Below, in pieces: positions 1 to 64,000 of a stretch of 64,000 nt of DNA. Below the pieces are notes generated by a model. It made no database searches. It was not told the origin of the DNA and saw only the letters and a list, made by a program, of their open reading frames with translations. This DNA comes from a virus. The stretch is from the IMG/VR virus record IMGVR_UViG_3300042402_005180, positions 1 through 64,000 of that record. One strand, given 5' to 3'. A program made the position numbers and the translations under genes. Within the stretch, counting starts at the first letter, position 1, and each line of letters starts with the position of its first letter.

Positions 1-206
1 TTGATGAACTATCTTATTCTAAAAAAGAAAAAGAAAAGCACACTAGCAAAATAGAAAAGATTAACAATGAGAAGAAAGAAAAGGATAAGAAGTCAAATTC
101 TTATTTTGGTAATTTTGATGGTCATGACGGGCATTCCAGCACTCATAGCAAATCTCCTGTCAAAGTAAAAAAAGAGCAAAGTGATTACGAGAGAGGCAAC
201 TTTTAA
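1..206 (+). CDS. 3' end of an unidentified charged protein (partial)
   Basis: An open frame enters from the left edge (first full codon at 3) and stops at TAA 204-206, leaving the last 67 residues. The visible part is very rich in Lys and Glu, then has a Gly/His/Ser-rich patch (FGNFDGHDGHSSTHS) and a basic tail. No domain is recognisable. It lies 27 bases upstream of the next phage gene in the same direction, so the two are probably co-transcribed. Function unknown. Confidence 0.6.
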   Translation, partial: DELSYSKKEKEKHTSKIEKINNEKKEKDKKSNSYFGNFDGHDGHSSTHSKSPVKVKKEQSDYERGNF

Positions 207-233
207 TAACAGTAATCAGCATAGGAAAAGGCG

Positions 234-1079
234 ATGAAAAATCTTAACGATAGAATAAAAGATATTCAAGATGCATTAGAGGAGTCTAATGCATTACAAT
301 ATGGTAAACCATCTAAAAATGATCCTCGTAAAACTCCCGCAAAGCCCGGAGAAAGAAAAAAGGGATCAAAGAAAAATGCTCCAGATTCAGCTAGCAAGCC
401 AAATCCCGATATTAAACAAGGAAAAAATACCACTAATACTCTTTCTTCAATGATGAAAGAACATAATGCAAAAGTTGAAAAAAATAAAAAAGGATTCAAG
501 GCTACTATGGGTCAGCTAAAATCTGTACAAAGAAGAGGAGAAGGAGCTTTTTCAACAAGTCATCACCCCTCAATGGACAGAAGGGGCTGGGGCATTGCTA
601 GAGTAAAAGCATTTTTATATCTTATGTACAACGGAAGACCATCAAATCCTAATTATAAACAGGACAATGATTTACTACCAAAAGATCACCCTAAATCAAG
701 CAAGAAGGCAAAAGCTATGAATATTAAACAACTAGAAGAGGCTTGGGCATCAATAAAAACTAAATCTAGCGAAGATGCAGAAGAAATTACAGAACAAGCG
801 ATAACTATGGCAAAAGGAAGCATCTCTTCATTAAAGAGACATATTGATCCATTAGTTGCAATGATTGCAAATGAAAATATGTCTTTCGCAGAACCTTGGG
901 TTCAGGGTAAACTTACCTTAGCCGACGACTACATTAAGGCGGTTCATGACTATGTAATGTCACAAAAAAATGAAGATAGCGAAGAAGAAGAACCTGAAGA
1001 AGAGGAAGAGCCAGAAGATTCTGAATCGAATAAAATTTATACTGGTGAAGACTTAATGAGAATCAAAAGGAGCAAATAA
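234..1079 (+). CDS. Hypothetical phage protein with Lys-rich N-terminus and acidic tail
   Basis: 281 residues. The first ~100 are Lys/Pro/Asn-rich and look disordered. A conserved-looking centre follows, with RRGWGIARVKAFLYLMYNGRP and DNDLLPKDHP. Near residue 220 comes PWVQGKLTLADDYIKAVHDY, a motif type I associate from memory with many phage virion-region proteins. The last ~40 residues include a run of Glu. An AGGAAAAGGCG ribosome site precedes the ATG, and the stop overlaps the next start (TAATG). A structural or head-assembly role is plausible from the company it keeps, but not shown. Confidence 0.7.
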   Translation: MKNLNDRIKDIQDALEESNALQYGKPSKNDPRKTPAKPGERKKGSKKNAPDSASKPNPDIKQGKNTTNTLSSMMKEHNAKVEKNKKGFKATMGQLKSVQRRGEGAFSTSHHPSMDRRGWGIARVKAFLYLMYNGRPSNPNYKQDNDLLPKDHPKSSKKAKAMNIKQLEEAWASIKTKSSEDAEEITEQAITMAKGSISSLKRHIDPLVAMIANENMSFAEPWVQGKLTLADDYIKAVHDYVMSQKNEDSEEEEPEEEEEPEDSESNKIYTGEDLMRIKRSK

Positions 1080-1654
1080 TGCCCATTCCAAACAGAAAAA
1101 AAGGTCAGGATGAGAATTCTTTTATGTCAAGTTGCATGAGCAATCCTGCAATGAAAAAAGAATATCCAGACCAAAAGCAGCGTGTAGCAATTTGTATTCA
1201 ACAAAGCAAAGGCGATGATTTGCTTGGAAAGGCAAGTCTTTATATGGAATATGCCGAAGCTGAATGGGATGAAGAATGGGGCGAATTTACTTATGAAGTA
1301 ACAGTTGCAGGAGGAGTGTTCTACGAAGACACTAGAGATAAAACTCTTGATGGTGAAACTCCGCACGAAGGTCTTGGCAAAGATGATAAGGGCAAAGGTA
1401 AAAAAGTCAAATTAAATAAACCTTTTCGTACTCCGGGCGGACCTAAAAAGTTCTCAGTATATGTAAAAAATGAAAAAGGTAACGTAGTTAAAGTAAATTT
1501 TGGCGATCCCAATATGAGTATTAAAAGAGACGACCCAGAAAGACGAAAGTCTTATCGCGCCAGACATAATTGCGATAGTCCCGGTCCAAAATGGAAAGCT
1601 AATTACTGGAGCTGTAAAATGTGGTCTAAAACGAATGTGAGCGATTTAACATAA
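1079..1654 (+). CDS. DUF5872-like phage protein
   Basis: 191 residues in two parts. The N-terminal ~45 residues (IPNRKKGQDENSFMSSCMS, then DQKQRVAICIQQS) resemble a short motif common at the start of phage proteins. The C-terminal ~80 residues contain FRTPGGPKKFSVYVKN, FGDPNMSIKRDDPERRKS and RARHNCD...YWSCKMW, the pattern I know as DUF5872, found in phages and large DNA viruses. The conserved Cys/His residues suggest a structural or metal-binding role. It overlaps the previous stop by one base. Biochemical function unknown; the family call is from memory. Confidence 0.7.
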   Translation: MPIPNRKKGQDENSFMSSCMSNPAMKKEYPDQKQRVAICIQQSKGDDLLGKASLYMEYAEAEWDEEWGEFTYEVTVAGGVFYEDTRDKTLDGETPHEGLGKDDKGKGKKVKLNKPFRTPGGPKKFSVYVKNEKGNVVKVNFGDPNMSIKRDDPERRKSYRARHNCDSPGPKWKANYWSCKMWSKTNVSDLT

Positions 1655-1663
1655 GGAAATAAT

Positions 1664-2335
1664 ATGTATTCTCAGGAAGCACAGGATGAGTTCGCTTATT
1701 TATTAAATAACAAGCAACCCGGATTTTATTTGGATATTGGTGCTGGAGATGGATTTATGGAACCTAACGGGGGAAATACTCTATTTCTAGAAGAAAATGG
1801 TTGGGATGGAATTTTAATAGAAGGTAGGCTAGATTATTATTTGGCAGGAAAGGATAGAAGAAAAGGTAAATTTGTTCACGCAATGATACCAGATACGCCT
1901 CTGAAGAAAATCCTTGATGACAATAATGCTCCTAAATTAATAGATTATATTTCTATGGATATCGATCCTGTTACATATATCGCATTAGAAAATTTTCCAT
2001 TTGATGATTATGAGTTTAAAATTTTAACTTTTGAGCATGATCTTTATTGTGGAATTTTAAATGATAGCATACATCCAACAGTGCCGAAAGAAGCCTACAT
2101 CGAACAAAAACGCAAATCTCAAGAATTACTCTTCAATAAAGGCTATAGACTTCTTTGCGAAGATGTGAAAGCTGGATTTTGGTATAAGCCGTTCGAAGAT
2201 TGGTGGGTAAATCCAAAATATTTCTCAGAGGCGTTTATTAATTGTAACCAATTCAAAGGAAGACTTGGTGGATATATTGTGGAACATTTGGATCTTACTG
2301 GAGAAATATACAGTAAGCATACGTACAAAGGATAA
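1664..2335 (+). CDS. FkbM-like SAM-dependent methyltransferase
   Basis: 223 residues. The N-terminus SQEAQDEF followed by GFYLDIGAGDGF and NTLFLEENGWDGILIEG matches the SAM-binding Rossmann start of FkbM-type methyltransferases. A second family motif appears as IDYISMDIDP...ALENFPFDDY...ILTFEHD. FkbM enzymes usually methylate sugar hydroxyls. AAGGAA precedes the ATG. It opens a run of glycan genes reaching 6239, so it probably modifies a phage- or host-surface glycan. The usual D-T-E-G is here D-I-D-P, a mild departure. Confidence 0.75.
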   Translation: MYSQEAQDEFAYLLNNKQPGFYLDIGAGDGFMEPNGGNTLFLEENGWDGILIEGRLDYYLAGKDRRKGKFVHAMIPDTPLKKILDDNNAPKLIDYISMDIDPVTYIALENFPFDDYEFKILTFEHDLYCGILNDSIHPTVPKEAYIEQKRKSQELLFNKGYRLLCEDVKAGFWYKPFEDWWVNPKYFSEAFINCNQFKGRLGGYIVEHLDLTGEIYSKHTYKG

Positions 2336-2338
2336 TAT

Positions 2339-3127
2339 ATGATATATGATTGCTTTCAATTCTTCAACGAATTCGATGTTGTAGAGATTCGTTTGGAAGA
2401 ACTGTACCCTATTGTTGATAAGTTTGTAATATGTGAATCTACTTTAACTCACAGCAATAAACCAAATGAATTAAAGTTTATGAAACATAAAGATAGATAT
2501 GCAAAATATCTTGATAAGATCACATATATCGTTTATGATTCTTTTCCAGAAAATATAGGTTACTGGACATTAGAAAATGCTCAAAGAAAATATCTATTAT
2601 CTGGAATTGATATGCAAAATCTGAAACCAGATGATATATTAATGATTTCAGATGCAGATGAGATACCTAATAGATCGTTTTTATCGGAATTGTTAAACAG
2701 TTATAATTTTAATCATCCCGTCACTATTTGCCAACAGTTGTATTATAGTAAGTTAACACATAAAGTTATTGAACCATCAATGCATAAAAATTGGGGAGGT
2801 ACAGTAGCCATACCCGGAAAAACATTTAAATATAATCCAGATTTTCAATTCTATAGAAATGGGAAAGATATTGGAGCTAGATTTTTTGATACTGGAAGTT
2901 GGCATTTCTCGTACATGGGAACAACTGAAGATATTAAAAATAAAATACAGTCATTTTGTCACAGCGAATGGGATCAAGAAAGCGTATTAAATAAAATTGA
3001 ATCAAATGTTTCTAGCTGTAGAGACCCATTAGGAAGACCGGAATTTAGACTGGAAAAGGTAGAAATAGATAATACTTATCCAGAATTAGTAAAATCTAAC
3101 CCAGAGAAATTTGAGCATATTATATGA
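2339..3127 (+). CDS. Glycosyltransferase family 17-like protein (copy 1)
   Basis: 262 residues. It begins IYDCFQFFNEFD-x-EIRLEELYP, continues with FVICEST-T-HS, and has the metal-binding core MISDADEIP near residue 105. This is the GT17 (MGAT3-like N-acetylglucosaminyltransferase) signature. A tryptophan-rich stretch (GSWHFSYMG) lies near residue 190. The family transfers a sugar from a nucleotide donor through a DXD motif. The stop overlaps the ATG of a close paralogue by four bases (ATGA), which points to local tandem duplication. Acceptor unknown. Confidence 0.85.
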   Translation: MIYDCFQFFNEFDVVEIRLEELYPIVDKFVICESTLTHSNKPNELKFMKHKDRYAKYLDKITYIVYDSFPENIGYWTLENAQRKYLLSGIDMQNLKPDDILMISDADEIPNRSFLSELLNSYNFNHPVTICQQLYYSKLTHKVIEPSMHKNWGGTVAIPGKTFKYNPDFQFYRNGKDIGARFFDTGSWHFSYMGTTEDIKNKIQSFCHSEWDQESVLNKIESNVSSCRDPLGRPEFRLEKVEIDNTYPELVKSNPEKFEHII

Positions 3128-3918
3128 TATACGATTGTTTTCAATTTTTTAATGAATTTGATACTTTAGAAATAAGACTAGAAGAGCTTTATCCTGTTGT
3201 TGATTTATTTGTAATATGTGAATCAACAATGACTCATAGTGGCAAATCAAAGAATTTAAGATATCTTGAAAATTCAAATAGATATAAAAAATATCAAGAT
3301 AAGATAAAGTATATTGTATATGATCAATTTCCTACTCAATATACAAGCTGGATGCTCGAAAACAATCAAAGAAGATTTATGATCACGGCAATACCAACCA
3401 GTATTAAAGATAGTGATTTAGTTTTTATTTCTGATGTTGATGAAATTCCACGAAGATCTTTTATGGAAAAGATAGTAAAGGACCACTATAGGAATAATAG
3501 TATCGCATTCCCAGTAACTCTATGTACTCAGTTATACTATAATAAACTGACATATAAAGTAACAGAACCAGATGAATTTCATAACTGGAGGGGAACTGTT
3601 GTTATAGATGGAAAAACCTTAAAGCAAAATTCAGACTTGCATTGGTATAGACATTACAAGGATACGTTCCCTAATATTAAGAACACTGGATGGCATTTTT
3701 CTTATCTTGGAGATGAAAAGCAGATTATTGAAAAGATAGAATCATTTGCTCACACAGAGAGCGATACACCCGAAATTAAAGAAACGATCAGAAATAATTT
3801 AGATAAGTGTGTCGATTTATTTGGAAGAACTGAATATAAAATGGAGCATGTTGAAGTTGATGATACCTATCCTGAGTTAGTCAAAAACAATATTGAAAGA
3901 TTTAGGCATCTAGTATGA
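3124..3918 (+). CDS. Glycosyltransferase family 17-like protein (copy 2)
   Basis: 264 residues, clearly paralogous to the gene just upstream: the same opening (IYDCFQFFNEFD), the same FVICEST-MTHS block, SDVDEIP as metal motif, WHFSYLGDE, and the same ending theme (VDDTYPELV). All expected motifs are intact, so neither copy looks decayed. Divergence is spread along the whole length, which suggests an old duplication or separate acquisition. It shares ATGA overlaps with both neighbours and sits in the glycan operon. Confidence 0.85.
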   Translation: MIYDCFQFFNEFDTLEIRLEELYPVVDLFVICESTMTHSGKSKNLRYLENSNRYKKYQDKIKYIVYDQFPTQYTSWMLENNQRRFMITAIPTSIKDSDLVFISDVDEIPRRSFMEKIVKDHYRNNSIAFPVTLCTQLYYNKLTYKVTEPDEFHNWRGTVVIDGKTLKQNSDLHWYRHYKDTFPNIKNTGWHFSYLGDEKQIIEKIESFAHTESDTPEIKETIRNNLDKCVDLFGRTEYKMEHVEVDDTYPELVKNNIERFRHLV

Positions 3919-4640
3919 AAGTTACATGTGGAAATTATGGCATGGGAGATACTTTACTTATGACTGCGATATGTAAATATTTCCCATTTAAATTTACTAT
4001 CCTACTTCCTAAAGATCAAGAGAAGTTCAAAATTTTTTTTGATAATTTAGCAAAGGTAGAAATAACAGATAATGTGCCATTTGAGATAATGACAAAAAAT
4101 AGCTTGCCTAAGTTGGGAAATGGGCATTATACAACTAGAATGCTCAGGGGGATTTTTGGTAGTTATGGCGATCTAATTGACAATAGACCTCTCGTGATAT
4201 CAAGCAACTTCTCTGCTGATACGTGGACATATGAGTATTTAAAAGACAAACCAAATCCGGTTATAGTATCACCTATGTGTTCCGCGCTTGCTAAAGATAT
4301 TAGAGGAATTTCTGAAAATGATTGCTCTAAAATTATAGAACTGCTTAAAAGAAAAAGATATACTCCAATTTTAATATTGTCATCTTCGTATACTTATGAT
4401 AAGAATATAGCAGAACATGTATTAATAGATCTCGAAATTACAAAATACCTATCTCTTATGAAAAAAGTTGGATTATATTATGGAAGCAATACAGGAGATA
4501 AACACCTAGCAGTTGCAGTAGGAGCAGAGACTCACGTATTTGAGCCGGAAAATCACCCAATGTTCAATCCATCAGAATGGGACTACAATCATCCAACTAT
4601 TAAATACTACAGAGGAAAAGATAAATGGTTTCAATTTTAG
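3915..4640 (+). CDS. GT9-like (heptosyltransferase-type) glycosyltransferase
   Basis: 241 residues. The N-terminus KVTCGNYGMGDTLLMTAIC resembles the G-x-GD start of GT-B family 9 enzymes. The second half has IVSPMCS, a Lys/Arg-rich helix with YTPILILSS, and a closing GLYYGSNTGDKHLAVAVGAETHVF, like the GPDSGPxHLAAAxG donor-site motif of ADP-heptose LPS heptosyltransferases. It is shorter than typical members (~340 residues), so the first Rossmann domain is reduced. ATGA overlap with GT17 copy 2. Confidence 0.65.
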   Translation: MKVTCGNYGMGDTLLMTAICKYFPFKFTILLPKDQEKFKIFFDNLAKVEITDNVPFEIMTKNSLPKLGNGHYTTRMLRGIFGSYGDLIDNRPLVISSNFSADTWTYEYLKDKPNPVIVSPMCSALAKDIRGISENDCSKIIELLKRKRYTPILILSSSYTYDKNIAEHVLIDLEITKYLSLMKKVGLYYGSNTGDKHLAVAVGAETHVFEPENHPMFNPSEWDYNHPTIKYYRGKDKWFQF

Positions 4641-4951
4641 TAGATGAAGGATATGCATATGATTATCTTGCTATTTTAATAGTTAAAAATAGTTTTCCAT
4701 TGTCCGATTTTATTTCGGGATATATAGCTGGACAAGTCGGAGGCAAAAAGCATAACGATATTATCACTTCAGAAGAGTTTAAGAATTTGATACAGGTAAA
4801 TAGAGAAACTTTTATTGCGGTGGAAAAAGCACGATATGGAGAGATCTCTGCAAAAGAGGTTGACAATGCCAACATGAAGAGATATAATTCAAAGGTGGAA
4901 CTGCAAAATAAATTTTTTCCAGAATCAAAAGTGACAGAGGTAAAAACTTGA
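4625..4951 (+). CDS. Hypothetical protein of the glycan cluster
   Basis: 108 residues, beginning VSILVDEGYAYDYLAILIVK. The start lies inside the end of the GT9-like gene, and the stop overlaps the TTG start of the next gene. It has no recognisable catalytic motif. The rest is predicted helical and charged. The strict translational coupling on both sides argues it is a real gene acting in the same pathway. Function unknown. Confidence 0.6.
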   Translation: MVSILVDEGYAYDYLAILIVKNSFPLSDFISGYIAGQVGGKKHNDIITSEEFKNLIQVNRETFIAVEKARYGEISAKEVDNANMKRYNSKVELQNKFFPESKVTEVKT

Positions 4952-5661
4952 AGACGCTAACAATTTCATTATATAATAGACCAAAATACACTGCTACACT
5001 TTTACAACATCTTGATCAGTGCTTTGGCATTGAAGATTATAAAATAACAATTTGTTGCGACCCCGGATCAAAAGAAGTTGAAAAACTAGCTAAAAACTTT
5101 AGACCAAATCAAACTGAAACAATTATAAATAAACGAAGAATGGGATGTAATACTAATATCTACCAGTCGCTTGCAATTGGATTTTCACAAAATGATTATC
5201 ATATTCACTTTGAAGACGATACAATTCCCGGAAAAGATTGTTTGAAATATTTTGAATGGGCAAAACAATTTAGAGATGATTCTAGTCTATTTACGGTTTG
5301 CGGATATGTCACATCGGATAATTTAACAGAACATCACTATCCTAAAAATAATAATACAGATAGAGTATTTCGCAGATGCTGGTTCACTCCTTGGGGCTGG
5401 GCAACATGGAAAAGTAGATTTGATGAGATGGAAAAAGTTTGGGATTTTCAAGGGCGAAATGGCAGTTGGGACGCTACTATAAATCATGTAGCAAGAAAAG
5501 AAAGATGGGAGTTATTCCCAACTATTTCAAGAATACAAAATATTGGTGCTGAAATGGGAACTCATGTTCCAAATTCTGAATGGCATAAACAGCATCATTT
5601 TAACGAGTACTGGATAGAATCAATAAATATGTATACTAATAACTTTAAGGAAATTTTATGA
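4948..5661 (+). CDS. GT2-like glycosyltransferase
   Basis: 237 residues, with a TTG start overlapping the previous TGA. The opening KTLTISLYNRPKYTATLL and the metal site HFEDDTIPGKDCLKYFEWA fit a GT-A fold nucleotide-sugar transferase. CWFTPWGWATWKSRF near residue 150 is the aromatic block seen in bacterial sugar transferases of this group. It belongs to the operon from 1664 to 6239. Donor and acceptor cannot be read from sequence. Confidence 0.75.
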   Translation: MKTLTISLYNRPKYTATLLQHLDQCFGIEDYKITICCDPGSKEVEKLAKNFRPNQTETIINKRRMGCNTNIYQSLAIGFSQNDYHIHFEDDTIPGKDCLKYFEWAKQFRDDSSLFTVCGYVTSDNLTEHHYPKNNNTDRVFRRCWFTPWGWATWKSRFDEMEKVWDFQGRNGSWDATINHVARKERWELFPTISRIQNIGAEMGTHVPNSEWHKQHHFNEYWIESINMYTNNFKEIL

Positions 5662-6239
5662 ATATAGTACAAGTTGGATGTAATCATGGCGATGATCACG
5701 TTTTCCATTATATTAAATCTAATAAAAATGCAATTAAAAATGCATATTTAATAGAACCTATGAAATCCGCTTTGAATATGGCGGTAAATCATTATAGTGG
5801 ATTTGAAAATGTACACTTCTTTAATATTGCCATAACAGAAGATCCAAATAAAAAAGAATTAGAATTATTTATGCCAGCAAATGAAGTAAGATGCGAAGCC
5901 ACTTCAGTCAAGAGAGAACATGTTGTAATGCATGTTAAGCATCAAGATATCATATCATTTACGGTTCCAGCAATGACTATTAATGATTTTTTCGATAGTC
6001 AAAATTTAAAAATAATTGATAGATTATATATTGATACAGAAGGTCTTGATTGTGATATAGTGAATACCATTGATCTTGATAAATATGATATTAAAAGAAT
6101 ACAATTTGAACACATCCATGCTGAGTTTTCATTAAGTTTTGGCAATAGTATATTATATAATAATATATTATCTAAACTAACAAAAGCGGGGTACACTTTA
6201 ACTACAAGTGGATTTGATACAATAGCTGAAATAAGTTAA
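5658..6239 (+). CDS. FkbM family methyltransferase
   Basis: 193 residues. The SAM-binding start is NIVQVGCNHGDDHVFHYI, then YLIEPMKSALNMAVNHY, AMTINDFF and the family hallmark LYIDTEGLDCDIVNTIDL, with IQFEHIHAEF near the end. This is a complete FkbM-type methyltransferase that likely O-methylates a sugar made by the upstream transferases. ATGA overlap with the GT2-like gene. It is the last gene of the first glycan island. Confidence 0.85.
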   Translation: MNIVQVGCNHGDDHVFHYIKSNKNAIKNAYLIEPMKSALNMAVNHYSGFENVHFFNIAITEDPNKKELELFMPANEVRCEATSVKREHVVMHVKHQDIISFTVPAMTINDFFDSQNLKIIDRLYIDTEGLDCDIVNTIDLDKYDIKRIQFEHIHAEFSLSFGNSILYNNILSKLTKAGYTLTTSGFDTIAEIS

Positions 6240-6288
6240 TTGTGTAATATTATATAGTGTCAAATATTTTTATATAGGAGAGTTTCAA

Positions 6289-6462
6289 ATGAAAAAAAAT
6301 TATATAGACGCAATGAGTGGATACGCAGAAGCCGAAAAGCCCGGATTATGGGAAAATATCCAAAAGAAAAAGCAGCGAGAAGGCAAAAACTATAAACCGG
6401 CAAAGCCGGGAGACCCTGATCGTCCAGACCCTGAAGCGTTGAAAAAAGCACAATCTTCATAA
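6289..6462 (+). CDS. Small phage protein with GLWENIQKK motif
   Basis: 57 residues. AGGAG at 6276-6280 lies eight bases before the ATG. The protein contains EAEKPGLWENIQKKKQR, then KPAKPGDPDRPDPEAL. This resembles the GLWxNIxxKRxR...KPGxxGAP motif common in small phage proteins near virion genes (from memory). It is the last gene before a promoter/terminator block. Role unknown; basic and proline-rich, probably not enzymatic. Confidence 0.7.
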   Translation: MKKNYIDAMSGYAEAEKPGLWENIQKKKQREGKNYKPAKPGDPDRPDPEALKKAQSS

Positions 6463-6471
6463 AATCTTCAC

Positions 6472-6499
6472 TTGACTTTTGATTATTCAGTGTTATAAT
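6472..6499 (+). promoter_or_regulatory. Sigma70-type promoter
   Basis: TTGACT (6472-6477) and TATAAT (6494-6499) are 16 bases apart, with an extended -10 TG one base before TATAAT. The elements match 8442-8469 and 13060-13087. It could drive the HNH/DUF1559 unit, but a hairpin follows at once (6513-6541), so read-through would be needed. Confidence 0.6.
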
Positions 6500-6512
6500 A
6501 ATGTTGTCGAAG

Positions 6513-6541
6513 GGCGACGAATAGAGTCGCCTCTTTATTTT
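6513..6541 (+). terminator. Probable intrinsic terminator or attenuator
   Basis: GGCGAC (6513-6518) and GTCGCC (6526-6531) form a six-pair GC-rich stem with a 7-base loop, followed by TCTTTATTTT. It would end transcription from the first glycan island and could attenuate the promoter just upstream. The U-tract is interrupted, so it is probably moderate in strength. Confidence 0.6.
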
Positions 6542-6570
6542 AATAGAATTAATTCACTTCTATTGAATTA

Positions 6571-6617
6571 TTGTGTATAGTATAACAAGCGAAAGGAGCT
6601 TTAAAATGCTAACACAA
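6571..6617 (+). promoter_or_regulatory. Inverted repeat enclosing the RBS and start of the HNH gene
   Basis: TTGTGTATAG (6571-6580) and CTAACACAA (6609-6617) can pair over nine bases with one bulged A. The loop holds the AAAGGAG ribosome site (6592-6598) and the ATG at 6606. The left arm overlaps a TATAGT/TATAAC -10-like stretch (6576-6586). Transcripts from upstream could hide the start site, while transcripts starting here would lack the left arm. The same design is stronger at 33219-33289. Confidence 0.45.
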
Positions 6618-7331
6618 AAAGATATCGAAGATGTAATTAATAGTGAAAACTCTATTGTGGATTTCTGTAAATCTAAAAATATTTCAAAAAGAACATTTTA
6701 TAACTATATGAATAAATATGGTATTAAAAATTCTAAAAATAAAAATTCAAAAAATAAAATTAAATCTACAATTGGAAATAAGTATAATCGCTGGACAGTA
6801 TTAAACTATATAGGAGATACAGAAACTTCAAATGGTATATTAAACTGTAAATGCGAATGTGGCACTGAACAAAATGTAAGATATTATGACTTAATTTCTG
6901 GACAAACTAAAGGCTGCAACTCATGCTCTAGAATTGAAAGAAGTAAAAATTGTGGAAAGTATGAACGAAAATATGGAAAAGAAAATCATAGCTTTAAAGG
7001 TTATGAAAAGATATCTGGTCACTACTGGTCAGTAGTTAAAAATAGAGCAAAAAAAAGAGGTAATGAGCTTTCTATATCTATAGAATATGCGTATGAAATA
7101 TTAAAAAAACAAAATTTTAAATGCGCAATAAGTGGAATAGATATTTATTTACCACAAATAGACAATAAAAAATGGACCGCAACATTAGATAGAATAGATT
7201 CTGCAAAAGGTTATATCGAAGGTAATGTGCAATGGTTGCATAAAGATATTAATACTATGAAATGGGCGTTTAGTCAAGAGCAATTTCTTAATTATTGCAG
7301 AATAATAGTGGAGAATAATAAAAGTGATTAA
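6606..7331 (+). CDS. HNH homing-type endonuclease (first copy)
   Basis: 241 residues from ATG 6606, chosen because AAAGGAG lies eight bases upstream; an in-frame GTG at 6573 has no ribosome site. Residues 5-40 form a helix-turn-helix-like segment. Residues 55-107 are a Cys-rich module (CKCECG, then CNSC). Residues 170-225 carry the nuclease: [27 protein letters not shown] and LHKDINTMK. Such proteins cut DNA to spread their own gene. The C-terminus overlaps the GTG of the pilin-like gene and supplies its ribosome site. Confidence 0.85.
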
Positions 7332-8445
7332 AAACAAAAATGTTCGTCGTGGATTTTCTCTAATTGAGCTGTTAGTAACTATTTCAATTATCGCTGTATT
7401 AATCAGTCTTCTTCTTCCGGCTGTACAATCAGCAAGAGAAGCGGCTCGAAGATCTCAGTGTGTTAATAATCTCAAGCAAATCGGACTAGCGGCACACAAC
7501 TTTGAAAGTATTAGAGGAACACTTCCACGATCAGGCGAACATAATCTTCCGGTAAACTCTCAAGTTTATAAAACCCAAGATTATCATAGTACGTTCACAA
7601 TGATTCTTGGAACAATTGAGCAAGGTAATGTATATAATCAATTCAATCTACAGCTACCTTATAATTTTGCAGGGAACACAACAGCAACTAATACAATGAT
7701 TGCGACATTCTTGTGTCCAACAAATGCCTTGTCATCAGATAGAAACAATGGAAAAGACAGCGTTGGATTTGGATGTATTGACTATGCAACAGCCCCGTAT
7801 ACGGAAATCATGGCAAATGGAACGACAAAGTGGCAAACTGGATATGTATCTCCAGTTCCTATGGATGGTCCACTAACTGGCAGTCCTTACCCAGTATCAG
7901 CCTATACAGTATTTAATTGCTCTAGCTGCTCTAGCATTAAAACTTATCAGATCGACCCTAGTAAAGTAATTTCAGGAGCAGTCGATATTTTTCAAGGCGT
8001 ACCAATTTCAGCAACTACAGATGGCACTTCTAACACTGCTATGTTTTATGAAGACACGGGCAGAAGTCCAAAAATGCAAGGAACTGGAAATTACTCAATG
8101 CCTACCACTGATTACTTGCCAGACTTGAACGCTCCCGCTCCTTATGTTGCTGGGGCAAGACGTAGCTGGCGATGGGGCGATCCAGATAATGCTGCTGGCG
8201 TATCTAGCGGTATTAATAATAATAGAAATGGATCATTTAGTCAAATTAGTTGCGGAGGAACTGCAACATGGTCAACTCACGACTGCGGACCAAACAATGA
8301 AATCTTTAGCTGGCATCCGGGCGGAGCAAATATCTGTATGTCAGATGGCAGTGTAAGATTTGTAAAAGAAACAGCATCAACTTCTGTAGTTAGATCTTTG
8401 ATTACAAGAGCTGGTGGAGAAGTAATTTCCGCAGATTCTTATTGA
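7324..8445 (+). CDS. DUF1559 prepilin-like protein (planctomycete type)
   Basis: 373 residues from GTG 7324 (GGAG at 7310-7313). Residues 8-31 are a type IV prepilin leader: [21 protein letters not shown], with cleavage expected after Gly10 and the conserved Glu at mature position 5. [20 protein letters not shown] follows, the usual DUF1559 helix. Near the end, H331[10 protein letters not shown]341-G342 is the H-X9-DG motif that defines the family. DUF1559 proteins are greatly expanded in Planctomycetes, where they are thought to be pseudopilin-like surface or secretion proteins. Length is normal and nothing is broken. In a phage this is probably host-derived cargo, perhaps altering surface structures or acting as a receptor decoy (inference). 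Confidence 0.88.
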
Positions 8446-8469
8446 CATAAAGACGAAACCTGTTATAAT
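8442..8469 (+). promoter_or_regulatory. Strong sigma70-type promoter with extended -10
   Basis: A consensus TTGACA (8442-8447), 16-base spacer and TATAAT (8464-8469) with TG one base before the -10. The -35 overlaps the TGA stop of the pilin-like gene. The expected start near 8476 falls inside the left arm of the terminator at 8470-8502, so RNA made here would not form the full hairpin. It probably drives the macro-like gene and those after it. Confidence 0.75.
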
Positions 8470-8502
8470 AGAGCTATCCAGAATTGGGTAGCTCTTTTTT
8501 TT
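8470..8502 (+). terminator. Intrinsic terminator of the HNH/DUF1559 unit
   Basis: AGAGCTATCC (8470-8479) pairs with GGGTAGCTCT (8486-8495), ten pairs with one G-U and a six-base loop, followed by eight T. It ends transcription entering from the DUF1559 gene. Because the next promoter overlaps its left arm, it should not stop RNA from that promoter. Confidence 0.8.
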
Positions 8503-8512
8503 GGAGAAAACA

Positions 8513-8875
8513 ATGGTAGAATTTTTATTGCAGAATGAAATATTTGTATTTGGTAGTAATACTGAAGGTAGGCACGGTGCTGGGGCAGCTAAAACCGCTA
8601 TGATGTGGGGTGCAAAATACGGACAAGCTAAGGGGCGGCAGGGCCAGACATACGCTATAATAACTAAAGATTTACAAAAGGGGTTTGTGGGATGGGATTA
8701 TGTACGAGAACAATTAGTAGAGCTAATAAAATACGCCCATATACACGATGATCTTATCTTCCTGTTAACTCCTCTTGCAACTGGTTTTGCCGGTCAAACA
8801 ATTGAAGATCTAGAAGATAATATTAAAGATCTTTATTTTCCAGACAATATTATCAAAATTTGGCAGAATGATTAA
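8513..8875 (+). CDS. Macro-domain-like small protein (FVFGSNTEGRHGAGAA)
   Basis: 120 residues from ATG 8513 (GGAGA at 8503-8507; an in-frame TTG at 8501 has no site). IFVFGSNTEGRHGAGAAKTA, GRQGQTYAIITKD and FLLTPLATGFAGQ form the pattern of a small widespread family. Database entries often call it a phage non-contractile tail sheath protein (A1S_2505 family). The residues look more like a macro/ADP-ribose-binding fold than a sheath, so I keep the neutral name. It is the first gene after the 8442 promoter. Confidence 0.7.
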   Translation: MVEFLLQNEIFVFGSNTEGRHGAGAAKTAMMWGAKYGQAKGRQGQTYAIITKDLQKGFVGWDYVREQLVELIKYAHIHDDLIFLLTPLATGFAGQTIEDLEDNIKDLYFPDNIIKIWQND

Positions 8876-8910
8876 ACGTGCGATAAGCACAAGAAAAAGG
8901 AGAAAAAGCA

Positions 8911-9408
8911 ATGTCGTGGACAATTAATGACGTTAAAATCTTTGCTCAAAAAGCTCACAGTGGACAAAAACGATGGAGCGGAGCAGATTACTACGAAGAT
9001 CACATTTTAAAAGTATATGAAAATACTAAAAAATTTCTTGATGATAATCGTGCAGATCTTGATTTGTATTTTGAAACTTACCAGATTAATGAATCTGACG
9101 TATTGGCAGCTGCACTTCTTCATGACACAATTGAAGATACAGACGTAACTTTTCAAGAACTTGTAGATGTTTTCAATTCAAATGTAGCAACTATTGTTAG
9201 ATTATTAACACATGAAAAAAATGTAGATTATGCAGAATATATCTTTAATCTAATTGATTGTTCTATTCCAGAAAAATTAGCTGCATGTATCATAAAAATT
9301 GCCGACTTGCAGCATAATTGTTTAAATTTTCCAAATGGTAAACCTAAATATTCAATATATCTTCTTTCAAAAAGATTGTTGGAAAATTTTCTTACTGATT
9401 GTTTATAA
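8911..9408 (+). CDS. HD-domain phosphohydrolase, ppGpp hydrolase-like
   Basis: 165 residues with the full set of RelA/SpoT-type HD residues: Arg21, His31, HD at 71-72 (AALLHDTIEDT), ED at 75-76, Lys129/Asp132 and Asn136 (KIADLQHN). The family binds a metal and removes pyrophosphate from (p)ppGpp. The protein is about the size of a small alarmone hydrolase and has no synthetase domain. AAGGAG precedes the ATG. A phage could use it to block the host stringent response (inference). Nucleotidase activity on another substrate is possible. Confidence 0.8.
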   Translation: MSWTINDVKIFAQKAHSGQKRWSGADYYEDHILKVYENTKKFLDDNRADLDLYFETYQINESDVLAAALLHDTIEDTDVTFQELVDVFNSNVATIVRLLTHEKNVDYAEYIFNLIDCSIPEKLAACIIKIADLQHNCLNFPNGKPKYSIYLLSKRLLENFLTDCL

Positions 9409-9411
9409 ATA

Positions 9412-10491
9412 ATGAAAGAGAAAAATATTATGATTTTGCAATGTCCAATTAATAGTCTTGGCTATGGTGTAGCCGGATATAATATCGCAAAACAACTAGT
9501 AAAATCTGGGGAAGACGTAGCTATTTTTCCTATTGGAGATCCTGAACCTGAGTTATATCAAGATTTACAAAAATATGACTGGCGAATAAAGAATATTTTA
9601 GACTGTAGAAATAAAACTACGTCTATTAAAATCTGGCATCAAAATCAACTCCATGAAAGAGTTGGCAATGGAACTCAAATTGGATTTCCTATTTTTGAAT
9701 TAAATAAATTTACGCTACAAGAAAAGCGAAGTATGATGTTTTGCGACAAAATCTTCGTTTGTTCAAAGTGGGCAAAAGGTGTTATTCAGGACCAGATAAG
9801 CATTCCAGATGAAATGATAGATGTCGTTCCTCTTGGTGTTGATCGTTCCATTTTTAATGAAAATAATAATGTAGCAAGAAAGCCAACAGTATTTTTTAAT
9901 TGTGGTAAGTGGGAAATTAGAAAAGGACATGATGTTCTTCTAAAGTGTTTTGAAGCAGCGTTCACAAAAGATGACGATGTTGAGCTTTGGCTTTTATGTG
10001 AAAATCCATTTATTAATCAAATTAATGAACAATGGAACAATTATTACAAAAATTCCAAGTTAGCTAATAAGATTAAAATTTTACCACGACAAAAATCACA
10101 TCAAAATGTGTATAATATAATGAGACAAATTGATTGTGGTGTTTTTCCTGTTAAGGCAGAGGGATGGAATCTTGAACTTCTTGAATTGCTATCCTGTGGA
10201 AAACATGTGATTACAACAAATTATTCGGGCCACACAGAATTTACAAATACAGAAAATTCATATTTGATTGAAATAGATAAACTTGAACCGGCTCATGATG
10301 GAATCTGGTTTCATGGACAAGGTGAATGGGCTGCATTTGAGGATAGACAAATCGAACAAACGGCAAATTATATGAGAGAAATTCATAATAAAAAAGTAAA
10401 CAATCAACTACAAAATAATTTAGCAGGAATTGAAACTGCAATTAAATTTTCATGGGAAAATACAGCGAAGGAGATCTTAAATGGGCTTTGA
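9412..10491 (+). CDS. GT4 family glycosyltransferase
   Basis: 359 residues with a GT-B two-domain layout. The N-terminal part has NSLGYGVAGYNIAKQL. The linker VPLGVDRSIFNE is the classic GT4 domain boundary. The C-terminal donor domain has FFNCGKWEIRKGHDVLL and the E-x7-E type block KAEGWNLELLELLSCGKHVI. Start is ATG 9412, four bases after the HD gene stop; ATG 9430 is also possible. Its 3' end overlaps the protease start. Probably a sugar transferase for a virion or host glycan. Confidence 0.8.
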   Translation: MKEKNIMILQCPINSLGYGVAGYNIAKQLVKSGEDVAIFPIGDPEPELYQDLQKYDWRIKNILDCRNKTTSIKIWHQNQLHERVGNGTQIGFPIFELNKFTLQEKRSMMFCDKIFVCSKWAKGVIQDQISIPDEMIDVVPLGVDRSIFNENNNVARKPTVFFNCGKWEIRKGHDVLLKCFEAAFTKDDDVELWLLCENPFINQINEQWNNYYKNSKLANKIKILPRQKSHQNVYNIMRQIDCGVFPVKAEGWNLELLELLSCGKHVITTNYSGHTEFTNTENSYLIEIDKLEPAHDGIWFHGQGEWAAFEDRQIEQTANYMREIHNKKVNNQLQNNLAGIETAIKFSWENTAKEILNGL

Positions 10492-11410
10492 AACTCCAGA
10501 AGATATTTTAAAAGAATATGATAATGGCTTAAAGGGTGCAGTTTGCGATTCTAAAGATATGGCAGCATTAATGGAAGAGTTGCCAAGACCGCTATTTAGC
10601 AGTTTTGGTAATGATATATACGGAACAGGAAAAGGTACTCTTTCATTGCCGTATAAAGCAATTCAACATTTCTTTCCTCTCTTTGGAGAAGATGAAAGAC
10701 AAACAACTGGCGACTGTGTAAGTCATGCTGCAAGAAACGCTATTGATATTACGAGATGCTATGAGATTCTTTACAAAGGCGATAAAGAAGTATTCGTAGC
10801 AAGAGGAGCAACAGAGCCAATCTATGGATGTAGAGGTCACGGTGGACAAGGAATGTACTGCTCTCAAGCCGCAAGATTTGTTAGCTTAACAGGTGGATTC
10901 TTAGCAAGACAAAAATATGATAAGATTGACTTGTCTGTTTATAATGCTGGTCTTGGAACAGCGTGGGGTTCCAAAGGTATTCCAAAATCAATTCTTGAAA
11001 ATTGCAACAAGCATAAAATTAAAACAGCTACAGCGGTAACTTCAGTTGAACAAGCAAGAGACTTGCTTGCAAATGGTTATGCACTTTCCGTTTGCTCTGA
11101 TCTTGGGTTCTCTTCTGTCAGAGATAAGTACGGTATTGCTGAAGTGCAAGGATCATGGGCACATGCTATGGCATGGATTGCTTGCGATGATACATATGAA
11201 AGATTAAACGAAACTTTATTCTTAGTTCAAAATAGTTGGGGCAAATGGAATAGCGGTCCAAAGTTTCATAATCAACCAGAAGGAAGTTTTTGGATTAGAC
11301 AAAGTGTTGCTGAAAAAATGCTTGCCGCTGGTGCTGCTTTTGCGTACAGTAATTTTGACGGATTTGTTAGAAAAATGGTTTGGGATAGAATAAAAGAGGT
11401 ATATGCATGA
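10481..11410 (+). CDS. Papain-like (C1 family) cysteine protease
   Basis: 309 residues. The catalytic set of papain-like enzymes is present in order: Gln74 with Cys79 (QTTGDCVSHA), His228 (SWAHAMAWIA) and Asn251 (LVQNSWGKW), followed by the usual EGSFWI strand. There is no signal peptide and no obvious prodomain beyond ~60 N-terminal residues. GGAG lies before the ATG. The next genes are small membrane proteins including a holin-like one, all with overlapping starts. It could mature virion proteins or attack the host envelope at lysis; sequence alone does not decide. Confidence 0.82.
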   Translation: MGFETPEDILKEYDNGLKGAVCDSKDMAALMEELPRPLFSSFGNDIYGTGKGTLSLPYKAIQHFFPLFGEDERQTTGDCVSHAARNAIDITRCYEILYKGDKEVFVARGATEPIYGCRGHGGQGMYCSQAARFVSLTGGFLARQKYDKIDLSVYNAGLGTAWGSKGIPKSILENCNKHKIKTATAVTSVEQARDLLANGYALSVCSDLGFSSVRDKYGIAEVQGSWAHAMAWIACDDTYERLNETLFLVQNSWGKWNSGPKFHNQPEGSFWIRQSVAEKMLAAGAAFAYSNFDGFVRKMVWDRIKEVYA

Positions 11411-11781
11411 AAAAGATACAATTATTAATAATGGGATTGATTGGATTTTCATTAGCAGTTGTTTATAATGACTATTCCAATTCTCAAAAAGAACTTGCCG
11501 CATATGGCAATAGAGACGTAGAAACTGAATTAAAAAATACTGTTGATAGGGCAAATCTTGTGCTTGAAACAGTAGAAAAAATGTATATAAAAAAAGAAGC
11601 TCCAAAGCCTGAGCCTAAGCCAGAGCCGAAGCCTCAGCCTAAGCCAGAACCAAAGCCAAAGCCAGCCTGTGAATGCAATGGAACAAAAGTACTAGTGCAG
11701 CCCGATGGGAATAGAGTGTACTGTCCTTGTACAAACTCTGCCGAGGGATGTAAATGCAAAAGCACAGGAGAGGAGCAATGA
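11407..11781 (+). CDS. Membrane-anchored protein with KPEP repeats and Cys-rich tail
   Basis: 124 residues in three parts. Residues 1-20 are a hydrophobic membrane segment or signal (KKIQLLIMGLIGFSLAVVY). A helical spacer follows. Then comes a Lys-Pro-Glu-Pro repeat (about 67-87) and a tail with seven cysteines (ACEC, YCPC, GCKCK). The Pro/Lys stretch would hold the Cys-rich tip away from the membrane, a layout reminiscent of spanins or TonB-like spacers. No lipobox is seen. It is coupled to the protease by an ATGA overlap. Confidence 0.65.
   Translation: MKKIQLLIMGLIGFSLAVVYNDYSNSQKELAAYGNRDVETELKNTVDRANLVLETVEKMYIKKEAPKPEPKPEPKPQPKPEPKPKPACECNGTKVLVQPDGNRVYCPCTNSAEGCKCKSTGEEQ
11605..11664 (+). 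repeat. 12-base tandem repeat encoding KPEP units
   Basis: Five degenerate copies of AAGCC-GAGCC- lie in tandem inside the membrane-anchored protein gene. They encode KPEPKPEPKPQPKPEPKPKP. Copy number could vary by slippage. Confidence 0.75.
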
Positions 11782-12125
11782 GTACAGAAGTAGATAACTT
11801 TGCTTGTGAGATAGCAAGAGATCTTCCAAGCCAAGATGGCAAATATTCTTTTGATTTAAGTTTAATAGTAATAATCGGCTCTATTATAATTAACACCTTA
11901 CAACTGCTAATTAAATGCAATGTCTTTTCTTCTAATTTAAGTGCAAAAGTAAAAAATCCCGGAATGGTAGAAAAGGCTATGCTTGCACGAACAATTAAAA
12001 ATAAAGTCCCAAAAGAGTATATGCATTTAAGAGAAGAGATTAAAAATACGATAATAGATAAGATCAAAGATCTACCAGAAGACAAAATAAATTCAATGAT
12101 AACGGAGGTAAAAAATGCAAGATAA
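11778..12125 (+). CDS. Small membrane protein
   Basis: 115 residues from ATG 11778, chosen because GAGGAG lies directly upstream and the ATGA overlaps the previous stop; an in-frame start at 11754 has no such site. One transmembrane segment is visible around residues 27-45 (LSLIVIIGSIIINTLQLLI). A charged helical C-terminal half follows (IDKIKDLPEDKINSMI). It lies in the protease/holin-like cluster. Function unknown; an accessory lysis or envelope protein is possible. Confidence 0.6.
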   Translation: MSTEVDNFACEIARDLPSQDGKYSFDLSLIVIIGSIIINTLQLLIKCNVFSSNLSAKVKNPGMVEKAMLARTIKNKVPKEYMHLREEIKNTIIDKIKDLPEDKINSMITEVKNAR

Positions 12126-12303
12126 ATTAAAAGCAATGATACAATCCAGAAGATTTTGGATTGCAGTATCTGGGATTTTAGCAGTGATAAGTAATGACTT
12201 GGGAATTACAGATATGACTCCTGAGCAAATTCAGAACGTAACAATACTATTAGCTAGTTGGATTTTAGGAGATTCAATTAGAGAAACCGGAGGAACACTA
12301 TGA
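12115..12303 (+). CDS. Holin-like small membrane protein
   Basis: 62 residues: a short amphipathic N-terminus, hydrophobic stretch FWIAVSGILAVISNDLG, a short loop (TDMTPEQIQNV) and a second hydrophobic stretch TILLASWILGDSI with charged end. Two membrane segments in ~60 residues and the SRxFWIAVxG start are typical of small phage holins. GGAGGT lies upstream and the start overlaps the previous gene. Holins make holes in the inner membrane to release the lysis enzyme. Confidence 0.6.
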   Translation: MQDKLKAMIQSRRFWIAVSGILAVISNDLGITDMTPEQIQNVTILLASWILGDSIRETGGTL

Positions 12304-12593
12304 GTTTATTTCAAATTTTACTACTATGTATGGCAGGTCTAGTAATTCTTTCATCTATCTCTATCGATTTTAAAGTTATAAGGGATAACTTGCCAAAGCC
12401 AAGCGATAAGAAAGATAAGCCGGAGGACGTAAAAATTAAACCAGTTATAGAGCCAGATCATGCTCAAGATAGTTTACTTCTTATTGTTAATAAGTGGCAG
12501 TGCTTAAAAGACGCTTGCGATAAAAATAATTTAACGGCAGCGTCAGCTAAACTTGATGAAATTTTTCCAATGCTAATTGAGGTTAAAAAATGA
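12300..12593 (+). CDS. Small single-pass membrane protein
   Basis: 97 residues. Residues 3-22 are hydrophobic (LFQILLLCMAGLVILSSISI). A Lys/Asp/Pro-rich linker (KPSDKKDKPEDVKIKP) and a helical C-terminal part follow. Membrane anchor plus Pro/Lys spacer resembles the protein at 11407. Overlaps both neighbours by four bases (ATGA). Function unknown, but position suggests the same membrane cassette. Confidence 0.55.
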   Translation: MSLFQILLLCMAGLVILSSISIDFKVIRDNLPKPSDKKDKPEDVKIKPVIEPDHAQDSLLLIVNKWQCLKDACDKNNLTAASAKLDEIFPMLIEVKK

Positions 12594-13057
12594 AAAAAGG
12601 TAGAATTGCATTAGCTCTAGCATTAGTTGCGGCAGCTTTTTTATATGATTATTTACCATCAAAAAAGCCTAGCTTGCCAACTACAAATTATAGCAAGTAT
12701 TTAAACTTAACAAAGCCAAGTGATAGCGTTCTTGAAGAATTAAAGGACCTCAAGGATATCGTGTCCGGCCCCAATGAAGTTATTGACAGAGAGCTTATTG
12801 CCGTTTTCAATAATGAAATGGGGAAAAGAATTGAAAAATATGATAATGTAAATACTTTGACATTTGAAAATTATTATTACGATGCAGGAAAAATGTATTT
12901 TGAGGGAAGAATAGCAAAGAAGTATAATGGCTTAAGCGACAAGGTTTATAAAGTAATCTTGTCAACACTTGGCGATAACGAATCATATATTAAAAACGAA
13001 GAGTTTAAAAATTTATCAGAAAAAATGAAAGGAATTGCTTGGGTTTTACTAAATTAG
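12590..13057 (+). CDS. Secreted or membrane-anchored hypothetical protein
   Basis: 155 residues. The N-terminus KKGRIALALALVAAAFLYDYL is a signal peptide or anchor with no clear cleavage site. The remainder is soluble and mostly helical (LEELKDLKDIVSGPNEVIDR). It is the last gene of the run starting with the protease and stops just before the promoter at 13060. No family recognised. Confidence 0.55.
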   Translation: MKKGRIALALALVAAAFLYDYLPSKKPSLPTTNYSKYLNLTKPSDSVLEELKDLKDIVSGPNEVIDRELIAVFNNEMGKRIEKYDNVNTLTFENYYYDAGKMYFEGRIAKKYNGLSDKVYKVILSTLGDNESYIKNEEFKNLSEKMKGIAWVLLN

Positions 13058-13059
13058 GC

Positions 13060-13087
13060 TTGACACTTGGCGGGATCGTGCTATAAT
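13060..13087 (+). promoter_or_regulatory. Strong sigma70-type promoter with extended -10
   Basis: TTGACA (13060-13065), a 16-base spacer and TATAAT (13082-13087) with TG one base upstream, the same design as 8442. It lies within an inverted repeat (13069-13105): its expected start near 13094 comes after the left arm. It probably drives the genes from 13124 on, including the sigma factor. Confidence 0.75.
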
Positions 13088-13105
13088 ACTATTAAACGTC
13101 CCGCC
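13069..13105 (+). terminator. Terminator-like hairpin around the 13060 promoter
   Basis: GGCGGGA (13069-13075) and TCCCGCC (13099-13105) are perfect complements with a 23-base gap, followed by TTTT. Transcripts arriving from the membrane-protein genes can form it; transcripts from the promoter inside the gap cannot. Four T are short for a terminator, so efficiency is uncertain. Confidence 0.5.
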
Positions 13106-13123
13106 TTTTAAAAGGAGCTTAAT

Positions 13124-13498
13124 ATGGAAAATAATTACGAAGTTGTAGTTAGCTTAATTTGTATTTTCTATGATAAACAATATAATCAAACAGATCCAAA
13201 TTACATAAAAATACTTTTAGATGAAAAAAAAGTTATAAATAAAAAAATTAGCATTTTTCATAAAGATATAAAAAATTGTATAGAAGAATTGTTTTCTGAA
13301 TACATAAAAATAAATTATGAATGGCCCTCAAAAGAATTAGTATCGTGTAGAAAAATAGACAATAAGATAGAAATAACGTACATAACATCAATGCCTTTTA
13401 TTAATGGTTCTCTAAAAAAAGGCAGTTTATATAATATCACCGATTTTATTAATATAATACAGGATAATTACTATGCCGAATCAATCACCAGAGCCTGA
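13124..13498 (+). CDS. Hypothetical protein
   Basis: 124 residues, first gene after the 13060 promoter with AAAAGGAG upstream. Predicted mixed alpha/beta with charged surface (NYEVVVSLICIFYDKQY at the start). No motif recognised. Its end overlaps the next start by 26 bases. Confidence 0.55.
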   Translation: MENNYEVVVSLICIFYDKQYNQTDPNYIKILLDEKKVINKKISIFHKDIKNCIEELFSEYIKINYEWPSKELVSCRKIDNKIEITYITSMPFINGSLKKGSLYNITDFINIIQDNYYAESITRA

Positions 13499-13793
13499 AA
13501 GTTCTGAGGAGTTTTCTCCAAAGTCCTTTATTATATTTTGCTTAGATGAAACAGGGAATGTTGCATTAGAGCTATCTTGGGGCGAAAAAGAAGAAGATAT
13601 TAAAAAGTTTGCAGCACTGTTAAATAAGATAAATACTGGCTACTTTAATCAAATGATAGTTGATCAATTAAAAGAACAGTCTAAAACCCAAACTAATGGA
13701 AGTAAAAACTATTCAATCTTCAATAAATCTTATAAAAATTTAAATAAGCCCAAAAATCTAGTAGTAGACCCTACAAGCGTGGAGCTAAATTAA
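13473..13793 (+). CDS. Hypothetical protein
   Basis: 106 residues. Acidic/Pro-Ser-rich beginning (PNQSPEPESSEEFSPK), then IIFCLDETGNVALELSWG, which looks like a small beta-sheet domain, and a Lys/Asn-rich tail. Ribosome site AGGA within the end of the previous gene. Last base shared with the next ATG. Function unknown. Confidence 0.55.
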   Translation: MPNQSPEPESSEEFSPKSFIIFCLDETGNVALELSWGEKEEDIKKFAALLNKINTGYFNQMIVDQLKEQSKTQTNGSKNYSIFNKSYKNLNKPKNLVVDPTSVELN

Positions 13794-14209
13794 TGAAAAA
13801 AATAATGTGGGAAAACTGGAATGAAAAAGAAAAAGAACTACTTGAGCCAGCTCAAGATCCATTTTTATTACCAAATGATATAGATAATGAAGAACAAAAT
13901 GAAATAGAGCAATTATTATCTTCTTCGTCAATGTTATCTCCAATGATTGATTTTCAACAACCAATTATTCATACTCCATTTGGAGTTGTTCCATCTGATT
14001 CAGTTTTAAAGCCTTCAGATAGATGGGAATGCTGGATGGGATATACTAATTTTGACTTAACTCATCAAGTATCAGATAAAATAAAGGTAATAAATGGTGT
14101 AGAAGCATTGAAGATAATGAGCAGATACACATTTTGTGTTGGGGTTGGTAAAATGTTTCAATTTACAAGTGTCAGGAAGGAAATAGAGAATGCAATTTGT
14201 AAGCAATAA
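13793..14209 (+). CDS. Hypothetical protein upstream of the sigma factor
   Basis: 138 residues. The first half is acidic and Ser-rich (DIDNEEQNEIEQLLSSSSML). The second half carries WECWMGYTNFDLTHQVSDKI and may be folded. The 3' end overlaps the sigma-factor start by 20 bases, so the two are translationally coupled. A partner or regulator of the sigma factor is possible but unsupported by motif. Confidence 0.55.
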   Translation: MKKIMWENWNEKEKELLEPAQDPFLLPNDIDNEEQNEIEQLLSSSSMLSPMIDFQQPIIHTPFGVVPSDSVLKPSDRWECWMGYTNFDLTHQVSDKIKVINGVEALKIMSRYTFCVGVGKMFQFTSVRKEIENAICKQ

Positions 14210-14726
14210 AAAATTTAAAGAAGCTGTTGATAATGAATTTTATAAAAAGATCATGAGCAAAGTTTGTAGAGAAAATTTAAAAGGAGTTTGTACAAAAGAA
14301 GAAATGAATTCAATTATGATGACAACTTTACTAGATTGCTTGCAAAAGTTTGATAAGTCTAAAAATGTAAAATTTTCATCTTATTTATATAGAAGTTTAC
14401 AAAATAACACCAGAAGAATATATAAAAAGAAGTCCAAAGAGTTTAGCAACCAAGAATTTATAGAAAATTGCCATAGTATTGTAGATGAAAACTTTAAAAA
14501 TAAAGAAGAAGTAAGAGACATTCTTATGTCTTTAGAAGATATAAATAAAGAATTACATCAAATTATTATTCAAAAATTTTATTATGGAATGACAAATAAA
14601 GAGATTGGTCAAAAAAACGGCTATGGAAAAGAAGCGGCTCGAAAAAAAGTTAAAAAAGCCATCGAATTGTGCCAAGAAATTGTGTATAGTAATATGGGAA
14701 AAGGAACTTTAGCATCAGGACAATAG
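14190..14726 (+). CDS. RNA polymerase sigma factor (sigma70-like, ECF-sized)
   Basis: 178 residues. Residues ~45-80 (LLDCLQKFDKSKNVKFSSYLYRSLQNNTRR) fit sigma region 2, with the KFSSYLYR form of the KFxTYA block. Residues ~125-160 (IIQKFYYGMTNKEIGQ, then EAARKKVKKA) form a region 4 helix-turn-helix. Only regions 2 and 4 are present, as in ECF sigmas. AGGAAATAGAG precedes the ATG. It probably redirects host RNA polymerase to phage promoters, perhaps late ones; the next gene looks like a virion protein. Confidence 0.8.
   Translation: MQFVSNKKFKEAVDNEFYKKIMSKVCRENLKGVCTKEEMNSIMMTTLLDCLQKFDKSKNVKFSSYLYRSLQNNTRRIYKKKSKEFSNQEFIENCHSIVDENFKNKEEVRDILMSLEDINKELHQIIIQKFYYGMTNKEIGQKNGYGKEAARKKVKKAIELCQEIVYSNMGKGTLASGQ
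14679..14690 (+). promoter_or_regulatory. Candidate promoter element ATTGTGTATAGT
   Basis: The 12-mer at the end of the sigma-factor gene matches the sequence before the first HNH gene (ATTGTGTATAGT at 6570-6581) exactly, and resembles TTGTGTATAAT before the second HNH gene and TGTGTATAAT (minus) before the gene ending at 46213. It lies 75 bases before the probable virion gene at 14766. No good -35 is visible, which would suit a phage-specific or extended -10 promoter. Confidence 0.4.
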
Positions 14727-14765
14727 GAAATTAAGATTAAAACCATAAAAGTGAGGTAAATAGCT

Positions 14766-15404
14766 ATGGTTCCAAATCAGTCAGTTAATCCGTATTTAAA
14801 TAATACAGCGGGTAGCACCTATACAGCTCAGAGACAAGGTGGTACTATCGTTGGTTTAACTTCTGCTACAACGATAATTACAAAAGCAATTCTAGTTAAA
14901 GATATCAACACAAACGATATCACAAACGACACCCTTCCAAAAGTATCTTCAGGTGCAAAAGCATACAATACAGCCAAGATTCTTTCTGCTGGAACTTTTG
15001 CATACAACGCTGCAAAGAATGGAACATGGGTATTAACTCGTGTTACAACAACTCTTGCTGGCGTTTCAAAAACTTTCTTACAGTCTATGGCGAATGTTGG
15101 ATACGCTCCATCATTAGCTTATTATGTAAGAAATAACTGGGTTGATACAACCAGTTTAATCCGCAAAATGCAACTTAGCTTTACTGGCTATGATGCTTCT
15201 GGTTCAGGTTATGCTGGAAAGATTAAAGCCAGAACACCTTGGATCACAAGTCCAACTGCTACTGCTGGTACAGACTTTGGTACTTCATCATCTTTACCAA
15301 GCAGAGCTTATCCGGGCGAATTGTACATCTTAACAAACTTTATTGATTACAAACCAGCTACAAGCTCAAATAAATATTACTATTCTCCAATTACTGGTAA
15401 GTGA
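14766..15404 (+). CDS. Probable virion structural protein
   Basis: 212 residues, rich in Ala, Thr, Ser, Gly and Tyr and free of long charged runs, unlike its neighbours. It has NPYLNNTAGSTYTAQRQGG at the start, a beta-rich body (GTWVLTRVTTTLAGVS; MQLSFTGYDASGSGY) and RAYPGELYILTNF near the end. GTGAGGT precedes the ATG. A strong terminator follows, and it lies just after a sigma factor. These are marks of a highly expressed late virion gene. Specific role (decoration, tail or head) unknown. Confidence 0.6.
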   Translation: MVPNQSVNPYLNNTAGSTYTAQRQGGTIVGLTSATTIITKAILVKDINTNDITNDTLPKVSSGAKAYNTAKILSAGTFAYNAAKNGTWVLTRVTTTLAGVSKTFLQSMANVGYAPSLAYYVRNNWVDTTSLIRKMQLSFTGYDASGSGYAGKIKARTPWITSPTATAGTDFGTSSSLPSRAYPGELYILTNFIDYKPATSSNKYYYSPITGK

Positions 15405-15423
15405 TTTCCTTTATTATTAAGTT

Positions 15424-15452
15424 GGGGTCGGGGAATCCCGGCCCCTTTTTTT
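15424..15452 (+). terminator. Strong intrinsic terminator
   Basis: GGGGTCGGG (15424-15432) pairs with CCCGGCCCC (15437-15445), nine pairs with one G-U, GAAT tetraloop, then seven T. It lies 20 bases after the structural gene stop and before the TAGGAG site of the next gene. It is one of the most GC-rich spots in the window. Confidence 0.9.
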
Positions 15453-15468
15453 AGGAGTATATCATATT

Positions 15469-15903
15469 ATGAGTAGTTTATTTAACTGGCATGAAGCATT
15501 ACCAAATATTGGAGATTTCTTTAATAAAGTTGGATTTCCAATGGGCGTATGGTTGGTAACAGTATTTATATTGTATAAACTATTTTATACCATTGGTTAT
15601 AAAGCATTGTCTAAATTATGGAATAAAGTAGAGCCAATAATGGATGCGCACTTTGAACTAGTAACTAGTATGAAAGATAATCTTTCAAAGCAAACTGAGA
15701 TTATGAGTGCAACAAATGTTCTTATTGAAACTAAACTTGATAAGCATACAATAATTTTAGAAGATCATAGCAAAGCTCTTGATAGGATGCTTAAAATGAG
15801 TGAAAAAAGAAATGAACTTCTTGAGCAAAATGGCTCAACTAAGAAATTAAAACCATCGCCCTCAAATAATGGATCGGTAGGAAATATTCATGGGACTAAA
15901 TGA
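15469..15903 (+). CDS. Membrane protein with coiled-coil tail
   Basis: 144 residues. One membrane segment around 24-43 (FPMGVWLVTVFILYKLFY). A long helical region follows (MDAHFELVTSMKDNLSKQTE...), predicted coiled coil, then a Ser/Asn-rich tail. TAGGAG lies upstream. A holin-associated (BhlA-like) or other membrane role is possible. No family assigned. Confidence 0.6.
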   Translation: MSSLFNWHEALPNIGDFFNKVGFPMGVWLVTVFILYKLFYTIGYKALSKLWNKVEPIMDAHFELVTSMKDNLSKQTEIMSATNVLIETKLDKHTIILEDHSKALDRMLKMSEKRNELLEQNGSTKKLKPSPSNNGSVGNIHGTK

Positions 15904-16075
15904 TAAAATCATAGAAATTTTGCTTAAACAGTTTAATTTTTCTCAGGCCGACCTTGACAAAGTGAAGGCGGTACTGGATAATATAAATGTAAAAACGGTT
16001 GATGGCAAAACCTACATTGAAATCAGGGTAAACAAAGTAACAGTCGTATTAGAAGGCAATCAGAATGAATCTTAA
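15890..16075 (+). CDS. Small hypothetical protein
   Basis: 61 residues: amphipathic helix (GLNDKIIEILLKQFNFSQADLDKVKAVLDNI) followed by a beta hairpin (TYIEIRVNKVTVVLEG). Starts inside the end of the membrane protein gene and overlaps the next start. Unknown function; the layout suggests a small alpha/beta domain. Confidence 0.55.
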   Translation: MGLNDKIIEILLKQFNFSQADLDKVKAVLDNINVKTVDGKTYIEIRVNKVTVVLEGNQNES

Positions 16076-16409
16076 TATTGGAAAAATTAGAATTACAGAG
16101 GAGATTGACCGTTATGATAGCGGTCTTCTCATGTTTAAGTTTAAACAGAATAAAATTGAATACCACTGTATCAGCATTCAACTGCTAAATGAAAGAGAAG
16201 GTTACTTAGCCTTTTTTCTATCTAAAGAGTTAGCAGATCTTTTTAAAAAGAGTGATTATAGTACAAAAGGTATGCAAGATTTATTTAAGGAAAAAATTGA
16301 AGAATTCTATTTTGTTTCATTTCAAGATGAAGACCCTGAAACTCAAGTAATTGAATACTGCGGATTTATTGAAAAAGAAGAAGTTTTTAAACTTTTCAAC
16401 ATAAAATAA
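16065..16409 (+). CDS. Hypothetical protein
   Basis: 114 residues with alternating beta strands and helices (GKIRITEEIDRYDSGLLMFK; EREGYLAFFLSKELADLF). No catalytic motif recognised. Overlaps the previous gene by 11 bases. Probably part of the 15469-17084 transcription unit, since no terminator is seen between them. Confidence 0.5.
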   Translation: MNLNIGKIRITEEIDRYDSGLLMFKFKQNKIEYHCISIQLLNEREGYLAFFLSKELADLFKKSDYSTKGMQDLFKEKIEEFYFVSFQDEDPETQVIEYCGFIEKEEVFKLFNIK

Positions 16410-16425
16410 TTTAAAGGACTTGATC

Positions 16426-16614
16426 ATGAGAATTAACGTAGACAAGCTCAATGAAACAGTAAAAAAAGAGATCCCAAACACAGAAAATATTTCAAATCCA
16501 GATGGATTTTTTGGTTACTTTGAAGAGCGAGAAGGCTATAATAAATTAGTAGCATTTTGCTCACGTAACGATCAATCAAAATTCACTTGGATTCATAAAG
16601 CGTATCAAGCATGA
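16426..16614 (+). CDS. Small hypothetical protein
   Basis: 62 residues from ATG 16426 (AAAGGA eight bases upstream; an in-frame TTG at 16420 is too close to that site). Contains NPDGFFGYFEEREGYNKLVAF. Its end overlaps the dCMP deaminase start by four bases, so it is probably expressed with nucleotide metabolism. Function unknown. Confidence 0.5.
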   Translation: MRINVDKLNETVKKEIPNTENISNPDGFFGYFEEREGYNKLVAFCSRNDQSKFTWIHKAYQA

Positions 16615-17084
16615 GACTAGACTGGGATCAATATTTTTTAGGAATGGCCCACTGGGCAGCTATTCGTTCTCACGATAGCCAGACTCAAGTGGGCTGTATT
16701 ATTGTTAATTCAGATAATCATATTATCAGTATTGGATATAACGGATTTCCTGCGAAAACTAATGACACTAATCTTCCAACGGTTAGGCCGGGAAAATATC
16801 CTTTTATGCTACATGCAGAACAAAACGCCATTAGCAACATGTTAATTAAACAAAATAATTTAAGAGCTTATATAACAGCTAATCCATGTTCAACGTGTGC
16901 AAAGCTATTATGGCAAAATGATATAAAAGAATTAATAGTAGATAAAAAAGGCGTCATATATTCAATGAATCAAGGCGATATTGATGTTATGAAATTTTTG
17001 ATAGAAAACGGTTTAAAAATAAGAAACATAGATTTTAATCAAGATATATTTGCGTATCTTGCCAATAAATTAAGAAGAGGATAA
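16611..17084 (+). CDS. Deoxycytidylate (dCMP) deaminase
   Basis: 157 residues. The zinc site is complete: His68-Ala-Glu70 (MLHAEQNA) and Cys93/Cys96 (NPCSTCAK). It also has VGCIIVNSDNHIISIGYNGFP, the start typical of dCMP deaminases. The enzyme turns dCMP into dUMP, the precursor of dTMP. It lies directly before ribonucleotide reductase and in a window that also has dUTPase and dNMP kinase, so it feeds phage DNA synthesis. Confidence 0.92.
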   Translation: MRLDWDQYFLGMAHWAAIRSHDSQTQVGCIIVNSDNHIISIGYNGFPAKTNDTNLPTVRPGKYPFMLHAEQNAISNMLIKQNNLRAYITANPCSTCAKLLWQNDIKELIVDKKGVIYSMNQGDIDVMKFLIENGLKIRNIDFNQDIFAYLANKLRRG

Positions 17085-17087
17085 TAA

Positions 17088-19271
17088 ATGTCAATTAAAG
17101 CACTCCAAGACTATACTTTCACCGGAAAATATGCAAGATTTATTCCAGATAAAAAAAGAAGAGAAACGTACAAAGAAAGTGTTGATCGTGTTCGCAATAT
17201 GATGCATAAGCAATATGCAGATAAGGGCGAAGAAGTAGGAAAGATGATCGATTGGGCATATGATATGATGCTCAAGAAAAAGGGACTCGGCTCACAACGA
17301 GCATTGCAATTTGGCGGAGACCCAATCTTCAAGCATAATGCTAGAATGTATAATTGTACAGTTTCTTTTGCAGATCGTATAAGATTCTTTCAAGAGTGCA
17401 TGTATATGCTTCTTTGCGGATGCGGAGTTGGATTCTCAGTTCAGTTTAAGCATATTGATAAATTACCAAATCTTTTAGATAGCAAATCTGGAAAAGTAAA
17501 TTATACTATTCCTGACGATATTGAAGGGTGGAGCGATGCTGTCGGTATTTTAATTTCGTCATATTTTGATAGTGATAGCGAATTTCAAGATTATAAAGGA
17601 AAAGAAGTTCAATTTATTTATGATAAAATTCGTAAAAAGGGAACAAGAATTTCTGGAGGAGGAAAGGCTCCCGGTCCAGAACCACTAAAAAGGGCATTAG
17701 ATAAAATTAAAGACGTTCTTGATAAAGCTGTCCTGCGAGGCAATAAAAGAATCAAACCTATTGAAGTATACGATATAGTGATGCATTTTGCAGATGCTGT
17801 TATTTCTGGAGGAGTTCGCAGAAGTGCGACGATCTGCCTTTTTTCGCCAGAAGATAAAGAGATGGCTACCGCTAAAACTGGTAATTGGTTTATTGATAAT
17901 CCTCAGCGGGGGCGATCTAACAATTCAGCATTGCTACTTCGAGAGAAGACAACTCCTGAACAATTCTCTGAACTAATGAAGTCAGTAAAAGAGTTTGGTG
18001 AGCCGGGATTTGTATGGGCTGACGATGAAGACTTTATTGTTAATCCTTGTGTTGAAATCGGTATGTATCCAGTTGATATTGAAACTGGTGAAAGCGGTTG
18101 GCAGGGATGTAATCTTTCTACTGTTAATTGTGCGAAAGTTAATACAGAAGAAGATTTTTATGATGCAGTTCGTGCTGTAACAATTATTGGAACTCTTCAA
18201 GCTGGATTTAATAATTTTCCATATTTAGGTAAAACTAGCGAAAAGATTTTTGCCAGAGAGGCTTTACTTGGCGTATCAGGAACGGGCTGGTTTGAAAAGC
18301 CTGAAATTTGTTTAAATCCCGATATCCAAAGAAAGGCAGCAGAACTTGCAAAATCTACCAATAAAATGGTCGCAGCAGCAATCGGCATCAATCAGGCTGC
18401 GAGAGTCACGTGCGTTAAACCTGAAGGCACTGCTTCTTGTATTCTTGGTACTGCTAGCGGTATCCATCCTCATCATGCTAAACGCTATATTCGTCGTGTT
18501 CAGGCAAATAAGATGGAAGCAATCTACCAACATTTCCAAAAATGTAATCCAAGAGCGTGCGAAGAATCTGTTTGGTCGGCCAATAGGACCGATGATGTAA
18601 TTGCTTTTTGTATTGAAGTCCCTGATGGTAGCAAAACTAAGAACCAAATTACTGCTATTGAACTTCTTAAAACGGTAAAGTCAACTCAACAAAATTGGGT
18701 ATTGTCGGGAACTAATAAGGAGCTTTGTACTAAGCCTTGGCTTAATCATAATGTCAGCAATACTATTAATGTTAAGCCAGCGGAATGGGAAGAGGTTGAG
18801 AAATTCATTTATGATAATCGTGAATTTTTCTGTGGGATTTCCTTGCTTCCAGTAACAGGAGATAAGGATTATCCTCAAGCTCCATTTACTACTGTGTATT
18901 TACCTAGCGAGATGATTGCACATTATGGCGATGGAGTCATGTTTGCAAGTGGTTTAATTGAAGTTGCTTTAACTTTATTTGAAGATAATCTTTGGGCAGC
19001 TTGCGATAGCCTTCTTGGACTAGGCGCTCCAATCAAAGGTAAGGCTAAAGAAGAATGGGTATCAAGATGTGGAAGATTTGCCAATAAGTACTTTGAAGGT
19101 GACGTAAAGAAGTTTACCTATTGCATGAAAGATATTTATAACTTTAAACTCTGGACTGAACTTAAGCGAGAGTATGAAGATGTTGATTATACAGAAGTTC
19201 TTGAAGAATATGATGATACTCAATTGGAACAGGCAATGGCATGTACTGGTGGAGCTTGTGAAGTAGTATGA
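17088..19271 (+). CDS. nrdJ: Class II (adenosylcobalamin-dependent) ribonucleotide reductase
   Basis: 727 residues, close to the length of monomeric RTPR. Early block: GSQRALQFGGDPIFKHN and MYNCTVSFADR with the first redox Cys. The radical-site region is NPCVEIGMYP with Cys and Glu in the C-x-E pattern, followed by GWQGCNLSTVNC. Later comes VKPEGTASCILGTASGIHP. The C-terminal shuttle cysteines are Cys719 and Cys724 (CTGGACEVV). The enzyme reduces ribonucleotides using B12, so it works with or without oxygen and needs no NrdB. No intein or intron interrupts it. The ATG follows the deaminase by three bases. Confidence 0.93.
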   Translation: MSIKALQDYTFTGKYARFIPDKKRRETYKESVDRVRNMMHKQYADKGEEVGKMIDWAYDMMLKKKGLGSQRALQFGGDPIFKHNARMYNCTVSFADRIRFFQECMYMLLCGCGVGFSVQFKHIDKLPNLLDSKSGKVNYTIPDDIEGWSDAVGILISSYFDSDSEFQDYKGKEVQFIYDKIRKKGTRISGGGKAPGPEPLKRALDKIKDVLDKAVLRGNKRIKPIEVYDIVMHFADAVISGGVRRSATICLFSPEDKEMATAKTGNWFIDNPQRGRSNNSALLLREKTTPEQFSELMKSVKEFGEPGFVWADDEDFIVNPCVEIGMYPVDIETGESGWQGCNLSTVNCAKVNTEEDFYDAVRAVTIIGTLQAGFNNFPYLGKTSEKIFAREALLGVSGTGWFEKPEICLNPDIQRKAAELAKSTNKMVAAAIGINQAARVTCVKPEGTASCILGTASGIHPHHAKRYIRRVQANKMEAIYQHFQKCNPRACEESVWSANRTDDVIAFCIEVPDGSKTKNQITAIELLKTVKSTQQNWVLSGTNKELCTKPWLNHNVSNTINVKPAEWEEVEKFIYDNREFFCGISLLPVTGDKDYPQAPFTTVYLPSEMIAHYGDGVMFASGLIEVALTLFEDNLWAACDSLLGLGAPIKGKAKEEWVSRCGRFANKYFEGDVKKFTYCMKDIYNFKLWTELKREYEDVDYTEVLEEYDDTQLEQAMACTGGACEVV

Positions 19272-20326
19272 GTTTATTCGGAGTCCCTCCAACTTTAATA
19301 AGATACGACCTACAAAGTTTAAAAATAAATAATGTAGGCGTATCAGGTATTCAAAATATATCTATAAGCCAAACTTTAGATGCAACAACGATTCCTGCTT
19401 GGGGAAATCCATTTACGTCTAAAAATATATATAAAAAACCAAACATTGAAATATCTTTTAGTAAATTTATTTCTGACAATGTTAAACCACTTCCAATTGA
19501 TGGAGCAATAACTGGAGTTAGTAAAACAGGATCTGTAATTCCTTCTGGAAGATTAGTTCCATCTCCATTGGATATTGATTTATATATTTATAATTATCAA
19601 AATTCTGAAAACATATATCCAACAGGAATACAATTAAAAGACTGCTTGTTAAAATCTGTATCATATAGATTCCAAACAGAAGGATTTTTTACAGAAGATA
19701 TTTCTTTTAGTTCTCATGCATTATTAAGCAGTGGAATGCCAAATGCAATAAAAGCAAATGAAGATAGTCCATCTTATGTAGCGCATAGTGGAAATGTAAA
19801 GAGAAGAAAAGATTTCTTTGTAAGCGGGATACCACCAGAAGTGTCAGGACACTTATCTAGCGGTCATGCTTTATTATCAGTCGAAGTTACAATATCTTTT
19901 GACTATGGTGAAGTTCCTTCTTATGGAAGATTCTATACGGCTGCTAATAAATATGTAAGATATCCAATTGATGTGTCGTGTACTTTTGAAGTTCTTGATC
20001 GTGGATTTTATCCAGTAACAAATAACTTATTCCAAGATACAGGAACAATACCTGATACTTATGTATATTCGGGAATTCCTAACCCTCCACCGTTTAGTGG
20101 AGAAATAAGAGCTTCTGGAAATATAAATGAAGTTGTAAATTCAGTTTTTGAAAATATGTATACCACTGGAATTTTATTAGGCATTAAAGATTCTTTAACA
20201 ATAGATCTTGGGTCTAATAATTTCTTAACAAACAGAGAAAGAAGTGGAGGTGATGCTGGGCAAAATAACTACTCAACATATCGCTACACATATAAAAATA
20301 CAACAAGCGAATTTACTTTATCATGA
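19268..20326 (+). CDS. Probable tail structural protein
   Basis: 352 residues, beta-rich with many Ser-Gly-Ile/Pro turns (SGIPPEVSGHLSSGHALL; YVYSGIPNPPPFSG). The style matches the long minus-strand tail proteins between 51618 and 57952. Motifs such as DCLLKSVSYRFQTEGFFTEDISF suggest a tail tube-like beta-barrel, but this is an impression only. It sits alone among metabolic genes, coupled to nrdJ by a four-base overlap. Confidence 0.55.
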   Translation: MSLFGVPPTLIRYDLQSLKINNVGVSGIQNISISQTLDATTIPAWGNPFTSKNIYKKPNIEISFSKFISDNVKPLPIDGAITGVSKTGSVIPSGRLVPSPLDIDLYIYNYQNSENIYPTGIQLKDCLLKSVSYRFQTEGFFTEDISFSSHALLSSGMPNAIKANEDSPSYVAHSGNVKRRKDFFVSGIPPEVSGHLSSGHALLSVEVTISFDYGEVPSYGRFYTAANKYVRYPIDVSCTFEVLDRGFYPVTNNLFQDTGTIPDTYVYSGIPNPPPFSGEIRASGNINEVVNSVFENMYTTGILLGIKDSLTIDLGSNNFLTNRERSGGDAGQNNYSTYRYTYKNTTSEFTLS

Positions 20327-20339
20327 AAGATCATAAATC

Positions 20340-21035
20340 ATGTCAACACGCAAAACAAGAAAAACCGCTCAAAGAGCAACAGCAAGTGCTATAACTAATC
20401 CGCATCGTAAAATACTTAAACCGAAAAGTATTAATCAAGAAAACTATATCATATCTATGGTTGAAAACGATATTACAATTTGTACAGGTCCAGCAGGATC
20501 TGGCAAATCTTCGGTTGCTGTTGGTCTTGCGTGTAACTGGCTTTTAGAAAATAAAATAGAAAAAATCATAGTAACAAGACCAGTTGTTGAAGCCGGTAGA
20601 GGGCTTGGATATCTTCCCGGTAGTAAAGATGAGAAGATACAACCCTATGTTATGCCAGTTCTTGAAGAGATGCAGCAATATCTTGGCAGAGAATTATTAA
20701 ACAAACAGCTTGCTGCTGGAATTGTTGAACTCTGTCCACTTGAGTATATGAGAGGAAGAAACTTCCATCATTCATTTATGATACTTGATGAAGCACAGAA
20801 CGCAACGTATGAACAAATAAAAATGTTTTTAACTAGAATAGGAATGCATTCACGAGCAATTATTGAAGGCGATCCATATCAATCAGACCTACCCCTTTCT
20901 ATGAGGGGTGCAATGATGGATATTAGAGACAAGCTATTTGGATTACAAGGAGTTGGAGTTTGTGAACTTCAGGCAACAGATATTGTTCGTAACCCTATAA
21001 TCGGTCGAGTACTAGAAAGGCTAGAGACTAGATGA
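20340..21035 (+). CDS. phoH: PhoH-like ATPase
   Basis: 231 residues. Walker A is GPAGSGKSS (50-58), Walker B FMILDEAQN (146-154). IIVTRPVVEAGRGLGYLPG and LCPLEYMRGRNF are the standard PhoH blocks, with IIEGDPYQSDLP as sensor region. PhoH is a P-loop NTPase linked to RNA metabolism (similar to the N-terminal part of a helicase) and is one of the commonest phage auxiliary genes. Its role in phages is not settled. Confidence 0.92.
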   Translation: MSTRKTRKTAQRATASAITNPHRKILKPKSINQENYIISMVENDITICTGPAGSGKSSVAVGLACNWLLENKIEKIIVTRPVVEAGRGLGYLPGSKDEKIQPYVMPVLEEMQQYLGRELLNKQLAAGIVELCPLEYMRGRNFHHSFMILDEAQNATYEQIKMFLTRIGMHSRAIIEGDPYQSDLPLSMRGAMMDIRDKLFGLQGVGVCELQATDIVRNPIIGRVLERLETR

Positions 21036-21292
21036 GAAAGTATGTCGCTCCAATCATTGTTGCTGGAATCTTAATAGGTAACTTAGCTTTATCTTATGCA
21101 GCAATGAAAGACATGAAAGAAGAATCTCAAGATATTAATGTTGAGATTATTGAACATTATAACTATATGATTGATTTTGAAGAAAGAACAAAAGAAGAAG
21201 AGAGAATTATCAAAGAAGGATATGCCCATTTTCTATCTTATGTTTCTGAGGAATACTACGAGTCTAATCCAGAAGATAAACCAAGTTTTTGA
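21032..21292 (+). CDS. Small membrane-anchored protein
   Basis: 86 residues. The N-terminus RKYVAPIIVAGILIGNLALSYA is a membrane segment or signal; the rest is strongly acidic and helical (DFEERTKEEERIIKEGY). Coupled to phoH by an ATGA overlap. No family recognised. Confidence 0.5.
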   Translation: MRKYVAPIIVAGILIGNLALSYAAMKDMKEESQDINVEIIEHYNYMIDFEERTKEEERIIKEGYAHFLSYVSEEYYESNPEDKPSF

Positions 21293-21299
21293 GGAATTT

Positions 21300-21641
21300 A
21301 TGCCAACTTATCACTATGCTTGCAAAGAATGCAAAGAAGAATTCGAAGTCTTTCATTCAATCAAAGAACCATTAAGAACCATCTGTCCATTTTGCGAAAA
21401 AGCGGGCTTGTCGGTTGTTTTGGATGAGCCTCCTGTTATAATAAATAAAGAGGTGAAGACAATCGGCCAGCTCGCCGAAAAGAATGCCAAAAGCCTTGGG
21501 CGGTATGGACTTGAAGAAAAGATGGCAAAGGACGGCTCTTTAGAAAGAATTAAGCACAGAGAAAAAAGAGAGCTAAATAGTAAAATAGCAAAGCTGTCTC
21601 CAGAGAAACAACGGAAATTTATTGAAACAGGAAAACTATGA
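21300..21641 (+). CDS. FmdB-type zinc-ribbon protein
   Basis: 113 residues from ATG 21300, chosen for the GAGGAA site just upstream and because the zinc ribbon then starts the protein as in the FmdB family: MPTYHYACKECKEEFEVF followed by CPFC. The C-terminal part is basic and helical (KIAKLSPEKQRKFIETGK). FmdB-like ribbons are common in phages and bacteria; they are thought to be regulatory, but function is unclear. Confidence 0.75.
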   Translation: MPTYHYACKECKEEFEVFHSIKEPLRTICPFCEKAGLSVVLDEPPVIINKEVKTIGQLAEKNAKSLGRYGLEEKMAKDGSLERIKHREKRELNSKIAKLSPEKQRKFIETGKL

Positions 21642-21886
21642 TAAGAGAAAAATTCAATGTAGGTCCACATATAGGAATACTAAAAGTGAATCTATATATC
21701 CATAGAATGTTAGATGATGGTAGTGTTGATCCTGAAATTGTAGATTGCACAGAAGAATTTCAAAATTTAAAAATGACAAACAAAGGCGAGATTCATGTGG
21801 TAGGATATGATAAGAAGGATTGTATTGAAAAAGTAAAAAATATGCTTGAAAGTCTAGGAAAAACAAATGTCAAGAAACGAAAATGA
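21638..21886 (+). CDS. Hypothetical protein
   Basis: 82 residues: a beta hairpin region (GPHIGILKVNLYIHRML), then IHVVGYDKKDCIEKVKNMLESLG, suggesting a small alpha/beta fold. Starts within the FmdB gene end and overlaps the next start by 20 bases. No motif recognised. Confidence 0.5.
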   Translation: MIREKFNVGPHIGILKVNLYIHRMLDDGSVDPEIVDCTEEFQNLKMTNKGEIHVVGYDKKDCIEKVKNMLESLGKTNVKKRK

Positions 21887-22223
21887 AAATATACAAGATC
21901 TTAATTTACCAGAAAAAGATGAAGTAAACGTAGAGTTTATCGAGAAGACAGGAAAATCAGGAGAAGAGCATAACGCTGTTGCTAAAATTGCAACAATAGT
22001 AAACAAAGAAGAACAGAAAAAAACAATTAATTACTATGTAAAAATTGGAAGGGGTATGATATTTGATCCTTTTGGAATGGACTCTAATAAAATCAATGCC
22101 TACAATTTTCAATTTAAAAAAGCTGATGAGAAAGTTTTTTCATATTATTTACAGTATTTGAAAACACGAAGATCAATGTTTTTAACTTATGCTCAAAGAG
22201 AATTTCAAAATAAAGGATATTGA
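21867..22223 (+). CDS. Hypothetical protein
   Basis: 118 residues; the acidic N-terminal ~45 look disordered. The second half has INYYVKIGRGMIFDPFGMD and a helical end (KTRRSMFLTYAQREFQNKGY). No family recognised. Part of the uninterrupted run of genes from phoH to recA. Confidence 0.5.
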   Translation: MSRNENENIQDLNLPEKDEVNVEFIEKTGKSGEEHNAVAKIATIVNKEEQKKTINYYVKIGRGMIFDPFGMDSNKINAYNFQFKKADEKVFSYYLQYLKTRRSMFLTYAQREFQNKGY

Positions 22224-22225
22224 TT

Positions 22226-22525
22226 ATGCCGAAGAAAAAGGTGGAAGTTCCAAAAACCAATATAAACAAAACAGTTAAAATGGGCAATGAAAATAAAAAG
22301 GTAAATATTACTGAACCTAAAGTAGCCCAGAAAAATGAGCCAAGTCCAAAAGGCTATCCTGAAACAAGAGAGTTGTTTGCTCATAAAAAAGATTATGGTG
22401 TAACTGCAATGACAGAGCAAGCGTCTATGAGGGCTGATGAAACAGCAAAAAATAGACAACCTACAAATGGATATAATATTCCTCCAAGACTTGGAAATTG
22501 TGTTCGTAAAATTAGGGAAGACTAA
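22226..22525 (+). CDS. Hypothetical Lys/Pro/Asn-rich protein
   Basis: 99 residues from ATG 22226 (AAAGGATATTG upstream; a TTG two codons earlier is less likely). It is basic, with many Lys, Asn and Pro and little hydrophobic content, so probably disordered. Ends NIPPRLGNCVRKIRED. The stop overlaps the next ATG by one base. Function unknown. Confidence 0.5.
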   Translation: MPKKKVEVPKTNINKTVKMGNENKKVNITEPKVAQKNEPSPKGYPETRELFAHKKDYGVTAMTEQASMRADETAKNRQPTNGYNIPPRLGNCVRKIRED

Positions 22526-23022
22526 TGCTTTGTACAAGTTTCAATAAAGACATATTATTACTTTTAGATAAGCAAGAAATATTATGGAAGTGCATTCTTG
22601 ATAATGGAACAGAAGTGTGGTCAGATTTTGACGCTTCTGACAAAAAAGATCCTTGGACAAGACTAAAAGAGTTCTGCTTTAATAATAATATAAAAGTAAT
22701 TGAAGTAAGAGTTCTTTGCCCCGGAATGCCAGAGCAAACAATATTTCAAGATGACAATGGCCTTGATAAATTTTTTATTATAAGAGGGCTTTGCAAAGAA
22801 CTAACCGATAATACTGATGTGATATACAAGTTCATGTCTTTTGGAATTGTTAAGAGTGACAACAAAATTCATGTTAAGAAATTTTATTGGCCACAATTCG
22901 CTCTTGGTGAAGACGAAGAGATCAGAGAAATAACTCCTGAAAATGAAAAGTTACTTTTTAAAAAAAGAATAATGTGCGAGGATAACTGTAAATGTCGGGA
23001 AAAAAAATCCAGACTGCATTAA
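22525..23022 (+). CDS. Hypothetical protein
   Basis: 165 residues, predicted alpha/beta (NKDILLLLDKQEILWKCIL; NNIKVIEVRVLCPGMPEQ). The C-terminus has three cysteines (CEDNCKCRE). No recognisable family. Overlaps the next gene by 31 bases. Confidence 0.5.
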   Translation: MLCTSFNKDILLLLDKQEILWKCILDNGTEVWSDFDASDKKDPWTRLKEFCFNNNIKVIEVRVLCPGMPEQTIFQDDNGLDKFFIIRGLCKELTDNTDVIYKFMSFGIVKSDNKIHVKKFYWPQFALGEDEEIREITPENEKLLFKKRIMCEDNCKCREKKSRLH

Positions 23023-23456
23023 GTAAATACAAGTCTCCATCAACTGGAGACTTTTGTACTTCAGCACAATATGTTGCTGAATTAATTTGTCAGAAACTTG
23101 CAAAGCATGAAAAAGTAGGGACGCTCCCCTATAAGTTTTGGAATCTGCCAAAATGGAAAAAAATATATATTAGGCAAGTTTCGTTAGCAAATAAACTAAT
23201 AAAAGAATACGGCGAAGAGTCTGTTATAAAATTTGTAAAGTCAAGTGCAGGTAAAAATACAATTTCTCTTGGAGCTAGAAATGTAAAAAAAGAAATTGAA
23301 AAAATTAAATTTGCTCTTGACAATACGCCAAAGCGTGATACAATTGAAATAATTGCGATTGAGCCACTTGAATTTAAACCAAGAAAATCATTTGGAACCA
23401 AAACGCTTGTAAATAGATTGAAAGATATAGAAAGTGACATGAATAACAATGGATAA
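22992..23456 (+). CDS. Conserved-looking phage protein upstream of RecA
   Basis: 154 residues. The block STGDFCTSAQYVAELICQKL and GTLPYKFWNLPKWKKIY looks like a motif I have seen in phage proteins of unknown function. The C-terminal half is basic (FKPRKSFGTKTLVNRL). It overlaps recA by eight bases. DNA binding or a recombination accessory role is a guess from position and charge. Confidence 0.55.
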   Translation: MSGKKIQTALSKYKSPSTGDFCTSAQYVAELICQKLAKHEKVGTLPYKFWNLPKWKKIYIRQVSLANKLIKEYGEESVIKFVKSSAGKNTISLGARNVKKEIEKIKFALDNTPKRDTIEIIAIEPLEFKPRKSFGTKTLVNRLKDIESDMNNNG

Positions 23457-24441
23457 AGATTTTCTTAAAAAATATGGCGATTACGTAACAACTGGCGAAA
23501 AAGTATTAGAAACTAAAAAAAGCTACAAAACTATCTCTATTAGTCCTGCAATTGATCTTGCTCTAGGAGGTGGTGTTAAAGAAGGCTCTTGGATGATTCT
23601 TTCTGGGCCACCAAAAGCTGGCAAGACAACCACAACTATGCAAATCATTGCCAACTGTCAAGCAGAAGGTCGAAAGATTATTTATCTTGATGTAGAGGGT
23701 CGGCTTAAAGAAATGAACTTTGAAGTTCCGGGAATCGATCCATCTTTAGTGCAAGTAATTCGATCAGGAGACCAGCCATTACCAGCAGAAACATTTCTTG
23801 ATATTGCAAGAAAGTTAATATCTGAAAAAGAGAACGAAGGTTGTGTTCTTGTTATTGACTCTATTTCTTCCCTAATTCCTTCTCGTGATCTTGATGAAGA
23901 TATTAGCGGCATGACTCGTCCGGGTTTGCCAAAGATTCTATCAGATTTTGTAAAAAAACTTGGTCAAACTGTACCAAACCAAAAGTGTCTTGTTATCATG
24001 ATTACGCACATGATTACGAATACCAGTGGATATGGTAAGAGTAAAATGGCTGATGGCGGTGTTAAGATTCAATTCCAAGCCGACACGAGAATGGAAGTAA
24101 AAAGTGTTCAGCCTTGGGAATCTGCAAGCTCTAGTAAAGATCAAAAGAATGTCATTGGATTAAAGGTTACATGGGATATCCTTTGTTCATCTATTGGATC
24201 TCCTTATAAGACTTGCGAGAGTTGGATTAGATTTGGTCATGGAATCGACAAAGTGCAAGAAATTCTTATGATTGCAATCGATCTTGGTCTTATTTCAGTT
24301 GCTGGCTCATGGTACAACCTTGACTTTATTGAATCTGAAAAAGTTAAGTTGCAAGGACAAGAGAAGGTATATAATTATTTAACTGAAAATCCAGAAGCAT
24401 ATAAAACGCTGGAGTCTAAAGTTAAGGAACTATTATATTGA
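23449..24441 (+). CDS. recA: RecA/UvsX-like recombinase
   Basis: 330 residues. Walker A GPPKAGKTT (53-61); catalytic Glu83 in YLDVEG; Walker B VLVIDSISSLIPS; the DNA-loop region around MADGGVKIQF. The order and spacing fit RecA-family strand-exchange ATPases, with a short C-terminal domain as in phage versions. It would act in recombination-dependent replication and repair. A TTG-started nuclease gene overlaps its stop. Confidence 0.9.
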   Translation: MDKDFLKKYGDYVTTGEKVLETKKSYKTISISPAIDLALGGGVKEGSWMILSGPPKAGKTTTTMQIIANCQAEGRKIIYLDVEGRLKEMNFEVPGIDPSLVQVIRSGDQPLPAETFLDIARKLISEKENEGCVLVIDSISSLIPSRDLDEDISGMTRPGLPKILSDFVKKLGQTVPNQKCLVIMITHMITNTSGYGKSKMADGGVKIQFQADTRMEVKSVQPWESASSSKDQKNVIGLKVTWDILCSSIGSPYKTCESWIRFGHGIDKVQEILMIAIDLGLISVAGSWYNLDFIESEKVKLQGQEKVYNYLTENPEAYKTLESKVKELLY

Positions 24442-24851
24442 ACATTATTGGATTAGATGGTAAAGAGTACTCTTGGATTCCTAGCAATAATATTGTAGAA
24501 ACTGAACGTCGATCAGGACCACATGCTAAAGCTAAGGATTTATTAAAAGAGCGTTATCCTAATGATCGAATACTAGAAGAGATAGTTTTGCCCGGAACAA
24601 AGACAAGTACAAGAAAATCCACTTTAAAAGCGGATTTTTTTATTCCAGTTAGGGGACTAATCGTTGAAGTGCATGGCCGACAGCATACAGAGTTTAATAA
24701 TTTCTTTTTTGCTAATAAGATGGAATTTTATAAAGCTCAAGCAAGAGATAAAGATAAAAAAACTTGGTGCGATCTTAATGAGTTTACACTAATAGAATTA
24801 TTTGAAAATGAAACACTAGAAGAGTGGAAAGAAAAGCTATGGACGACATAG
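24438..24851 (+). CDS. PD-(D/E)XK-type endonuclease (VSR-like)
   Basis: 137 residues from TTG 24438 (TTGA overlap with the recA stop). The core is STLKADFFIPVRGLIVEVHG with Asp66 and Glu77, followed by RQH, close to the D...E-x-(H/K/Q) layout of very-short-patch-repair and DUF559-like nucleases. SGPHAKAKDLLKERYP forms the first helix. Translational coupling to recA suggests a recombination or repair nuclease. Confidence 0.65.
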   Translation: MNIIGLDGKEYSWIPSNNIVETERRSGPHAKAKDLLKERYPNDRILEEIVLPGTKTSTRKSTLKADFFIPVRGLIVEVHGRQHTEFNNFFFANKMEFYKAQARDKDKKTWCDLNEFTLIELFENETLEEWKEKLWTT

Positions 24852-25324
24852 AAAAAAAATGCGAAGCGTTCCAGAAAAGCATAGACGACTGGATCTCTGG
24901 ACATTTTATTGATTATGGATTAAAAAACTCTTCTGAATTAGTTGGTAGAGTTTATCAAATAATGTATATGTCAGAAGAAGACTTAAGAAAAATGTCGTCA
25001 GTTGATTGCCAAACTGCAATATATTCTCTTAATAAATATATGACATATATAAACAATGTAATTGCCAGAGAGAAAGCGGTTAAGCAATGGGCAGAACAAG
25101 GAATCTGGTATATAATAACTGGACAAAAGCACGAAAAGTATGCTAAATGGGAAGAAAAGTACTATTCTGCAATAAGAAATAGCGAGGTTGGTTTAAAATT
25201 ACAAAAACTTAAAACAACTTCTGAATCCAGAGTATTATCAGCAGAATCGCAAGTAAAAGGAATCGAGCAATCAATTAAAGTATTAGAAAATATAAGCAGG
25301 AGTAAGTCGTATGAACGATCTTAA
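24839..25324 (+). CDS. Hypothetical protein, helical
   Basis: 161 residues from ATG 24839, preferred to an in-frame GTG at 24824 because of the GAAAAG sequence upstream. Almost fully helical and charged, with a likely coiled coil near the end (SESRVLSAESQVKGIEQSIKV). No catalytic motif. Lies between a nuclease and a zinc-ribbon protein in the recombination block; an accessory role is possible. Confidence 0.5.
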   Translation: MDDIEKKCEAFQKSIDDWISGHFIDYGLKNSSELVGRVYQIMYMSEEDLRKMSSVDCQTAIYSLNKYMTYINNVIAREKAVKQWAEQGIWYIITGQKHEKYAKWEEKYYSAIRNSEVGLKLQKLKTTSESRVLSAESQVKGIEQSIKVLENISRSKSYERS

Positions 25325-25781
25325 AGAACAGGCAAAAATAATTATAGCAAAAGGAAAAAAGTTAAATGATCCCGAATTAGTTCGAATGGGTTTAGAAATG
25401 TTAGACGCTTATGATCAAGAAATAATTTCTGCAAATCCAATCGCAGTTCAGTCGTCAGTGCCAACAGAAAAAAAGACTATCGCTGGAAGATTTGATATGG
25501 GAGAATTCACCATGTCAAAGGCGGGATCAAATGTCGTAGAAAAAAGCGGAAGAAAGCAACCAATTTCTACTGGCCAAAGAAATAATAAATATGTTGATGA
25601 AGGAGAACATAGAGATATTGTAACGCCAAATGTTAAACAAACTGAGAGAACTAGAAAATCAATCGAAGAGCAAAAAGTCAATCAAATTTGTGAAGTATGT
25701 GGAAAAAGGGAGAGAGTTTTACCAATATACGCTAGAGAATTTTATCGTTGTGAATCTTGTTTATTGAAAGGAAAATCATGA
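25311..25781 (+). CDS. Protein with C-terminal zinc ribbon
   Basis: 156 residues. The N-terminal ~45 are helical (DLKEQAKIIIAKGKKLNDPE), the middle is polar and probably disordered, and the last 30 hold a CxxC...CxxC ribbon (ICEVCGKRERVL, then CESCLLKGKS). Overlaps the dUTPase start (ATGA). Probably nucleic-acid or protein binding. Family not identified. Confidence 0.6.
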   Translation: MNDLKEQAKIIIAKGKKLNDPELVRMGLEMLDAYDQEIISANPIAVQSSVPTEKKTIAGRFDMGEFTMSKAGSNVVEKSGRKQPISTGQRNNKYVDEGEHRDIVTPNVKQTERTRKSIEEQKVNQICEVCGKRERVLPIYAREFYRCESCLLKGKS

Positions 25782-26221
25782 GTGCATTTTTAAGTTATGA
25801 ACTACCAGTTAAAAAATTAACCCCAACAGCAAAACTTCCAGATAAAGCTAATCTATTTGATGCTGGGCTAGATTTATATTGTGACGAAACAGAAGTTGTA
25901 GTGCTTAATCCGGGAGAACGTAAACTATTCTCTACAGGAATTGCGGTTGGAATTTCAAAAGGTTTTGTGGGCTTAATTTGGCCAAGATCAGGACTTGCTG
26001 TAAAGAAAGGCTTTGATACAATGGCAGGAGTTATTGATGCTCCCTACCGTGGAGAAGTTAAAGTGTTGATTATTAATGAAGATAGTGCATGTCAAATTGT
26101 TTCTCCGGGAGATAAGATTGCTCAAATGATTGTGCAGCCTATTCCTGATTTTACTCCAATTGAAGTTGAAGATCTTGATTCAACAACTCGTGGAGACAAA
26201 GGATTTGGGAGTTCGGGATGA
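25778..26221 (+). CDS. dut: dUTP diphosphatase
   Basis: 147 residues from ATG 25778, chosen for the AAAGGA site and the ATGA overlap. All five trimeric dUTPase motifs are present: DAGLDLY (28-34), PRSG (69-72), GVIDAPYRGEV (84-94), GDKIAQMIVQP (111-121) and RGDKGFGSSG (138-147). It hydrolyses dUTP to dUMP and PPi, keeping uracil out of DNA and feeding dTMP synthesis together with the dCMP deaminase at 16611. Confidence 0.95.
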   Translation: MSAFLSYELPVKKLTPTAKLPDKANLFDAGLDLYCDETEVVVLNPGERKLFSTGIAVGISKGFVGLIWPRSGLAVKKGFDTMAGVIDAPYRGEVKVLIINEDSACQIVSPGDKIAQMIVQPIPDFTPIEVEDLDSTTRGDKGFGSSG

Positions 26222-26328
26222 CAATTAGCGATTATCTTGGAGTTGGATTTGTATTGTTTACGGTTTTTTATTTTATAGTTTTAACCAGAGTATTATCTAA
26301 CACAAAAATAGGGACGAAAGAAAATTAA
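26218..26328 (+). CDS. Very small membrane protein
   Basis: 36 residues. ATG 26218 overlaps the dut stop (ATGA), and the TAA overlaps the next ATG. A single hydrophobic stretch (YLGVGFVLFTVFYFIVL) is followed by a basic end. The double overlap argues it is translated. Function unknown. Confidence 0.5.
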   Translation: MTISDYLGVGFVLFTVFYFIVLTRVLSNTKIGTKEN

Positions 26329-26564
26329 TGGATTACGTGCAAGCATTTTATGTAGAAAATTCAAAAATTATACTTGACAATTTGCCGCAAGAGATATATA
26401 ATGGAATGAATGAAGATGGGTTTTTATCTAATGTAGATAATAGTCCTTGGACAACAAAAATCAATATTCTTGGAAGAACATATCACTTAATTTTCTCAAA
26501 AAGGCAAGAGACAGTAAGTGACTTTATGAACGGTGTTTTTTATTTAGAAGGGGAAACGCAATGA
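26328..26564 (+). CDS. Hypothetical protein
   Basis: 78 residues with no recognisable domain (ILDNLPQEIYNGMNEDGF; INILGRTYHLIFSKRQ). Shares single- or four-base overlaps with both neighbours. Function unknown. Confidence 0.45.
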   Translation: MDYVQAFYVENSKIILDNLPQEIYNGMNEDGFLSNVDNSPWTTKINILGRTYHLIFSKRQETVSDFMNGVFYLEGETQ

Positions 26565-26809
26565 ATTCTTTAATAGCATTAGTAGCTATAACAATTGGAC
26601 AAATACATGTAAATGTCCCACAGCAATATGTAAATGTTCCAGTTCAGCAATTAGTACAGTATGTAAATGTACCAGTTCAACAGCCAGTACAATACGTTAA
26701 TGTGCCCGTACAAACAGTTACATATACATACCAGCCAGTAATTTATTATTATCCAACATATTATTATCCTATTTATTATTACCCTTATGTCATATATAGA
26801 AGTTATTAA
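26561..26809 (+). CDS. Secreted YVNVPVQ-repeat protein
   Basis: 82 residues. Residues 1-14 are hydrophobic (NSLIALVAITIGQI) and could be a signal peptide. Residues 16-51 hold three to four copies of an 11-residue unit QYVNVPVQQ-V. The last 30 are Tyr/Pro-rich (YYYPTYYYPIYYYPY). No enzyme motif. The composition recalls extracellular repeat proteins of planctomycetes (impression). GGGGAAACGC lies before the ATG. It could coat or crosslink a surface; function unknown. Confidence 0.65.
   Translation: MNSLIALVAITIGQIHVNVPQQYVNVPVQQLVQYVNVPVQQPVQYVNVPVQTVTYTYQPVIYYYPTYYYPIYYYPYVIYRSY
26606..26713 (+). repeat. 33-base repeats encoding YVNVPVQ units
   Basis: Imperfect tandem units encoding (Q)YVNVPVQQ(L/P)V with third-position drift between copies. 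The drift shows the protein repeat is being conserved more than the DNA. They lie within the small secreted protein gene. Confidence 0.7.
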
Positions 26810-26818
26810 GGAGAACTA

Positions 26819-27217
26819 ATGGAAAATAATAATGAAAATAGTGTTTATAGCTATTTAGAAATAATTCGTAAAGCTGCAAATGAACTTGAAAAAATTCATG
26901 TTTACGAAACTAATAGTGCAATCTACGGATCATCTAAAGAAGAAGAGCTAAAAATAGAAATTGGAAATCTTAATAATCAAATTTTAGAATATGAAATTCA
27001 ATTAGCAGACCTTCAAAAAATGGTCGACTCTGCTATCGAATTGAATAAATCACTATATGATGCTAATGGGAAGTTAATTGAAGCAAATAATAAATTGATT
27101 TCAGAAAAGAAACTAGCAGAAGAAAATAAGGAACTTGCGATTGAGCAAGCGGAAAAGATTATAGAAGTGTATAATCGACTTCCAAAAATTGTAAAAAGAA
27201 TGTATGGAGTAAAATAA
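26819..27217 (+). CDS. Coiled-coil protein
   Basis: 132 residues, nearly all helix with heptad-like spacing (LKIEIGNLNNQILEYEIQLADL, split around residues 42-65) and an Asn/Glu/Lys-rich centre. AAGGAGA before the ATG. Lies two bases upstream of the DnaB helicase gene. A helicase-loader role is conceivable from position, but no loader motif (P-loop) is present. Confidence 0.55.
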   Translation: MENNNENSVYSYLEIIRKAANELEKIHVYETNSAIYGSSKEEELKIEIGNLNNQILEYEIQLADLQKMVDSAIELNKSLYDANGKLIEANNKLISEKKLAEENKELAIEQAEKIIEVYNRLPKIVKRMYGVK

Positions 27218-27218
27218 A

Positions 27219-28673
27219 ATGTCCCAAGCTATACTTGAAAATTTACCTGTAGAACGTGCTGTGCTGGCAGGAATTTGCCAGTATGGCTTGGAAGTATATG
27301 TTGATTTAGATTTTATAGATGCTGATTATTTCTCTCACGAATTAAATCAAATTATTTTCAGTTGCTTGCAAGATATTATTCAGAATAACCAAAAGATTGA
27401 GTATCTTGCAATTTTTTCTGCCGCTCAAAAACTAGGAGTATTTGAACTTATTAATAAAAATACAGAAATGGGTTTTATTAGAAGTTTATTTAATTTTCCT
27501 ATTAATAAAGATAATGTGCCAAAATTTGCAGCTAAGTTAGCAAAGTTAAAACTAGCTAGAGATATTAAAAAAGCAATCAAGCAATCAGAAAAAGCAATTG
27601 ATAAAGTCACTGGCGATGAAGCAGTAGAAGATATTATCTCCTCTGTAGAAAAACCAATTACAGATATTACATTAAACGCATACAAAGAGTATAGTAATAA
27701 AACTATGCTTGTGGGTGAAAATATTGATGAATACGTTCAATTTCTTATTGATAACCCTACTGATTATCTTGGTATTCCTACCGGCCTTAATCGGTTTGAT
27801 GAGGCTTGCGGAGGAGGTATCAGACGAAAATCGGTCTGTTTAATTGGGGCAAGAACAGGTGTAGGTAAAAGTGTTATTTCTACAAACGTAGCTCTTCATG
27901 TTGCAAGTAAACTACACATCCCCGCTTTATATCTTGATACCGAAATGGATATAAGCGACCAAAGAAATCGTATGCTGGCAAACTTGAGCGGAGTCGATAT
28001 TAATGATATTGCTAAAGGTAAATTTGCTAAAAGTTTTATGGCGACAGAAAGTGTAAAAAAAGCAGCTCAACACTTAAAGGATATACCATATCATTATATG
28101 TCGATTGCAGGACAGCCATTCGATAATATTTTAAATATTATTAAAAAATGGATTCATCAATATGTTGGATTTGACGAGAACGGTAAAACAAAAGATTGCT
28201 TAATTATCTATGACTATTTTAAATTAATGAGTAGTGCGGGACTTTCTGCCGCAATGCAGGAATATCAAGCATTAGGATTTCAAATTACTAAAATGAATGA
28301 TTTTTGTATTCAATACGATGTCCCTTGCTTGTCATTTGTTCAGCTTAATAGAGAAGAAGAAATTGCCCAATCAGATCGATTGCAATGGCTTGCAGCAACT
28401 GTTGCTAAGTTTCAAGTTAAAAATGATGAAGAAATTGCAGACGATGGCGATCAAAATGGAAATAGAAAAATTGTTTTCATTAAAACGAGACATGGTTCTG
28501 GGCTTGAGCCGGGAGACTATATTAATGTAAAAATGCATGGATCTCAGGCGAAACTAACTGAATGGTATACCAGAAATGAATTAAAATCAGGAGCAGTAGA
28601 TGACAACAGAAACGAAGAACCGCCATTCGAAGAACGAGAAGATAACTCAGCAGAAGGTTTATTCGATCTGTAA
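27219..28673 (+). CDS. dnaB: Replicative DNA helicase (DnaB family)
   Basis: 484 residues. The N-terminal DnaB domain is at about 5-110 (NLPVERAVLAGICQYG). The RecA-like motor has Walker A GARTGVGKS (210-218), ALYLDTEMD (Walker B/H1a region), the H3-like SFVQLNRE and FIKTRHG near the C-terminus. It unwinds DNA ahead of the fork and would work with the primase whose gene overlaps its 3' end by 74 bases in another frame. Confidence 0.92.
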   Translation: MSQAILENLPVERAVLAGICQYGLEVYVDLDFIDADYFSHELNQIIFSCLQDIIQNNQKIEYLAIFSAAQKLGVFELINKNTEMGFIRSLFNFPINKDNVPKFAAKLAKLKLARDIKKAIKQSEKAIDKVTGDEAVEDIISSVEKPITDITLNAYKEYSNKTMLVGENIDEYVQFLIDNPTDYLGIPTGLNRFDEACGGGIRRKSVCLIGARTGVGKSVISTNVALHVASKLHIPALYLDTEMDISDQRNRMLANLSGVDINDIAKGKFAKSFMATESVKKAAQHLKDIPYHYMSIAGQPFDNILNIIKKWIHQYVGFDENGKTKDCLIIYDYFKLMSSAGLSAAMQEYQALGFQITKMNDFCIQYDVPCLSFVQLNREEEIAQSDRLQWLAATVAKFQVKNDEEIADDGDQNGNRKIVFIKTRHGSGLEPGDYINVKMHGSQAKLTEWYTRNELKSGAVDDNRNEEPPFEEREDNSAEGLFDL

Positions 28674-29682
28674 TCAATTAGCAGATAAAATACATGCTTT
28701 GCTTGAAGCTCTTAATGTTGAATATATAGAATTTGAAAATCGTTTAGCTTTTTCCTGTCCTGTTCATGGCGGAGATAATTCAGGAGGAGCTTGCATATTT
28801 ACTGATGGCTCAAAATCTAAAGGTAATTGGGTTTGCTGGACTCATTCATGTGAAAAAGACTTTGGAAAAAATCTAATTGGTTTTGTTAGAGGCGTTCTAA
28901 GTTATAAGAAAAATAAAGAAGTTAGTTTTATTGAAGCAATTAACTTTTGTTTGTCGTTTCTTGATAAAAAACTAATTGATATTCCAGAAGAAAAAATTCC
29001 AGAGAGTATTTATAATAATCAAAAACTAATGGAAATTTTAACCAGAGAACCAGAAAAAGTAATTACAAATATTACTAGAGAACAGATTATAAAAAGCATT
29101 GAAATCCCCTCAAAATATTATATGGAAAGAGGATTTTTAGCGGAAACTCTTGTTGTTTTTGATGTCGGTGAATGCTATAATTCTAATAAGCAGATGTATA
29201 ATCGTGCAGTGGTTCCTGTTTATGATGAAGATCTAAATTACATAGGATGTGTTGGCAGATCGCTAGATGAAAGCAATAAAAAATATAAATGGATAAATAG
29301 TAAAGGATTTAAAAAATCTTTTTATTTATATGGAGTATGGAAAGCAAAACCATTTATACAAAAAACTTCAACAGTTATTCTTGTAGAGGGACAGGGTGAT
29401 GTCTGGCGTCTTTATGAAGCGGGTATCAAAAATGCAGTTGGTATATTCGGATCAGATTTAAGTGAAGATCAATTAATAGCATTGGAAAAACTTGGTGCTA
29501 TGAATGTAGTTATATTAACTGATAATGACGAGGCTGGACAAAAGGCATCACAAGGAATTATCCAAAAGGGTGGAAGAAGATTTAATTATTTTACTCCAAA
29601 AATTTCAAAAAAAGATATTGGCGACATGTCAATAGAAGATATCGAAAAAGAATTAAAACCTCAAATAGAAGGGCTATTTTAA
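28600..29682 (+). CDS. DnaG-type DNA primase
   Basis: 360 residues from ATG 28600, supported by AGGAG just upstream inside dnaB. Zinc-binding domain: Cys53-x2-His56 (CPVHGG) with Cys79 and Cys84 (VCWTHSCE). TOPRIM domain: Glu263 and Asp267 in ILVEGQGD, and Asp308/Asp310 in ILTDNDEAG. It makes RNA primers at the fork. It is shorter than bacterial DnaG because the helicase-binding domain is missing, as in many phage primases. Confidence 0.88.
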   Translation: MTTETKNRHSKNEKITQQKVYSICNQLADKIHALLEALNVEYIEFENRLAFSCPVHGGDNSGGACIFTDGSKSKGNWVCWTHSCEKDFGKNLIGFVRGVLSYKKNKEVSFIEAINFCLSFLDKKLIDIPEEKIPESIYNNQKLMEILTREPEKVITNITREQIIKSIEIPSKYYMERGFLAETLVVFDVGECYNSNKQMYNRAVVPVYDEDLNYIGCVGRSLDESNKKYKWINSKGFKKSFYLYGVWKAKPFIQKTSTVILVEGQGDVWRLYEAGIKNAVGIFGSDLSEDQLIALEKLGAMNVVILTDNDEAGQKASQGIIQKGGRRFNYFTPKISKKDIGDMSIEDIEKELKPQIEGLF

Positions 29683-30497
29683 TGAGTCAAATTTTAGCAT
29701 TCAGCGGAAAGAAACAATCAGGGAAAAATACTCTTTGCAATTTCCTTCATGGGTATCAATTAAAAAGCTACTCTATGATCGATGGGTTTGAAATTGCAGA
29801 AACTGGAGATCTGATTATTGAAACAAGCATAAGAGAAGAAACTGGAAAAATTTCTAAAGGAAAGGGTCAAATTGATGTTACAAGATTAGATATTGAATTT
29901 GTTGTATGGGCAATGGATAATATCTGGCCTTTTGTTAAACATTACGCTTTTGCAACAGCTTTGAAAGAAATGGCAATTGGTTTATTTAATATTAAGAATG
30001 AATTAATATATGGAACTGATGAACAAAAAAATCAATTAATCCAATATAAATGGGAAGATATGCCAACAAAAGTTAAGGGTAAAACTGGATTTATGACTGG
30101 CCGAGAGTTTATGCAATATTTTGGAACTGATATTTGTAGAAAAGTATATCCTGATATTTGGACAAATAGACTAATTAAAGATATTCAAGCAGAAGAACCT
30201 AATCTAGCTATTATTTCTGACGCAAGATTTGAAAATGAAATTAAAGCAATTCAGGCAGTAGGTGGAAAAGTTATTAGATTAACTAGAGAAGTTTCAGGCG
30301 AAGATTCTCATGATAGCGAAACGTCACTTAATAATTATGATGGTTTCGATGCAGTAATTGATACGCAAAACCTTAATATAGAACAGTCATGCGAAGAGCT
30401 AATAAAAATTCTTAGCGAGTGGAGATGGTTTGATACAAAAACACTTATCGCTCCAGACAAACCAACTAAAAAGCAATCAACAATGGCAATTCGATGA
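29682..30497 (+). CDS. Deoxynucleoside monophosphate kinase
   Basis: 271 residues. P-loop GKKQSGKNT (9-17), then the phage dNMP-kinase blocks TGREFMQYFGTDICRK, PDIWTNRLI and IISDARFENEIKAI. It phosphorylates dNMPs to dNDPs using ATP, the step after dCMP deaminase and dUTPase. A long insert around 30-70 is unusual but harmless-looking. Shares its first base with the primase stop codon. Confidence 0.88.
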   Translation: MSQILAFSGKKQSGKNTLCNFLHGYQLKSYSMIDGFEIAETGDLIIETSIREETGKISKGKGQIDVTRLDIEFVVWAMDNIWPFVKHYAFATALKEMAIGLFNIKNELIYGTDEQKNQLIQYKWEDMPTKVKGKTGFMTGREFMQYFGTDICRKVYPDIWTNRLIKDIQAEEPNLAIISDARFENEIKAIQAVGGKVIRLTREVSGEDSHDSETSLNNYDGFDAVIDTQNLNIEQSCEELIKILSEWRWFDTKTLIAPDKPTKKQSTMAIR

Positions 30498-31525
30498 TAA
30501 CAACATATTTTAGAAGTTCTAGTCTAAATAACTGGAAATACTGTCAAATGCAGTATTTTATGACTTATGTTTTAGGACATCAATCGCCATCAGGAAAAAA
30601 AGCTGACTTAGGAACTATAACCCATGCGGTATTTGAAACACTAGCACTATGTAAAAAAAGAACACAGTTTAATAAACGTAGCAATATGAAAATCACTCAA
30701 GAGCCTTTGGGTGATTTTTCTTTTACAGAAGAGCAGTTATATACTAGTGAATTTGTAAATTATATTCTTGGAAGAAGTTTTGACTATTATAAAACTAATT
30801 GTACTCATAACCAGTTTAATCAAAAAGATTATGAATTTTGCTATAAAATGGTATGGGATACTTTAGCGTATAATAATGGACAATTTGACCCCCGTAATCG
30901 TAAAATTATTGATACAGAACCACATTTCGATATTCCTATTAAGGAACCTTGGGCTAAATTTAGCTTCGCTGGACCGGATGGAGAAGAAATTTCTGGAAAT
31001 CTTGCGATAAAAGGGACGATTGATCTTGTAACTGAGCTGCCAGATGGTACAATAGAAGTGATCGACTGGAAAACTGGGCAGAGGTTAGATTGGGCCACGG
31101 GCGAAAAGAAGGACTACGAGAAACTTATGACAGATACTCAACTTCTTCTTTACCACTATGCTATTGGTAAATTATATCCTATGCATCGACACGCTTTAAT
31201 GACTATCTTCTTTTGTCGTGATGGAGGTCCATTTACGCTTGCTTTTGATGAGCAGGATGATAAAAACTTCATAAAGACACTCGAAAAGACATTTAAAGAA
31301 ATTACAATTAATCAAGCCCCTAAGCCAGTTTCAAAAGATCGAAACAATTTTAAATGTGAAAAACTTTGTCACTTTTATAAAACAGTTTGGCCCGGAACAA
31401 ATAAAACAATGTGTCATCACGTAGAACAGCAACTCTCTACTATTGGTATGGAAAAGACTGTAGCTACATGTTCTAGGCCGGGATTTGCAATTGGGACATA
31501 TAAGGACCCCGGAGCAGTTGAATGA
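30494..31525 (+). CDS. RecB/Cas4-like PD-(D/E)XK nuclease
   Basis: 343 residues. RSSSLNNWKYCQMQYFM at the start is the typical first helix of PDDEXK_1 nucleases. LGTITHAVFE gives the active-site His. The core is GTIDLVTELPDGTIEVIDWKTG, with Asp, Asp and Lys in order. A C-terminal CEKLCHFY...C cluster resembles the FeS/zinc anchor of Cas4/AddB types. Likely a DNA-end exonuclease for recombination. Overlaps both neighbours by four bases. Confidence 0.8.
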   Translation: MITTYFRSSSLNNWKYCQMQYFMTYVLGHQSPSGKKADLGTITHAVFETLALCKKRTQFNKRSNMKITQEPLGDFSFTEEQLYTSEFVNYILGRSFDYYKTNCTHNQFNQKDYEFCYKMVWDTLAYNNGQFDPRNRKIIDTEPHFDIPIKEPWAKFSFAGPDGEEISGNLAIKGTIDLVTELPDGTIEVIDWKTGQRLDWATGEKKDYEKLMTDTQLLLYHYAIGKLYPMHRHALMTIFFCRDGGPFTLAFDEQDDKNFIKTLEKTFKEITINQAPKPVSKDRNNFKCEKLCHFYKTVWPGTNKTMCHHVEQQLSTIGMEKTVATCSRPGFAIGTYKDPGAVE

Positions 31526-33006
31526 TTATTCCAGCTATTACAACTCACTATTCACTATCAAAGGGCTTTATCAAGCCAGAAGAGGCAGCTAAAAAGTGTA
31601 AAGACCTTGGCTATACTCATTGCCTACTTGCTGATAATTCATTAAGTGGTGTGGTTGAGTTTTTTAGCTGTATGAAAAAAGAAGGCATAGTACCCATCAT
31701 TGGTTGGAAAGTCGATGATGGGCATTTTATTGCAAAAACACTAGAAGGTTATAAACTTCTTGTTAAATTATTCTCAGGCGAGAATATAATATATTATGAT
31801 GAAGATCTTGAATTTTATCCAGATGGTAGTCTTGAATTACTAGAAGTCTGCTATGCAGAAAAAAGAGATGCAATTCTCCATAGAATTGTTCTTTGTTCTG
31901 GGTTAAAAACTACGCTTAAAAAAGCAAAAGACATTGATCTTGGTGAATTTAAGAAATATTTTGAAAGTGATGACTACTCATTTGAATCAAGCAGAAATGC
32001 GCAAGTCTTCAATTTTAGCAATAATACAAAGTTAATTTCTGAACTAAAAGACTATACAATTTTTGCAAAGCCTAAACTTCCAAAAGTGGACTGTAAAGGT
32101 CAAACAGAAGAGGAATATATAACACAGTTATGTCGTGAAGGCTGGAAGAAAAAATTATCGTATTTAAAAGGAGAAAAAAGACAAGAGTATGGCGACCGTG
32201 TAAAGTACGAACTTTCAATTATCAATGGCTTTGGCCTTGCGGGATATTTTTTAATTGTGCAAGATATTATCGCATATGTTAGAAATAATGGTTGGTTGCC
32301 GGGACCGGGAAGAGGTTCTGCTGGAGGTTGTTTAGTATCTTATCTTTTAGGCATTACAGAAATTGATCCAGTAAAATACGATCTACTATTTTCAAGGTTC
32401 CTTAATTCTGGTCGATTCAGCAAAGATAATATATCATTACCGGATATTGATATGGACGTTCCTTCTAATCATCGTGATGAAATCATTGAGTATCTTAAGA
32501 ACAAATATGGTCATCAACGAGTTTGTCAAATGATTACCTTTGGGCGATTGCAAGGGCGATCAGTAATTAAAGAAGTGGCTCGTATATATGGAGATTTATC
32601 ATTTTCTGAGTTAAATGAGATCACTGAAAGCCTTCCGCCTGAGTCAAGTATTTCAGATGAACTTGAAGAAATGGATATAAAATCAGTTATTATCTGGACA
32701 CTTGAAAATAAGCCCGAAAAATTAGGTAAATGGTGCAGACTAGTTAATGGAAAATTAACAGGAGAGTTGTCCGATCTATTCGACCTTGCTATAAGAATTG
32801 AAGGAACTTTTAAAAGTCAAGGAGTTCATCCTGCTGGTGTAATTATATCCAATGAAGATCTTCTTAATGATGCTCCGCTAATAAAAAATAAAAGCGGAAA
32901 TAATGTAGTAGGTTTTGAAATGCATGATTTAGATAAAGTGGGACTAACTAAATTCGATGTCTTGGGAGTTAATCTTTTAGATAAAATAATGGAAATTAAA
33001 AAATGA
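31522..33006 (+). CDS. dnaE: DNA polymerase III alpha, N-terminal half (PHP, palm, thumb)
   Basis: 494 residues. Residues 1-70 are a degenerate PHP domain (TTHYSLSKGF; ADNSLSGVVEFF): the usual H-x-H and D-H are T-x-H and D-N, so it is probably inactive. The palm holds GPGRGSAGG (261-269), catalytic Asp310 and Asp312 in PDIDMDVP, and the third catalytic Asp479 in KFDVLG. The frame ends 15 residues later with a clean TGA. The fingers and later domains are absent here and are supplied by the ORF at 34981. Together the halves cover a compact PolIII alpha with no evident missing segment. Confidence 0.9.
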   Translation: MIIPAITTHYSLSKGFIKPEEAAKKCKDLGYTHCLLADNSLSGVVEFFSCMKKEGIVPIIGWKVDDGHFIAKTLEGYKLLVKLFSGENIIYYDEDLEFYPDGSLELLEVCYAEKRDAILHRIVLCSGLKTTLKKAKDIDLGEFKKYFESDDYSFESSRNAQVFNFSNNTKLISELKDYTIFAKPKLPKVDCKGQTEEEYITQLCREGWKKKLSYLKGEKRQEYGDRVKYELSIINGFGLAGYFLIVQDIIAYVRNNGWLPGPGRGSAGGCLVSYLLGITEIDPVKYDLLFSRFLNSGRFSKDNISLPDIDMDVPSNHRDEIIEYLKNKYGHQRVCQMITFGRLQGRSVIKEVARIYGDLSFSELNEITESLPPESSISDELEEMDIKSVIIWTLENKPEKLGKWCRLVNGKLTGELSDLFDLAIRIEGTFKSQGVHPAGVIISNEDLLNDAPLIKNKSGNNVVGFEMHDLDKVGLTKFDVLGVNLLDKIMEIKK

Positions 33007-33212
33007 ATGAAAAAATAAGCTATGCTGAAGTTATAATAAAAGGAAATGATATAAATTACAAAGATATTTCTTTATGTGATTTAAGAAATTATGTTCCTTG
33101 GTATCGAAATAAAAAAAATGGTATTTATCAAGTTCACAGTAATAAATTTTCACAAATATATTATAATTTGGATGACGCAATTAATAAATTTTTGGAATTA
33201 AAAGGAAAATAG
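33003..33212 (+). CDS. Small hypothetical protein between polymerase halves
   Basis: 69 residues. ATG overlaps the polymerase N-half stop (ATGA). It contains YVPWYRNKKNGIYQVHSNKF and IYYNLDDAINKFLELKG, which faintly resembles small DNA-binding modules that accompany homing endonucleases; this is not a firm assignment. The stop is followed directly by the HNH promoter. Confidence 0.5.
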   Translation: MNEKISYAEVIIKGNDINYKDISLCDLRNYVPWYRNKKNGIYQVHSNKFSQIYYNLDDAINKFLELKGK

Positions 33213-33241
33213 TTGCCTGTTACAAGACTTTTGTGTATAAT
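33213..33241 (+). promoter_or_regulatory. Promoter for the second HNH gene
   Basis: TTGCCT (33213-33218), 17-base spacer, TATAAT (33236-33241) preceded by TTGTG. The expected start near 33248 is ~21 bases before the HNH ATG. The spacer is the left arm of the inverted repeat at 33219-33289, so RNA from here lacks that arm. Confidence 0.65.
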
Positions 33242-33289
33242 AATATGGAAACAGAAAAGGAGAATTTAATGAAAACAAAAGTCTGTAAC
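33219..33289 (+). promoter_or_regulatory. Long inverted repeat enclosing the RBS and start of the HNH gene
   Basis: GTTACAAGACTTTTGT (33219-33234) pairs with ACAAAAGTCTGTAAC (33275-33289): 15 pairs with one bulged A. The 40-base loop holds AAAAGGAGA (33255-33263) and ATG 33269; the right arm is codons 3-7 of the gene. Read-through RNA from the polymerase operon can fold and hide the start; RNA from the local promoter cannot. The same logic controls I-TevI in phage T4. Confidence 0.7.
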
Positions 33290-34063
33290 GTGTGTAATAT
33301 TGAAAAATCAGAATCTGAATACTATAAAAAAGGTTCTGGATTACAATATAGATGTAAACAATGTGTAAAAAATCATATTAGGTATGAAAAATGTCCTAAT
33401 TGTGATAGACAAAAAAGATTAGAAGCTGAATTATGTTCTATATGCTCTAAGCAGTCTCAGAGAGAAGTATATTCAGAAGAATTAATAAATCAAGTAATTG
33501 ATCTTTATACTTCAGGGCTATCTACTTGGAAAATTGCCAACCAATTAGGTAGTTATCAGGTGAAGATAGTAAGAATTCTTCACAGAAATAATATTAAGTT
33601 AAGAAATAATGATTTTGTAAATAACGGTAAATATAGAGAAGATAATCCAGCTTGGAAAGGATACAAATTAATAAGTGGGGGATATTTTGCGTCAATTAAA
33701 AGATCCGCAGATTCCAGAAATCTAGAATTTGATATTAATATTGAATATCTAAATGAACTATTTGAGCTTCAAAATGGGAAATGCGCAATATCTGGATTAG
33801 ACATTATACTTCCTAGAAGCGATGAAAGTAGATCAACTGGAGAATATACTGCATCATTAGATCGGAAAAATTCTAATTTAGGTTATATTAAAAATAATTT
33901 ACAATGGGTTCATAAATGGGTTAATAAAATGAAGCAAAATTTACAAGAAGATGAATTTTTATATTTATGTAGCTTGATAACAGATAATAATAAAGATAAA
34001 ATAAAAGAAGTTGATATTAATACTTTAATGCAATATAAAAGGAGAAATAAAATTGGCACTTAA
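33269..34063 (+). CDS. HNH homing-type endonuclease (second copy)
   Basis: 264 residues from ATG 33269 (AAAAGGAGA upstream; an in-frame GTG at 33233 lies in the promoter). Residues 5-62 carry two Cys pairs twice over (CNVC...CKQC and CPNC...CSIC). Residues ~72-115 form a helix-turn-helix (SGLSTWKIANQLGSYQVKIV). The nuclease at ~170-245 has GKCAISGLDI, SLDRKNSNLGYIKNNLQW and VHKWVNKMK. It is related to the HNH protein at 6606. It lies between the two polymerase halves, and its tail overlaps the TTG of the exonuclease gene while supplying its GGAG site. Confidence 0.85.
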   Translation: MKTKVCNVCNIEKSESEYYKKGSGLQYRCKQCVKNHIRYEKCPNCDRQKRLEAELCSICSKQSQREVYSEELINQVIDLYTSGLSTWKIANQLGSYQVKIVRILHRNNIKLRNNDFVNNGKYREDNPAWKGYKLISGGYFASIKRSADSRNLEFDINIEYLNELFELQNGKCAISGLDIILPRSDESRSTGEYTASLDRKNSNLGYIKNNLQWVHKWVNKMKQNLQEDEFLYLCSLITDNNKDKIKEVDINTLMQYKRRNKIGT

Positions 34064-34760
34064 TACGTATCGTGACTATTGTGTTATGGACCTAGAAACC
34101 TCTGGTAAAAACCCTAATGGTTGTCAGATCACTCAAATTGCGGCTGTGGTAATCCACGGCAAGAAATTGACTCTCCAGCCCGGAGGAATCTTCAACATTG
34201 AAGTAAGGCCCGAATTTGACGACGAGAAGGCCATTGCTGCCGGATTCGATCCAGTAGAGCAAGAGGCTCTTGATATAACACGTAAAACTCGTGAACAGCT
34301 CGAAAAGGCGATTGGGCCAAAAGAAGCGTGGAGTCAGTTTGTAAACTTTGTAAATAAGTTCAACGCTAAAGGCAGTCCTTATTTTGCACCAATTCCCGTA
34401 GGATATAATATTAATAATTTCGATTTACCAATAGTCGAAAGATACTGTCGTATTTATGGACCAAAAGAGGAAAAAACTGGAAGACAAAAATTATTTAATC
34501 CTATTTTTAAAGTTGATATGATGGATAATCTATTTATGTGGTTTGAAGATCATAGCGCTGTTCAAAAATTAAATTTAGGTTATTTACGAGATTTCTTTGG
34601 GTTTCCAGAAAAGAGCAAAGCAAATGCTCACGATGCTCTTTATGATGTTGTAGATACTGCAAATCTTTTTATTAAGTTTCTTAAATATCACAGAAAACAC
34701 AGCGAAAAAACTAAATTTGAAAAATCATTTGCCGACATTAAAATGGATATTGAACTATGA
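34053..34760 (+). CDS. DnaQ-like DEDDh 3'-5' exonuclease
   Basis: 235 residues from TTG 34053 (AAAGGAG eight bases upstream). All DEDDh residues are present: Asp13 and Glu15 (VMDLETSG), Asp124 (GYNINNFDLPIV), His193 and Asp198 (NAHDALYDV). It probably proofreads for the split polymerase, whose PHP domain looks inactive. The first ~110 codons are visibly richer in G and C than the rest of the gene and than the flanks, which suggests a recombined segment next to the HNH gene. Confidence 0.88.
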   Translation: MALNTYRDYCVMDLETSGKNPNGCQITQIAAVVIHGKKLTLQPGGIFNIEVRPEFDDEKAIAAGFDPVEQEALDITRKTREQLEKAIGPKEAWSQFVNFVNKFNAKGSPYFAPIPVGYNINNFDLPIVERYCRIYGPKEEKTGRQKLFNPIFKVDMMDNLFMWFEDHSAVQKLNLGYLRDFFGFPEKSKANAHDALYDVVDTANLFIKFLKYHRKHSEKTKFEKSFADIKMDIEL

Positions 34761-34984
34761 AAATTAAATCAATTGAAAAATATTCGCATTTCATAATTGA
34801 AATGGAAGATGGTAAAATTTATAAATATGTCCCGGACCAATCAAAGCAAACTCATTGGGGAGAGTGGTTTCTTGATTTTGACGGTCATTATATAAAAGTG
34901 ATTAATGAAGAAAAAATTAATCAACTAAAAGACGCTTATATTGAACATGTTGACTATATAATCTCTTGTGGAGCATACCAGTGA
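34757..34984 (+). CDS. Small hypothetical protein between polymerase halves
   Basis: 75 residues, beta-rich at the start (KIKSIEKYSHFIIEMEDGKIY), helical at the end. Overlaps the exonuclease stop (ATGA), and its own stop overlaps the GTG start of the polymerase C-half (GTGA). No family recognised. Tight coupling suggests co-translation with both polymerase components. Confidence 0.5.
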   Translation: MKIKSIEKYSHFIIEMEDGKIYKYVPDQSKQTHWGEWFLDFDGHYIKVINEEKINQLKDAYIEHVDYIISCGAYQ

Positions 34985-36555
34985 CTCAAGATTTTGATAT
35001 TGATAATTTTGAAGACATTGCAACATGGGAATTAATTAGCAGTGGCAAAACTAAAGGTGTATTCCAGCTAGAATCTAAATTGGGTTCTAGTTGGGCCAAG
35101 CGAGTTAAGCCACGTAATATTGAAGAGCTGGCAGATTTAATTTCAATTATTCGTCCGGGAACTCTTGAGGCGGAACTTGAAGGAAAGTCTATGACTAAAC
35201 ACTATGTTGATCGCAAGTGGAAAATAGACGAGACTAAATATTTACATTCTGCCCTTGAGCCATTACTTGGTAGTACATATGGCATTATCGTATATCAAGA
35301 ACAGGCGATGAAAATTGCAACTGCTCTTGCTGGATTTACCCCAGAAGAAGCAGATTCGCTTCGCAAGGCGATGGGTAAAAAAGATGCTGCTCTTATGAAT
35401 GAAGTGGGACAGAAATTTATTAAAGGCTGCGAAGCAAAAGGAATTGTTGATGCAGCATCCGCAGCACAAATCTTTAACTGGATTCAGGCTTCAGCCCGAT
35501 ATTCATTTAATAAAAGCCACGCAGTTGCTTATGCTATTAATTCTTTTCGCTCTGCTTACTGTAAAGTCCATCGTCCATTAAAATTCTATGAGAAATATCT
35601 TAATCATGCTCATAACAAACCGGATAAGCAAAAGGAAATAAAAGAACTTATTATGGATGCTAAATTATCTGGCATTGAAGTTTACCCTCCAAGATTAAAT
35701 AATTTACATAGAACTTTTACTCGTGATGGAAGCAAAGGTATTATATACTTTGGATATAGCAATGTAAAAAGTGTTGGTGAGGGAGAACAGGAAAAAATCG
35801 AAGCGGTTATTACTGATGCGGTTAAAAGTTCAAATAAGCCGATTTCAGAATTTAACTGGCTTGATTCTTTGTTTTATATCGGCAATGAAATTAAAAAGAA
35901 CGCATTTATTTCACTTATTAGCGTTGGAACTTTTTCAGGAAAAAACAACGCTTTAACTAGAAATCAAATGATGTTTGAATTTGATATTTGGTCAAAATTA
36001 ACAGTAAAAGAACAGACTTGGATTATCAATAATCGAAACAGTAGTAATTGCTTAAAAAGTTTAGTTCAAAAAATGATAAATGAAAATGAGAAAATCAATT
36101 CTAGAAGAATGGCGTCTGTATTAGATATTTATCAAGCTCTTGAAAATCCGCCATATTCTTTGGAAGACGATTATGCATGGATAGCAGAAACAGAACAAAA
36201 ATTAATGGGCTGTGCTTTAACATGCTCTACTGTTGATATGTCATGTAGTGATGTTAATATTACTTGTGCAGAAATTGCAAATGGTGAAGTTAAGAGTATA
36301 AAAGATGCTTGTTTAGGAGTTAGAATTAATGAAGTAAAAGAATATACGATTAAACGTGGAAATTCAATTGGAAAAATCATGGGATTTGTAAGTGCAGAAG
36401 ACTGGAGCGGGGAGCTTGATTCCATAACATTTTTTTCTGATGAATTTGAAAAATATAAAAAGTTGCTTTTTATCGGAAACACGCTATTATTATATGGTGA
36501 GGTTCAAGAGAAAAGGGACAAATCCTTTGTAGTTAAACATGCAGAACAAATTTAG
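34981..36555 (+). CDS. dnaE: DNA polymerase III alpha, C-terminal half (fingers onward)
   Basis: 524 residues from GTG 34981, chosen because it overlaps the previous stop (GTGA); a TTG at 34966 is possible. It opens with the segment that follows the palm in bacterial alpha subunits: TKGVFQLES, LADLISIIRPGTLE, GIIVYQEQAMKIATALAGF, ADSLRKAMGKK and FNKSHAVAYAINSFRSAY. The last ~130 residues look like an OB-fold (KSIKDACLGVRINEVKEYTI; GNTLLLYGEVQ). No start-up intein residues are present. It must associate with the N-half without covalent linkage. Confidence 0.9.
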   Translation: MTQDFDIDNFEDIATWELISSGKTKGVFQLESKLGSSWAKRVKPRNIEELADLISIIRPGTLEAELEGKSMTKHYVDRKWKIDETKYLHSALEPLLGSTYGIIVYQEQAMKIATALAGFTPEEADSLRKAMGKKDAALMNEVGQKFIKGCEAKGIVDAASAAQIFNWIQASARYSFNKSHAVAYAINSFRSAYCKVHRPLKFYEKYLNHAHNKPDKQKEIKELIMDAKLSGIEVYPPRLNNLHRTFTRDGSKGIIYFGYSNVKSVGEGEQEKIEAVITDAVKSSNKPISEFNWLDSLFYIGNEIKKNAFISLISVGTFSGKNNALTRNQMMFEFDIWSKLTVKEQTWIINNRNSSNCLKSLVQKMINENEKINSRRMASVLDIYQALENPPYSLEDDYAWIAETEQKLMGCALTCSTVDMSCSDVNITCAEIANGEVKSIKDACLGVRINEVKEYTIKRGNSIGKIMGFVSAEDWSGELDSITFFSDEFEKYKKLLFIGNTLLLYGEVQEKRDKSFVVKHAEQI

Positions 36556-36565
36556 GAGTTGAATA

Positions 36566-36889
36566 ATGAATGTTTGTTGTTTTATTGGAAAATTGGTTAA
36601 TGATCCAGAGCTAAGGGAAATCAATGAAACTTATGTTGTAAATTTTTCTTTAGCCGTAGAGGACTATAGAAAAGACAAAGAAGGTGAAAAGCATAGAAGA
36701 ATTGATTTTTTAGATTTTGAAGCATGGGATAGCGGAGCAACTACTATCGCCAAACATTTTAAAAAGGGCGATATGATGGCAATTGAAGCAGAAGCTAGGC
36801 AGCACAAGTGGACATCTAATGATCAAAAGCGTCAAAAAATTGTTTTCAGAGTAAAAACTTTTAAATCTTCAGGATGCAAAACGGAATAA
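36566..36889 (+). CDS. ssb: Single-stranded DNA-binding protein
   Basis: 107 residues with an SSB-type OB-fold: NVCCFIGKLVNDPELRE, VVNFSLAVEDYRKDKEGE, FLDFEAWDSGATTIAKHFKKGDMM (split across residues 49-71), IEAEARQHKW. The acidic C-terminal tip of bacterial SSB is absent, so it may not recruit the usual host partners. AGGAG precedes the ATG. It closes the replication block. Confidence 0.85.
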   Translation: MNVCCFIGKLVNDPELREINETYVVNFSLAVEDYRKDKEGEKHRRIDFLDFEAWDSGATTIAKHFKKGDMMAIEAEARQHKWTSNDQKRQKIVFRVKTFKSSGCKTE

Positions 36890-36892
36890 AAT

Positions 36893-38542
36893 ATGAGAAA
36901 AAGAAAAGTATTATTTGTAACAGAGGCATCTTTTATGCCGACTGGATATTCAGTTTATACAAAAGAAGTTTTATCAAGACTTCATAAGCATCCAGAATTA
37001 GAAGTTGCAGAACTGGCGTGTTTTACAACTCAAAAAGCAGAAGAAATTAAATCAGTTCCTTGGAAAGTATATGCCAATGTTCCTGATCCAGAGAATCAAG
37101 AACATAACAATATATATAATTCTAGCATGACAAATAAGTTTGGAGATTTTACATTTAATCATGTATTAATAGATTTTCAGCCAGATTTTGTTATGGATAT
37201 TCGTGACTGGTGGATGCTGGAATTTGAAGAGAGATCTCCATTTAGAGACTTCTTTAACTGGGCTATAATGCCAACAGTTGATGCAGAGCCACAAAATATT
37301 TCATGGATTGATACATATTCTACTGCTGATGCGGTTTTTTCATATTCTGAATTTGGTAGAGATACCATGCTTCAACAGTCAAAAAATATAAATTTTATAG
37401 ATGTAGCATCTCCTTGCGCAAGTAATAGCTTTCATCCTATAAAAGATAAAAAAGCTCTAAGAAATGAATTTGGACTAAAGGACGATATTACTATTTTTGG
37501 AACAGTTATGCGCAACCAAAGACGCAAATTGTATCCAGATTTATTTAAGGCATTTAGATTATTCTTAAATGAAAACCCCTCACTAACAAATGTATATCTA
37601 TATTGCCATACAGCATATCCAGATGTTGGTTGGGATATTCCAGATTTAATTAAAGAAAATGAACTGGGTAATAAAGTTTTACTAACTTATAAGTGCAGAA
37701 AGTGCAATAAGATCAGTTCTCTATTCTTTAATGATGCTGTTACATTTTGCAATTCATGCGGAGCATATGCTTCATGCCCAGTCGGAATTCAAAATAAAAT
37801 TGAAGAAAGCGATCTTAATAAAGTTTACAATCTTTTTGATGTATATATTCAATGGGCAAATAGCGAAGGTTGGGGAATGCCCCAACTTGAAGCAGCTCAT
37901 GCGGGGCTTCCAATAGTCTCTGTTCACTACTCTGCTATGCAGTCTCTTATTGATAATATCGAAGGAATTGGAATTAAGCCAATCGGATTTTATAAAGAGC
38001 TAGAAACAGGATGCATGAGAGCAGTGCCTGATAATCAATCTTTAGCTAATATAATTCGTGATTTATCAGTAGATACAGCTAAGAGAAATTATATAGCAAA
38101 TAAGTGCTATGTTAATTCAAAAAATATTTACGATTGGGATTTTACTGCAAATAAATGGTTGAAGTATTTCTTAGCAGCTCCATTAAAAGATCCTAAGACA
38201 ACTTGGCTTTCTCCTCCTAGATTTTTTAATCCAGCAAGAGAAGTTCCTGAGCAAGTAAAAAATATTTCAATTGCCGATCAAGTAAATTGGCTATTTATGA
38301 ATGTACTTGGAAAACCAGAACTTTTAAATAAAAGCATATGGAAGCGAATGTGTAAAGATCTGATTTATAGATCAACAATGTCGTCTATTATACCGGGTTA
38401 TTATTATAACGAGTATTCTCATCCAGATATGGAGAAAAGATTTGAAGAGTTTAACATTCAAAAGGCTTTTGAAAATTGTTTGAACATGAGAAATTCTATT
38501 AATGAATGGGAAAAAGTAAGAGTTCAAAGGATTAGCAAATGA
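36893..38542 (+). CDS. GT4-type glycosyltransferase with zinc-ribbon insert
   Basis: 549 residues. The N-terminal domain has VTEASFMPTGYSVYTKEVL. The donor domain has FGTVMRNQRRKLYPDLFKAF and the GT4 block EGWGMPQLEAAHAGLPIV. Between them, residues 268-289, lies an intact CxxC...CxxC ribbon (CRKC and CNSC), which standard GT4 enzymes lack. A further ~110 residues follow the catalytic part. It opens the second glycan island directly after ssb. Confidence 0.78.
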   Translation: MRKRKVLFVTEASFMPTGYSVYTKEVLSRLHKHPELEVAELACFTTQKAEEIKSVPWKVYANVPDPENQEHNNIYNSSMTNKFGDFTFNHVLIDFQPDFVMDIRDWWMLEFEERSPFRDFFNWAIMPTVDAEPQNISWIDTYSTADAVFSYSEFGRDTMLQQSKNINFIDVASPCASNSFHPIKDKKALRNEFGLKDDITIFGTVMRNQRRKLYPDLFKAFRLFLNENPSLTNVYLYCHTAYPDVGWDIPDLIKENELGNKVLLTYKCRKCNKISSLFFNDAVTFCNSCGAYASCPVGIQNKIEESDLNKVYNLFDVYIQWANSEGWGMPQLEAAHAGLPIVSVHYSAMQSLIDNIEGIGIKPIGFYKELETGCMRAVPDNQSLANIIRDLSVDTAKRNYIANKCYVNSKNIYDWDFTANKWLKYFLAAPLKDPKTTWLSPPRFFNPAREVPEQVKNISIADQVNWLFMNVLGKPELLNKSIWKRMCKDLIYRSTMSSIIPGYYYNEYSHPDMEKRFEEFNIQKAFENCLNMRNSINEWEKVRVQRISK

Positions 38543-39621
38543 AGATAAAATATATTGGAAATTTTAATGATGGCACAGGGTGGGCAAAAGCTGCTACATA
38601 TAATGCTCTTGCTCTTGCCTCTGCTGGACATGATATATATTGCGAAGAATTTAAATATAATCAAATGTCAGTTATGCTAGAGCCTGAAATTCAAAATTTA
38701 ACAGAAAAAAAATCTGATAAATATGATGCTGTAGTTTATCACTTATTGCCTACTGATTATAGATATGATTCATCTGTAAAAAATATTGGTTTTGTTTCTT
38801 TGGAGACTCTGACTTTATCATCTGTTCCTTGGCTTAAAAAAATTAGCATGATGGATGAGATTTGGGTTCCAAATAACGCATCTAAACGGTGTCTTATTAA
38901 TTCTGGAATTGAAAACGATAAAATTAAAGTTTTTCCACATACTTTTAATTTTTATAAAACTTTGGAAGTGGCTCAAAATAGCAAAACACAAAAAGAACTT
39001 AGCGGCACTTTTAATTTTGTTTTTAACGGGGAATTCACTAAAAGAAAAAATTTAGAAGCTCTTTTATTTGCGTTTCATAATGAATTTGATTTTATTGAGC
39101 CTGTAAATGTATTTATAAAAACATCAAAAAATCCAAATCAGGTAATTGATTTTTGCAATGCTGTAAAAACAAGAATGAAAAAAAGAGGCAAGTACAAGAG
39201 TGAAATAGTGGCAACCGGATATATGAGCGAAGCTGATTTATTCGGGGTCATCAAAAACTGTCATGCGTTTGTTATGCCAAGCTATGGAGAAGCGTGGTGC
39301 TATCCCGCACTTGAAGCAATGACATTTGGAATTCCTCCTATTTATACAAAAGGAATCGGAATAGAAGATTTTGATAGTTCAGGATTTTTTGTTGATTCCA
39401 GAGTTACTCCTTGTTATGGCGCAAATGATACATTCGACTTTTTATATACATCGGATGATTTCTGGCTTGAAATTGATATAATGGACTTACAAAAAAAACT
39501 AAGACAAGTTTATGAGCTACAAGCCAATCCGAAAGAATTTAACTCGCTTAAAGAAATATGCACTATGCGTGCTAAACAATTTCATTTTACAAATACAGAA
39601 ATTACCAGAGGAATTATATGA
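38539..39621 (+). CDS. GT4-type glycosyltransferase
   Basis: 360 residues. GNFNDGTGWAKAATYNALAL at the start is the acceptor-domain loop. FNFVFNGEFTKRKNLEALL opens the donor domain, and MPSYGEAWCYPALEAMTFGIPPI is the family E-x7-E block. Overlaps its neighbours by four bases. Probably adds a sugar in the same pathway as the enzyme upstream. Confidence 0.78.
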   Translation: MKIKYIGNFNDGTGWAKAATYNALALASAGHDIYCEEFKYNQMSVMLEPEIQNLTEKKSDKYDAVVYHLLPTDYRYDSSVKNIGFVSLETLTLSSVPWLKKISMMDEIWVPNNASKRCLINSGIENDKIKVFPHTFNFYKTLEVAQNSKTQKELSGTFNFVFNGEFTKRKNLEALLFAFHNEFDFIEPVNVFIKTSKNPNQVIDFCNAVKTRMKKRGKYKSEIVATGYMSEADLFGVIKNCHAFVMPSYGEAWCYPALEAMTFGIPPIYTKGIGIEDFDSSGFFVDSRVTPCYGANDTFDFLYTSDDFWLEIDIMDLQKKLRQVYELQANPKEFNSLKEICTMRAKQFHFTNTEITRGII

Positions 39622-40037
39622 AAGTTTATATTGGAAACAGATCGGTTGACTCGCCAGAATATAAAAACTTAACAGAAGTTGAAATGCTCAAGTATATCGC
39701 TGATGATTCTGAATGCACTTCTATTATACTAGATGGGGTTTTAAAAGGTCTGGCAATTAGTGAAATCCCACCAGTTTTAAATTTAATAGTTAGTAAGCTC
39801 AGAAATAAGGGCGAAATTATTATTAATGATTTGGATTTTGATCTTCTTGTATTTGCTCATAGAAAACAAAATAATTTGTTTGAATTGAATAAAATGGTTG
39901 AAAGTTTTGGGGGATTTAAGTCATTTATAACTTATGAATTAATTTCCGATGTAATGAAAAATTTTAACAACATTCAACTTTTATCTATTAATATAGACAA
40001 CTTGGAATTTAGACTTACATATCAGAAATCACTATGA
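39618..40037 (+). CDS. Possible methyltransferase-like fragment
   Basis: 139 residues. LNLIVSKLRNKGEIIINDLDFDLLVF followed by a helix and ITYELISDVMKN resembles the second half of a class I methyltransferase (the strand after the SAM site). The glycine-rich SAM loop is absent, so it is either a remnant or a reduced partner protein. ATGA overlaps on both sides keep it in the operon. Low certainty. Confidence 0.4.
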   Translation: MKVYIGNRSVDSPEYKNLTEVEMLKYIADDSECTSIILDGVLKGLAISEIPPVLNLIVSKLRNKGEIIINDLDFDLLVFAHRKQNNLFELNKMVESFGGFKSFITYELISDVMKNFNNIQLLSINIDNLEFRLTYQKSL

Positions 40038-40756
40038 ATATAAATATATTTTCTTGCGAAAACTGCTGCAATGCTAAAATGCAAAACGAAAATCAAGTCG
40101 GTTGCAATTTAGATAAACTAAAAAAAATACCACACGCTTTTAACGAAACTAATAAATTTTTTGATTTACAGAAAGTTTGTCAGTATAAAAATAAAACAGA
40201 AGATGAGATTTTTATTAAGTTTGGATATATTTTTATACTTGACGATAAAGATAATCTAGATATCTTAAAAGAAAATATAAAAGCAGTTGTAAAACTAAAG
40301 CCAATGTGGATAGGAATAAGTAATGACTTTCCAGAAATTGGAAACGAAATAAACGACCAATTAGTTAATTGTCAAATTCCATATAATATTATTTCAAACT
40401 ATGAAAAAATAGCGGGAGATATTTATAGACTTGATCAATTCATGAACAGCTATAAAAACGGATGGACTTTTGTAAATATTGCTGGAAAAGAACTAGATAC
40501 AAATCTATTAAACGTGTTAAATGGATATGTAAATGATTTTAATTCATTAGGTCTAGTAACCCATGATTGCGATTCTATAAATGGATTTGCATTTTTTAAC
40601 ATGATTTTTAAATATTTAAAGGGCAACTATCCATCTATCCTAGATGATGAAACAGTAGTAGAAAAAACTTTTATTGAAAAAATTATGGAAACATCACCAC
40701 AAATGAAAAAGAATTGGAAGGATTTATATGAAGTCTACAGTAATTCTAGCAGTTAA
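40034..40756 (+). CDS. Hypothetical glycan-cluster protein with Cys-rich N-terminus
   Basis: 240 residues. The first 50 hold six cysteines (FSCENCCNAKM, GCNLDKL, VCQYKN), possibly a metal site. The centre (YIFILDDKDNLDILKENIKAV) resembles a small GT-A-like or nucleotide-binding sheet without a DXD. Overlaps the next start by 29 bases. No family assigned. Confidence 0.5.
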   Translation: MNINIFSCENCCNAKMQNENQVGCNLDKLKKIPHAFNETNKFFDLQKVCQYKNKTEDEIFIKFGYIFILDDKDNLDILKENIKAVVKLKPMWIGISNDFPEIGNEINDQLVNCQIPYNIISNYEKIAGDIYRLDQFMNSYKNGWTFVNIAGKELDTNLLNVLNGYVNDFNSLGLVTHDCDSINGFAFFNMIFKYLKGNYPSILDDETVVEKTFIEKIMETSPQMKKNWKDLYEVYSNSSS

Positions 40757-41330
40757 TGATCAAGAAAATATTGCCGCTTCTATACTAAGCGTATTAGAAA
40801 GTAATAAAAAGCCTGATAATTTTTGTATTGCACTAAATGAATCTAGCTCAGATAAAGTAAAAGCAGTAGTAACTTCGTTTTTTAAAAGCTGTTGTGATGG
40901 GTCTTTTTATACAGAAGAACACAACAAAGATTTTGTGCTTTCAAAGAAAAATGATTTTGAAATTAATATGATTAGTATATTATCAAAAAATCCTATTGCG
41001 GACTGCTATGACTATATTAAAAATGAGACAGATATATTTTTTACAATGGGCCATAAAACAGTTTATAAAAAAGAATATATTGAAAGAGTATTAGATTTAT
41101 TTGATAATATTACTGGAGCTGTTTATACTGATTTTTATATAAATGGCAGAAGAACATATCTGGAATCAATGCATCCTTTTAATAGCAATCTTAATAATGT
41201 TCAAGAGTTAGCTTTTAAGAAAGAAATTCTAGATGCTACACCCAAGTTTTTTCACGCTCCAGAAATTATATCAAAAGCATATTCAAAATCAATTATAAGA
41301 AATATTCCAGAAGCATTGTATTTACTATGA
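40728..41330 (+). CDS. GT2-like protein, degenerate
   Basis: 200 residues. TVILAVNDQENIAASILSVLES is a typical GT2 opening. The expected metal motif is weak: FFTMGHKTVYKKEYIERVLDLF and GAVYTDFYING occupy its place. The protein is short for GT2. It may be inactive or specialised. Start supported by AAGGATTT upstream. It overlaps its neighbours in the island. Confidence 0.5.
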   Translation: MKSTVILAVNDQENIAASILSVLESNKKPDNFCIALNESSSDKVKAVVTSFFKSCCDGSFYTEEHNKDFVLSKKNDFEINMISILSKNPIADCYDYIKNETDIFFTMGHKTVYKKEYIERVLDLFDNITGAVYTDFYINGRRTYLESMHPFNSNLNNVQELAFKKEILDATPKFFHAPEIISKAYSKSIIRNIPEALYLL

Positions 41331-42025
41331 ATAAGCATATAAGAAAAATTAAGGGGAAGAACTTCTCTGATTTGCAAATATGTGTTCTTGCCGCTGGAAT
41401 AGGAGCAAGGACAAAATCTTATGAGCCAAGATGTCTATTAAAATATGATGGAAAAATCATTTTAGATAATCAAATAGATGTTTTATCAGAAGTTTTTCCT
41501 AAAGCTGAATTAAGTATTGTTGGTGGATATGATATTAACAGGATAATAAAAAAAAATAATAAAAGAGCAAGGATAATTGAAAATCAAATATATCAAGATA
41601 CTAATAGCGGCGAAAGTTTAAAATTAGCTGTTAACAACTCTTTATTAGAAAATATGATATTTATTCATGGTGATCTAGTTATATCCACTGAAATTTTTAA
41701 TTATGTAACAATGGAAAATTCTTTCATACTTACTGATAGTCGAAATAAATTTGAAGAAAAAGAAGTGGGAGTAACTATTGTTAATGGTTATGCAACTGTG
41801 CTATCTTATAATTTGCCAACAAAATGGTGTCAAATAGCATATCTAGGAACAAACGAGCTTAATATTTTTAAAAAGCTATTAAGTAAACAAGACTTCAACA
41901 CTAAATATTTGCTAACATTTGAAATATTAAATAAGATTTTAGAGAATGGTGGATCTTTTAAGTGTTTTGATATAGGAAACGGGTTCATAAAAGAAATAGA
42001 TAATTTAAAGGACATTAGCCAATGA
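41327..42025 (+). CDS. Sugar-phosphate nucleotidyltransferase-like protein
   Basis: 232 residues. ICVLAAGIGARTKSYEPRCL followed by LKYDGK is the G-x-G-x-R...K signature of NTP-transferases that make nucleotide sugars. IVGGYDINRIIKK and MIFIHGDLVI (metal Asp) follow. It could make the activated sugar used by the neighbouring transferases. Slightly short for the family; the C-terminal half is reduced. Confidence 0.72.
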   Translation: MNKHIRKIKGKNFSDLQICVLAAGIGARTKSYEPRCLLKYDGKIILDNQIDVLSEVFPKAELSIVGGYDINRIIKKNNKRARIIENQIYQDTNSGESLKLAVNNSLLENMIFIHGDLVISTEIFNYVTMENSFILTDSRNKFEEKEVGVTIVNGYATVLSYNLPTKWCQIAYLGTNELNIFKKLLSKQDFNTKYLLTFEILNKILENGGSFKCFDIGNGFIKEIDNLKDISQ

Positions 42026-42774
42026 AATTGTTAGTAGATAAAACTTTAATATCATATGCAACTCCAGTTGTATTTTCTGGATTTTCAGCGTCTCAACATA
42101 ATAGTCAGATCATGTCAACCTTTGATACATTTGATTCGTATGAGCCAGATATTTATTTAGCCGATCCAGATCTTTTAAATAATACAACGTATAAAGCTCT
42201 TGAAGAAAGGCCGCACTTAAGAGTTTGTGTAATCCAAAAAGAAGGAACTGAACATCCTAAAAAAGCGGAATTTAAAGAAAGATTTGGAAATCTATACGAA
42301 TGGATTATCGATTCGGGACATGGCGATTTATATTTATATAGTAACCCATCTTTTATAGAAGAATATAAATCTGACCTAGTTTCAATTGAAAATGGTATAA
42401 AAGATTTCTTAGAAAACTTAGAAATCCCCGATTCACTAGTATTTAGAATTTTTTCAAATCAACTAATCTATAATAAAAGATATTGCGGAATAGTACCAGA
42501 GCCAGTCAACAAAAATATTTATAAATCATCAAAATATAGCATTTCTTTAAATAGCAATACGTATAATTCATTACTATGTGATTGCTATCCAATTAAACCC
42601 GAAGAGTTCACTATCGATACTCTGTACACTGATAAGCAAAAAGAAGTAAAAGAATTAAAAGAAAAAGTTATTGAAGAAAAGACAAATTTTCATTTCGTAG
42701 CAAATATTTTAAACATTTTAGGGCTTGATAAAGAATCAAAAATAATTTTATATAAAATGAAGGAGCTTCTATGA
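42022..42774 (+). CDS. Hypothetical glycan-cluster protein
   Basis: 250 residues. ASQHNSQIMSTFDTFDSYEPD and IYLADPDLLN look like a Rossmann-type half, similar in style to N-terminal parts of GT-B enzymes, but no donor-site motif is found. CGIVPEPVNKNIYKSSKYSI near residue 150 may mark a second domain. ATGA overlaps on both sides. Confidence 0.5.
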   Translation: MKLLVDKTLISYATPVVFSGFSASQHNSQIMSTFDTFDSYEPDIYLADPDLLNNTTYKALEERPHLRVCVIQKEGTEHPKKAEFKERFGNLYEWIIDSGHGDLYLYSNPSFIEEYKSDLVSIENGIKDFLENLEIPDSLVFRIFSNQLIYNKRYCGIVPEPVNKNIYKSSKYSISLNSNTYNSLLCDCYPIKPEEFTIDTLYTDKQKEVKELKEKVIEEKTNFHFVANILNILGLDKESKIILYKMKELL

Positions 42775-43217
42775 ATATTGGATTTATTGTAAATAATCTT
42801 GCAAACTCGGAACAAACTTGCGAAATTTTCAATTTAGTAAACAAGATTTCTTTGGGGAGTAATAAGTATATTCCACAAATATTTTTTCAAAATGTATTAA
42901 ATCAAGTGTTACCGCCTCCTTGTTTATGCATGAACATTACAGGGATTTCCAACTTTAAAGGAAAAGCAGTTGCTTTTGGATTAGACTCTGCTCAGGTTCT
43001 TTTCAACAACAATGCTAATACAGAAAACTGGCTAGTGTTATGGGACTTGCCTTGGTTATATAATTCTATAAATTATCCTGTTTGTATAAACCTAATGAAA
43101 AAATTTAAATTAGTAGTACGAAGCGAAGACCATAAAGAAATCGTTAAAAATTTTACAGGCAGAGATGATATTTTAATTGCTAAAAATTCGGATGAGTTAT
43201 TAAAATGTTTGATATAA
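42771..43217 (+). CDS. Hypothetical glycan-cluster protein
   Basis: 148 residues. NIGFIVNNLANSEQTCEIFNL and IAKNSDELLKCLI suggest an alpha/beta fold like part of a GT-B enzyme. LVLWDLPWLYNSINYPVCIN is a distinctive aromatic block. It is the last gene of the second glycan island and overlaps the homing endonuclease start by 13 bases. Function unknown. Confidence 0.5.
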   Translation: MNIGFIVNNLANSEQTCEIFNLVNKISLGSNKYIPQIFFQNVLNQVLPPPCLCMNITGISNFKGKAVAFGLDSAQVLFNNNANTENWLVLWDLPWLYNSINYPVCINLMKKFKLVVRSEDHKEIVKNFTGRDDILIAKNSDELLKCLI

Positions 43218-43981
43218 AAAAAATATGCGATATGTATGACGAGAATAATAGCATAAGAGAAATCGCTTCAGCTCTAAATACATATCCAAACAAGATAGCT
43301 CGAATACTAAAAAAAGCGGGCAAGGAACTAAGATCAAAAAGAGAAGCTGGTAAAATAGCTGTTGATCAAGGTAAAATAAAACCACCTATGCTTGGTAAGA
43401 AAAGAAGTGAAGAAGAAAAAAGCAATATTGCAGCCAAAAGATCAAAAAAATGGAAAGAGATGTCAGAAGAAGATTTGGAAGCGTTTAGAAAAAATGCTAA
43501 AGATAGATGGGAATCTCAAACAGAGCAAGAAAAAGATTATAGACAGCAAAAAGCTGGAGAGGCTCTTAAAAAGGCAAGTGTAGAAGGTTCAAAGGCTGAA
43601 AAATATCTTTATAGAGAGTTGACAAAAGCGGGTTATGATGTTATAATGCATAAGACGGGTCTTATTCCCGGAGAAAAGTATGAAATTGATTTATATATTC
43701 CGTCAATGATGGTGGCTATTGAAATAGATGGCCCTCAGCATTTTTTCCCCATATACGGAGAAAAAAACTTGAACCGTAATATAAAATATGATTCCATAAA
43801 AAATGGTGCATTAATTTCAAGAGGAATATGTGTTCTAAGAATAAAATATTTGCATAAGCACAATTCTCGCACAATCAATAAAAAGCTCTTTTCTCTTATT
43901 TTGGGTGAACTAAACAAAATTAAAAATAAATTTCCAGATTTGCAAAATAGACTAATAGAATTGGAGATGGATGATGTTTGA
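43205..43981 (+). CDS. VSR-like homing endonuclease with HTH and NUMOD3-like region
   Basis: 258 residues. Residues 5-42 form a helix-turn-helix (NNSIREIASALNTYPNKIA). Residues 60-80 match NUMOD3-like DNA-binding repeats (PPMLGKKRSEEEKSNIAAKR). Residues 130-215 are a VSR/PD-(D/E)XK nuclease: GSKAEKYLYREL, Asp162 in YEIDLYIP, Glu173 in VAIEIDGPQH, then ICVLRI. This combination fits the EDxHD group of phage homing endonucleases. It has no intron around it, so it is free-standing. Confidence 0.75.
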   Translation: MFDIKKICDMYDENNSIREIASALNTYPNKIARILKKAGKELRSKREAGKIAVDQGKIKPPMLGKKRSEEEKSNIAAKRSKKWKEMSEEDLEAFRKNAKDRWESQTEQEKDYRQQKAGEALKKASVEGSKAEKYLYRELTKAGYDVIMHKTGLIPGEKYEIDLYIPSMMVAIEIDGPQHFFPIYGEKNLNRNIKYDSIKNGALISRGICVLRIKYLHKHNSRTINKKLFSLILGELNKIKNKFPDLQNRLIELEMDDV

Positions 43982-44768
43982 AGAAAAAGAAGATTTCTTT
44001 GGTAGTACAGAAAAAGATAATGATATTTTTGATTTGTCTTCAATAGAAAAAGTTGAAATAGTCAAAGATCCGAATGAACCAGACCAACTATCTCCTGAAT
44101 GGCATGACTATGTTATGTCTAAGTTCACTGACTATGAACTTGTAGAAATAAACGGAGAAAAGTATCCAAATTGTTATGGACTAAGAAGAGTTGTGGAATT
44201 GCTAATTGGAAATATTGTAGAGAGCAAACCAACTAATCTTATTGTTTCTCCTGATTCTACCGGAAGCAATCCGGGGCGAGTAACTTGTATTTATGAAGTT
44301 ACTATTAGAGATTTTGAAACAGGGCAACTTAAAAAATATGGCGATGTTGCAGAAGTATTTTCTCTTAACTGCGACGATCTTTTCCTTGCTTATCCTGCGG
44401 CAACTGCTGTCACCCGTGCAGAAGGCCGCTGCTTGCGTAAATTGCTCAAGGTGCGATGTGTGGCAGCAGAAGAGCTTACTCGCAATAAGAACGTAGGAGA
44501 GGCCGTTAAAGCCGTTATAAAGAGTGTTCCAACAGATGGCTCTTATCAGGAGCAAGATCCTATTAGCGGCGCACAAATCAAAGCTGTCGAGAGTCGATGT
44601 AATATCTTGGGAATTGATATTATGAAATTTATCAACAGTTATGAAGAAGGTAAGACATATAGCAAGCTAGAAGATGTTCGTAAAAAAACAGCGATCACCA
44701 TGATTGGCTTACTAAATGATTATCAGAATAATAAAACACCAATTCCTACAAATATATTGAAAGGGTAG
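43971..44768 (+). CDS. Rad52-like single-strand annealing protein (putative)
   Basis: 265 residues; ATG 43974 may be the real start given GGAG at 43963. The conserved-looking core is YPNCYGLRRVVELLIG, RVTCIYEVTIRDFETG, YGDVAEVFSLN and AVTRAEGRCLRKLLKVRCVAAEE. The last block resembles the basic helix with which Rad52-type proteins bind ssDNA. The region encoding it is richer in G and C than its surroundings. It would anneal single strands alongside RecA and SSB. Family call moderately uncertain. Confidence 0.6.
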   Translation: MMFEEKEDFFGSTEKDNDIFDLSSIEKVEIVKDPNEPDQLSPEWHDYVMSKFTDYELVEINGEKYPNCYGLRRVVELLIGNIVESKPTNLIVSPDSTGSNPGRVTCIYEVTIRDFETGQLKKYGDVAEVFSLNCDDLFLAYPAATAVTRAEGRCLRKLLKVRCVAAEELTRNKNVGEAVKAVIKSVPTDGSYQEQDPISGAQIKAVESRCNILGIDIMKFINSYEEGKTYSKLEDVRKKTAITMIGLLNDYQNNKTPIPTNILKG

Positions 44769-44770
44769 TA

Positions 44771-45112
44771 ATGAGTTTTACAATCACAAAAGGTCCAAAT
44801 GGAATTTCTATTGCCGCAACTGGCGATACTCATAAAGATGTATTTTCTCAAATTGCTGATTTGGAAGAAGTTTTTGGAGTTCAAAAGTGTGGCAAATGTC
44901 AGTGTCCAGATATTAGATTTGTTGTCAGAACAGTTGATGACAACGATTACTATGAATTCCAGTGTAAAAATCTAAAGTGTAGAGCTAAGTTAGCTTTTGG
45001 CCAAAATAAAAAAGGCGGAGGACTATTTCCAAAACGCAAAGATAAGGATGATAACTGGTTGCCAGATAGCGGCTGGATGCGATGGGATAAAGAAAATAAT
45101 AAAGAAATATAA
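44771..45112 (+). CDS. Phage zinc-ribbon protein
   Basis: 113 residues. An N-terminal IxxAATGDTHKDVFSQIADLEEVFG helix is followed by a four-Cys ribbon (CGKCQCP and CKNLKCR) and NKKGGGLFPKRKDKDDNWLP. The pattern recurs in phages next to Rad52-like genes (recollection). Likely a nucleic-acid binding helper. It is the last plus-strand gene before the convergent terminator. Confidence 0.65.
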   Translation: MSFTITKGPNGISIAATGDTHKDVFSQIADLEEVFGVQKCGKCQCPDIRFVVRTVDDNDYYEFQCKNLKCRAKLAFGQNKKGGGLFPKRKDKDDNWLPDSGWMRWDKENNKEI

Positions 45113-45114
45113 AC

Positions 45115-45145
45115 AAAAAAGCCCCGGTAAAACGGGGCTTTTTTT
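45115..45145. terminator. Bidirectional intrinsic terminator
   Basis: A-tract, GCCCCG (45121-45126), six-base loop, CGGGGC (45133-45138), T-tract. The A and T tracts extend the stem and give a U-run on either strand. It sits between the converging plus-strand replication operon and the minus-strand tail operon and should stop both. Confidence 0.9.
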
Positions 45146-45151
45146 ATATCG

Positions 45152-45213
45152 ATATAACCTACCGCCGTTCGTATTCGGTTATATTACGAGAATGAGTCGT
45201 GACTCGAAACGGC
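45152..45213. other. Dyad-rich convergent intergenic segment
   Basis: Three nested or adjacent inverted repeats: ATATAACC (45152-45159) with GGTTATAT (45177-45184); GCCGTT (45164-45169) with AACGGC (45208-45213); GAGTC (45194-45198) with GACTC (45201-45205). No ORF crosses it. It could be a structured RNA or 3'-end element, or a protein-binding or recombination site. Confidence 0.45.
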
Positions 45214-45241
45214 AAAAAGGCCACCAGCTATTCTCTCGATA

Positions 45242-46213
45242 TTATAGATATTCTAAGCTAACATAAAGACCATAGTTTGTTTTACTACCAATACTCAACG
45301 GAGAAGCAGATAAAGCAACTCTCCAAGTATGAAGAGTATCATATCCAGTTCCACCATAAGAATTTGCTAAATATGTTCCTGAATTATATGGCCCTAAAGT
45401 TGTGCCAAGTAAACTTGCCTGTTGAGCTGAGTCAATATATTGACTATACTTTGGAACTGCTGATGTTAAAACACCAGTATCAAGACCTTTTCCACCACTT
45501 CCGGGAGAGTCGAGAAGAGGAACAATTAATCCACTTCCACCAACTGTATCAAAACCCGGAATTACTAATGCGGAAATAGCAGAATCGGGATTTCCTGAAC
45601 CATTATTATAATGATAGTCAGTATAATTATAAAATTTTACACCAACTGAGTTCTGATAGTATGGACGAATAGATTTATTTGCACCATATACTGAGCCGCT
45701 TGGCCAAGGTGATCCCCACCAAAAAGCATCACCAAAACACGAGTTTGCACCAACAACTGGAGAGCCAAAATTGCTAACCCAAGTAGCATATGCTTTATTG
45801 TCAAAATTAACAATTTCTGCAACCTTAGTAATGACTCCAGTTGCAGGAGAGTTAATATTAACTCTATCAAAAATTCTTAACTGAGCATTTTGAACTTTTA
45901 CAGCAGAAGTATGAGAAAAATTAATTAAAAGAGTTGCCTGAGAGCTGTTTGCAGTAGCAATTGTTCCTGAAGTTGGAGATATTCCAACAATACATCCAGA
46001 AGCATTTGGTCCAGCAACGGTTCCAAGATATTTTACATTTCTTGCTTCGCCACCATTTGTTGTTCCATTAGAATCTGTAATATAAGTACTATCTTGGTAT
46101 TTTAATGTTGAAACACTTGACCCCCAAGTTGATCCATAAAATCCAAGACCTGAACCTCCTAGCCCAATAACTCCAGAGCTAGAATCTAAAACCGAAAAGT
46201 AAATCGATGCCAT
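45242..46213 (-). CDS. Virion structural protein (tail operon, last gene)
   Basis: 323 residues. The start ASIYFSVLDSSSGVIGLGG followed by FYGSTWGSSVSTLKYQDSTY and SNGTTNGG is a pattern I recall from virion proteins of marine and freshwater phages. The rest is Gly/Ser/Asn/Tyr-rich beta structure (FWWGSPWPSGSVYGANK). A perfect AGGAGG ribosome site and its own promoter-like element point to high expression. Exact location in the particle unknown. Confidence 0.7.
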   Translation of the reverse strand: MASIYFSVLDSSSGVIGLGGSGLGFYGSTWGSSVSTLKYQDSTYITDSNGTTNGGEARNVKYLGTVAGPNASGCIVGISPTSGTIATANSSQATLLINFSHTSAVKVQNAQLRIFDRVNINSPATGVITKVAEIVNFDNKAYATWVSNFGSPVVGANSCFGDAFWWGSPWPSGSVYGANKSIRPYYQNSVGVKFYNYTDYHYNNGSGNPDSAISALVIPGFDTVGGSGLIVPLLDSPGSGGKGLDTGVLTSAVPKYSQYIDSAQQASLLGTTLGPYNSGTYLANSYGGTGYDTLHTWRVALSASPLSIGSKTNYGLYVSLEYL

Positions 46214-46220
46214 TTAAACC

Positions 46221-46249
46221 TCCTACGTAGGAAAGAATGATATATCATT
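46221..46249 (-). promoter_or_regulatory. Two perfect palindromes in the leader of the structural gene
   Basis: TCCTACGTAGGA (46221-46232) overlaps the ribosome site, so TCCT can pair with AGGA of the Shine-Dalgarno. AATGATATATCATT (46236-46249) lies at the expected transcript start. They may be an operator pair or a translational control hairpin. Confidence 0.5.
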
Positions 46250-46251
46250 AT

Positions 46252-46257
46252 ATTATA
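46252..46257 (-). promoter_or_regulatory. Promoter -10 element for the last tail gene
   Basis: On the minus strand the sequence reads AATGTGTATAATATAATGA, with TATAAT at 46257-46252 and TGTG before it. The only TTGAAT upstream is 13 bases away, too near for a sigma70 -35. The TGTGTATA(A/G)T form matches elements before the two HNH genes and the gene at 14766. Confidence 0.45.
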
Positions 46258-46261
46258 CACA

Positions 46262-46468
46262 TTACCACTTATTCAAGGGGCATTTTTCAGAATCCCAAGA
46301 GGCTTTTATTTCTAAATAACATCCACACTCTTTACATTTTGAATTTTCGAATTTATCACAATTATAACAAATGCTAAGTCTTTCATTTTTAATTATTTCG
46401 TCAGCTTTTTTAAATTTATTTGCAGCATGATTAAATAATGACGAAGTAAGATTAAATACTTCTTTCAT
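46262..46468 (-). CDS. Small zinc-ribbon phage protein (DUF6171-like)
   Basis: 68 residues. After a helical N-terminus come ICYNCDKF, KCKECGCYLEIKASW and KCPLNKW, the Cys spacing of a small ribbon common in tail regions of phages. Its start overlaps the stop of the upstream gene. Possibly virion or assembly related. Stop lies directly before the next promoter. Confidence 0.65.
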   Translation of the reverse strand: MKEVFNLTSSLFNHAANKFKKADEIIKNERLSICYNCDKFENSKCKECGCYLEIKASWDSEKCPLNKW

Positions 46469-46809
46469 ATGATAATTTCCTTAATTTCTTCGTTTTCAGA
46501 TTGTTGAAAAGCAAATCGTAGCTCGCAATCTGTGTGAAGATAATGATGTACCGTGAATGATTTTAATCTATTAAAAAAATCCTCATTTTGTTCATTATAT
46601 CGCAAAATTAAATATGAAACAAAATTTGCAATTGCTGGCAAAATTACATTATTCTCAGTGCATTGTGAACATCCAACTTCGTTGTTTGCAATTTTTTTCA
46701 TTTGATCTTTATAGTTTAACATAAAATTAAATTCTGGCAAAATAACATAAAAATCATCTTTTGCCAATGCACCTATAATATATTCTCTATCTATATATTT
46801 AATATTCAT
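46465..46809 (-). CDS. Hypothetical tail-operon protein
   Basis: 114 residues from ATG 46809 (TAATG overlap with the upstream stop; three upstream in-frame codons lack support). Helical, with CSQCTENNVILPAIANFVSYLI and FTVHHYLHTDC. No family recognised. Size and place before a ribbon protein suggest an assembly factor, unproven. Confidence 0.5.
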   Translation of the reverse strand: MNIKYIDREYIIGALAKDDFYVILPEFNFMLNYKDQMKKIANNEVGCSQCTENNVILPAIANFVSYLILRYNEQNEDFFNRLKSFTVHHYLHTDCELRFAFQQSENEEIKEIII

Positions 46810-48530
46810 TATCCACAACTCCCAAGTCTATTATTATCACAACATGATAAGTATATTTTATCAAATACATTTATTCCACATGATTGGCACGATATTGTAG
46901 GTTGATATTCTTTAACTGGACATCCTGTAGCAATGTCAATTATATCTTGTATTGACACATTCATATTTCCATATGTGAATCCTCCACACCCTGCTATTTT
47001 ATCATTAGCATTAATTCCAGCTTCAACTTTTAAAAACCCAGAGCAAGGATTACATGGATCAAATATATTAGGCCCAGAAAAGCACTCTTTATCCTCTTCT
47101 CCATATTGTCTAATATTTATATTAGTATTAAATAAGCCCCCTTGAAAAAGACATGTACCTCCTGCAAATAAACAAGCATCTTCCCAAGATGTCTCATTTT
47201 CCCACCAACCACCTTCATCCATAAATTTTACCAAATATTCGCATCCCGGTGGTAAGTTTTCATCATTTTCTCCGAAATCAGGTCTTGGTATAAATTTTTG
47301 TTTGATTCTTATACATTTAAGCTCATCTAATGGTGGCAAATCAGCACAAGAACATCCTCTATCTCCTTTTCCATGATAGTTTATAAATCTAACTCCTGCT
47401 GGGCACTCTTCAGTTGGATCATCGGGTAGTCCTCTGCTTCCAGCAAATATAGCCGGATAAAATCTAAATTTTCCAGCACTACCGCATTCTCCAAGTTCAG
47501 AGTTAAGTTCACTTGCCCAAGCTCCATAGCTACAATATGTTCGAACCTTATAATATTTATAGCCACAAACCTTATAAGAGGCCCATGCATATTGATTTGC
47601 ACAAAAATTTTCTTCTGTACAGCCAGCATCTGTAACAGGAGGCTTTGATATATTGCAACATCCGCTATACTGACTATAGGGTCCAAGAATCATAAGGAAC
47701 TCATTATTTCCGCTGCTAGATACTGTTCCTCCTCCTGCCGCACCTCCTCCGATTGGTCTCCATTCATAATTAATATTAGCAGCTAAAAAATAATCACCAG
47801 ACTGTAAAGAAAAACTATTATTTCTATTTGTAAGTTGAACTACTTCTTTAACATTTAAACTAGATGGACCGTCTTTTACCATTTCTCCATATGGATTTGG
47901 CTTTACTACTCCTGAATTATTTCTAACTAATGTAAAAGTAGAATACTGAAGATTTTTACCTCTGTATATTTGTCCAGAACCAACTGAAGGAGACGAAAAA
48001 TCACCAGCAGATAAATTACTAACCATTCTACCTTCTATAATTTCTGTGCCACCGGTCCAAACTTTTCTATTGTCATCCCATCTTAAATCAACTGGCCCAG
48101 TTTTCCATTTTGATCGATCAACGGGAGTTTCTAAATTAAATACTCTACCATTTGATCCAGATGGCATTGGAAGTCCACAGACATCATATCCCCACCCTGA
48201 TAAATAAAATGGTCCCTTCCAAACCATAGGTTGCACGCTATGACTTCCGCTAGCAACTGGAAATTTTTTATGATTAAAATCTTTTGTTAATCCCGCCCTT
48301 GCAGTTATAGAATAATCATTTTTATCAAAAAAGAAATATGGATCAAGATCAAAAGAAGTTGGAGAAACATTAAATTTAAAAAATACTCCTGAACATTTAG
48401 CTGTTTGATCTATTGGTCCTTGAGTTGAAGGATACATCAAAGTTGGATCAACCGATATATTTTGCGGAACTTCTGAAATCTGTTTTGCATTCCAAAGAAC
48501 TTGTCTATATCCTGACTGAAAATTAACCAT
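46809..48530 (-). CDS. Tail protein with very Cys-rich C-terminal half
   Basis: 573 residues. Residues 1-280 are beta-rich and nearly free of Cys (VNFQSGYRQVLWNAKQISEV). Residues ~290-573 hold 24 cysteines, many in pairs (SGCCNIS, GCSCADLPP, DPCNPC, ISCQSC, LSCC). Such density suggests metal-binding knots or disulfides in an exposed tail tip. Between the hub-like and terminal genes it may be a fibre tip or adhesin. No family recognised. Confidence 0.6.
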   Translation of the reverse strand: MVNFQSGYRQVLWNAKQISEVPQNISVDPTLMYPSTQGPIDQTAKCSGVFFKFNVSPTSFDLDPYFFFDKNDYSITARAGLTKDFNHKKFPVASGSHSVQPMVWKGPFYLSGWGYDVCGLPMPSGSNGRVFNLETPVDRSKWKTGPVDLRWDDNRKVWTGGTEIIEGRMVSNLSAGDFSSPSVGSGQIYRGKNLQYSTFTLVRNNSGVVKPNPYGEMVKDGPSSLNVKEVVQLTNRNNSFSLQSGDYFLAANINYEWRPIGGGAAGGGTVSSSGNNEFLMILGPYSQYSGCCNISKPPVTDAGCTEENFCANQYAWASYKVCGYKYYKVRTYCSYGAWASELNSELGECGSAGKFRFYPAIFAGSRGLPDDPTEECPAGVRFINYHGKGDRGCSCADLPPLDELKCIRIKQKFIPRPDFGENDENLPPGCEYLVKFMDEGGWWENETSWEDACLFAGGTCLFQGGLFNTNINIRQYGEEDKECFSGPNIFDPCNPCSGFLKVEAGINANDKIAGCGGFTYGNMNVSIQDIIDIATGCPVKEYQPTISCQSCGINVFDKIYLSCCDNNRLGSCG

Positions 48531-51500
48531 AAAAAATTCCTCCCATTGTTGTGCCTGAGCTTTCCTTTCCTCTTACTTCAAATAGCCCGGAGTTAAATAA
48601 AGCCTTATGTTCTATAGGATATCTTTGATTCCATACATAAGCAGGGCTATAAATTTGTTCATACGATACTCCAAAACTTTCTTCAGGACTAAATCCTAGA
48701 GCCTTCATTGCAGGTTGTGAAGCAGAAGAGTGTGCGTTAATAGCTCCATAGTCTGAAGGTGATTGCGGTTTAATCTGATTAATTGTTCTCCAGAGTGAAT
48801 TATTCCAGTTTGCCCAAATGCCTTGCGCCGAACTTCTATTGATAGAATTAATTTTTTGTTTTTCCATAAAACTAAAAAAAGATTTATTTACAGGAGGAAG
48901 AAAAGCTCTTCTGATAGAATTTCTTATTTCTGTATCTATTTTAAATTTTTCTTTTTGAGAAGTAATTATTCTTTCAATATTATATCTTGCAAGTTCGCCT
49001 CGTTTTTTTGTCCAAGTTGTAAAATTATATGTAGTTTTTATTTCCTCTGAAGAAATGCTAATAGAGATAGTTGTTATATATGGTCCAGTATCAAAAATTT
49101 TATCTGATATATTCCATTTTGGAGTTTCTGAAAATTCTATATATCCTGTTTCTAGTGCATGAATACTTGTTAATTCCGCTTGAGCCATTTGTGAAGCAAA
49201 AATATTCATATCATCTGTGGAACCAAAAGTTTCTGGTTTTAAACTAGTGTCTGCACTAATATTAACTTTACCTTTTCTACCTTCTTTTGCATTAATTTCT
49301 GAACTACTATCCCATCCACTAAATGCCCACCACGGCCCCCAGACATATCTTGTACTTTTTTGAGGAACAGAAATTAAAACAGGCGGCATTTTTGCAGGAG
49401 CGATAGATCCATCAAGAATATTTTCTGAGCCAAACATATTTTGATAACCTACTTTTGTCGATTTTCCAATTTCACTATCGTCTTGGAAAATAAGTTTGGC
49501 AAGAACTCCAAATGCATTTACTTCTGTTGTATATTGATCATATATTTCAACAGATGGAACAGTAACTTTACAAAATCCATAAATTTTATTTAAAACTTTA
49601 TTTCCGGCACTATCAGTCATTAACTGGCCTGATGGAGAAGTTACTGGAAATTTTTGTCCTGCAATTTCTTGATATAGTTTTGTAACGTCAACATATCTAA
49701 TTCCCCAAGCGGTATCAACTGTTGCAGCTCCTAGTATACCTTTTTTTGTTTGATTTGCATTATCTAAATAATCGATAATTGTATATTGGCTATTTAAATC
49801 TGAATAATCAGCTAATATGCCACCCCAAATAGGATCATAACTATATAAAGGGTAGGCAACAGTGCATTTTAATCTTCCGGCTCCACCATCATAAAACGAA
49901 GTGTCAGTAATATATTTTGTAATATCATTTCCTGCCCATGCAGAATTATCAAGCTCCCAAGCGTATTCCGGTTCTTGGTCAAGCTCAATCCATCTAAAAT
50001 TATTTTCAATGCCTCCCGGCTCTGAAGGAACAGCAACTAAAAATTCTTTTCCATAAAAATCATCGGCTATTTTTTTTATTCCATTATATCTTGTATTTAA
50101 AGTTCTTTGCATTATATCTTTTTGTGCGTCTTTTGTTCCAAACATATATGACGCATATAATTCTGCGCTATCTAAACTTGTATCCATTAAATCGTGAGTT
50201 GTTTTATTTCCTTTAAAAACATCTCGAATGTCTTTTAAAGAAAAATTATCAAATCCAGAAATAGTTTTTAATGGAGTATAATAATTCAATTTTAATTGTA
50301 AATCAGTAGGTGCTGCCATCATTAATTTATGATACATATCCCAAGTTTGTCTACTCGATATAGCACATCGCATTTCAAGTAAATTTGTATCAAACCACAG
50401 AAAGTCACCCTCTTTAACAAATGAATTTCTTTGTCCAGTCATATCTAATGCATCAATAACAACTCTAATTGGACTGAAAAAATCTAAATATTGATTCATT
50501 CCAGTTCCATGATAATAAATTGTATTAATTCCAGCTCCCTTTTTACCCCAAATTGGCAACATATGACCTTGATTTGCAAACCAATGTCTAGTAGCATTAT
50601 CTCCAATAATAACTTTTTGAGAAACTAATTCAGTAGTTAGTTCTTTTCCAATTCTATATGATTTTATATTTTTTGACTCATCAGGAACTTTTAACAAATT
50701 AGTTATAATTTTTTTTACTTGATCTGAATCTGATGGTTTTTTTCTTGGCAACATTTTTAATTTTAACGCAGCTTTTTTCATAACTCCTAGATCATCAGCT
50801 ATATATCCTTTAGTTTTATCTTCATCAATATAAATGTAATAATCATACATTGTAATTTCTGAAATATCTCTTAAAAAAGAATTAAAATCAACAAATGTGC
50901 TTTTAATTCTATAGTCATTCAATTCTTTTATAGCAGTCGAAAGATCAGAAATGTCAAACTCATATTCTGTTCCACCAAAAAATAAATTTCCACCAAAAAC
51001 GCCTTTTTTACAACAATCAGTAAAATCTTTGACAAAAGTTGATATAGGATAACCTAATGAATTTCGATCTGCTCCACCAAATTTTCCGCCTTTTCCTATA
51101 TTTTCTTTATATGCATACAAATTAATCATGTTAACTGGCGTATACCAGTTTTTATCTTCAAAAGCAGATTTTGAAATATTGTAAAATTCATAATTAATAG
51201 ATGAGTTATATTGAATAACAGGTTTTGCACTTGGATTAATAATATCATTATCATCAACATAAATTGTACCAATAAAAGATCCAAGAATAAGAAAAACTCC
51301 ATCTAAAAATGAAGAAGGAGAATTAAGCTCTACCTCCCATTTTCTTCCAGAAGAAACATCTTCAACATAACTATATCTTTGTACAATTCCAGCATATTTA
51401 AAAGTTTGATTAGTATCGTCATCTATAATTTTTAACATGCAACAAGTGCCAATTTCAGGAGGCTGAAAATATACATCATCTATTTTTTTGCCCGGACGAG

Positions 51501-51621
51501 AAGGATCGTCTTCTTCTTCTACAAGAGTAATAGAACAAGAAGTATTTTCTCCATTCCATCCAGCACTTATATTTACATCTGTAACATACGCACCTAAGAA
51601 TTTTATTGGTTTTTTTATCAT
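48523..51621 (-). CDS. Large tail/baseplate hub-like protein
   Basis: 1032 residues. The N-terminus KFLGAYVTDVNISAGWNGEN, then CSITLVEEEDD and CCMLKIIDDDTNQTFKYAGIVQR, looks like the first barrel of hub proteins that bind the tail tube end. Long mixed regions follow, with a helical segment near the end (RYNIERIITSQKEKF). ATGA overlaps with both neighbours. Hub or distal-tail role is inferred from position after the tape measure and the N-terminal pattern. Confidence 0.55.
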   Translation of the reverse strand: MIKKPIKFLGAYVTDVNISAGWNGENTSCSITLVEEEDDPSRPGKKIDDVYFQPPEIGTCCMLKIIDDDTNQTFKYAGIVQRYSYVEDVSSGRKWEVELNSPSSFLDGVFLILGSFIGTIYVDDNDIINPSAKPVIQYNSSINYEFYNISKSAFEDKNWYTPVNMINLYAYKENIGKGGKFGGADRNSLGYPISTFVKDFTDCCKKGVFGGNLFFGGTEYEFDISDLSTAIKELNDYRIKSTFVDFNSFLRDISEITMYDYYIYIDEDKTKGYIADDLGVMKKAALKLKMLPRKKPSDSDQVKKIITNLLKVPDESKNIKSYRIGKELTTELVSQKVIIGDNATRHWFANQGHMLPIWGKKGAGINTIYYHGTGMNQYLDFFSPIRVVIDALDMTGQRNSFVKEGDFLWFDTNLLEMRCAISSRQTWDMYHKLMMAAPTDLQLKLNYYTPLKTISGFDNFSLKDIRDVFKGNKTTHDLMDTSLDSAELYASYMFGTKDAQKDIMQRTLNTRYNGIKKIADDFYGKEFLVAVPSEPGGIENNFRWIELDQEPEYAWELDNSAWAGNDITKYITDTSFYDGGAGRLKCTVAYPLYSYDPIWGGILADYSDLNSQYTIIDYLDNANQTKKGILGAATVDTAWGIRYVDVTKLYQEIAGQKFPVTSPSGQLMTDSAGNKVLNKIYGFCKVTVPSVEIYDQYTTEVNAFGVLAKLIFQDDSEIGKSTKVGYQNMFGSENILDGSIAPAKMPPVLISVPQKSTRYVWGPWWAFSGWDSSSEINAKEGRKGKVNISADTSLKPETFGSTDDMNIFASQMAQAELTSIHALETGYIEFSETPKWNISDKIFDTGPYITTISISISSEEIKTTYNFTTWTKKRGELARYNIERIITSQKEKFKIDTEIRNSIRRAFLPPVNKSFFSFMEKQKINSINRSSAQGIWANWNNSLWRTINQIKPQSPSDYGAINAHSSASQPAMKALGFSPEESFGVSYEQIYSPAYVWNQRYPIEHKALFNSGLFEVRGKESSGTTMGGIFYG

Positions 51622-53711
51622 GGCTTAGTAAATATCCATCCTGCTGTAATTGATAATTTTCCCGCAGGCCAATCCCACGAATAATTTAAATCCGTTAAAT
51701 AAGCCTGTGTTTTTAATCCGGCATTAAATGTCCCACTTGGTATAAATTTCATAGCTGCTTCAAGAGCATTTGAAACAACTGGAGAATTAGGGTGTCTATG
51801 TTCAGCCCCATAAATAGCTTCTATTTGAATTGTTCTTTTTGATTCTTTTGTTGTATTCATATCCTGAATTATTGGCCCTTTATCTCTTCCAAGAATCATA
51901 ACTGGAATAACATGCTTTGTTCTATATATTGTTGGATTTGAAGAACCAGCAGTAACAAAATTTTCCTGAGATTGGTTGACACTTACGCTTAAAGCTCCAA
52001 AAGATGATCTCAGTGATCGAACAGTCTCAGCAATACCTTTATATGTTGCACTAAATTGTATAGATCCTGCTATTTTATTTTCAGTAATAGATGTTGTTAT
52101 TGGTTTCCAGTCAAGAACATTGTCAACAGCATAATAACTAGCATATTGATTATTTCTAAAAATTTCATCAGCAAAAGCATAAACTATAGTTCCATATGCC
52201 CACGGTTTAATGATATTTGTTGTAGAGTATGGAGAGGTAGATAGTTCTTTTCCGGGATCTTTTAATATTCCTGTTAATTGACTAGTGATTACATTTCCAC
52301 TTCCAGTTCCATAAATAGAACTTGGATAAATTGGTTGCACAGAGGAGTAAGACTCTGGATCATTAATTCTATCTGTAGTAGTTGACTGAATAGTAGGATT
52401 TGATGTTGATTGATCAATAACACCACTAGATATTAATTTTTTAAATAAAATTTGTGCATTCTTAAATTTATTTTGTCTATCTGAATTTACACCCAAAGAG
52501 TCTAATCCTTGAATTGTACCTTCTACTCTTACAATGTCATCTCCATCTTCACCCTTTTCAAAAGATCCATTTATTTCAATAGTTGCAGGATTTCTAGAAT
52601 AAAAATAATTAGTTGTAATAGAATATGACCCACCAATAATATCAATATTGGATGAGCGAATAACATTATATTCTCCATATTTTCCTGAACCGTGCATTCC
52701 GGCAGCATGTTGCTGTCCGCTTACAGAATCCCAAAAAAGATTACTAACCATTCCACTAGCGCCAACTCTTTCTCCAAGAGAATTAGTCGTGCCATTCCAC
52801 CCGTTTATAGTTGAAGCAGCAGTACCTGAAACAGAGTTGCTAACATCCCATCCTACAGGATAAAAAGCATTACTTCCAACAAAAGGGCGTCCAAGGGGAT
52901 CAAGATTAATCATTACATTAATCAAACTATCCTTCTTTTTATCATTTACATATTTGTATGCTTCATAAAACGCTTCATACTTTTGATTAGTTTGAAAATT
53001 GCTGGGACTTGGAGCAGGAGATGGAGTAGTATAACCTAAAGTAGTATTATAATCAGTTGCTGATTGATTATAAAACATTGTCTGACCCTGTGCAGAAAGT
53101 GTATGAGTTATACTATATGAGTAATAAGGATCATCTGCTAAATATCTTATAATACCATTAGCATCTGTGCCCATAACAAAATAAGACATTTTGTCTTCTT
53201 CTTTTTTAACTTCAAATTGCTCACTCGCAGTTTTTAAACGATACTTAGTTGCAATATTATCAGTGGGAGGTGTAATCGACTCAAAGTTGAATGTAACTTC
53301 TTGATAATGAATCCCCGCTGTATCTTCAGGAGGCTCTCCAACGGATACACTCATTAACTGAGCAAAGTTATAAGATACTAGTGGCTGTCCGACTGTTTGA
53401 TAATTTCCATTTACAAGAGTCATCTTATATATTTGAAGAGGACCAGATTGTAAACTAACTAGTCTATCTACAAGCTGCGAGCCTTTAAAATCAGCATATT
53501 CTACTGATTTTTGTAACAAATCTTCATATCTATCTTCTGGGGTATTTCCAATAGCGGTAAATGCGCCTCTAATGGTAATGGAATGCTTTTCGCTTACAAT
53601 TGTTCCATCGTCAAGTCTATTAAAGTCTTTAGAAATTGCAGACGCAAATCCATATTCCAATATTAACTCTTGTCCGGCAAATAAAATACTAACTTTATCA
53701 CTACTTGTCAT
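51618..53711 (-). CDS. Tail structural protein
   Basis: 697 residues. Beta-rich: VSILFAGQELILEYGFASAI, KHSITIRGAFTAIG, VTFNFESITPPTDN. ATIEINGSFEKGEDGDDIVR and RTIQIEAIYGAEHRH in the second half may be further tail-type barrels. No catalytic motif. Lies between a fibre-like and a hub-like protein and overlaps both by four bases. Confidence 0.55.
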   Translation of the reverse strand: MTSSDKVSILFAGQELILEYGFASAISKDFNRLDDGTIVSEKHSITIRGAFTAIGNTPEDRYEDLLQKSVEYADFKGSQLVDRLVSLQSGPLQIYKMTLVNGNYQTVGQPLVSYNFAQLMSVSVGEPPEDTAGIHYQEVTFNFESITPPTDNIATKYRLKTASEQFEVKKEEDKMSYFVMGTDANGIIRYLADDPYYSYSITHTLSAQGQTMFYNQSATDYNTTLGYTTPSPAPSPSNFQTNQKYEAFYEAYKYVNDKKKDSLINVMINLDPLGRPFVGSNAFYPVGWDVSNSVSGTAASTINGWNGTTNSLGERVGASGMVSNLFWDSVSGQQHAAGMHGSGKYGEYNVIRSSNIDIIGGSYSITTNYFYSRNPATIEINGSFEKGEDGDDIVRVEGTIQGLDSLGVNSDRQNKFKNAQILFKKLISSGVIDQSTSNPTIQSTTTDRINDPESYSSVQPIYPSSIYGTGSGNVITSQLTGILKDPGKELSTSPYSTTNIIKPWAYGTIVYAFADEIFRNNQYASYYAVDNVLDWKPITTSITENKIAGSIQFSATYKGIAETVRSLRSSFGALSVSVNQSQENFVTAGSSNPTIYRTKHVIPVMILGRDKGPIIQDMNTTKESKRTIQIEAIYGAEHRHPNSPVVSNALEAAMKFIPSGTFNAGLKTQAYLTDLNYSWDWPAGKLSITAGWIFTKP

Positions 53712-56700
53712 AATCTTGTCCCACGAACGTAGATTGGTATTGAAGAATTATTTTCCGTTGGATATACTTCTCCAGAGGTATACAAATTAATTCCACTACT
53801 TGCTAAGTATGCGCCCTTTGTAAAAAGATCCAAACCTCCTGAACTATAAGTATTATACACAGTTAATGGCATACCGGCTTCTATAATTCTTTTAATAAAT
53901 AAATTCATTGAACCAGAATTTTCTACCCCATGTAGTATGTCTGATCCAAGCATAGAAAGAGATATTTGACTAAAAGAAAATCCACTAGGATTATTAACAA
54001 ATAAATCTAATACGCCGCTATTTTCAGGAAATGGATAATTTATAGTCATATTCATTCCTTGTCCATAGTCATCATAGGGGCGAGTTTTTAGACTTAAATT
54101 AAACGATCCAGAAGAATTTGGAACTCCTGTGTGATGATTATCAATCATAAGAGATAGGCTAGTAAAGTTATCTTGAGTTGTGATGGTAGCAAAAGAGTCA
54201 TTCGTTTCAACTATATTTCCATCTTCGTCCATTTTAAAGTTTGAAAAAGTTTTTACTGTTAGCGGGAAATATCCACTAAATATTGGACTTATAACTAATG
54301 TTAAACTATCTTCTGCTTTTTGATCACTTATAAATAAACTTAAATTTCCAGTAGTTGTATCAATTTGTTTAGCAAATAGATTAAGTCCAGAATTATAAAG
54401 ATCAATTTGCTTTATAAATAAATCTACACCAGTTGGCTTTGGATCATATTCACTAAATGCACTTATTCTAAAATATAATCCAGAATTATTAGGCGATCCC
54501 TCAAGAGTTTTTATACTTAATGGTAAAAATTTTCTATCTTGATATGAAGTTGAAATAATTCTTGTATTTGAAACTCCATCAAAACCATCAAGGACATCTA
54601 GTGAAGTAATAAATCTACCATCAGAAGATCCGGCAAATGAAGAGTCTGAAGGTTGTATTCTTAATATTCCTAAGTTTGAAGTATTATTACTATTTAAAAT
54701 TTTATGATGATTTCTACATTTGAATTTTTTGGAAATTCCATCATATGTAAAAAATGCATATTCATAATAATCACGTAACACAAGAGCATCATTATAAATA
54801 TCGTATTTACCATATAAATCAATTAAATAAGTTACACTACTATTAGTTGTTCCATCATATGATAAATTAGAAGTTGGAGTATACAAATTTTGATTTATAT
54901 TATTATAATTTCCAATATCAATTGTTGGAGATATTCTATGTGAATAATAATATTTATTAATTCTATGATCAAATTCATATACATTTATATAACTTATTGT
55001 TTTTGTTGTATTTCCACTATCGTCAATTTTTGACAAAGAGTCTATAACAATAAAATCATTTTCTACAGCAAAATAATTTCCAAATCCACTATTTCCAACT
55101 GAAGTTATCGTTTGAGATAAATTATAATTTATACCAGATACATCATAAATATACAACTGCTCTTGGCCTCTATATGTTGCAGACCACCCAATAAATACTT
55201 TATCTTCCGTAGAATCTAAACTCAAGCCATAATTTTGAAGTTCTTTTATTTGATCATTTGCTTTAGTTGAAGTATATGTTGTCTGATTAACAATTCCACT
55301 CATGTTTGAAAAAGCGTTTGTCTGCAAATCATATTTAAAAACTTTTGATGTTGCATCGACATAATTCATTCTTGAATTATTAGTAAATCCAGCACTCTTA
55401 ACATTCGTAGATGCGGTGCAATATATTCCACTATCTATAATATTAAATACTGCACTTTTGCCAAAAGAATCAACAAATCCATATTCATTTATATATAGAT
55501 TTTGTTCAGGCATTTCTATTCCATACACAGGATCATAACTATAATTTTTATTCCAAGAATAGTATCTAGCGCCAAGCCAATAATTATCAGATGGATTATT
55601 AAATATATTTTTTACAGTTATTACATCTATTGGAGAATTTGAAATATTGCCTTCTAGCTTATGAGTTTGATTTGTTAGTTCATACGAAGACCAAGGATTA
55701 TTTGAAACTCCTGTAGAGTTTAAATATTCAATATTATATGGAGATTTTGTAATTTTATAAAAATGAACTTTTCCATAGGGTAAAAATGTTGGTATAGCAA
55801 ATTGATTTTCAGGGATTGGAAAAATTTCTTGAGGATTTTGATTTGTTTGTTGTTGTATTATATAATCTTCAAATATTTTGAAAGAAACTTCTGCTCCCGG
55901 TTCTGAGACCATAAGAATGTATTCATTATTATTTAATTTTTTTATACGACAATCAGATCCGAATTTATTTCCGTTATCTAATGTTGTTAGCGCATTCGGA
56001 TTACTAGCAATTCTTTGATAAGGATAAAAGTTTGTCCAAGAAATCCAGCTATTTAAGCGAGACTGAAGCGTTTGCAAAGAAGAAGATGGTTCATACTTGT
56101 TAGTTTCCACTGCTCTTGAAAGTAGTGTTTGTCCGCTTCCAGATTCGACTACTGTTCTTAGTTGGGGAATAAAGCCATATCCATTTTTTCCATTTGGAGA
56201 ATAAAGAGTATGATTATATTTCCATGCAGAGCCACCAATCGCTGTCCACTGAACCCCTGAAGTTGTTAACAATCCAGATGTATCCATTGGAGAAGTAAAT
56301 GAGCTATCAAAATAAATATCAAATTTATTTTGATTTATTCCACTTATATATCTAAAACCATTAATATCTGAAAATCCAAGACCGCAACTAATTTTTATTC
56401 TGTCGCCAGTAGATAGATTGTGTCCAGACGAAGTAATAGTATTTCCACTAGCTTCAGTTACTATTCCCATTTTTTTTGTATATATATCAACTTTTCCACA
56501 AGAAGGATAATTAGCAACTTTAATAACTTCTACTGTATCAAAATATATAGAATTATTTTTAATTAAAAAGATACCATATGTTAATGGGTCTAATAGGCTA
56601 CCGTTATCGCTTGGTTGATTAAATATTTTTTTATATCTAGGAACAATATCAGGAGAATTTGGGTCAGCTAAATCTTGACCAGAAAGCGTATTATTTAAAG

Positions 56701-57952
56701 TCGTTACAGAGTTTACAGTTTGTGGAATTATGTAACTACTTAATGTAACAAATAAATAGTCTCCTGATGTTTCCCTATAAACAATATACCATTTATAGCC
56801 TTCGCTATCTTGCAAAGATTGAATTGTATTCGATGAAAATGGTAAATATGACCTAGTTAAATTTTCAGACCTTGCTAAATAATCACTTACAGATAAAAAT
56901 CCACCAAATTTATAAATATATTCTGTTGTATCAGAATTTAATATAACTATATTATCATTAAAAGAAGATGATTTTGTATAATTTATTTTTAAAAATACAT
57001 CACTATAATCAGGAAATTCCTGAGATAACCAGTATCCACCTAAAGGAGTATTTGACTCTAGTTCTTCTGTATTTAATGAATCATTATCATCAGCCTGATG
57101 ATTATTTAAAAATTCTGGCTTTTGAAAAATATCTACTAAATTTTTAATATTAAAATAAGTTATAGTTTGCTGTAATCCAACATCTAATGGAGAAAAGGTA
57201 TTATAATAGCACTGATCATTTTTTAAATAAGTTCCAGAGCCACAGCCAAGTCCTCCGGGATAATATACAGCCGTGCCACTAGATGGACCAGATACAGGAT
57301 CATTAAATTCATCATAATCTCCAGTCAAAGTATAAGTAGGTTGAGCTGTTGAATAAACAACTATTTGATTATTATAATAATTATGAGGAACATCAATAGT
57401 TAAAGCCTGTTGACCTAAATTATTCTGGTAATTTATTATTACTTGACCATTACCATAATTAGGATGATGAGAGTCAATTTCAAAAGTCCAGTCTGTTAAT
57501 GTATATGATGATTGAGAAGATTGACTTGCAGACAATATATCTACATTATATAAATTATCAGAAGTAATCAAAACTCCAGAAATATCATATTCAGTAGTAA
57601 ATTTTTCTGTACTGGTCCAATCTTTTACTCCTATAACTGCTATATCATCCTTCATATCAATCATATCAACATACCAATTTGATTGTAAATCATAATTAAT
57701 ATAATTTTTACCATTATTATTTCCGTAATGATAATCATATTTATTTACTGAAAAATCAGTAAGATTAATACTTAACTCGTTTAAAGTTGATGAATTTATT
57801 AAATCTGGTCCATATATACTAGTGTCCCATGCAGTTTCATGTGGTATGTAATTAGAATTGTCGGCCTGAACTCTAAGAGGAACATGCCCAAACTGACCAC
57901 TTCCATTAGACGAGAATATATTTAAATTTAGTCCTTGATTATTATTGTTCAT
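53708..57952 (-). CDS. Very large fibre/adhesin-like tail protein
   Basis: 1414 residues, rich in Asn, Ser, Tyr, Asp and Gly with few Lys/Arg clusters. The body has WD/propeller-like stretches (DSTEDKVFIGWSATYRG; DSEGYKWYIVYRETSG). The last ~230 residues are degenerate repeats built on SG-x-L-x-LFxK (TGVDLFIKQ, SGLNLFAKQ, SGSMNLFIKR, SGGLDLFTKG, SGINLYTSG). This suggests an elongated beta-structured fibre or a scaffold on which subunits stack. Start overlaps the tape measure stop (ATGA). Confidence 0.6.
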   Translation of the reverse strand: MNNNNQGLNLNIFSSNGSGQFGHVPLRVQADNSNYIPHETAWDTSIYGPDLINSSTLNELSINLTDFSVNKYDYHYGNNNGKNYINYDLQSNWYVDMIDMKDDIAVIGVKDWTSTEKFTTEYDISGVLITSDNLYNVDILSASQSSQSSYTLTDWTFEIDSHHPNYGNGQVIINYQNNLGQQALTIDVPHNYYNNQIVVYSTAQPTYTLTGDYDEFNDPVSGPSSGTAVYYPGGLGCGSGTYLKNDQCYYNTFSPLDVGLQQTITYFNIKNLVDIFQKPEFLNNHQADDNDSLNTEELESNTPLGGYWLSQEFPDYSDVFLKINYTKSSSFNDNIVILNSDTTEYIYKFGGFLSVSDYLARSENLTRSYLPFSSNTIQSLQDSEGYKWYIVYRETSGDYLFVTLSSYIIPQTVNSVTTLNNTLSGQDLADPNSPDIVPRYKKIFNQPSDNGSLLDPLTYGIFLIKNNSIYFDTVEVIKVANYPSCGKVDIYTKKMGIVTEASGNTITSSGHNLSTGDRIKISCGLGFSDINGFRYISGINQNKFDIYFDSSFTSPMDTSGLLTTSGVQWTAIGGSAWKYNHTLYSPNGKNGYGFIPQLRTVVESGSGQTLLSRAVETNKYEPSSSLQTLQSRLNSWISWTNFYPYQRIASNPNALTTLDNGNKFGSDCRIKKLNNNEYILMVSEPGAEVSFKIFEDYIIQQQTNQNPQEIFPIPENQFAIPTFLPYGKVHFYKITKSPYNIEYLNSTGVSNNPWSSYELTNQTHKLEGNISNSPIDVITVKNIFNNPSDNYWLGARYYSWNKNYSYDPVYGIEMPEQNLYINEYGFVDSFGKSAVFNIIDSGIYCTASTNVKSAGFTNNSRMNYVDATSKVFKYDLQTNAFSNMSGIVNQTTYTSTKANDQIKELQNYGLSLDSTEDKVFIGWSATYRGQEQLYIYDVSGINYNLSQTITSVGNSGFGNYFAVENDFIVIDSLSKIDDSGNTTKTISYINVYEFDHRINKYYYSHRISPTIDIGNYNNINQNLYTPTSNLSYDGTTNSSVTYLIDLYGKYDIYNDALVLRDYYEYAFFTYDGISKKFKCRNHHKILNSNNTSNLGILRIQPSDSSFAGSSDGRFITSLDVLDGFDGVSNTRIISTSYQDRKFLPLSIKTLEGSPNNSGLYFRISAFSEYDPKPTGVDLFIKQIDLYNSGLNLFAKQIDTTTGNLSLFISDQKAEDSLTLVISPIFSGYFPLTVKTFSNFKMDEDGNIVETNDSFATITTQDNFTSLSLMIDNHHTGVPNSSGSFNLSLKTRPYDDYGQGMNMTINYPFPENSGVLDLFVNNPSGFSFSQISLSMLGSDILHGVENSGSMNLFIKRIIEAGMPLTVYNTYSSGGLDLFTKGAYLASSGINLYTSGEVYPTENNSSIPIYVRGTRL
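53760..54445 (-). repeat. Degenerate SGxLxLFxK protein repeats
   Basis: The 3' part of the 1414-residue gene encodes about ten spaced copies of a short beta-strand unit (Ser/Thr-Gly-x-Leu-x-Leu-Phe-x-Lys). DNA identity between copies is low, so only the protein pattern is conserved. Confidence 0.55.
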
Positions 57953-60900
57953 CTCTTCTCTTGCCTATTATTTAATTGAATTTGATTTAATACTTCTGTC
58001 CTAATTTGACCAATAATAGCATCAGATAATTGTTTAGCAATTTCTGGGCCATTAACTCCAGTTACAGCTATACTTCCATCAACCGTCATGGTATGCTGAA
58101 CAGTGATTCCTGCAAATTGATTAGCTAAATTAGCAAGCGTTTCTGTAAAAGACGAAAAAGTAGCAGCAATTGAATTAAGTGATTCAACACTCTGGGCGAA
58201 TCCTGTCATATCAGGAGGCATTGCTCCAGCTCCAGCCGCACCCGGATTGACTGCTGCGTTGGCTTGCTGTGCCGGAGTCGTAGCCATTGACTGACGCTGC
58301 TGCTGTGCCATAGACTGAGAAATCATAGTTTTTTGCTGAACAATCGGACCGCTTACTTTACTACTTCCAGAAGATTGAACTTTTTTAGGATTCAAAAATC
58401 CTTCCATTTTTCTAGTATTTATTGATCTTTGCTTTAACCACTCTTCTGCTTTTTGCATATAAGCTATTTTAGGATCTCGTCCTCTTTTTGCAATTTCATC
58501 AGCTTGTTTTTGATCTTCTGCTTTTGCTTCCTTAATCGCTTGTTCTTTTGCTTTTCTATATTCCCTCATATCCATAATATCATTAATATTTTTTCCTTCT
58601 TTATTTTTATATACTCCTTGTTCAATTTGCTTTCTTACCTCATCAAGACGAGAACGTATATTTCCACTTCTTCTAGATGGTAAACCAAGCTGGTCAATGT
58701 TACCACCATTTGCATAATATCCAGCATTTATTTTTTGTAAATTTCCAGCTCCAAACTTATCAACTGCTCTTTTATTTACAACAAATTCGCCGGGAGTAAG
58801 CATGGCTGGAACAGTGTCTGTGCCACGAGGAGTAAAACCGCCGCCAGCACGATAGATTAAACCACCTGTAGATTTTTTTTCTGTTCCGTCAAATTTATCT
58901 TTAACTTGTTGAAACATATTATCAATTCTTTGAAGAAACTTCTCAATGCTCTGATCTATCGTTGCAATATCGCTATCTATTTTTGTTAATCTTGCTTCTG
59001 CCGCTTTCTTTTGAGCTTGTAAGGCTTCTGGAGTTTCAAGATTTTGTGGACCACCAGCCGGTCTAAGTTCTGCTGCTTTTTCTTGAGTTTCTTTAACTAA
59101 ATTATTTAACGATTGAGTATTCATTTGAATAGATTGATTCAACATATCCTGATGTAACATTTCTTCTAGAAGCATAGCTCTTCTAGCTTTTTCTTCTTGG
59201 GCATAGATATTTCCTAGCTCTTGAATCATTTGCTGCTCAGGACCGGAAGTATCATTAGCAATTGCCATTGCTCCTTCAACATTCCCCATTTGCATCATCT
59301 TGTTTGCCATAAGTTGATTTTGAACTTCTTTTCCTGTCATTCCACCAAATGCTTTAACATCTTTAAATTGATCAAGCAAGCCACTTACACCAGATTTTAA
59401 TTCATCCGGAATAGATTCAATATCACCACTCTGCATGGCATCTCTAAGAGCAACCATAATATCTTCTTGTTTATCTTTTTCTTCTCTTGTTCCAAATAAA
59501 TAACTTTTCGTAGCATCTCTTGCAGTTTCTCTTTGAGCTTTTAATTTTTCAAGTTCAAATAGAGTATCAGCAGTTCTAGAACTTTGATTTGATAACTCTT
59601 TTAACGACTGTTTTAATTTTGTAGATTCTTCTAGTAATCCAGCCTTTTTACCTATATCTGTTTCTTTAGCTAGACTAGTTCTAATATCTCTTAATCTTTT
59701 TCCAATTGCTTCTGGGTTTCCAGCATATTTTCCAGCTAACATATTTTGACGATTAGTTCTTAATGCATTTTTTTCTGTTAATGTTAGAATTTTACCCTGA
59801 GCATTTGCAACATTCTTTACTAATTCTTGAAAACTGTCAGCACCTTCTAGTTCAATATCAAGCTGTCTTTTTCTTGATTGTGCAATTTCATCATACGCCT
59901 TGGTAATAGATGCCTCATGATCCTGCATTGCCTTTAAAATTCTTCCGCCACCTTCTTGAAGAATCTTTGCATAGTTTTCTATATTATCTTGAATTCTTTT
60001 TGCTATTTCAGCGCCACTAGAAACGCCTTCTCTTGGAGTAATTTCAGAAGATTTTGTTTCTTTTTCGATTGATTCTCTAATTGCTTTTCCAACATCTGTT
60101 CCGCCATCTATTCCAATAGATTGAATAAAACTATCAATTTCTTTAGAGCTTGCTCCAACTCTTAATGTATTTTTTTCTAAACCAACTTTTAATTTTGGCA
60201 TAACTCCATTTAGTTGATTAAATTTATCTGCTAATTCTTTGCCAATAGGACCAACACTGGAAATTGTATCCATAGCTTTTTTGAAATCAGGAGAATTGGC
60301 AGCATTAGGAGCTGATAAACTTAACACATCAGCATTCGGCACGCTCGAAGAAAATGCACTTAATGAGTCACCAAACATTGCTCCCGCATTGACAATTGAA
60401 TCATTTGCCTTTTTAATACTATATTCAAAATTTTCCAATCCAATAGATAAAGCTAATTGATCAGCTAAAGTTCCAATTAATTTTTTTCTAATTGCTTCTT
60501 CTTCGGCAAGAGCTTGTTTTTGTTTAATAATTTGAATAGCAGCTTCTGTTGCAGACTTTTCTAACTCTAGTTCGCCTTTCTCTGCTCTTTTTTCATTAAG
60601 TCCGCCTTTGCCAAAAGTTAAGGATTGAATCTGCTTACCCATAAATTGAGCAAAATCACCCTTTGGGGTTCCAGCTTTACCAGCGCCTCTTAATAGATCT
60701 TCTATTTTTGCTCCATACTGACTTTTTGTTTCCGCTGTTGTTCTTTTGCTTATATTTTCTTTTTGACTTTCAACAATTTTACTAATTTCTCCACCAACAT
60801 CAACACCCTTTGTTCCAATTTTATTACCTAACTGAGTTATTTGCCTTGCATATTCAGCGCCAATAATTTGATCAAGAGCTTTGCCAAATTCATCTGCTTT

Positions 60901-63900
60901 TTCTTTTGCTTGTTTTATTTGATCACCAAATAATTTCTGTGCTTCTACTAAAGAGCCAGCAGCATTCATATACTTTAATTCAGCATTAGTAGCTGCATCT
61001 AAAGATTGAACAAACTTAGTTGTACTAGCTGCCGCCTGATCTGAAACTTGTTTATCGGTTTTTTTATCAATAGAACCCATGAACTTTTGAAGTTTTTGAG
61101 TTTCTTCAGCAGAAGTTTTAAAACTAACTGCTAGACTAGCACTTGCTGCATTTAAATCATCAAGCATTTGTTTTTGTTTAGCTTCAGCTCTAGCAACTTG
61201 ATCTTGATATTGTAAATACGCGCCTCCAAAAGCGCCAGCAGTAGCCCCTATACCAGCTCCGACTAAAGTTCCTCCGGGAACTCCTGTAGCAGTTCCAGCT
61301 ACACCACCTACTTTTCCGCCTATTATTCCTCCTCCTATAGCAGCTCCAAGAATTTTCATAATAGATTTTGAATCTGATCCAATTTTACCCATCAAAGATG
61401 CTTTGGCTTTATCTGAAGACGCTTGAGATATATCTGATGTTAGTTTTCCTGTAGAAACTTTGCTAGCATCTTTAAACAATGCATCAATCGTTTCATTCAT
61501 TTTCTTAGCTGATTTTTCAGAAACTTCAGCGTAATAAGCAGCATTAGCTGCCGCAATTGCCATTACAGCAGAGAATCCAGTTATAATACCGTCAAAAATA
61601 ACCATGCCCTTATCTAGTTTGCTTATTGTTCCACCAATTCCAGAACCTCCTGCTGTAGATCCAGCCTTACTGCCTACTGATCCAGATTTTATCTGTGTAG
61701 CAGCTTGATTTGCTGCATTAGCATGATTCTTCATTGCAGCGGCACTTTGAGCTAATGCTAATTTTTCCTGTTTACGTTGTTGCATTGTTTCAATAATACC
61801 TAATCCAAAATTCTTTAAATTTTGTCCAATGCCTTGGTAAACAGTAAATGTAGCAGTTAAAGCACCATAATAAGCCTTTTGTTCATCTGAAAGAGTAGTA
61901 AATTGAGTGACAACACTTCCAATTGCACTACCTAACAAGAGAAGATTTTGAATATTTGTTTGCGAAGCCTTTTGTAATTGTTGTTCCTGATTATTTGAAG
62001 TATTAGAAGCTGCTTCTTTATAAGTAGCTTTGAGTTCTTTACTAATTTTAAAATTAGCTGCATCTTTTTTAATTTCGGCAAAACCTTCTTTAATTAATTT
62101 AGAACTATCTAGACCAGCTTTATTTAAAGCCTCAACCATCTTTATAAATGTTTGAATTTGCTTATTACCACTGCCTAATGCTGCTCCAGATGCTGTTGGT
62201 CCTTGGGTAAGAGCTTGTCTGCTCATTTTTCTAATTTCAACAAGCATTTTTAAGGTAGCTGGATCAACTGTTCCTCCAGTTGCAAAATATTGAACTCCAA
62301 CGGGTCCACCATTAGCAAACTTTCCAACCTTATTCATTCTATTTAAAGATGAATATCCAATTGCTTGAGCAGATTGTTTATTAATTACAAATTCGCCCGG
62401 AGTTAGCATAGCGGGAACGGTGTCGGTTCCACTAGTCTTTCCTCCAGTTGCAAAATTTTTAATTGAAGCGAGAACGGCTTCTCTTCCTTCATAAGAAGGT
62501 CCAAATTTCTTTTTTGCTCTAATAATATTTTTATTATCTGATGATGGTTTTTGGTAGGCGTATTGTAATGCCCAATCTGGATCTTCTTTTTTAGGCCAAG
62601 TTAATTTAAGTTTTTCTATATCCTTTTCTGGTTTAGTTTGAAATTTACCTGATGCATTATTCCAATTATTATAGTCCATTAATTTTTTATTAACGTCCTG
62701 CCTATTCAAATAATAATTTTTCCAGACTCCAGCGGCATTTTTTGAGATATTTGTGTCGGGAGCAACCCAAGAACCAATTTTTGCTGCCTCTTCTAATAAC
62801 GCATCGTATAGTTTAGGTCCATATCCTGAAGTTGCATAAGAAAACTTCACTCGATAAAAATTATCTTTATTTTTTTTAGCTTCTACAAAACCAGTTCTAT
62901 CATTTTCTCCATCGACATATCTAGCTAATATATCATTTTTACCTGAAAATATTTCTATATTACCATAATTTTTGTTTTTACTAAAGTCATGTCCTGTAAT
63001 TTGGCTAAGTTTAATTTTATCTTGTTTTCCAAGATAAGAAACTAAATCCGATATTCCTGAATCGTAATATTTAAAAATATTTTTTATTTCATCGTTAATT
63101 TCAAATTTATCTTTAAATTTATTTTTTAAATCTTCATCTTTCAGCTTAGATAATCCATAAGCAGCTATAAATGATTTTGTAGAACTATTTCTATCCTTAC
63201 TATTACTTTTTTGTATTAATCCCAATTCTCTATATTTAGATAAACTCTCTGCAAAATTAGGAGATAGATTAGCAGTCTTAATAAAATTACTTTGTAATTC
63301 ATCATCTCTGTGTTTTGATAACACACTATCAAGAGATTCTTTATTATTAGGTTTATAGTGGCTCTGCTGATCAACTTCTCCGCCAATCGCTAAATGTTGA
63401 ACTCCTACTGCGCCACCATTAGCAAATTTAGCAACTTTATTCATACGATGCAAATTGCTATAACCAATCTTTTGAGCTGATTGTTTATTAATAACGAATT
63501 CGCCCGGAGTAAGCATGGCTGGAACAGTATCAGTACCACTAGCAAATCCTCCGCTAGCAAATCTAGAAACTCTATCTGCACGTGGCCCTTTTTGTCTTAA
63601 TGCATCAAGTGCTGGCTGTTTTGTTTTTCCTTCTGTAAAAACCATATTTGAAACTGGAATACCAAATACACTAGATAAGTATTCGGCAAGACCGGGAGTT
63701 CTGCCAGACTTACTAATAATCTGCATTTTACGAGGATTAATTTGACCACTTTCAACAGCGTCTTTTAATGCTTTTCCAAACTGTGTCAAGGGCGCTGATT
63801 TTACATCTGCTAATCTTGCAGCATCATCTCTAAAATATCTTTTAAGAACTTCTGCCTGAGCTTTTTTTGTAGGGGCTTTTGCGTATGCCTGATCACCAAT

Positions 63901-64000
63901 TGTTCTTTTTAGCGTGCGATCCATATCAACTGCGCCGCCACCAGCATCAATGATTGCCTGAATAGCCTTTACTGGATGGGGCAAAATGGCTCCTGTAGCC
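57949..64000 (-). CDS. Tape measure protein (5' end beyond the window)
   Basis: The frame is open through the right edge (codons before the TTG at 63984 continue without a stop), so the start lies outside; at least 2016 residues are visible. Features in order: a degenerate HAD-like segment (VDMDRTL, then QIISKSGRTPG); three TDTVPAMLTPGEFV(I/V)NK repeats; a segment resembling a GNAT-like domain (SGYGPKLYDALLEEA, then NAAGVWKNYYLNRQDV); long helical coiled-coil regions; a glycine-zipper membrane stretch (AAIGGGIIGGKVGGVAG); and a C-terminal helical tail. Tape measures set tail length and form part of the DNA channel. Length implies a long tail. Confidence 0.85.
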   Translation of the reverse strand, partial: ATGAILPHPVKAIQAIIDAGGGAVDMDRTLKRTIGDQAYAKAPTKKAQAEVLKRYFRDDAARLADVKSAPLTQFGKALKDAVESGQINPRKMQIISKSGRTPGLAEYLSSVFGIPVSNMVFTEGKTKQPALDALRQKGPRADRVSRFASGGFASGTDTVPAMLTPGEFVINKQSAQKIGYSNLHRMNKVAKFANGGAVGVQHLAIGGEVDQQSHYKPNNKESLDSVLSKHRDDELQSNFIKTANLSPNFAESLSKYRELGLIQKSNSKDRNSSTKSFIAAYGLSKLKDEDLKNKFKDKFEINDEIKNIFKYYDSGISDLVSYLGKQDKIKLSQITGHDFSKNKNYGNIEIFSGKNDILARYVDGENDRTGFVEAKKNKDNFYRVKFSYATSGYGPKLYDALLEEAAKIGSWVAPDTNISKNAAGVWKNYYLNRQDVNKKLMDYNNWNNASGKFQTKPEKDIEKLKLTWPKKEDPDWALQYAYQKPSSDNKNIIRAKKKFGPSYEGREAVLASIKNFATGGKTSGTDTVPAMLTPGEFVINKQSAQAIGYSSLNRMNKVGKFANGGPVGVQYFATGGTVDPATLKMLVEIRKMSRQALTQGPTASGAALGSGNKQIQTFIKMVEALNKAGLDSSKLIKEGFAEIKKDAANFKISKELKATYKEAASNTSNNQEQQLQKASQTNIQNLLLLGSAIGSVVTQFTTLSDEQKAYYGALTATFTVYQGIGQNLKNFGLGIIETMQQRKQEKLALAQSAAAMKNHANAANQAATQIKSGSVGSKAGSTAGGSGIGGTISKLDKGMVIFDGIITGFSAVMAIAAANAAYYAEVSEKSAKKMNETIDALFKDASKVSTGKLTSDISQASSDKAKASLMGKIGSDSKSIMKILGAAIGGGIIGGKVGGVAGTATGVPGGTLVGAGIGATAGAFGGAYLQYQDQVARAEAKQKQMLDDLNAASASLAVSFKTSAEETQKLQKFMGSIDKKTDKQVSDQAAASTTKFVQSLDAATNAELKYMNAAGSLVEAQKLFGDQIKQAKEKADEFGKALDQIIGAEYARQITQLGNKIGTKGVDVGGEISKIVESQKENISKRTTAETKSQYGAKIEDLLRGAGKAGTPKGDFAQFMGKQIQSLTFGKGGLNEKRAEKGELELEKSATEAAIQIIKQKQALAEEEAIRKKLIGTLADQLALSIGLENFEYSIKKANDSIVNAGAMFGDSLSAFSSSVPNADVLSLSAPNAANSPDFKKAMDTISSVGPIGKELADKFNQLNGVMPKLKVGLEKNTLRVGASSKEIDSFIQSIGIDGGTDVGKAIRESIEKETKSSEITPREGVSSGAEIAKRIQDNIENYAKILQEGGGRILKAMQDHEASITKAYDEIAQSRKRQLDIELEGADSFQELVKNVANAQGKILTLTEKNALRTNRQNMLAGKYAGNPEAIGKRLRDIRTSLAKETDIGKKAGLLEESTKLKQSLKELSNQSSRTADTLFELEKLKAQRETARDATKSYLFGTREEKDKQEDIMVALRDAMQSGDIESIPDELKSGVSGLLDQFKDVKAFGGMTGKEVQNQLMANKMMQMGNVEGAMAIANDTSGPEQQMIQELGNIYAQEEKARRAMLLEEMLHQDMLNQSIQMNTQSLNNLVKETQEKAAELRPAGGPQNLETPEALQAQKKAAEARLTKIDSDIATIDQSIEKFLQRIDNMFQQVKDKFDGTEKKSTGGLIYRAGGGFTPRGTDTVPAMLTPGEFVVNKRAVDKFGAGNLQKINAGYYANGGNIDQLGLPSRRSGNIRSRLDEVRKQIEQGVYKNKEGKNINDIMDMREYRKAKEQAIKEAKAEDQKQADEIAKRGRDPKIAYMQKAEEWLKQRSINTRKMEGFLNPKKVQSSGSSKVSGPIVQQKTMISQSMAQQQRQSMATTPAQQANAAVNPGAAGAGAMPPDMTGFAQSVESLNSIAATFSSFTETLANLANQFAGITVQHTMTVDGSIAVTGVNGPEIAKQLSDAIIGQIRTEVLNQIQLNNRQEKR
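58700..58850 (-). repeat. Tape-measure motif repeat 3
   Basis: Encodes GGGFTPRGTDTVPAMLTPG, EFVVNKRAVDKFGAGNL and YYANGG. It is the most diverged of the three copies, and lacks the MNKVAKFANGG ending of the others. Confidence 0.75.
62281..62455 (-). repeat. Tape-measure motif repeat 2
   Basis: Encodes TGGKTSGTDTVPAMLTPGE, INKQSAQAIGYSSLNRMNKV and FANGGPVGVQYFATGG. It is very close to repeat 1, both in protein and in order of parts. Confidence 0.8.
63391..63565 (-). repeat. Tape-measure motif repeat 1
   Basis: Encodes SGGFASGTDTVPAMLTPGE, INKQSAQKIGYSNLHRMNKV and FANGGAVGVQHLAIGG. Each repeat follows an inserted-looking domain, as if it were a linker that marks insertion points. Confidence 0.8.

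Follow-up and report, generated by a model that had tools for sequence, protein, structure and literature searches.

Replicative DNA polymerases normally carry the palm and the fingers on one chain, and the movement of the fingers is coupled to catalysis. The cyanobacterial DnaE is encoded by two genes cut inside the fingers (CFNKSHS), whose products are joined by protein trans-splicing through a split intein. In Aeh1 nrdA and T4-like gene 43, an essential phage gene lies in two pieces with a homing endonuclease nearby. Two-gene forms of DNA polymerase III (Pol III) alpha are present in Cellulophaga phages phi13:1/phiST, Tenacibaculum phage Larrie, and Bacillus phage Jayan; the polymerase tree puts the Cellulophaga and Tenacibaculum forms on a remote branch. 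The "fractured genes" of Dassa et al. (2009), as cited in PMC10448857, are split essential phage genes with a homing endonuclease nearby. The group 2.2 jumbo phages encode a split minimal Pol III alpha as two stand-alone proteins that have been proposed to come together as a single enzyme (Iyer et al., 2021, PMC7824862). The cut is described as separating an N-terminal NTP-binding part from a C-terminal Mg- and template-binding part, and the two genes lie far apart, lack the other Pol III domains, and occur beside a family B polymerase (PMC7824862).

The window analyzed here is the whole 64,000-nucleotide stretch at positions 1–64,000 of the IMG/VR record IMGVR_UViG_3300042402_005180. Its Pol III alpha (DnaE-like) is not a single polypeptide and is encoded by two ORFs about 2 kb apart. 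The N-terminal half, polN (31522–33006, plus strand), was identified by Pfam, alignment to E. coli alpha, AF2/Foldseek, and dN/dS. It encodes 494 aa comprising a degenerate PHP domain, the palm, the thumb, and all catalytic Asp residues, and matches the full length of PF07733 (DNA_pol3_alpha, 1–260 of 260, E = 2e-73) as well as a PHP domain (E = 5e-12). An earlier note had placed the catalytic triad at Asp 310, 312, and 479. All three are kept on this half, although alignment to 2hnh equates E. coli D401/D403/D555 with D308/D310/D479, which are conserved together with the GPGRGS motif as in a C-family palm. The active-site Asp residues are invariant across 32 aligned polN sequences; D312 is likewise invariant but is not part of the triad. 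The protein terminates 15 residues beyond the third catalytic Asp.

The C-terminal half, polC (34981–36555, plus strand), was assigned by Pfam, AF2/Foldseek, dN/dS, and start context, and holds the fingers, the HhH/clamp-binding region, and the OB fold in the order of a C-family polymerase. It matches PF17657 (fingers, 26–166 of 166, E = 1.5e-43), with weaker matches to HHH_6 and OB. The listed ORF spans 34966–36555, but GTG 34981 is a more probable start of polC than TTG 34966: it is closely preceded by TGGAG and shares bases with the stop codon of the preceding ORF (GTGA).

The two halves fit together closely. Both align to intact DnaE, polN residue 487 corresponding to residue 563 of E. coli alpha and polC residue 15 to residue 591; therefore, little or nothing is missing between them, as the earlier note had supposed, and their Pfam and PDB coverage is complementary and almost gapless. 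Predicted separately by AF2, polN and polC (pLDDT 90.5 each) adopt folds that correspond to complementary portions of Pol III alpha, and the top Foldseek matches of both models are Pol III alpha throughout. PolN and polC are complementary parts of one C-family polymerase, and the split is real. The cut falls in the short helix-loop joining the palm to the fingers. The non-inteinic palm/fingers split proposed earlier thus holds for the window, and the same arrangement recurs in 138 distinct loci of the lineage in IMG/VR with the halves in separate frames, too often to be a chance feature of one record.

The halves might be joined after transcription or translation, either by an intron containing the intervening genes or by trans-splicing inteins. 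A split intein does exist in relatives (L196, L254, L256, and L277), but within polC and near the cyanobacterial DnaE site; in L196 and L254, it sits at FNK|C...SN|SHA and not at the polN/polC junction. The intein search detects splicing domains in relatives that carry them, such as L196, and Pfam found no Hint/intein splicing domain in the polN and polC of the window. With 15 residues following the third Asp in polN and about 10 preceding the fingers in polC, the ends are too short for intein halves, which agrees with the absence of intein ends reported previously. The polN tail varies from 15 to 43 residues across split relatives. The Rfam scan of 31000–37000 returned no group I/II intron family match at E up to 5; moreover, the interval is made up of conserved protein-coding genes, and polC is equipped with a start codon and a ribosome site of its own. 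Joining by an intein or intron is therefore unsupported by the Pfam and Rfam scans and is considered highly improbable.

Four ORFs lie between the halves, rather than the five genes counted previously. The first, orfA (33003–33212, plus strand), encodes a conserved small protein of 69 aa, and its start overlaps the polN stop; its family is found directly 3' of polN in 96 of the 138 split loci. The second encodes a free-standing homing-type HNH endonuclease (33269–34063, plus strand; PHROG 3322, E = 8e-23; PHROG 1035), preceded by a probable sigma70-type promoter (33213–33241, plus strand; TTGCCT-N17-TATAAT, 10/12 match). This promoter, also proposed in the earlier note, has a counterpart in the relative L013, where TTGACG-N17-TATAAT lies 5' of the HNH gene, but such sites are overall no commoner than chance (29 found versus 27.6 expected). 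The HNH gene probably starts at ATG 33269 instead of the listed GTG 33233, because the latter lies within its own -10 box. The third is a DEDDh 3'-5' exonuclease of the epsilon/DnaQ type (34053–34760, plus strand), which carries the DLE, NNFD, and HDAxxD motifs and matches RNase_T (PF00929, 11–206, E = 2e-10) and PHROG 192 (E = 1e-25), annotated as "DNA polymerase exonuclease subunit". The fourth, orfB (34757–34984, plus strand), is a variable small ORF of 75 aa, with a similar ORF in L010 and a remnant in L019. Upstream of polN lies a PD-(D/E)XK nuclease gene (30494–31525, plus strand; PDDEXK_1, E = 7e-18), the usual neighbor in relatives, and downstream of polC is a single-strand DNA-binding protein gene (36566–36889, plus strand; SSB, E = 1e-18), found at the same position in relatives.

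The HNH gene raises the question of whether a homing endonuclease broke the polymerase gene and accounts for its split, as in Aeh1 nrdA or T4-like gp43, a link drawn in the earlier note. Free-standing HNH-like genes do occupy the interval in six of the 138 split loci, including L005, a contig near-identical to the window, and an HNH gene lies just upstream of the unsplit polymerase of another relative, L123. However, no HNH match was found between the halves in the other 132 loci. In both the window and L013, the gene sits between orfA and the exonuclease rather than at the break, and L013 differs from L007 by the HNH block at this position, with flanks 97.6–99% identical. The two thus form a clean empty/occupied site pair in which the inserted block is not inside the polymerase. 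Since HNH is present in just six split loci and the paired sequences show a recent insertion, sequence comparison identifies the gene as a recently inserted passenger. The exonuclease is the element never missing from the interval: 138 of 138 loci keep the order polN–exonuclease–polC. On the locus counts and the L007/L013 pair, HNH is rejected as the cause of the maintained split, and the homing explanation as a whole is considered very unlikely, although a homing event might have triggered the original break. The HNH genes, like the split inteins in the polC of some relatives, would be later mobile guests.

It may also be asked whether the halves are decaying remnants in phages that are copied by a host polymerase. 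In the clade of the window, the PHP site has degenerated, which could be taken as a sign of decay. Against this, strong purifying selection acts on both halves (dN/dS 0.055 for polN and 0.09 for polC, with a range of 0.03–0.09), which remain conserved down to about 40% identity with invariant active-site residues and are set within a full replication module recognized by Pfam. The exonuclease has a dN/dS of 0.043. Decay is thus barely credible. No other intact dnaE was found in the record of the window or in larger relatives, a possibility that had been raised against the split. Among 15 records examined, including relatives of 155 kb and 178 kb, 14 have a single match each for the palm and the fingers and none to a family A or B polymerase, and PF00136 (family B) has zero matches in all 15. 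The remaining record, L012, has an additional fused DnaE fragment at the contig end (14050–14623); it was rejected as a second polymerase and the contig treated as chimeric, because the fragment joins a glycosyltransferase ORF abruptly where L026 continues differently. PolN and polC are thus the sole recognizable replicase of these records; since the records may be incomplete, another polymerase might be encoded beyond their ends.

The relative L123, an 80 kb contig, encodes an unsplit polymerase. A search for an unsplit version lacking the HNH gene had been suggested; L123 is unsplit, but it nests in the split clade and carries an HNH gene upstream. The fusion itself is seen in this contig alone, and two more contigs likewise have the exonuclease before polN but break off within the latter. 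The polymerase trees place L123 within the split clade with bootstrap values of 97–100, six neighboring genes likewise nest it there, and the supermatrix AU test rejects L123 as an unsplit outgroup (p = 0.00016). Its linker of 29 residues is shorter than the 36–41 residues of unsplit outgroups and close to the usual sum of the split ends, near 30. The family of orfA sits upstream of the exonuclease in L123, and this pair is common to derived split phages, not early-branching ones. Alternatively, L123 may retain the ancestral unsplit gene, the split having come after its divergence. The polymerase-only AU test does not reject this placement (p = 0.13–0.15), the exonuclease alone permits it (p = 0.55), and the PHP metal site of L123 is still intact; set against the nesting, the supermatrix, the short linker, and the shared gene pair, an ancestral L123 seems unlikely. 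L123 looks like a natural re-fusion of the two genes, which implies that the polN and polC halves work as one enzyme.

Taken together, the replicative polymerase is best read, with a probability of roughly 0.8, as a C-family enzyme made of two polypeptides, with the split inherited and L123 re-fused. The split would go back to a single event at the root of a large lineage of uncultured phages. PolN and polC most likely associate, without a covalent link, to form one active polymerase, which the DEDDh exonuclease most likely joins as a proofreading subunit, and one lineage would have re-fused the genes. A more speculative version, which we regard as doubtful, is an obligate three-protein core in which the exonuclease bridges both halves through the old PHP domain; polymerase and proofreading would then be switched on together, and one lineage would have escaped by re-fusing.

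With the two-polypeptide enzyme as the preferred reading, an entire lineage of phages appears to rely on a polymerase that is cut at the palm/fingers boundary, and the re-fused relative offers an internal control. Such a system lets experiments ask whether the covalent palm–fingers linkage matters for speed and fidelity, and bears on how split essential enzymes are kept and how they revert. Biotechnology could also draw on the split and re-fused pairs as natural models for polymerases made in two parts. The genome scan recovered solely distant unsplit relatives (32–37% identity, mostly Lachnospiraceae). About 50,000 phage records contain no close relative of the lineage, so that its replicase would go unnoticed or be catalogued as a truncated gene.

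The earlier note regarded a palm/fingers split of a C-family replicase as new. A split C-family replicase is already known from the jumbo phages (PMC7824862) and the Cellulophaga phages; the precedents found are all cut elsewhere, and no earlier description of a palm/fingers split was found in the open-licence literature. Like cyanobacterial DnaE, the replicase of the window is encoded by two genes, but it has no split intein. Unlike Aeh1 nrdA, gene 43, and the "fractured genes", its endonuclease is an optional late guest, and its constant neighbor is the proofreading exonuclease. As in phi13:1/phiST, Larrie, and Jayan, a DnaE-like polymerase lies on two adjacent or nearby ORFs with no intein annotated; in those phages, however, the palm itself is cut, immediately ahead of the DxD motif, and no exonuclease gene lies between the halves. 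The window also resembles the group 2.2 jumbo phages in having the C-family catalytic subunit in two phage proteins. It differs from them, as they are described, in that the NTP- and Mg-binding parts are both on polN, every catalytic Asp precedes the cut, the genes are neighbors, the PHP, HhH, and OB regions are kept, and the split Pol III alpha, with no family B polymerase beside it, is the sole replicase seen.

In the source IMG/VR phage record (77,674 bases, of which the window is a part), the polymerase region reads on the plus strand as polN (31522-33006), the small ORF orfA (33003-33212), an HNH gene (ORF from 33233, likely start 33269, to 34063), a DEDDh exonuclease (34053-34760), a second small ORF, orfB (34757-34984), polC (ORF from 34966, likely GTG start at 34981, to 36555), and ssb (36566-36889). 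In profile searches, polN matched the Pol III alpha palm family in full, together with the PHP domain, and polC matched the fingers, with weaker matches to HhH and OB; the PHROG profiles matched by the two halves represent whole polymerases or fragments with different ends. Residues D308, D310, and D479 align with the catalytic D401, D403, and D555 of E. coli alpha. In the alignment, polN ends near residue 570 of the E. coli protein and polC starts near residue 580; the break therefore lies in the helix-loop between palm and fingers, and hardly any sequence, if any, is missing. AlphaFold2 modeled each half with high confidence, at a pLDDT of 90.5 (pTM 0.88 for polN and 0.84 for polC), and at E <= 0.001 Foldseek matched both only to Pol III alpha and PolC structures, except for matches of polN to alpha-epsilon chimeras. 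Elsewhere in the window, the ORFs at 2339-3127, 9412-10491, 36893-38542, 17088-19271, 20340-21035, and 23449-24441 encode several glycosyltransferases, a B12-type ribonucleotide reductase, PhoH, and RecA, and the minus strand at 46809-63984 carries five large ORFs (572-2011 aa), with no profile match where tested.

Searches of IMG/VR with the window polN and with an alignment of each half confirmed at least 516 (polC) and 589 (polN) relatives. Among 150 distinct loci classified by arrangement from the relatives listed, 138 have separate halves flanking the exonuclease, nine are unsplit (L123 and eight distant outgroups), and three are cut at another place. The halves lie 597 to 6,779 bases apart (median 878), and the 5.6-kb interval of L037 (9884-15467), which holds about a dozen ORFs, indicates that large insertions are tolerated. 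The constant element between the halves is the exonuclease, whose single, weak match (23.5% identity) in 50,697 phage records leaves the lineage without a close relative there. At 96 of the 138 split loci, orfA comes next after polN; it belongs to a conserved family (69-83 aa) tied to the exonuclease gene in these loci and in L123, and early-branching phages carry another small ORF with a CC motif in its place. HNH-like sequence, to which the earlier note had linked the split, occurs between the halves at only six of the 138 loci. In the stretch from orfA to the exonuclease, one member of the pair L007 and L013, whose flanks are 97.6-99% identical, has an HNH block (about 880 bases) where the other has 38 bases; the HNH homing endonuclease is thus a recent guest, a passenger of the split.

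Purifying selection on both halves is strong, with dN/dS of 0.055 (polN), 0.09 (polC), and, for comparison, 0.043 (exonuclease) between the window and L019, a pair near synonymous saturation, and of 0.03-0.07 in comparisons of L007, L011, and L016. In each of 15 records searched (the largest 155 and 178 kb), palm and fingers are represented by one gene apiece, and no family A or B polymerase was found in any of them. The split enzyme is therefore the only recognizable replicase in these records, which are not certified complete. An intact dnaE elsewhere, with the halves decayed, was not seen; a second, fused dnaE fragment occurs only in L012, at the very end of the contig (14050-14623), where a glycosyltransferase ORF passes into a bacterial-type sequence, likely a chimeric contig to be left out of counts. 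The observation in the earlier note is confirmed and its interpretation upheld in part: the palm/fingers split is real, conserved, and without an intein, the homing endonuclease is a passenger, and the halves would form a putative two-protein enzyme.

On the 80,465-base contig L123 the polymerase is a single chain of 1144 aa that shares 46-47% identity with each half; orfA and the exonuclease, and after them an HNH gene, lie upstream of it rather than inside. L123 is thus an unsplit relative, but it carries an HNH gene itself. This HNH-type ORF (4065-5138) overlaps the fused polymerase start, has an N-terminal HTH match, and apparently contains two HNH-like repeats. The exonuclease-then-polN order recurs in L209 and L226, which come from other metagenomes and whose contigs stop inside polN. 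The polymerase tree placed L123 within the split clade (bootstrap/SH-aLRT 100/99 and 97/99 in two analyses), as did a tree of six neighboring genes. A position outside the clade was not rejected by AU tests of single data sets (p 0.12-0.55) and was rejected when polymerase, exonuclease, and six genes were combined in one matrix (p 0.00016). The linker between the third Asp and the first aromatic residue of the fingers provides an independent mark in agreement with the nested position: it has 29 residues in L123 versus 36-41 in the measurable unsplit outgroups, and the polN tail and shortest polC head of split phages typically sum to about 30. L123 is likely a natural re-fusion of polN and polC; if so, it is a natural demonstration that the halves form one enzyme.

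L123 and the majority of early-branching split phages keep the PHP metal site (HHDDHEDHH; window polN 31522-31990) intact. It is degenerate in the window's clade and elsewhere, so the nuclease site has apparently been lost repeatedly. Its degeneration in the window's clade is as would be expected if the separate exonuclease had taken over proofreading. Many early-branching polC proteins (L028, L029, L034, L037, L112, L126, L214, L219, L224, L232) start with a head of about 50 residues that the window's clade lacks; it combines F-x-CGC-x-F with another Cys further on, ahead of TWD, and may be a small metal site. In L196 (9904-12760), L254 (8315-11147), L256, and L277, polC is broken again by a split intein at FNK/SHA (junctions FNK/CLSPKT and TSN/SHA), a few residues at most from the split-intein site of cyanobacterial DnaE; L263 also belongs to this set, as do L237 and L292, in which the N-intein alone was seen. 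A nuclease ORF lies in the polC gap of L196 (DUF559/Vsr-like) and L254, so that their replicase comes in three pieces.

A split Pol III alpha is already described for the jumbo phages of group 2.2: distant genes, accompanied by a family B polymerase, encode an N-terminal protein that binds NTP and a C-terminal one that binds Mg and template (PMC7824862). No earlier palm/fingers split was found in the literature and records searched (the best 60 of about 1,300 phage DnaE matches per search), and this cut appears to be without precedent within that non-exhaustive search. The two-ORF polymerases of Cellulophaga phi13:1, Tenacibaculum Larrie, and Bacillus Jayan are cut just before the DxD motif, in contrast to the palm/fingers cut of the window. 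In split-intein DnaE the cut lies within the fingers, whereas the window polymerase is divided between palm and fingers, and without an intein.
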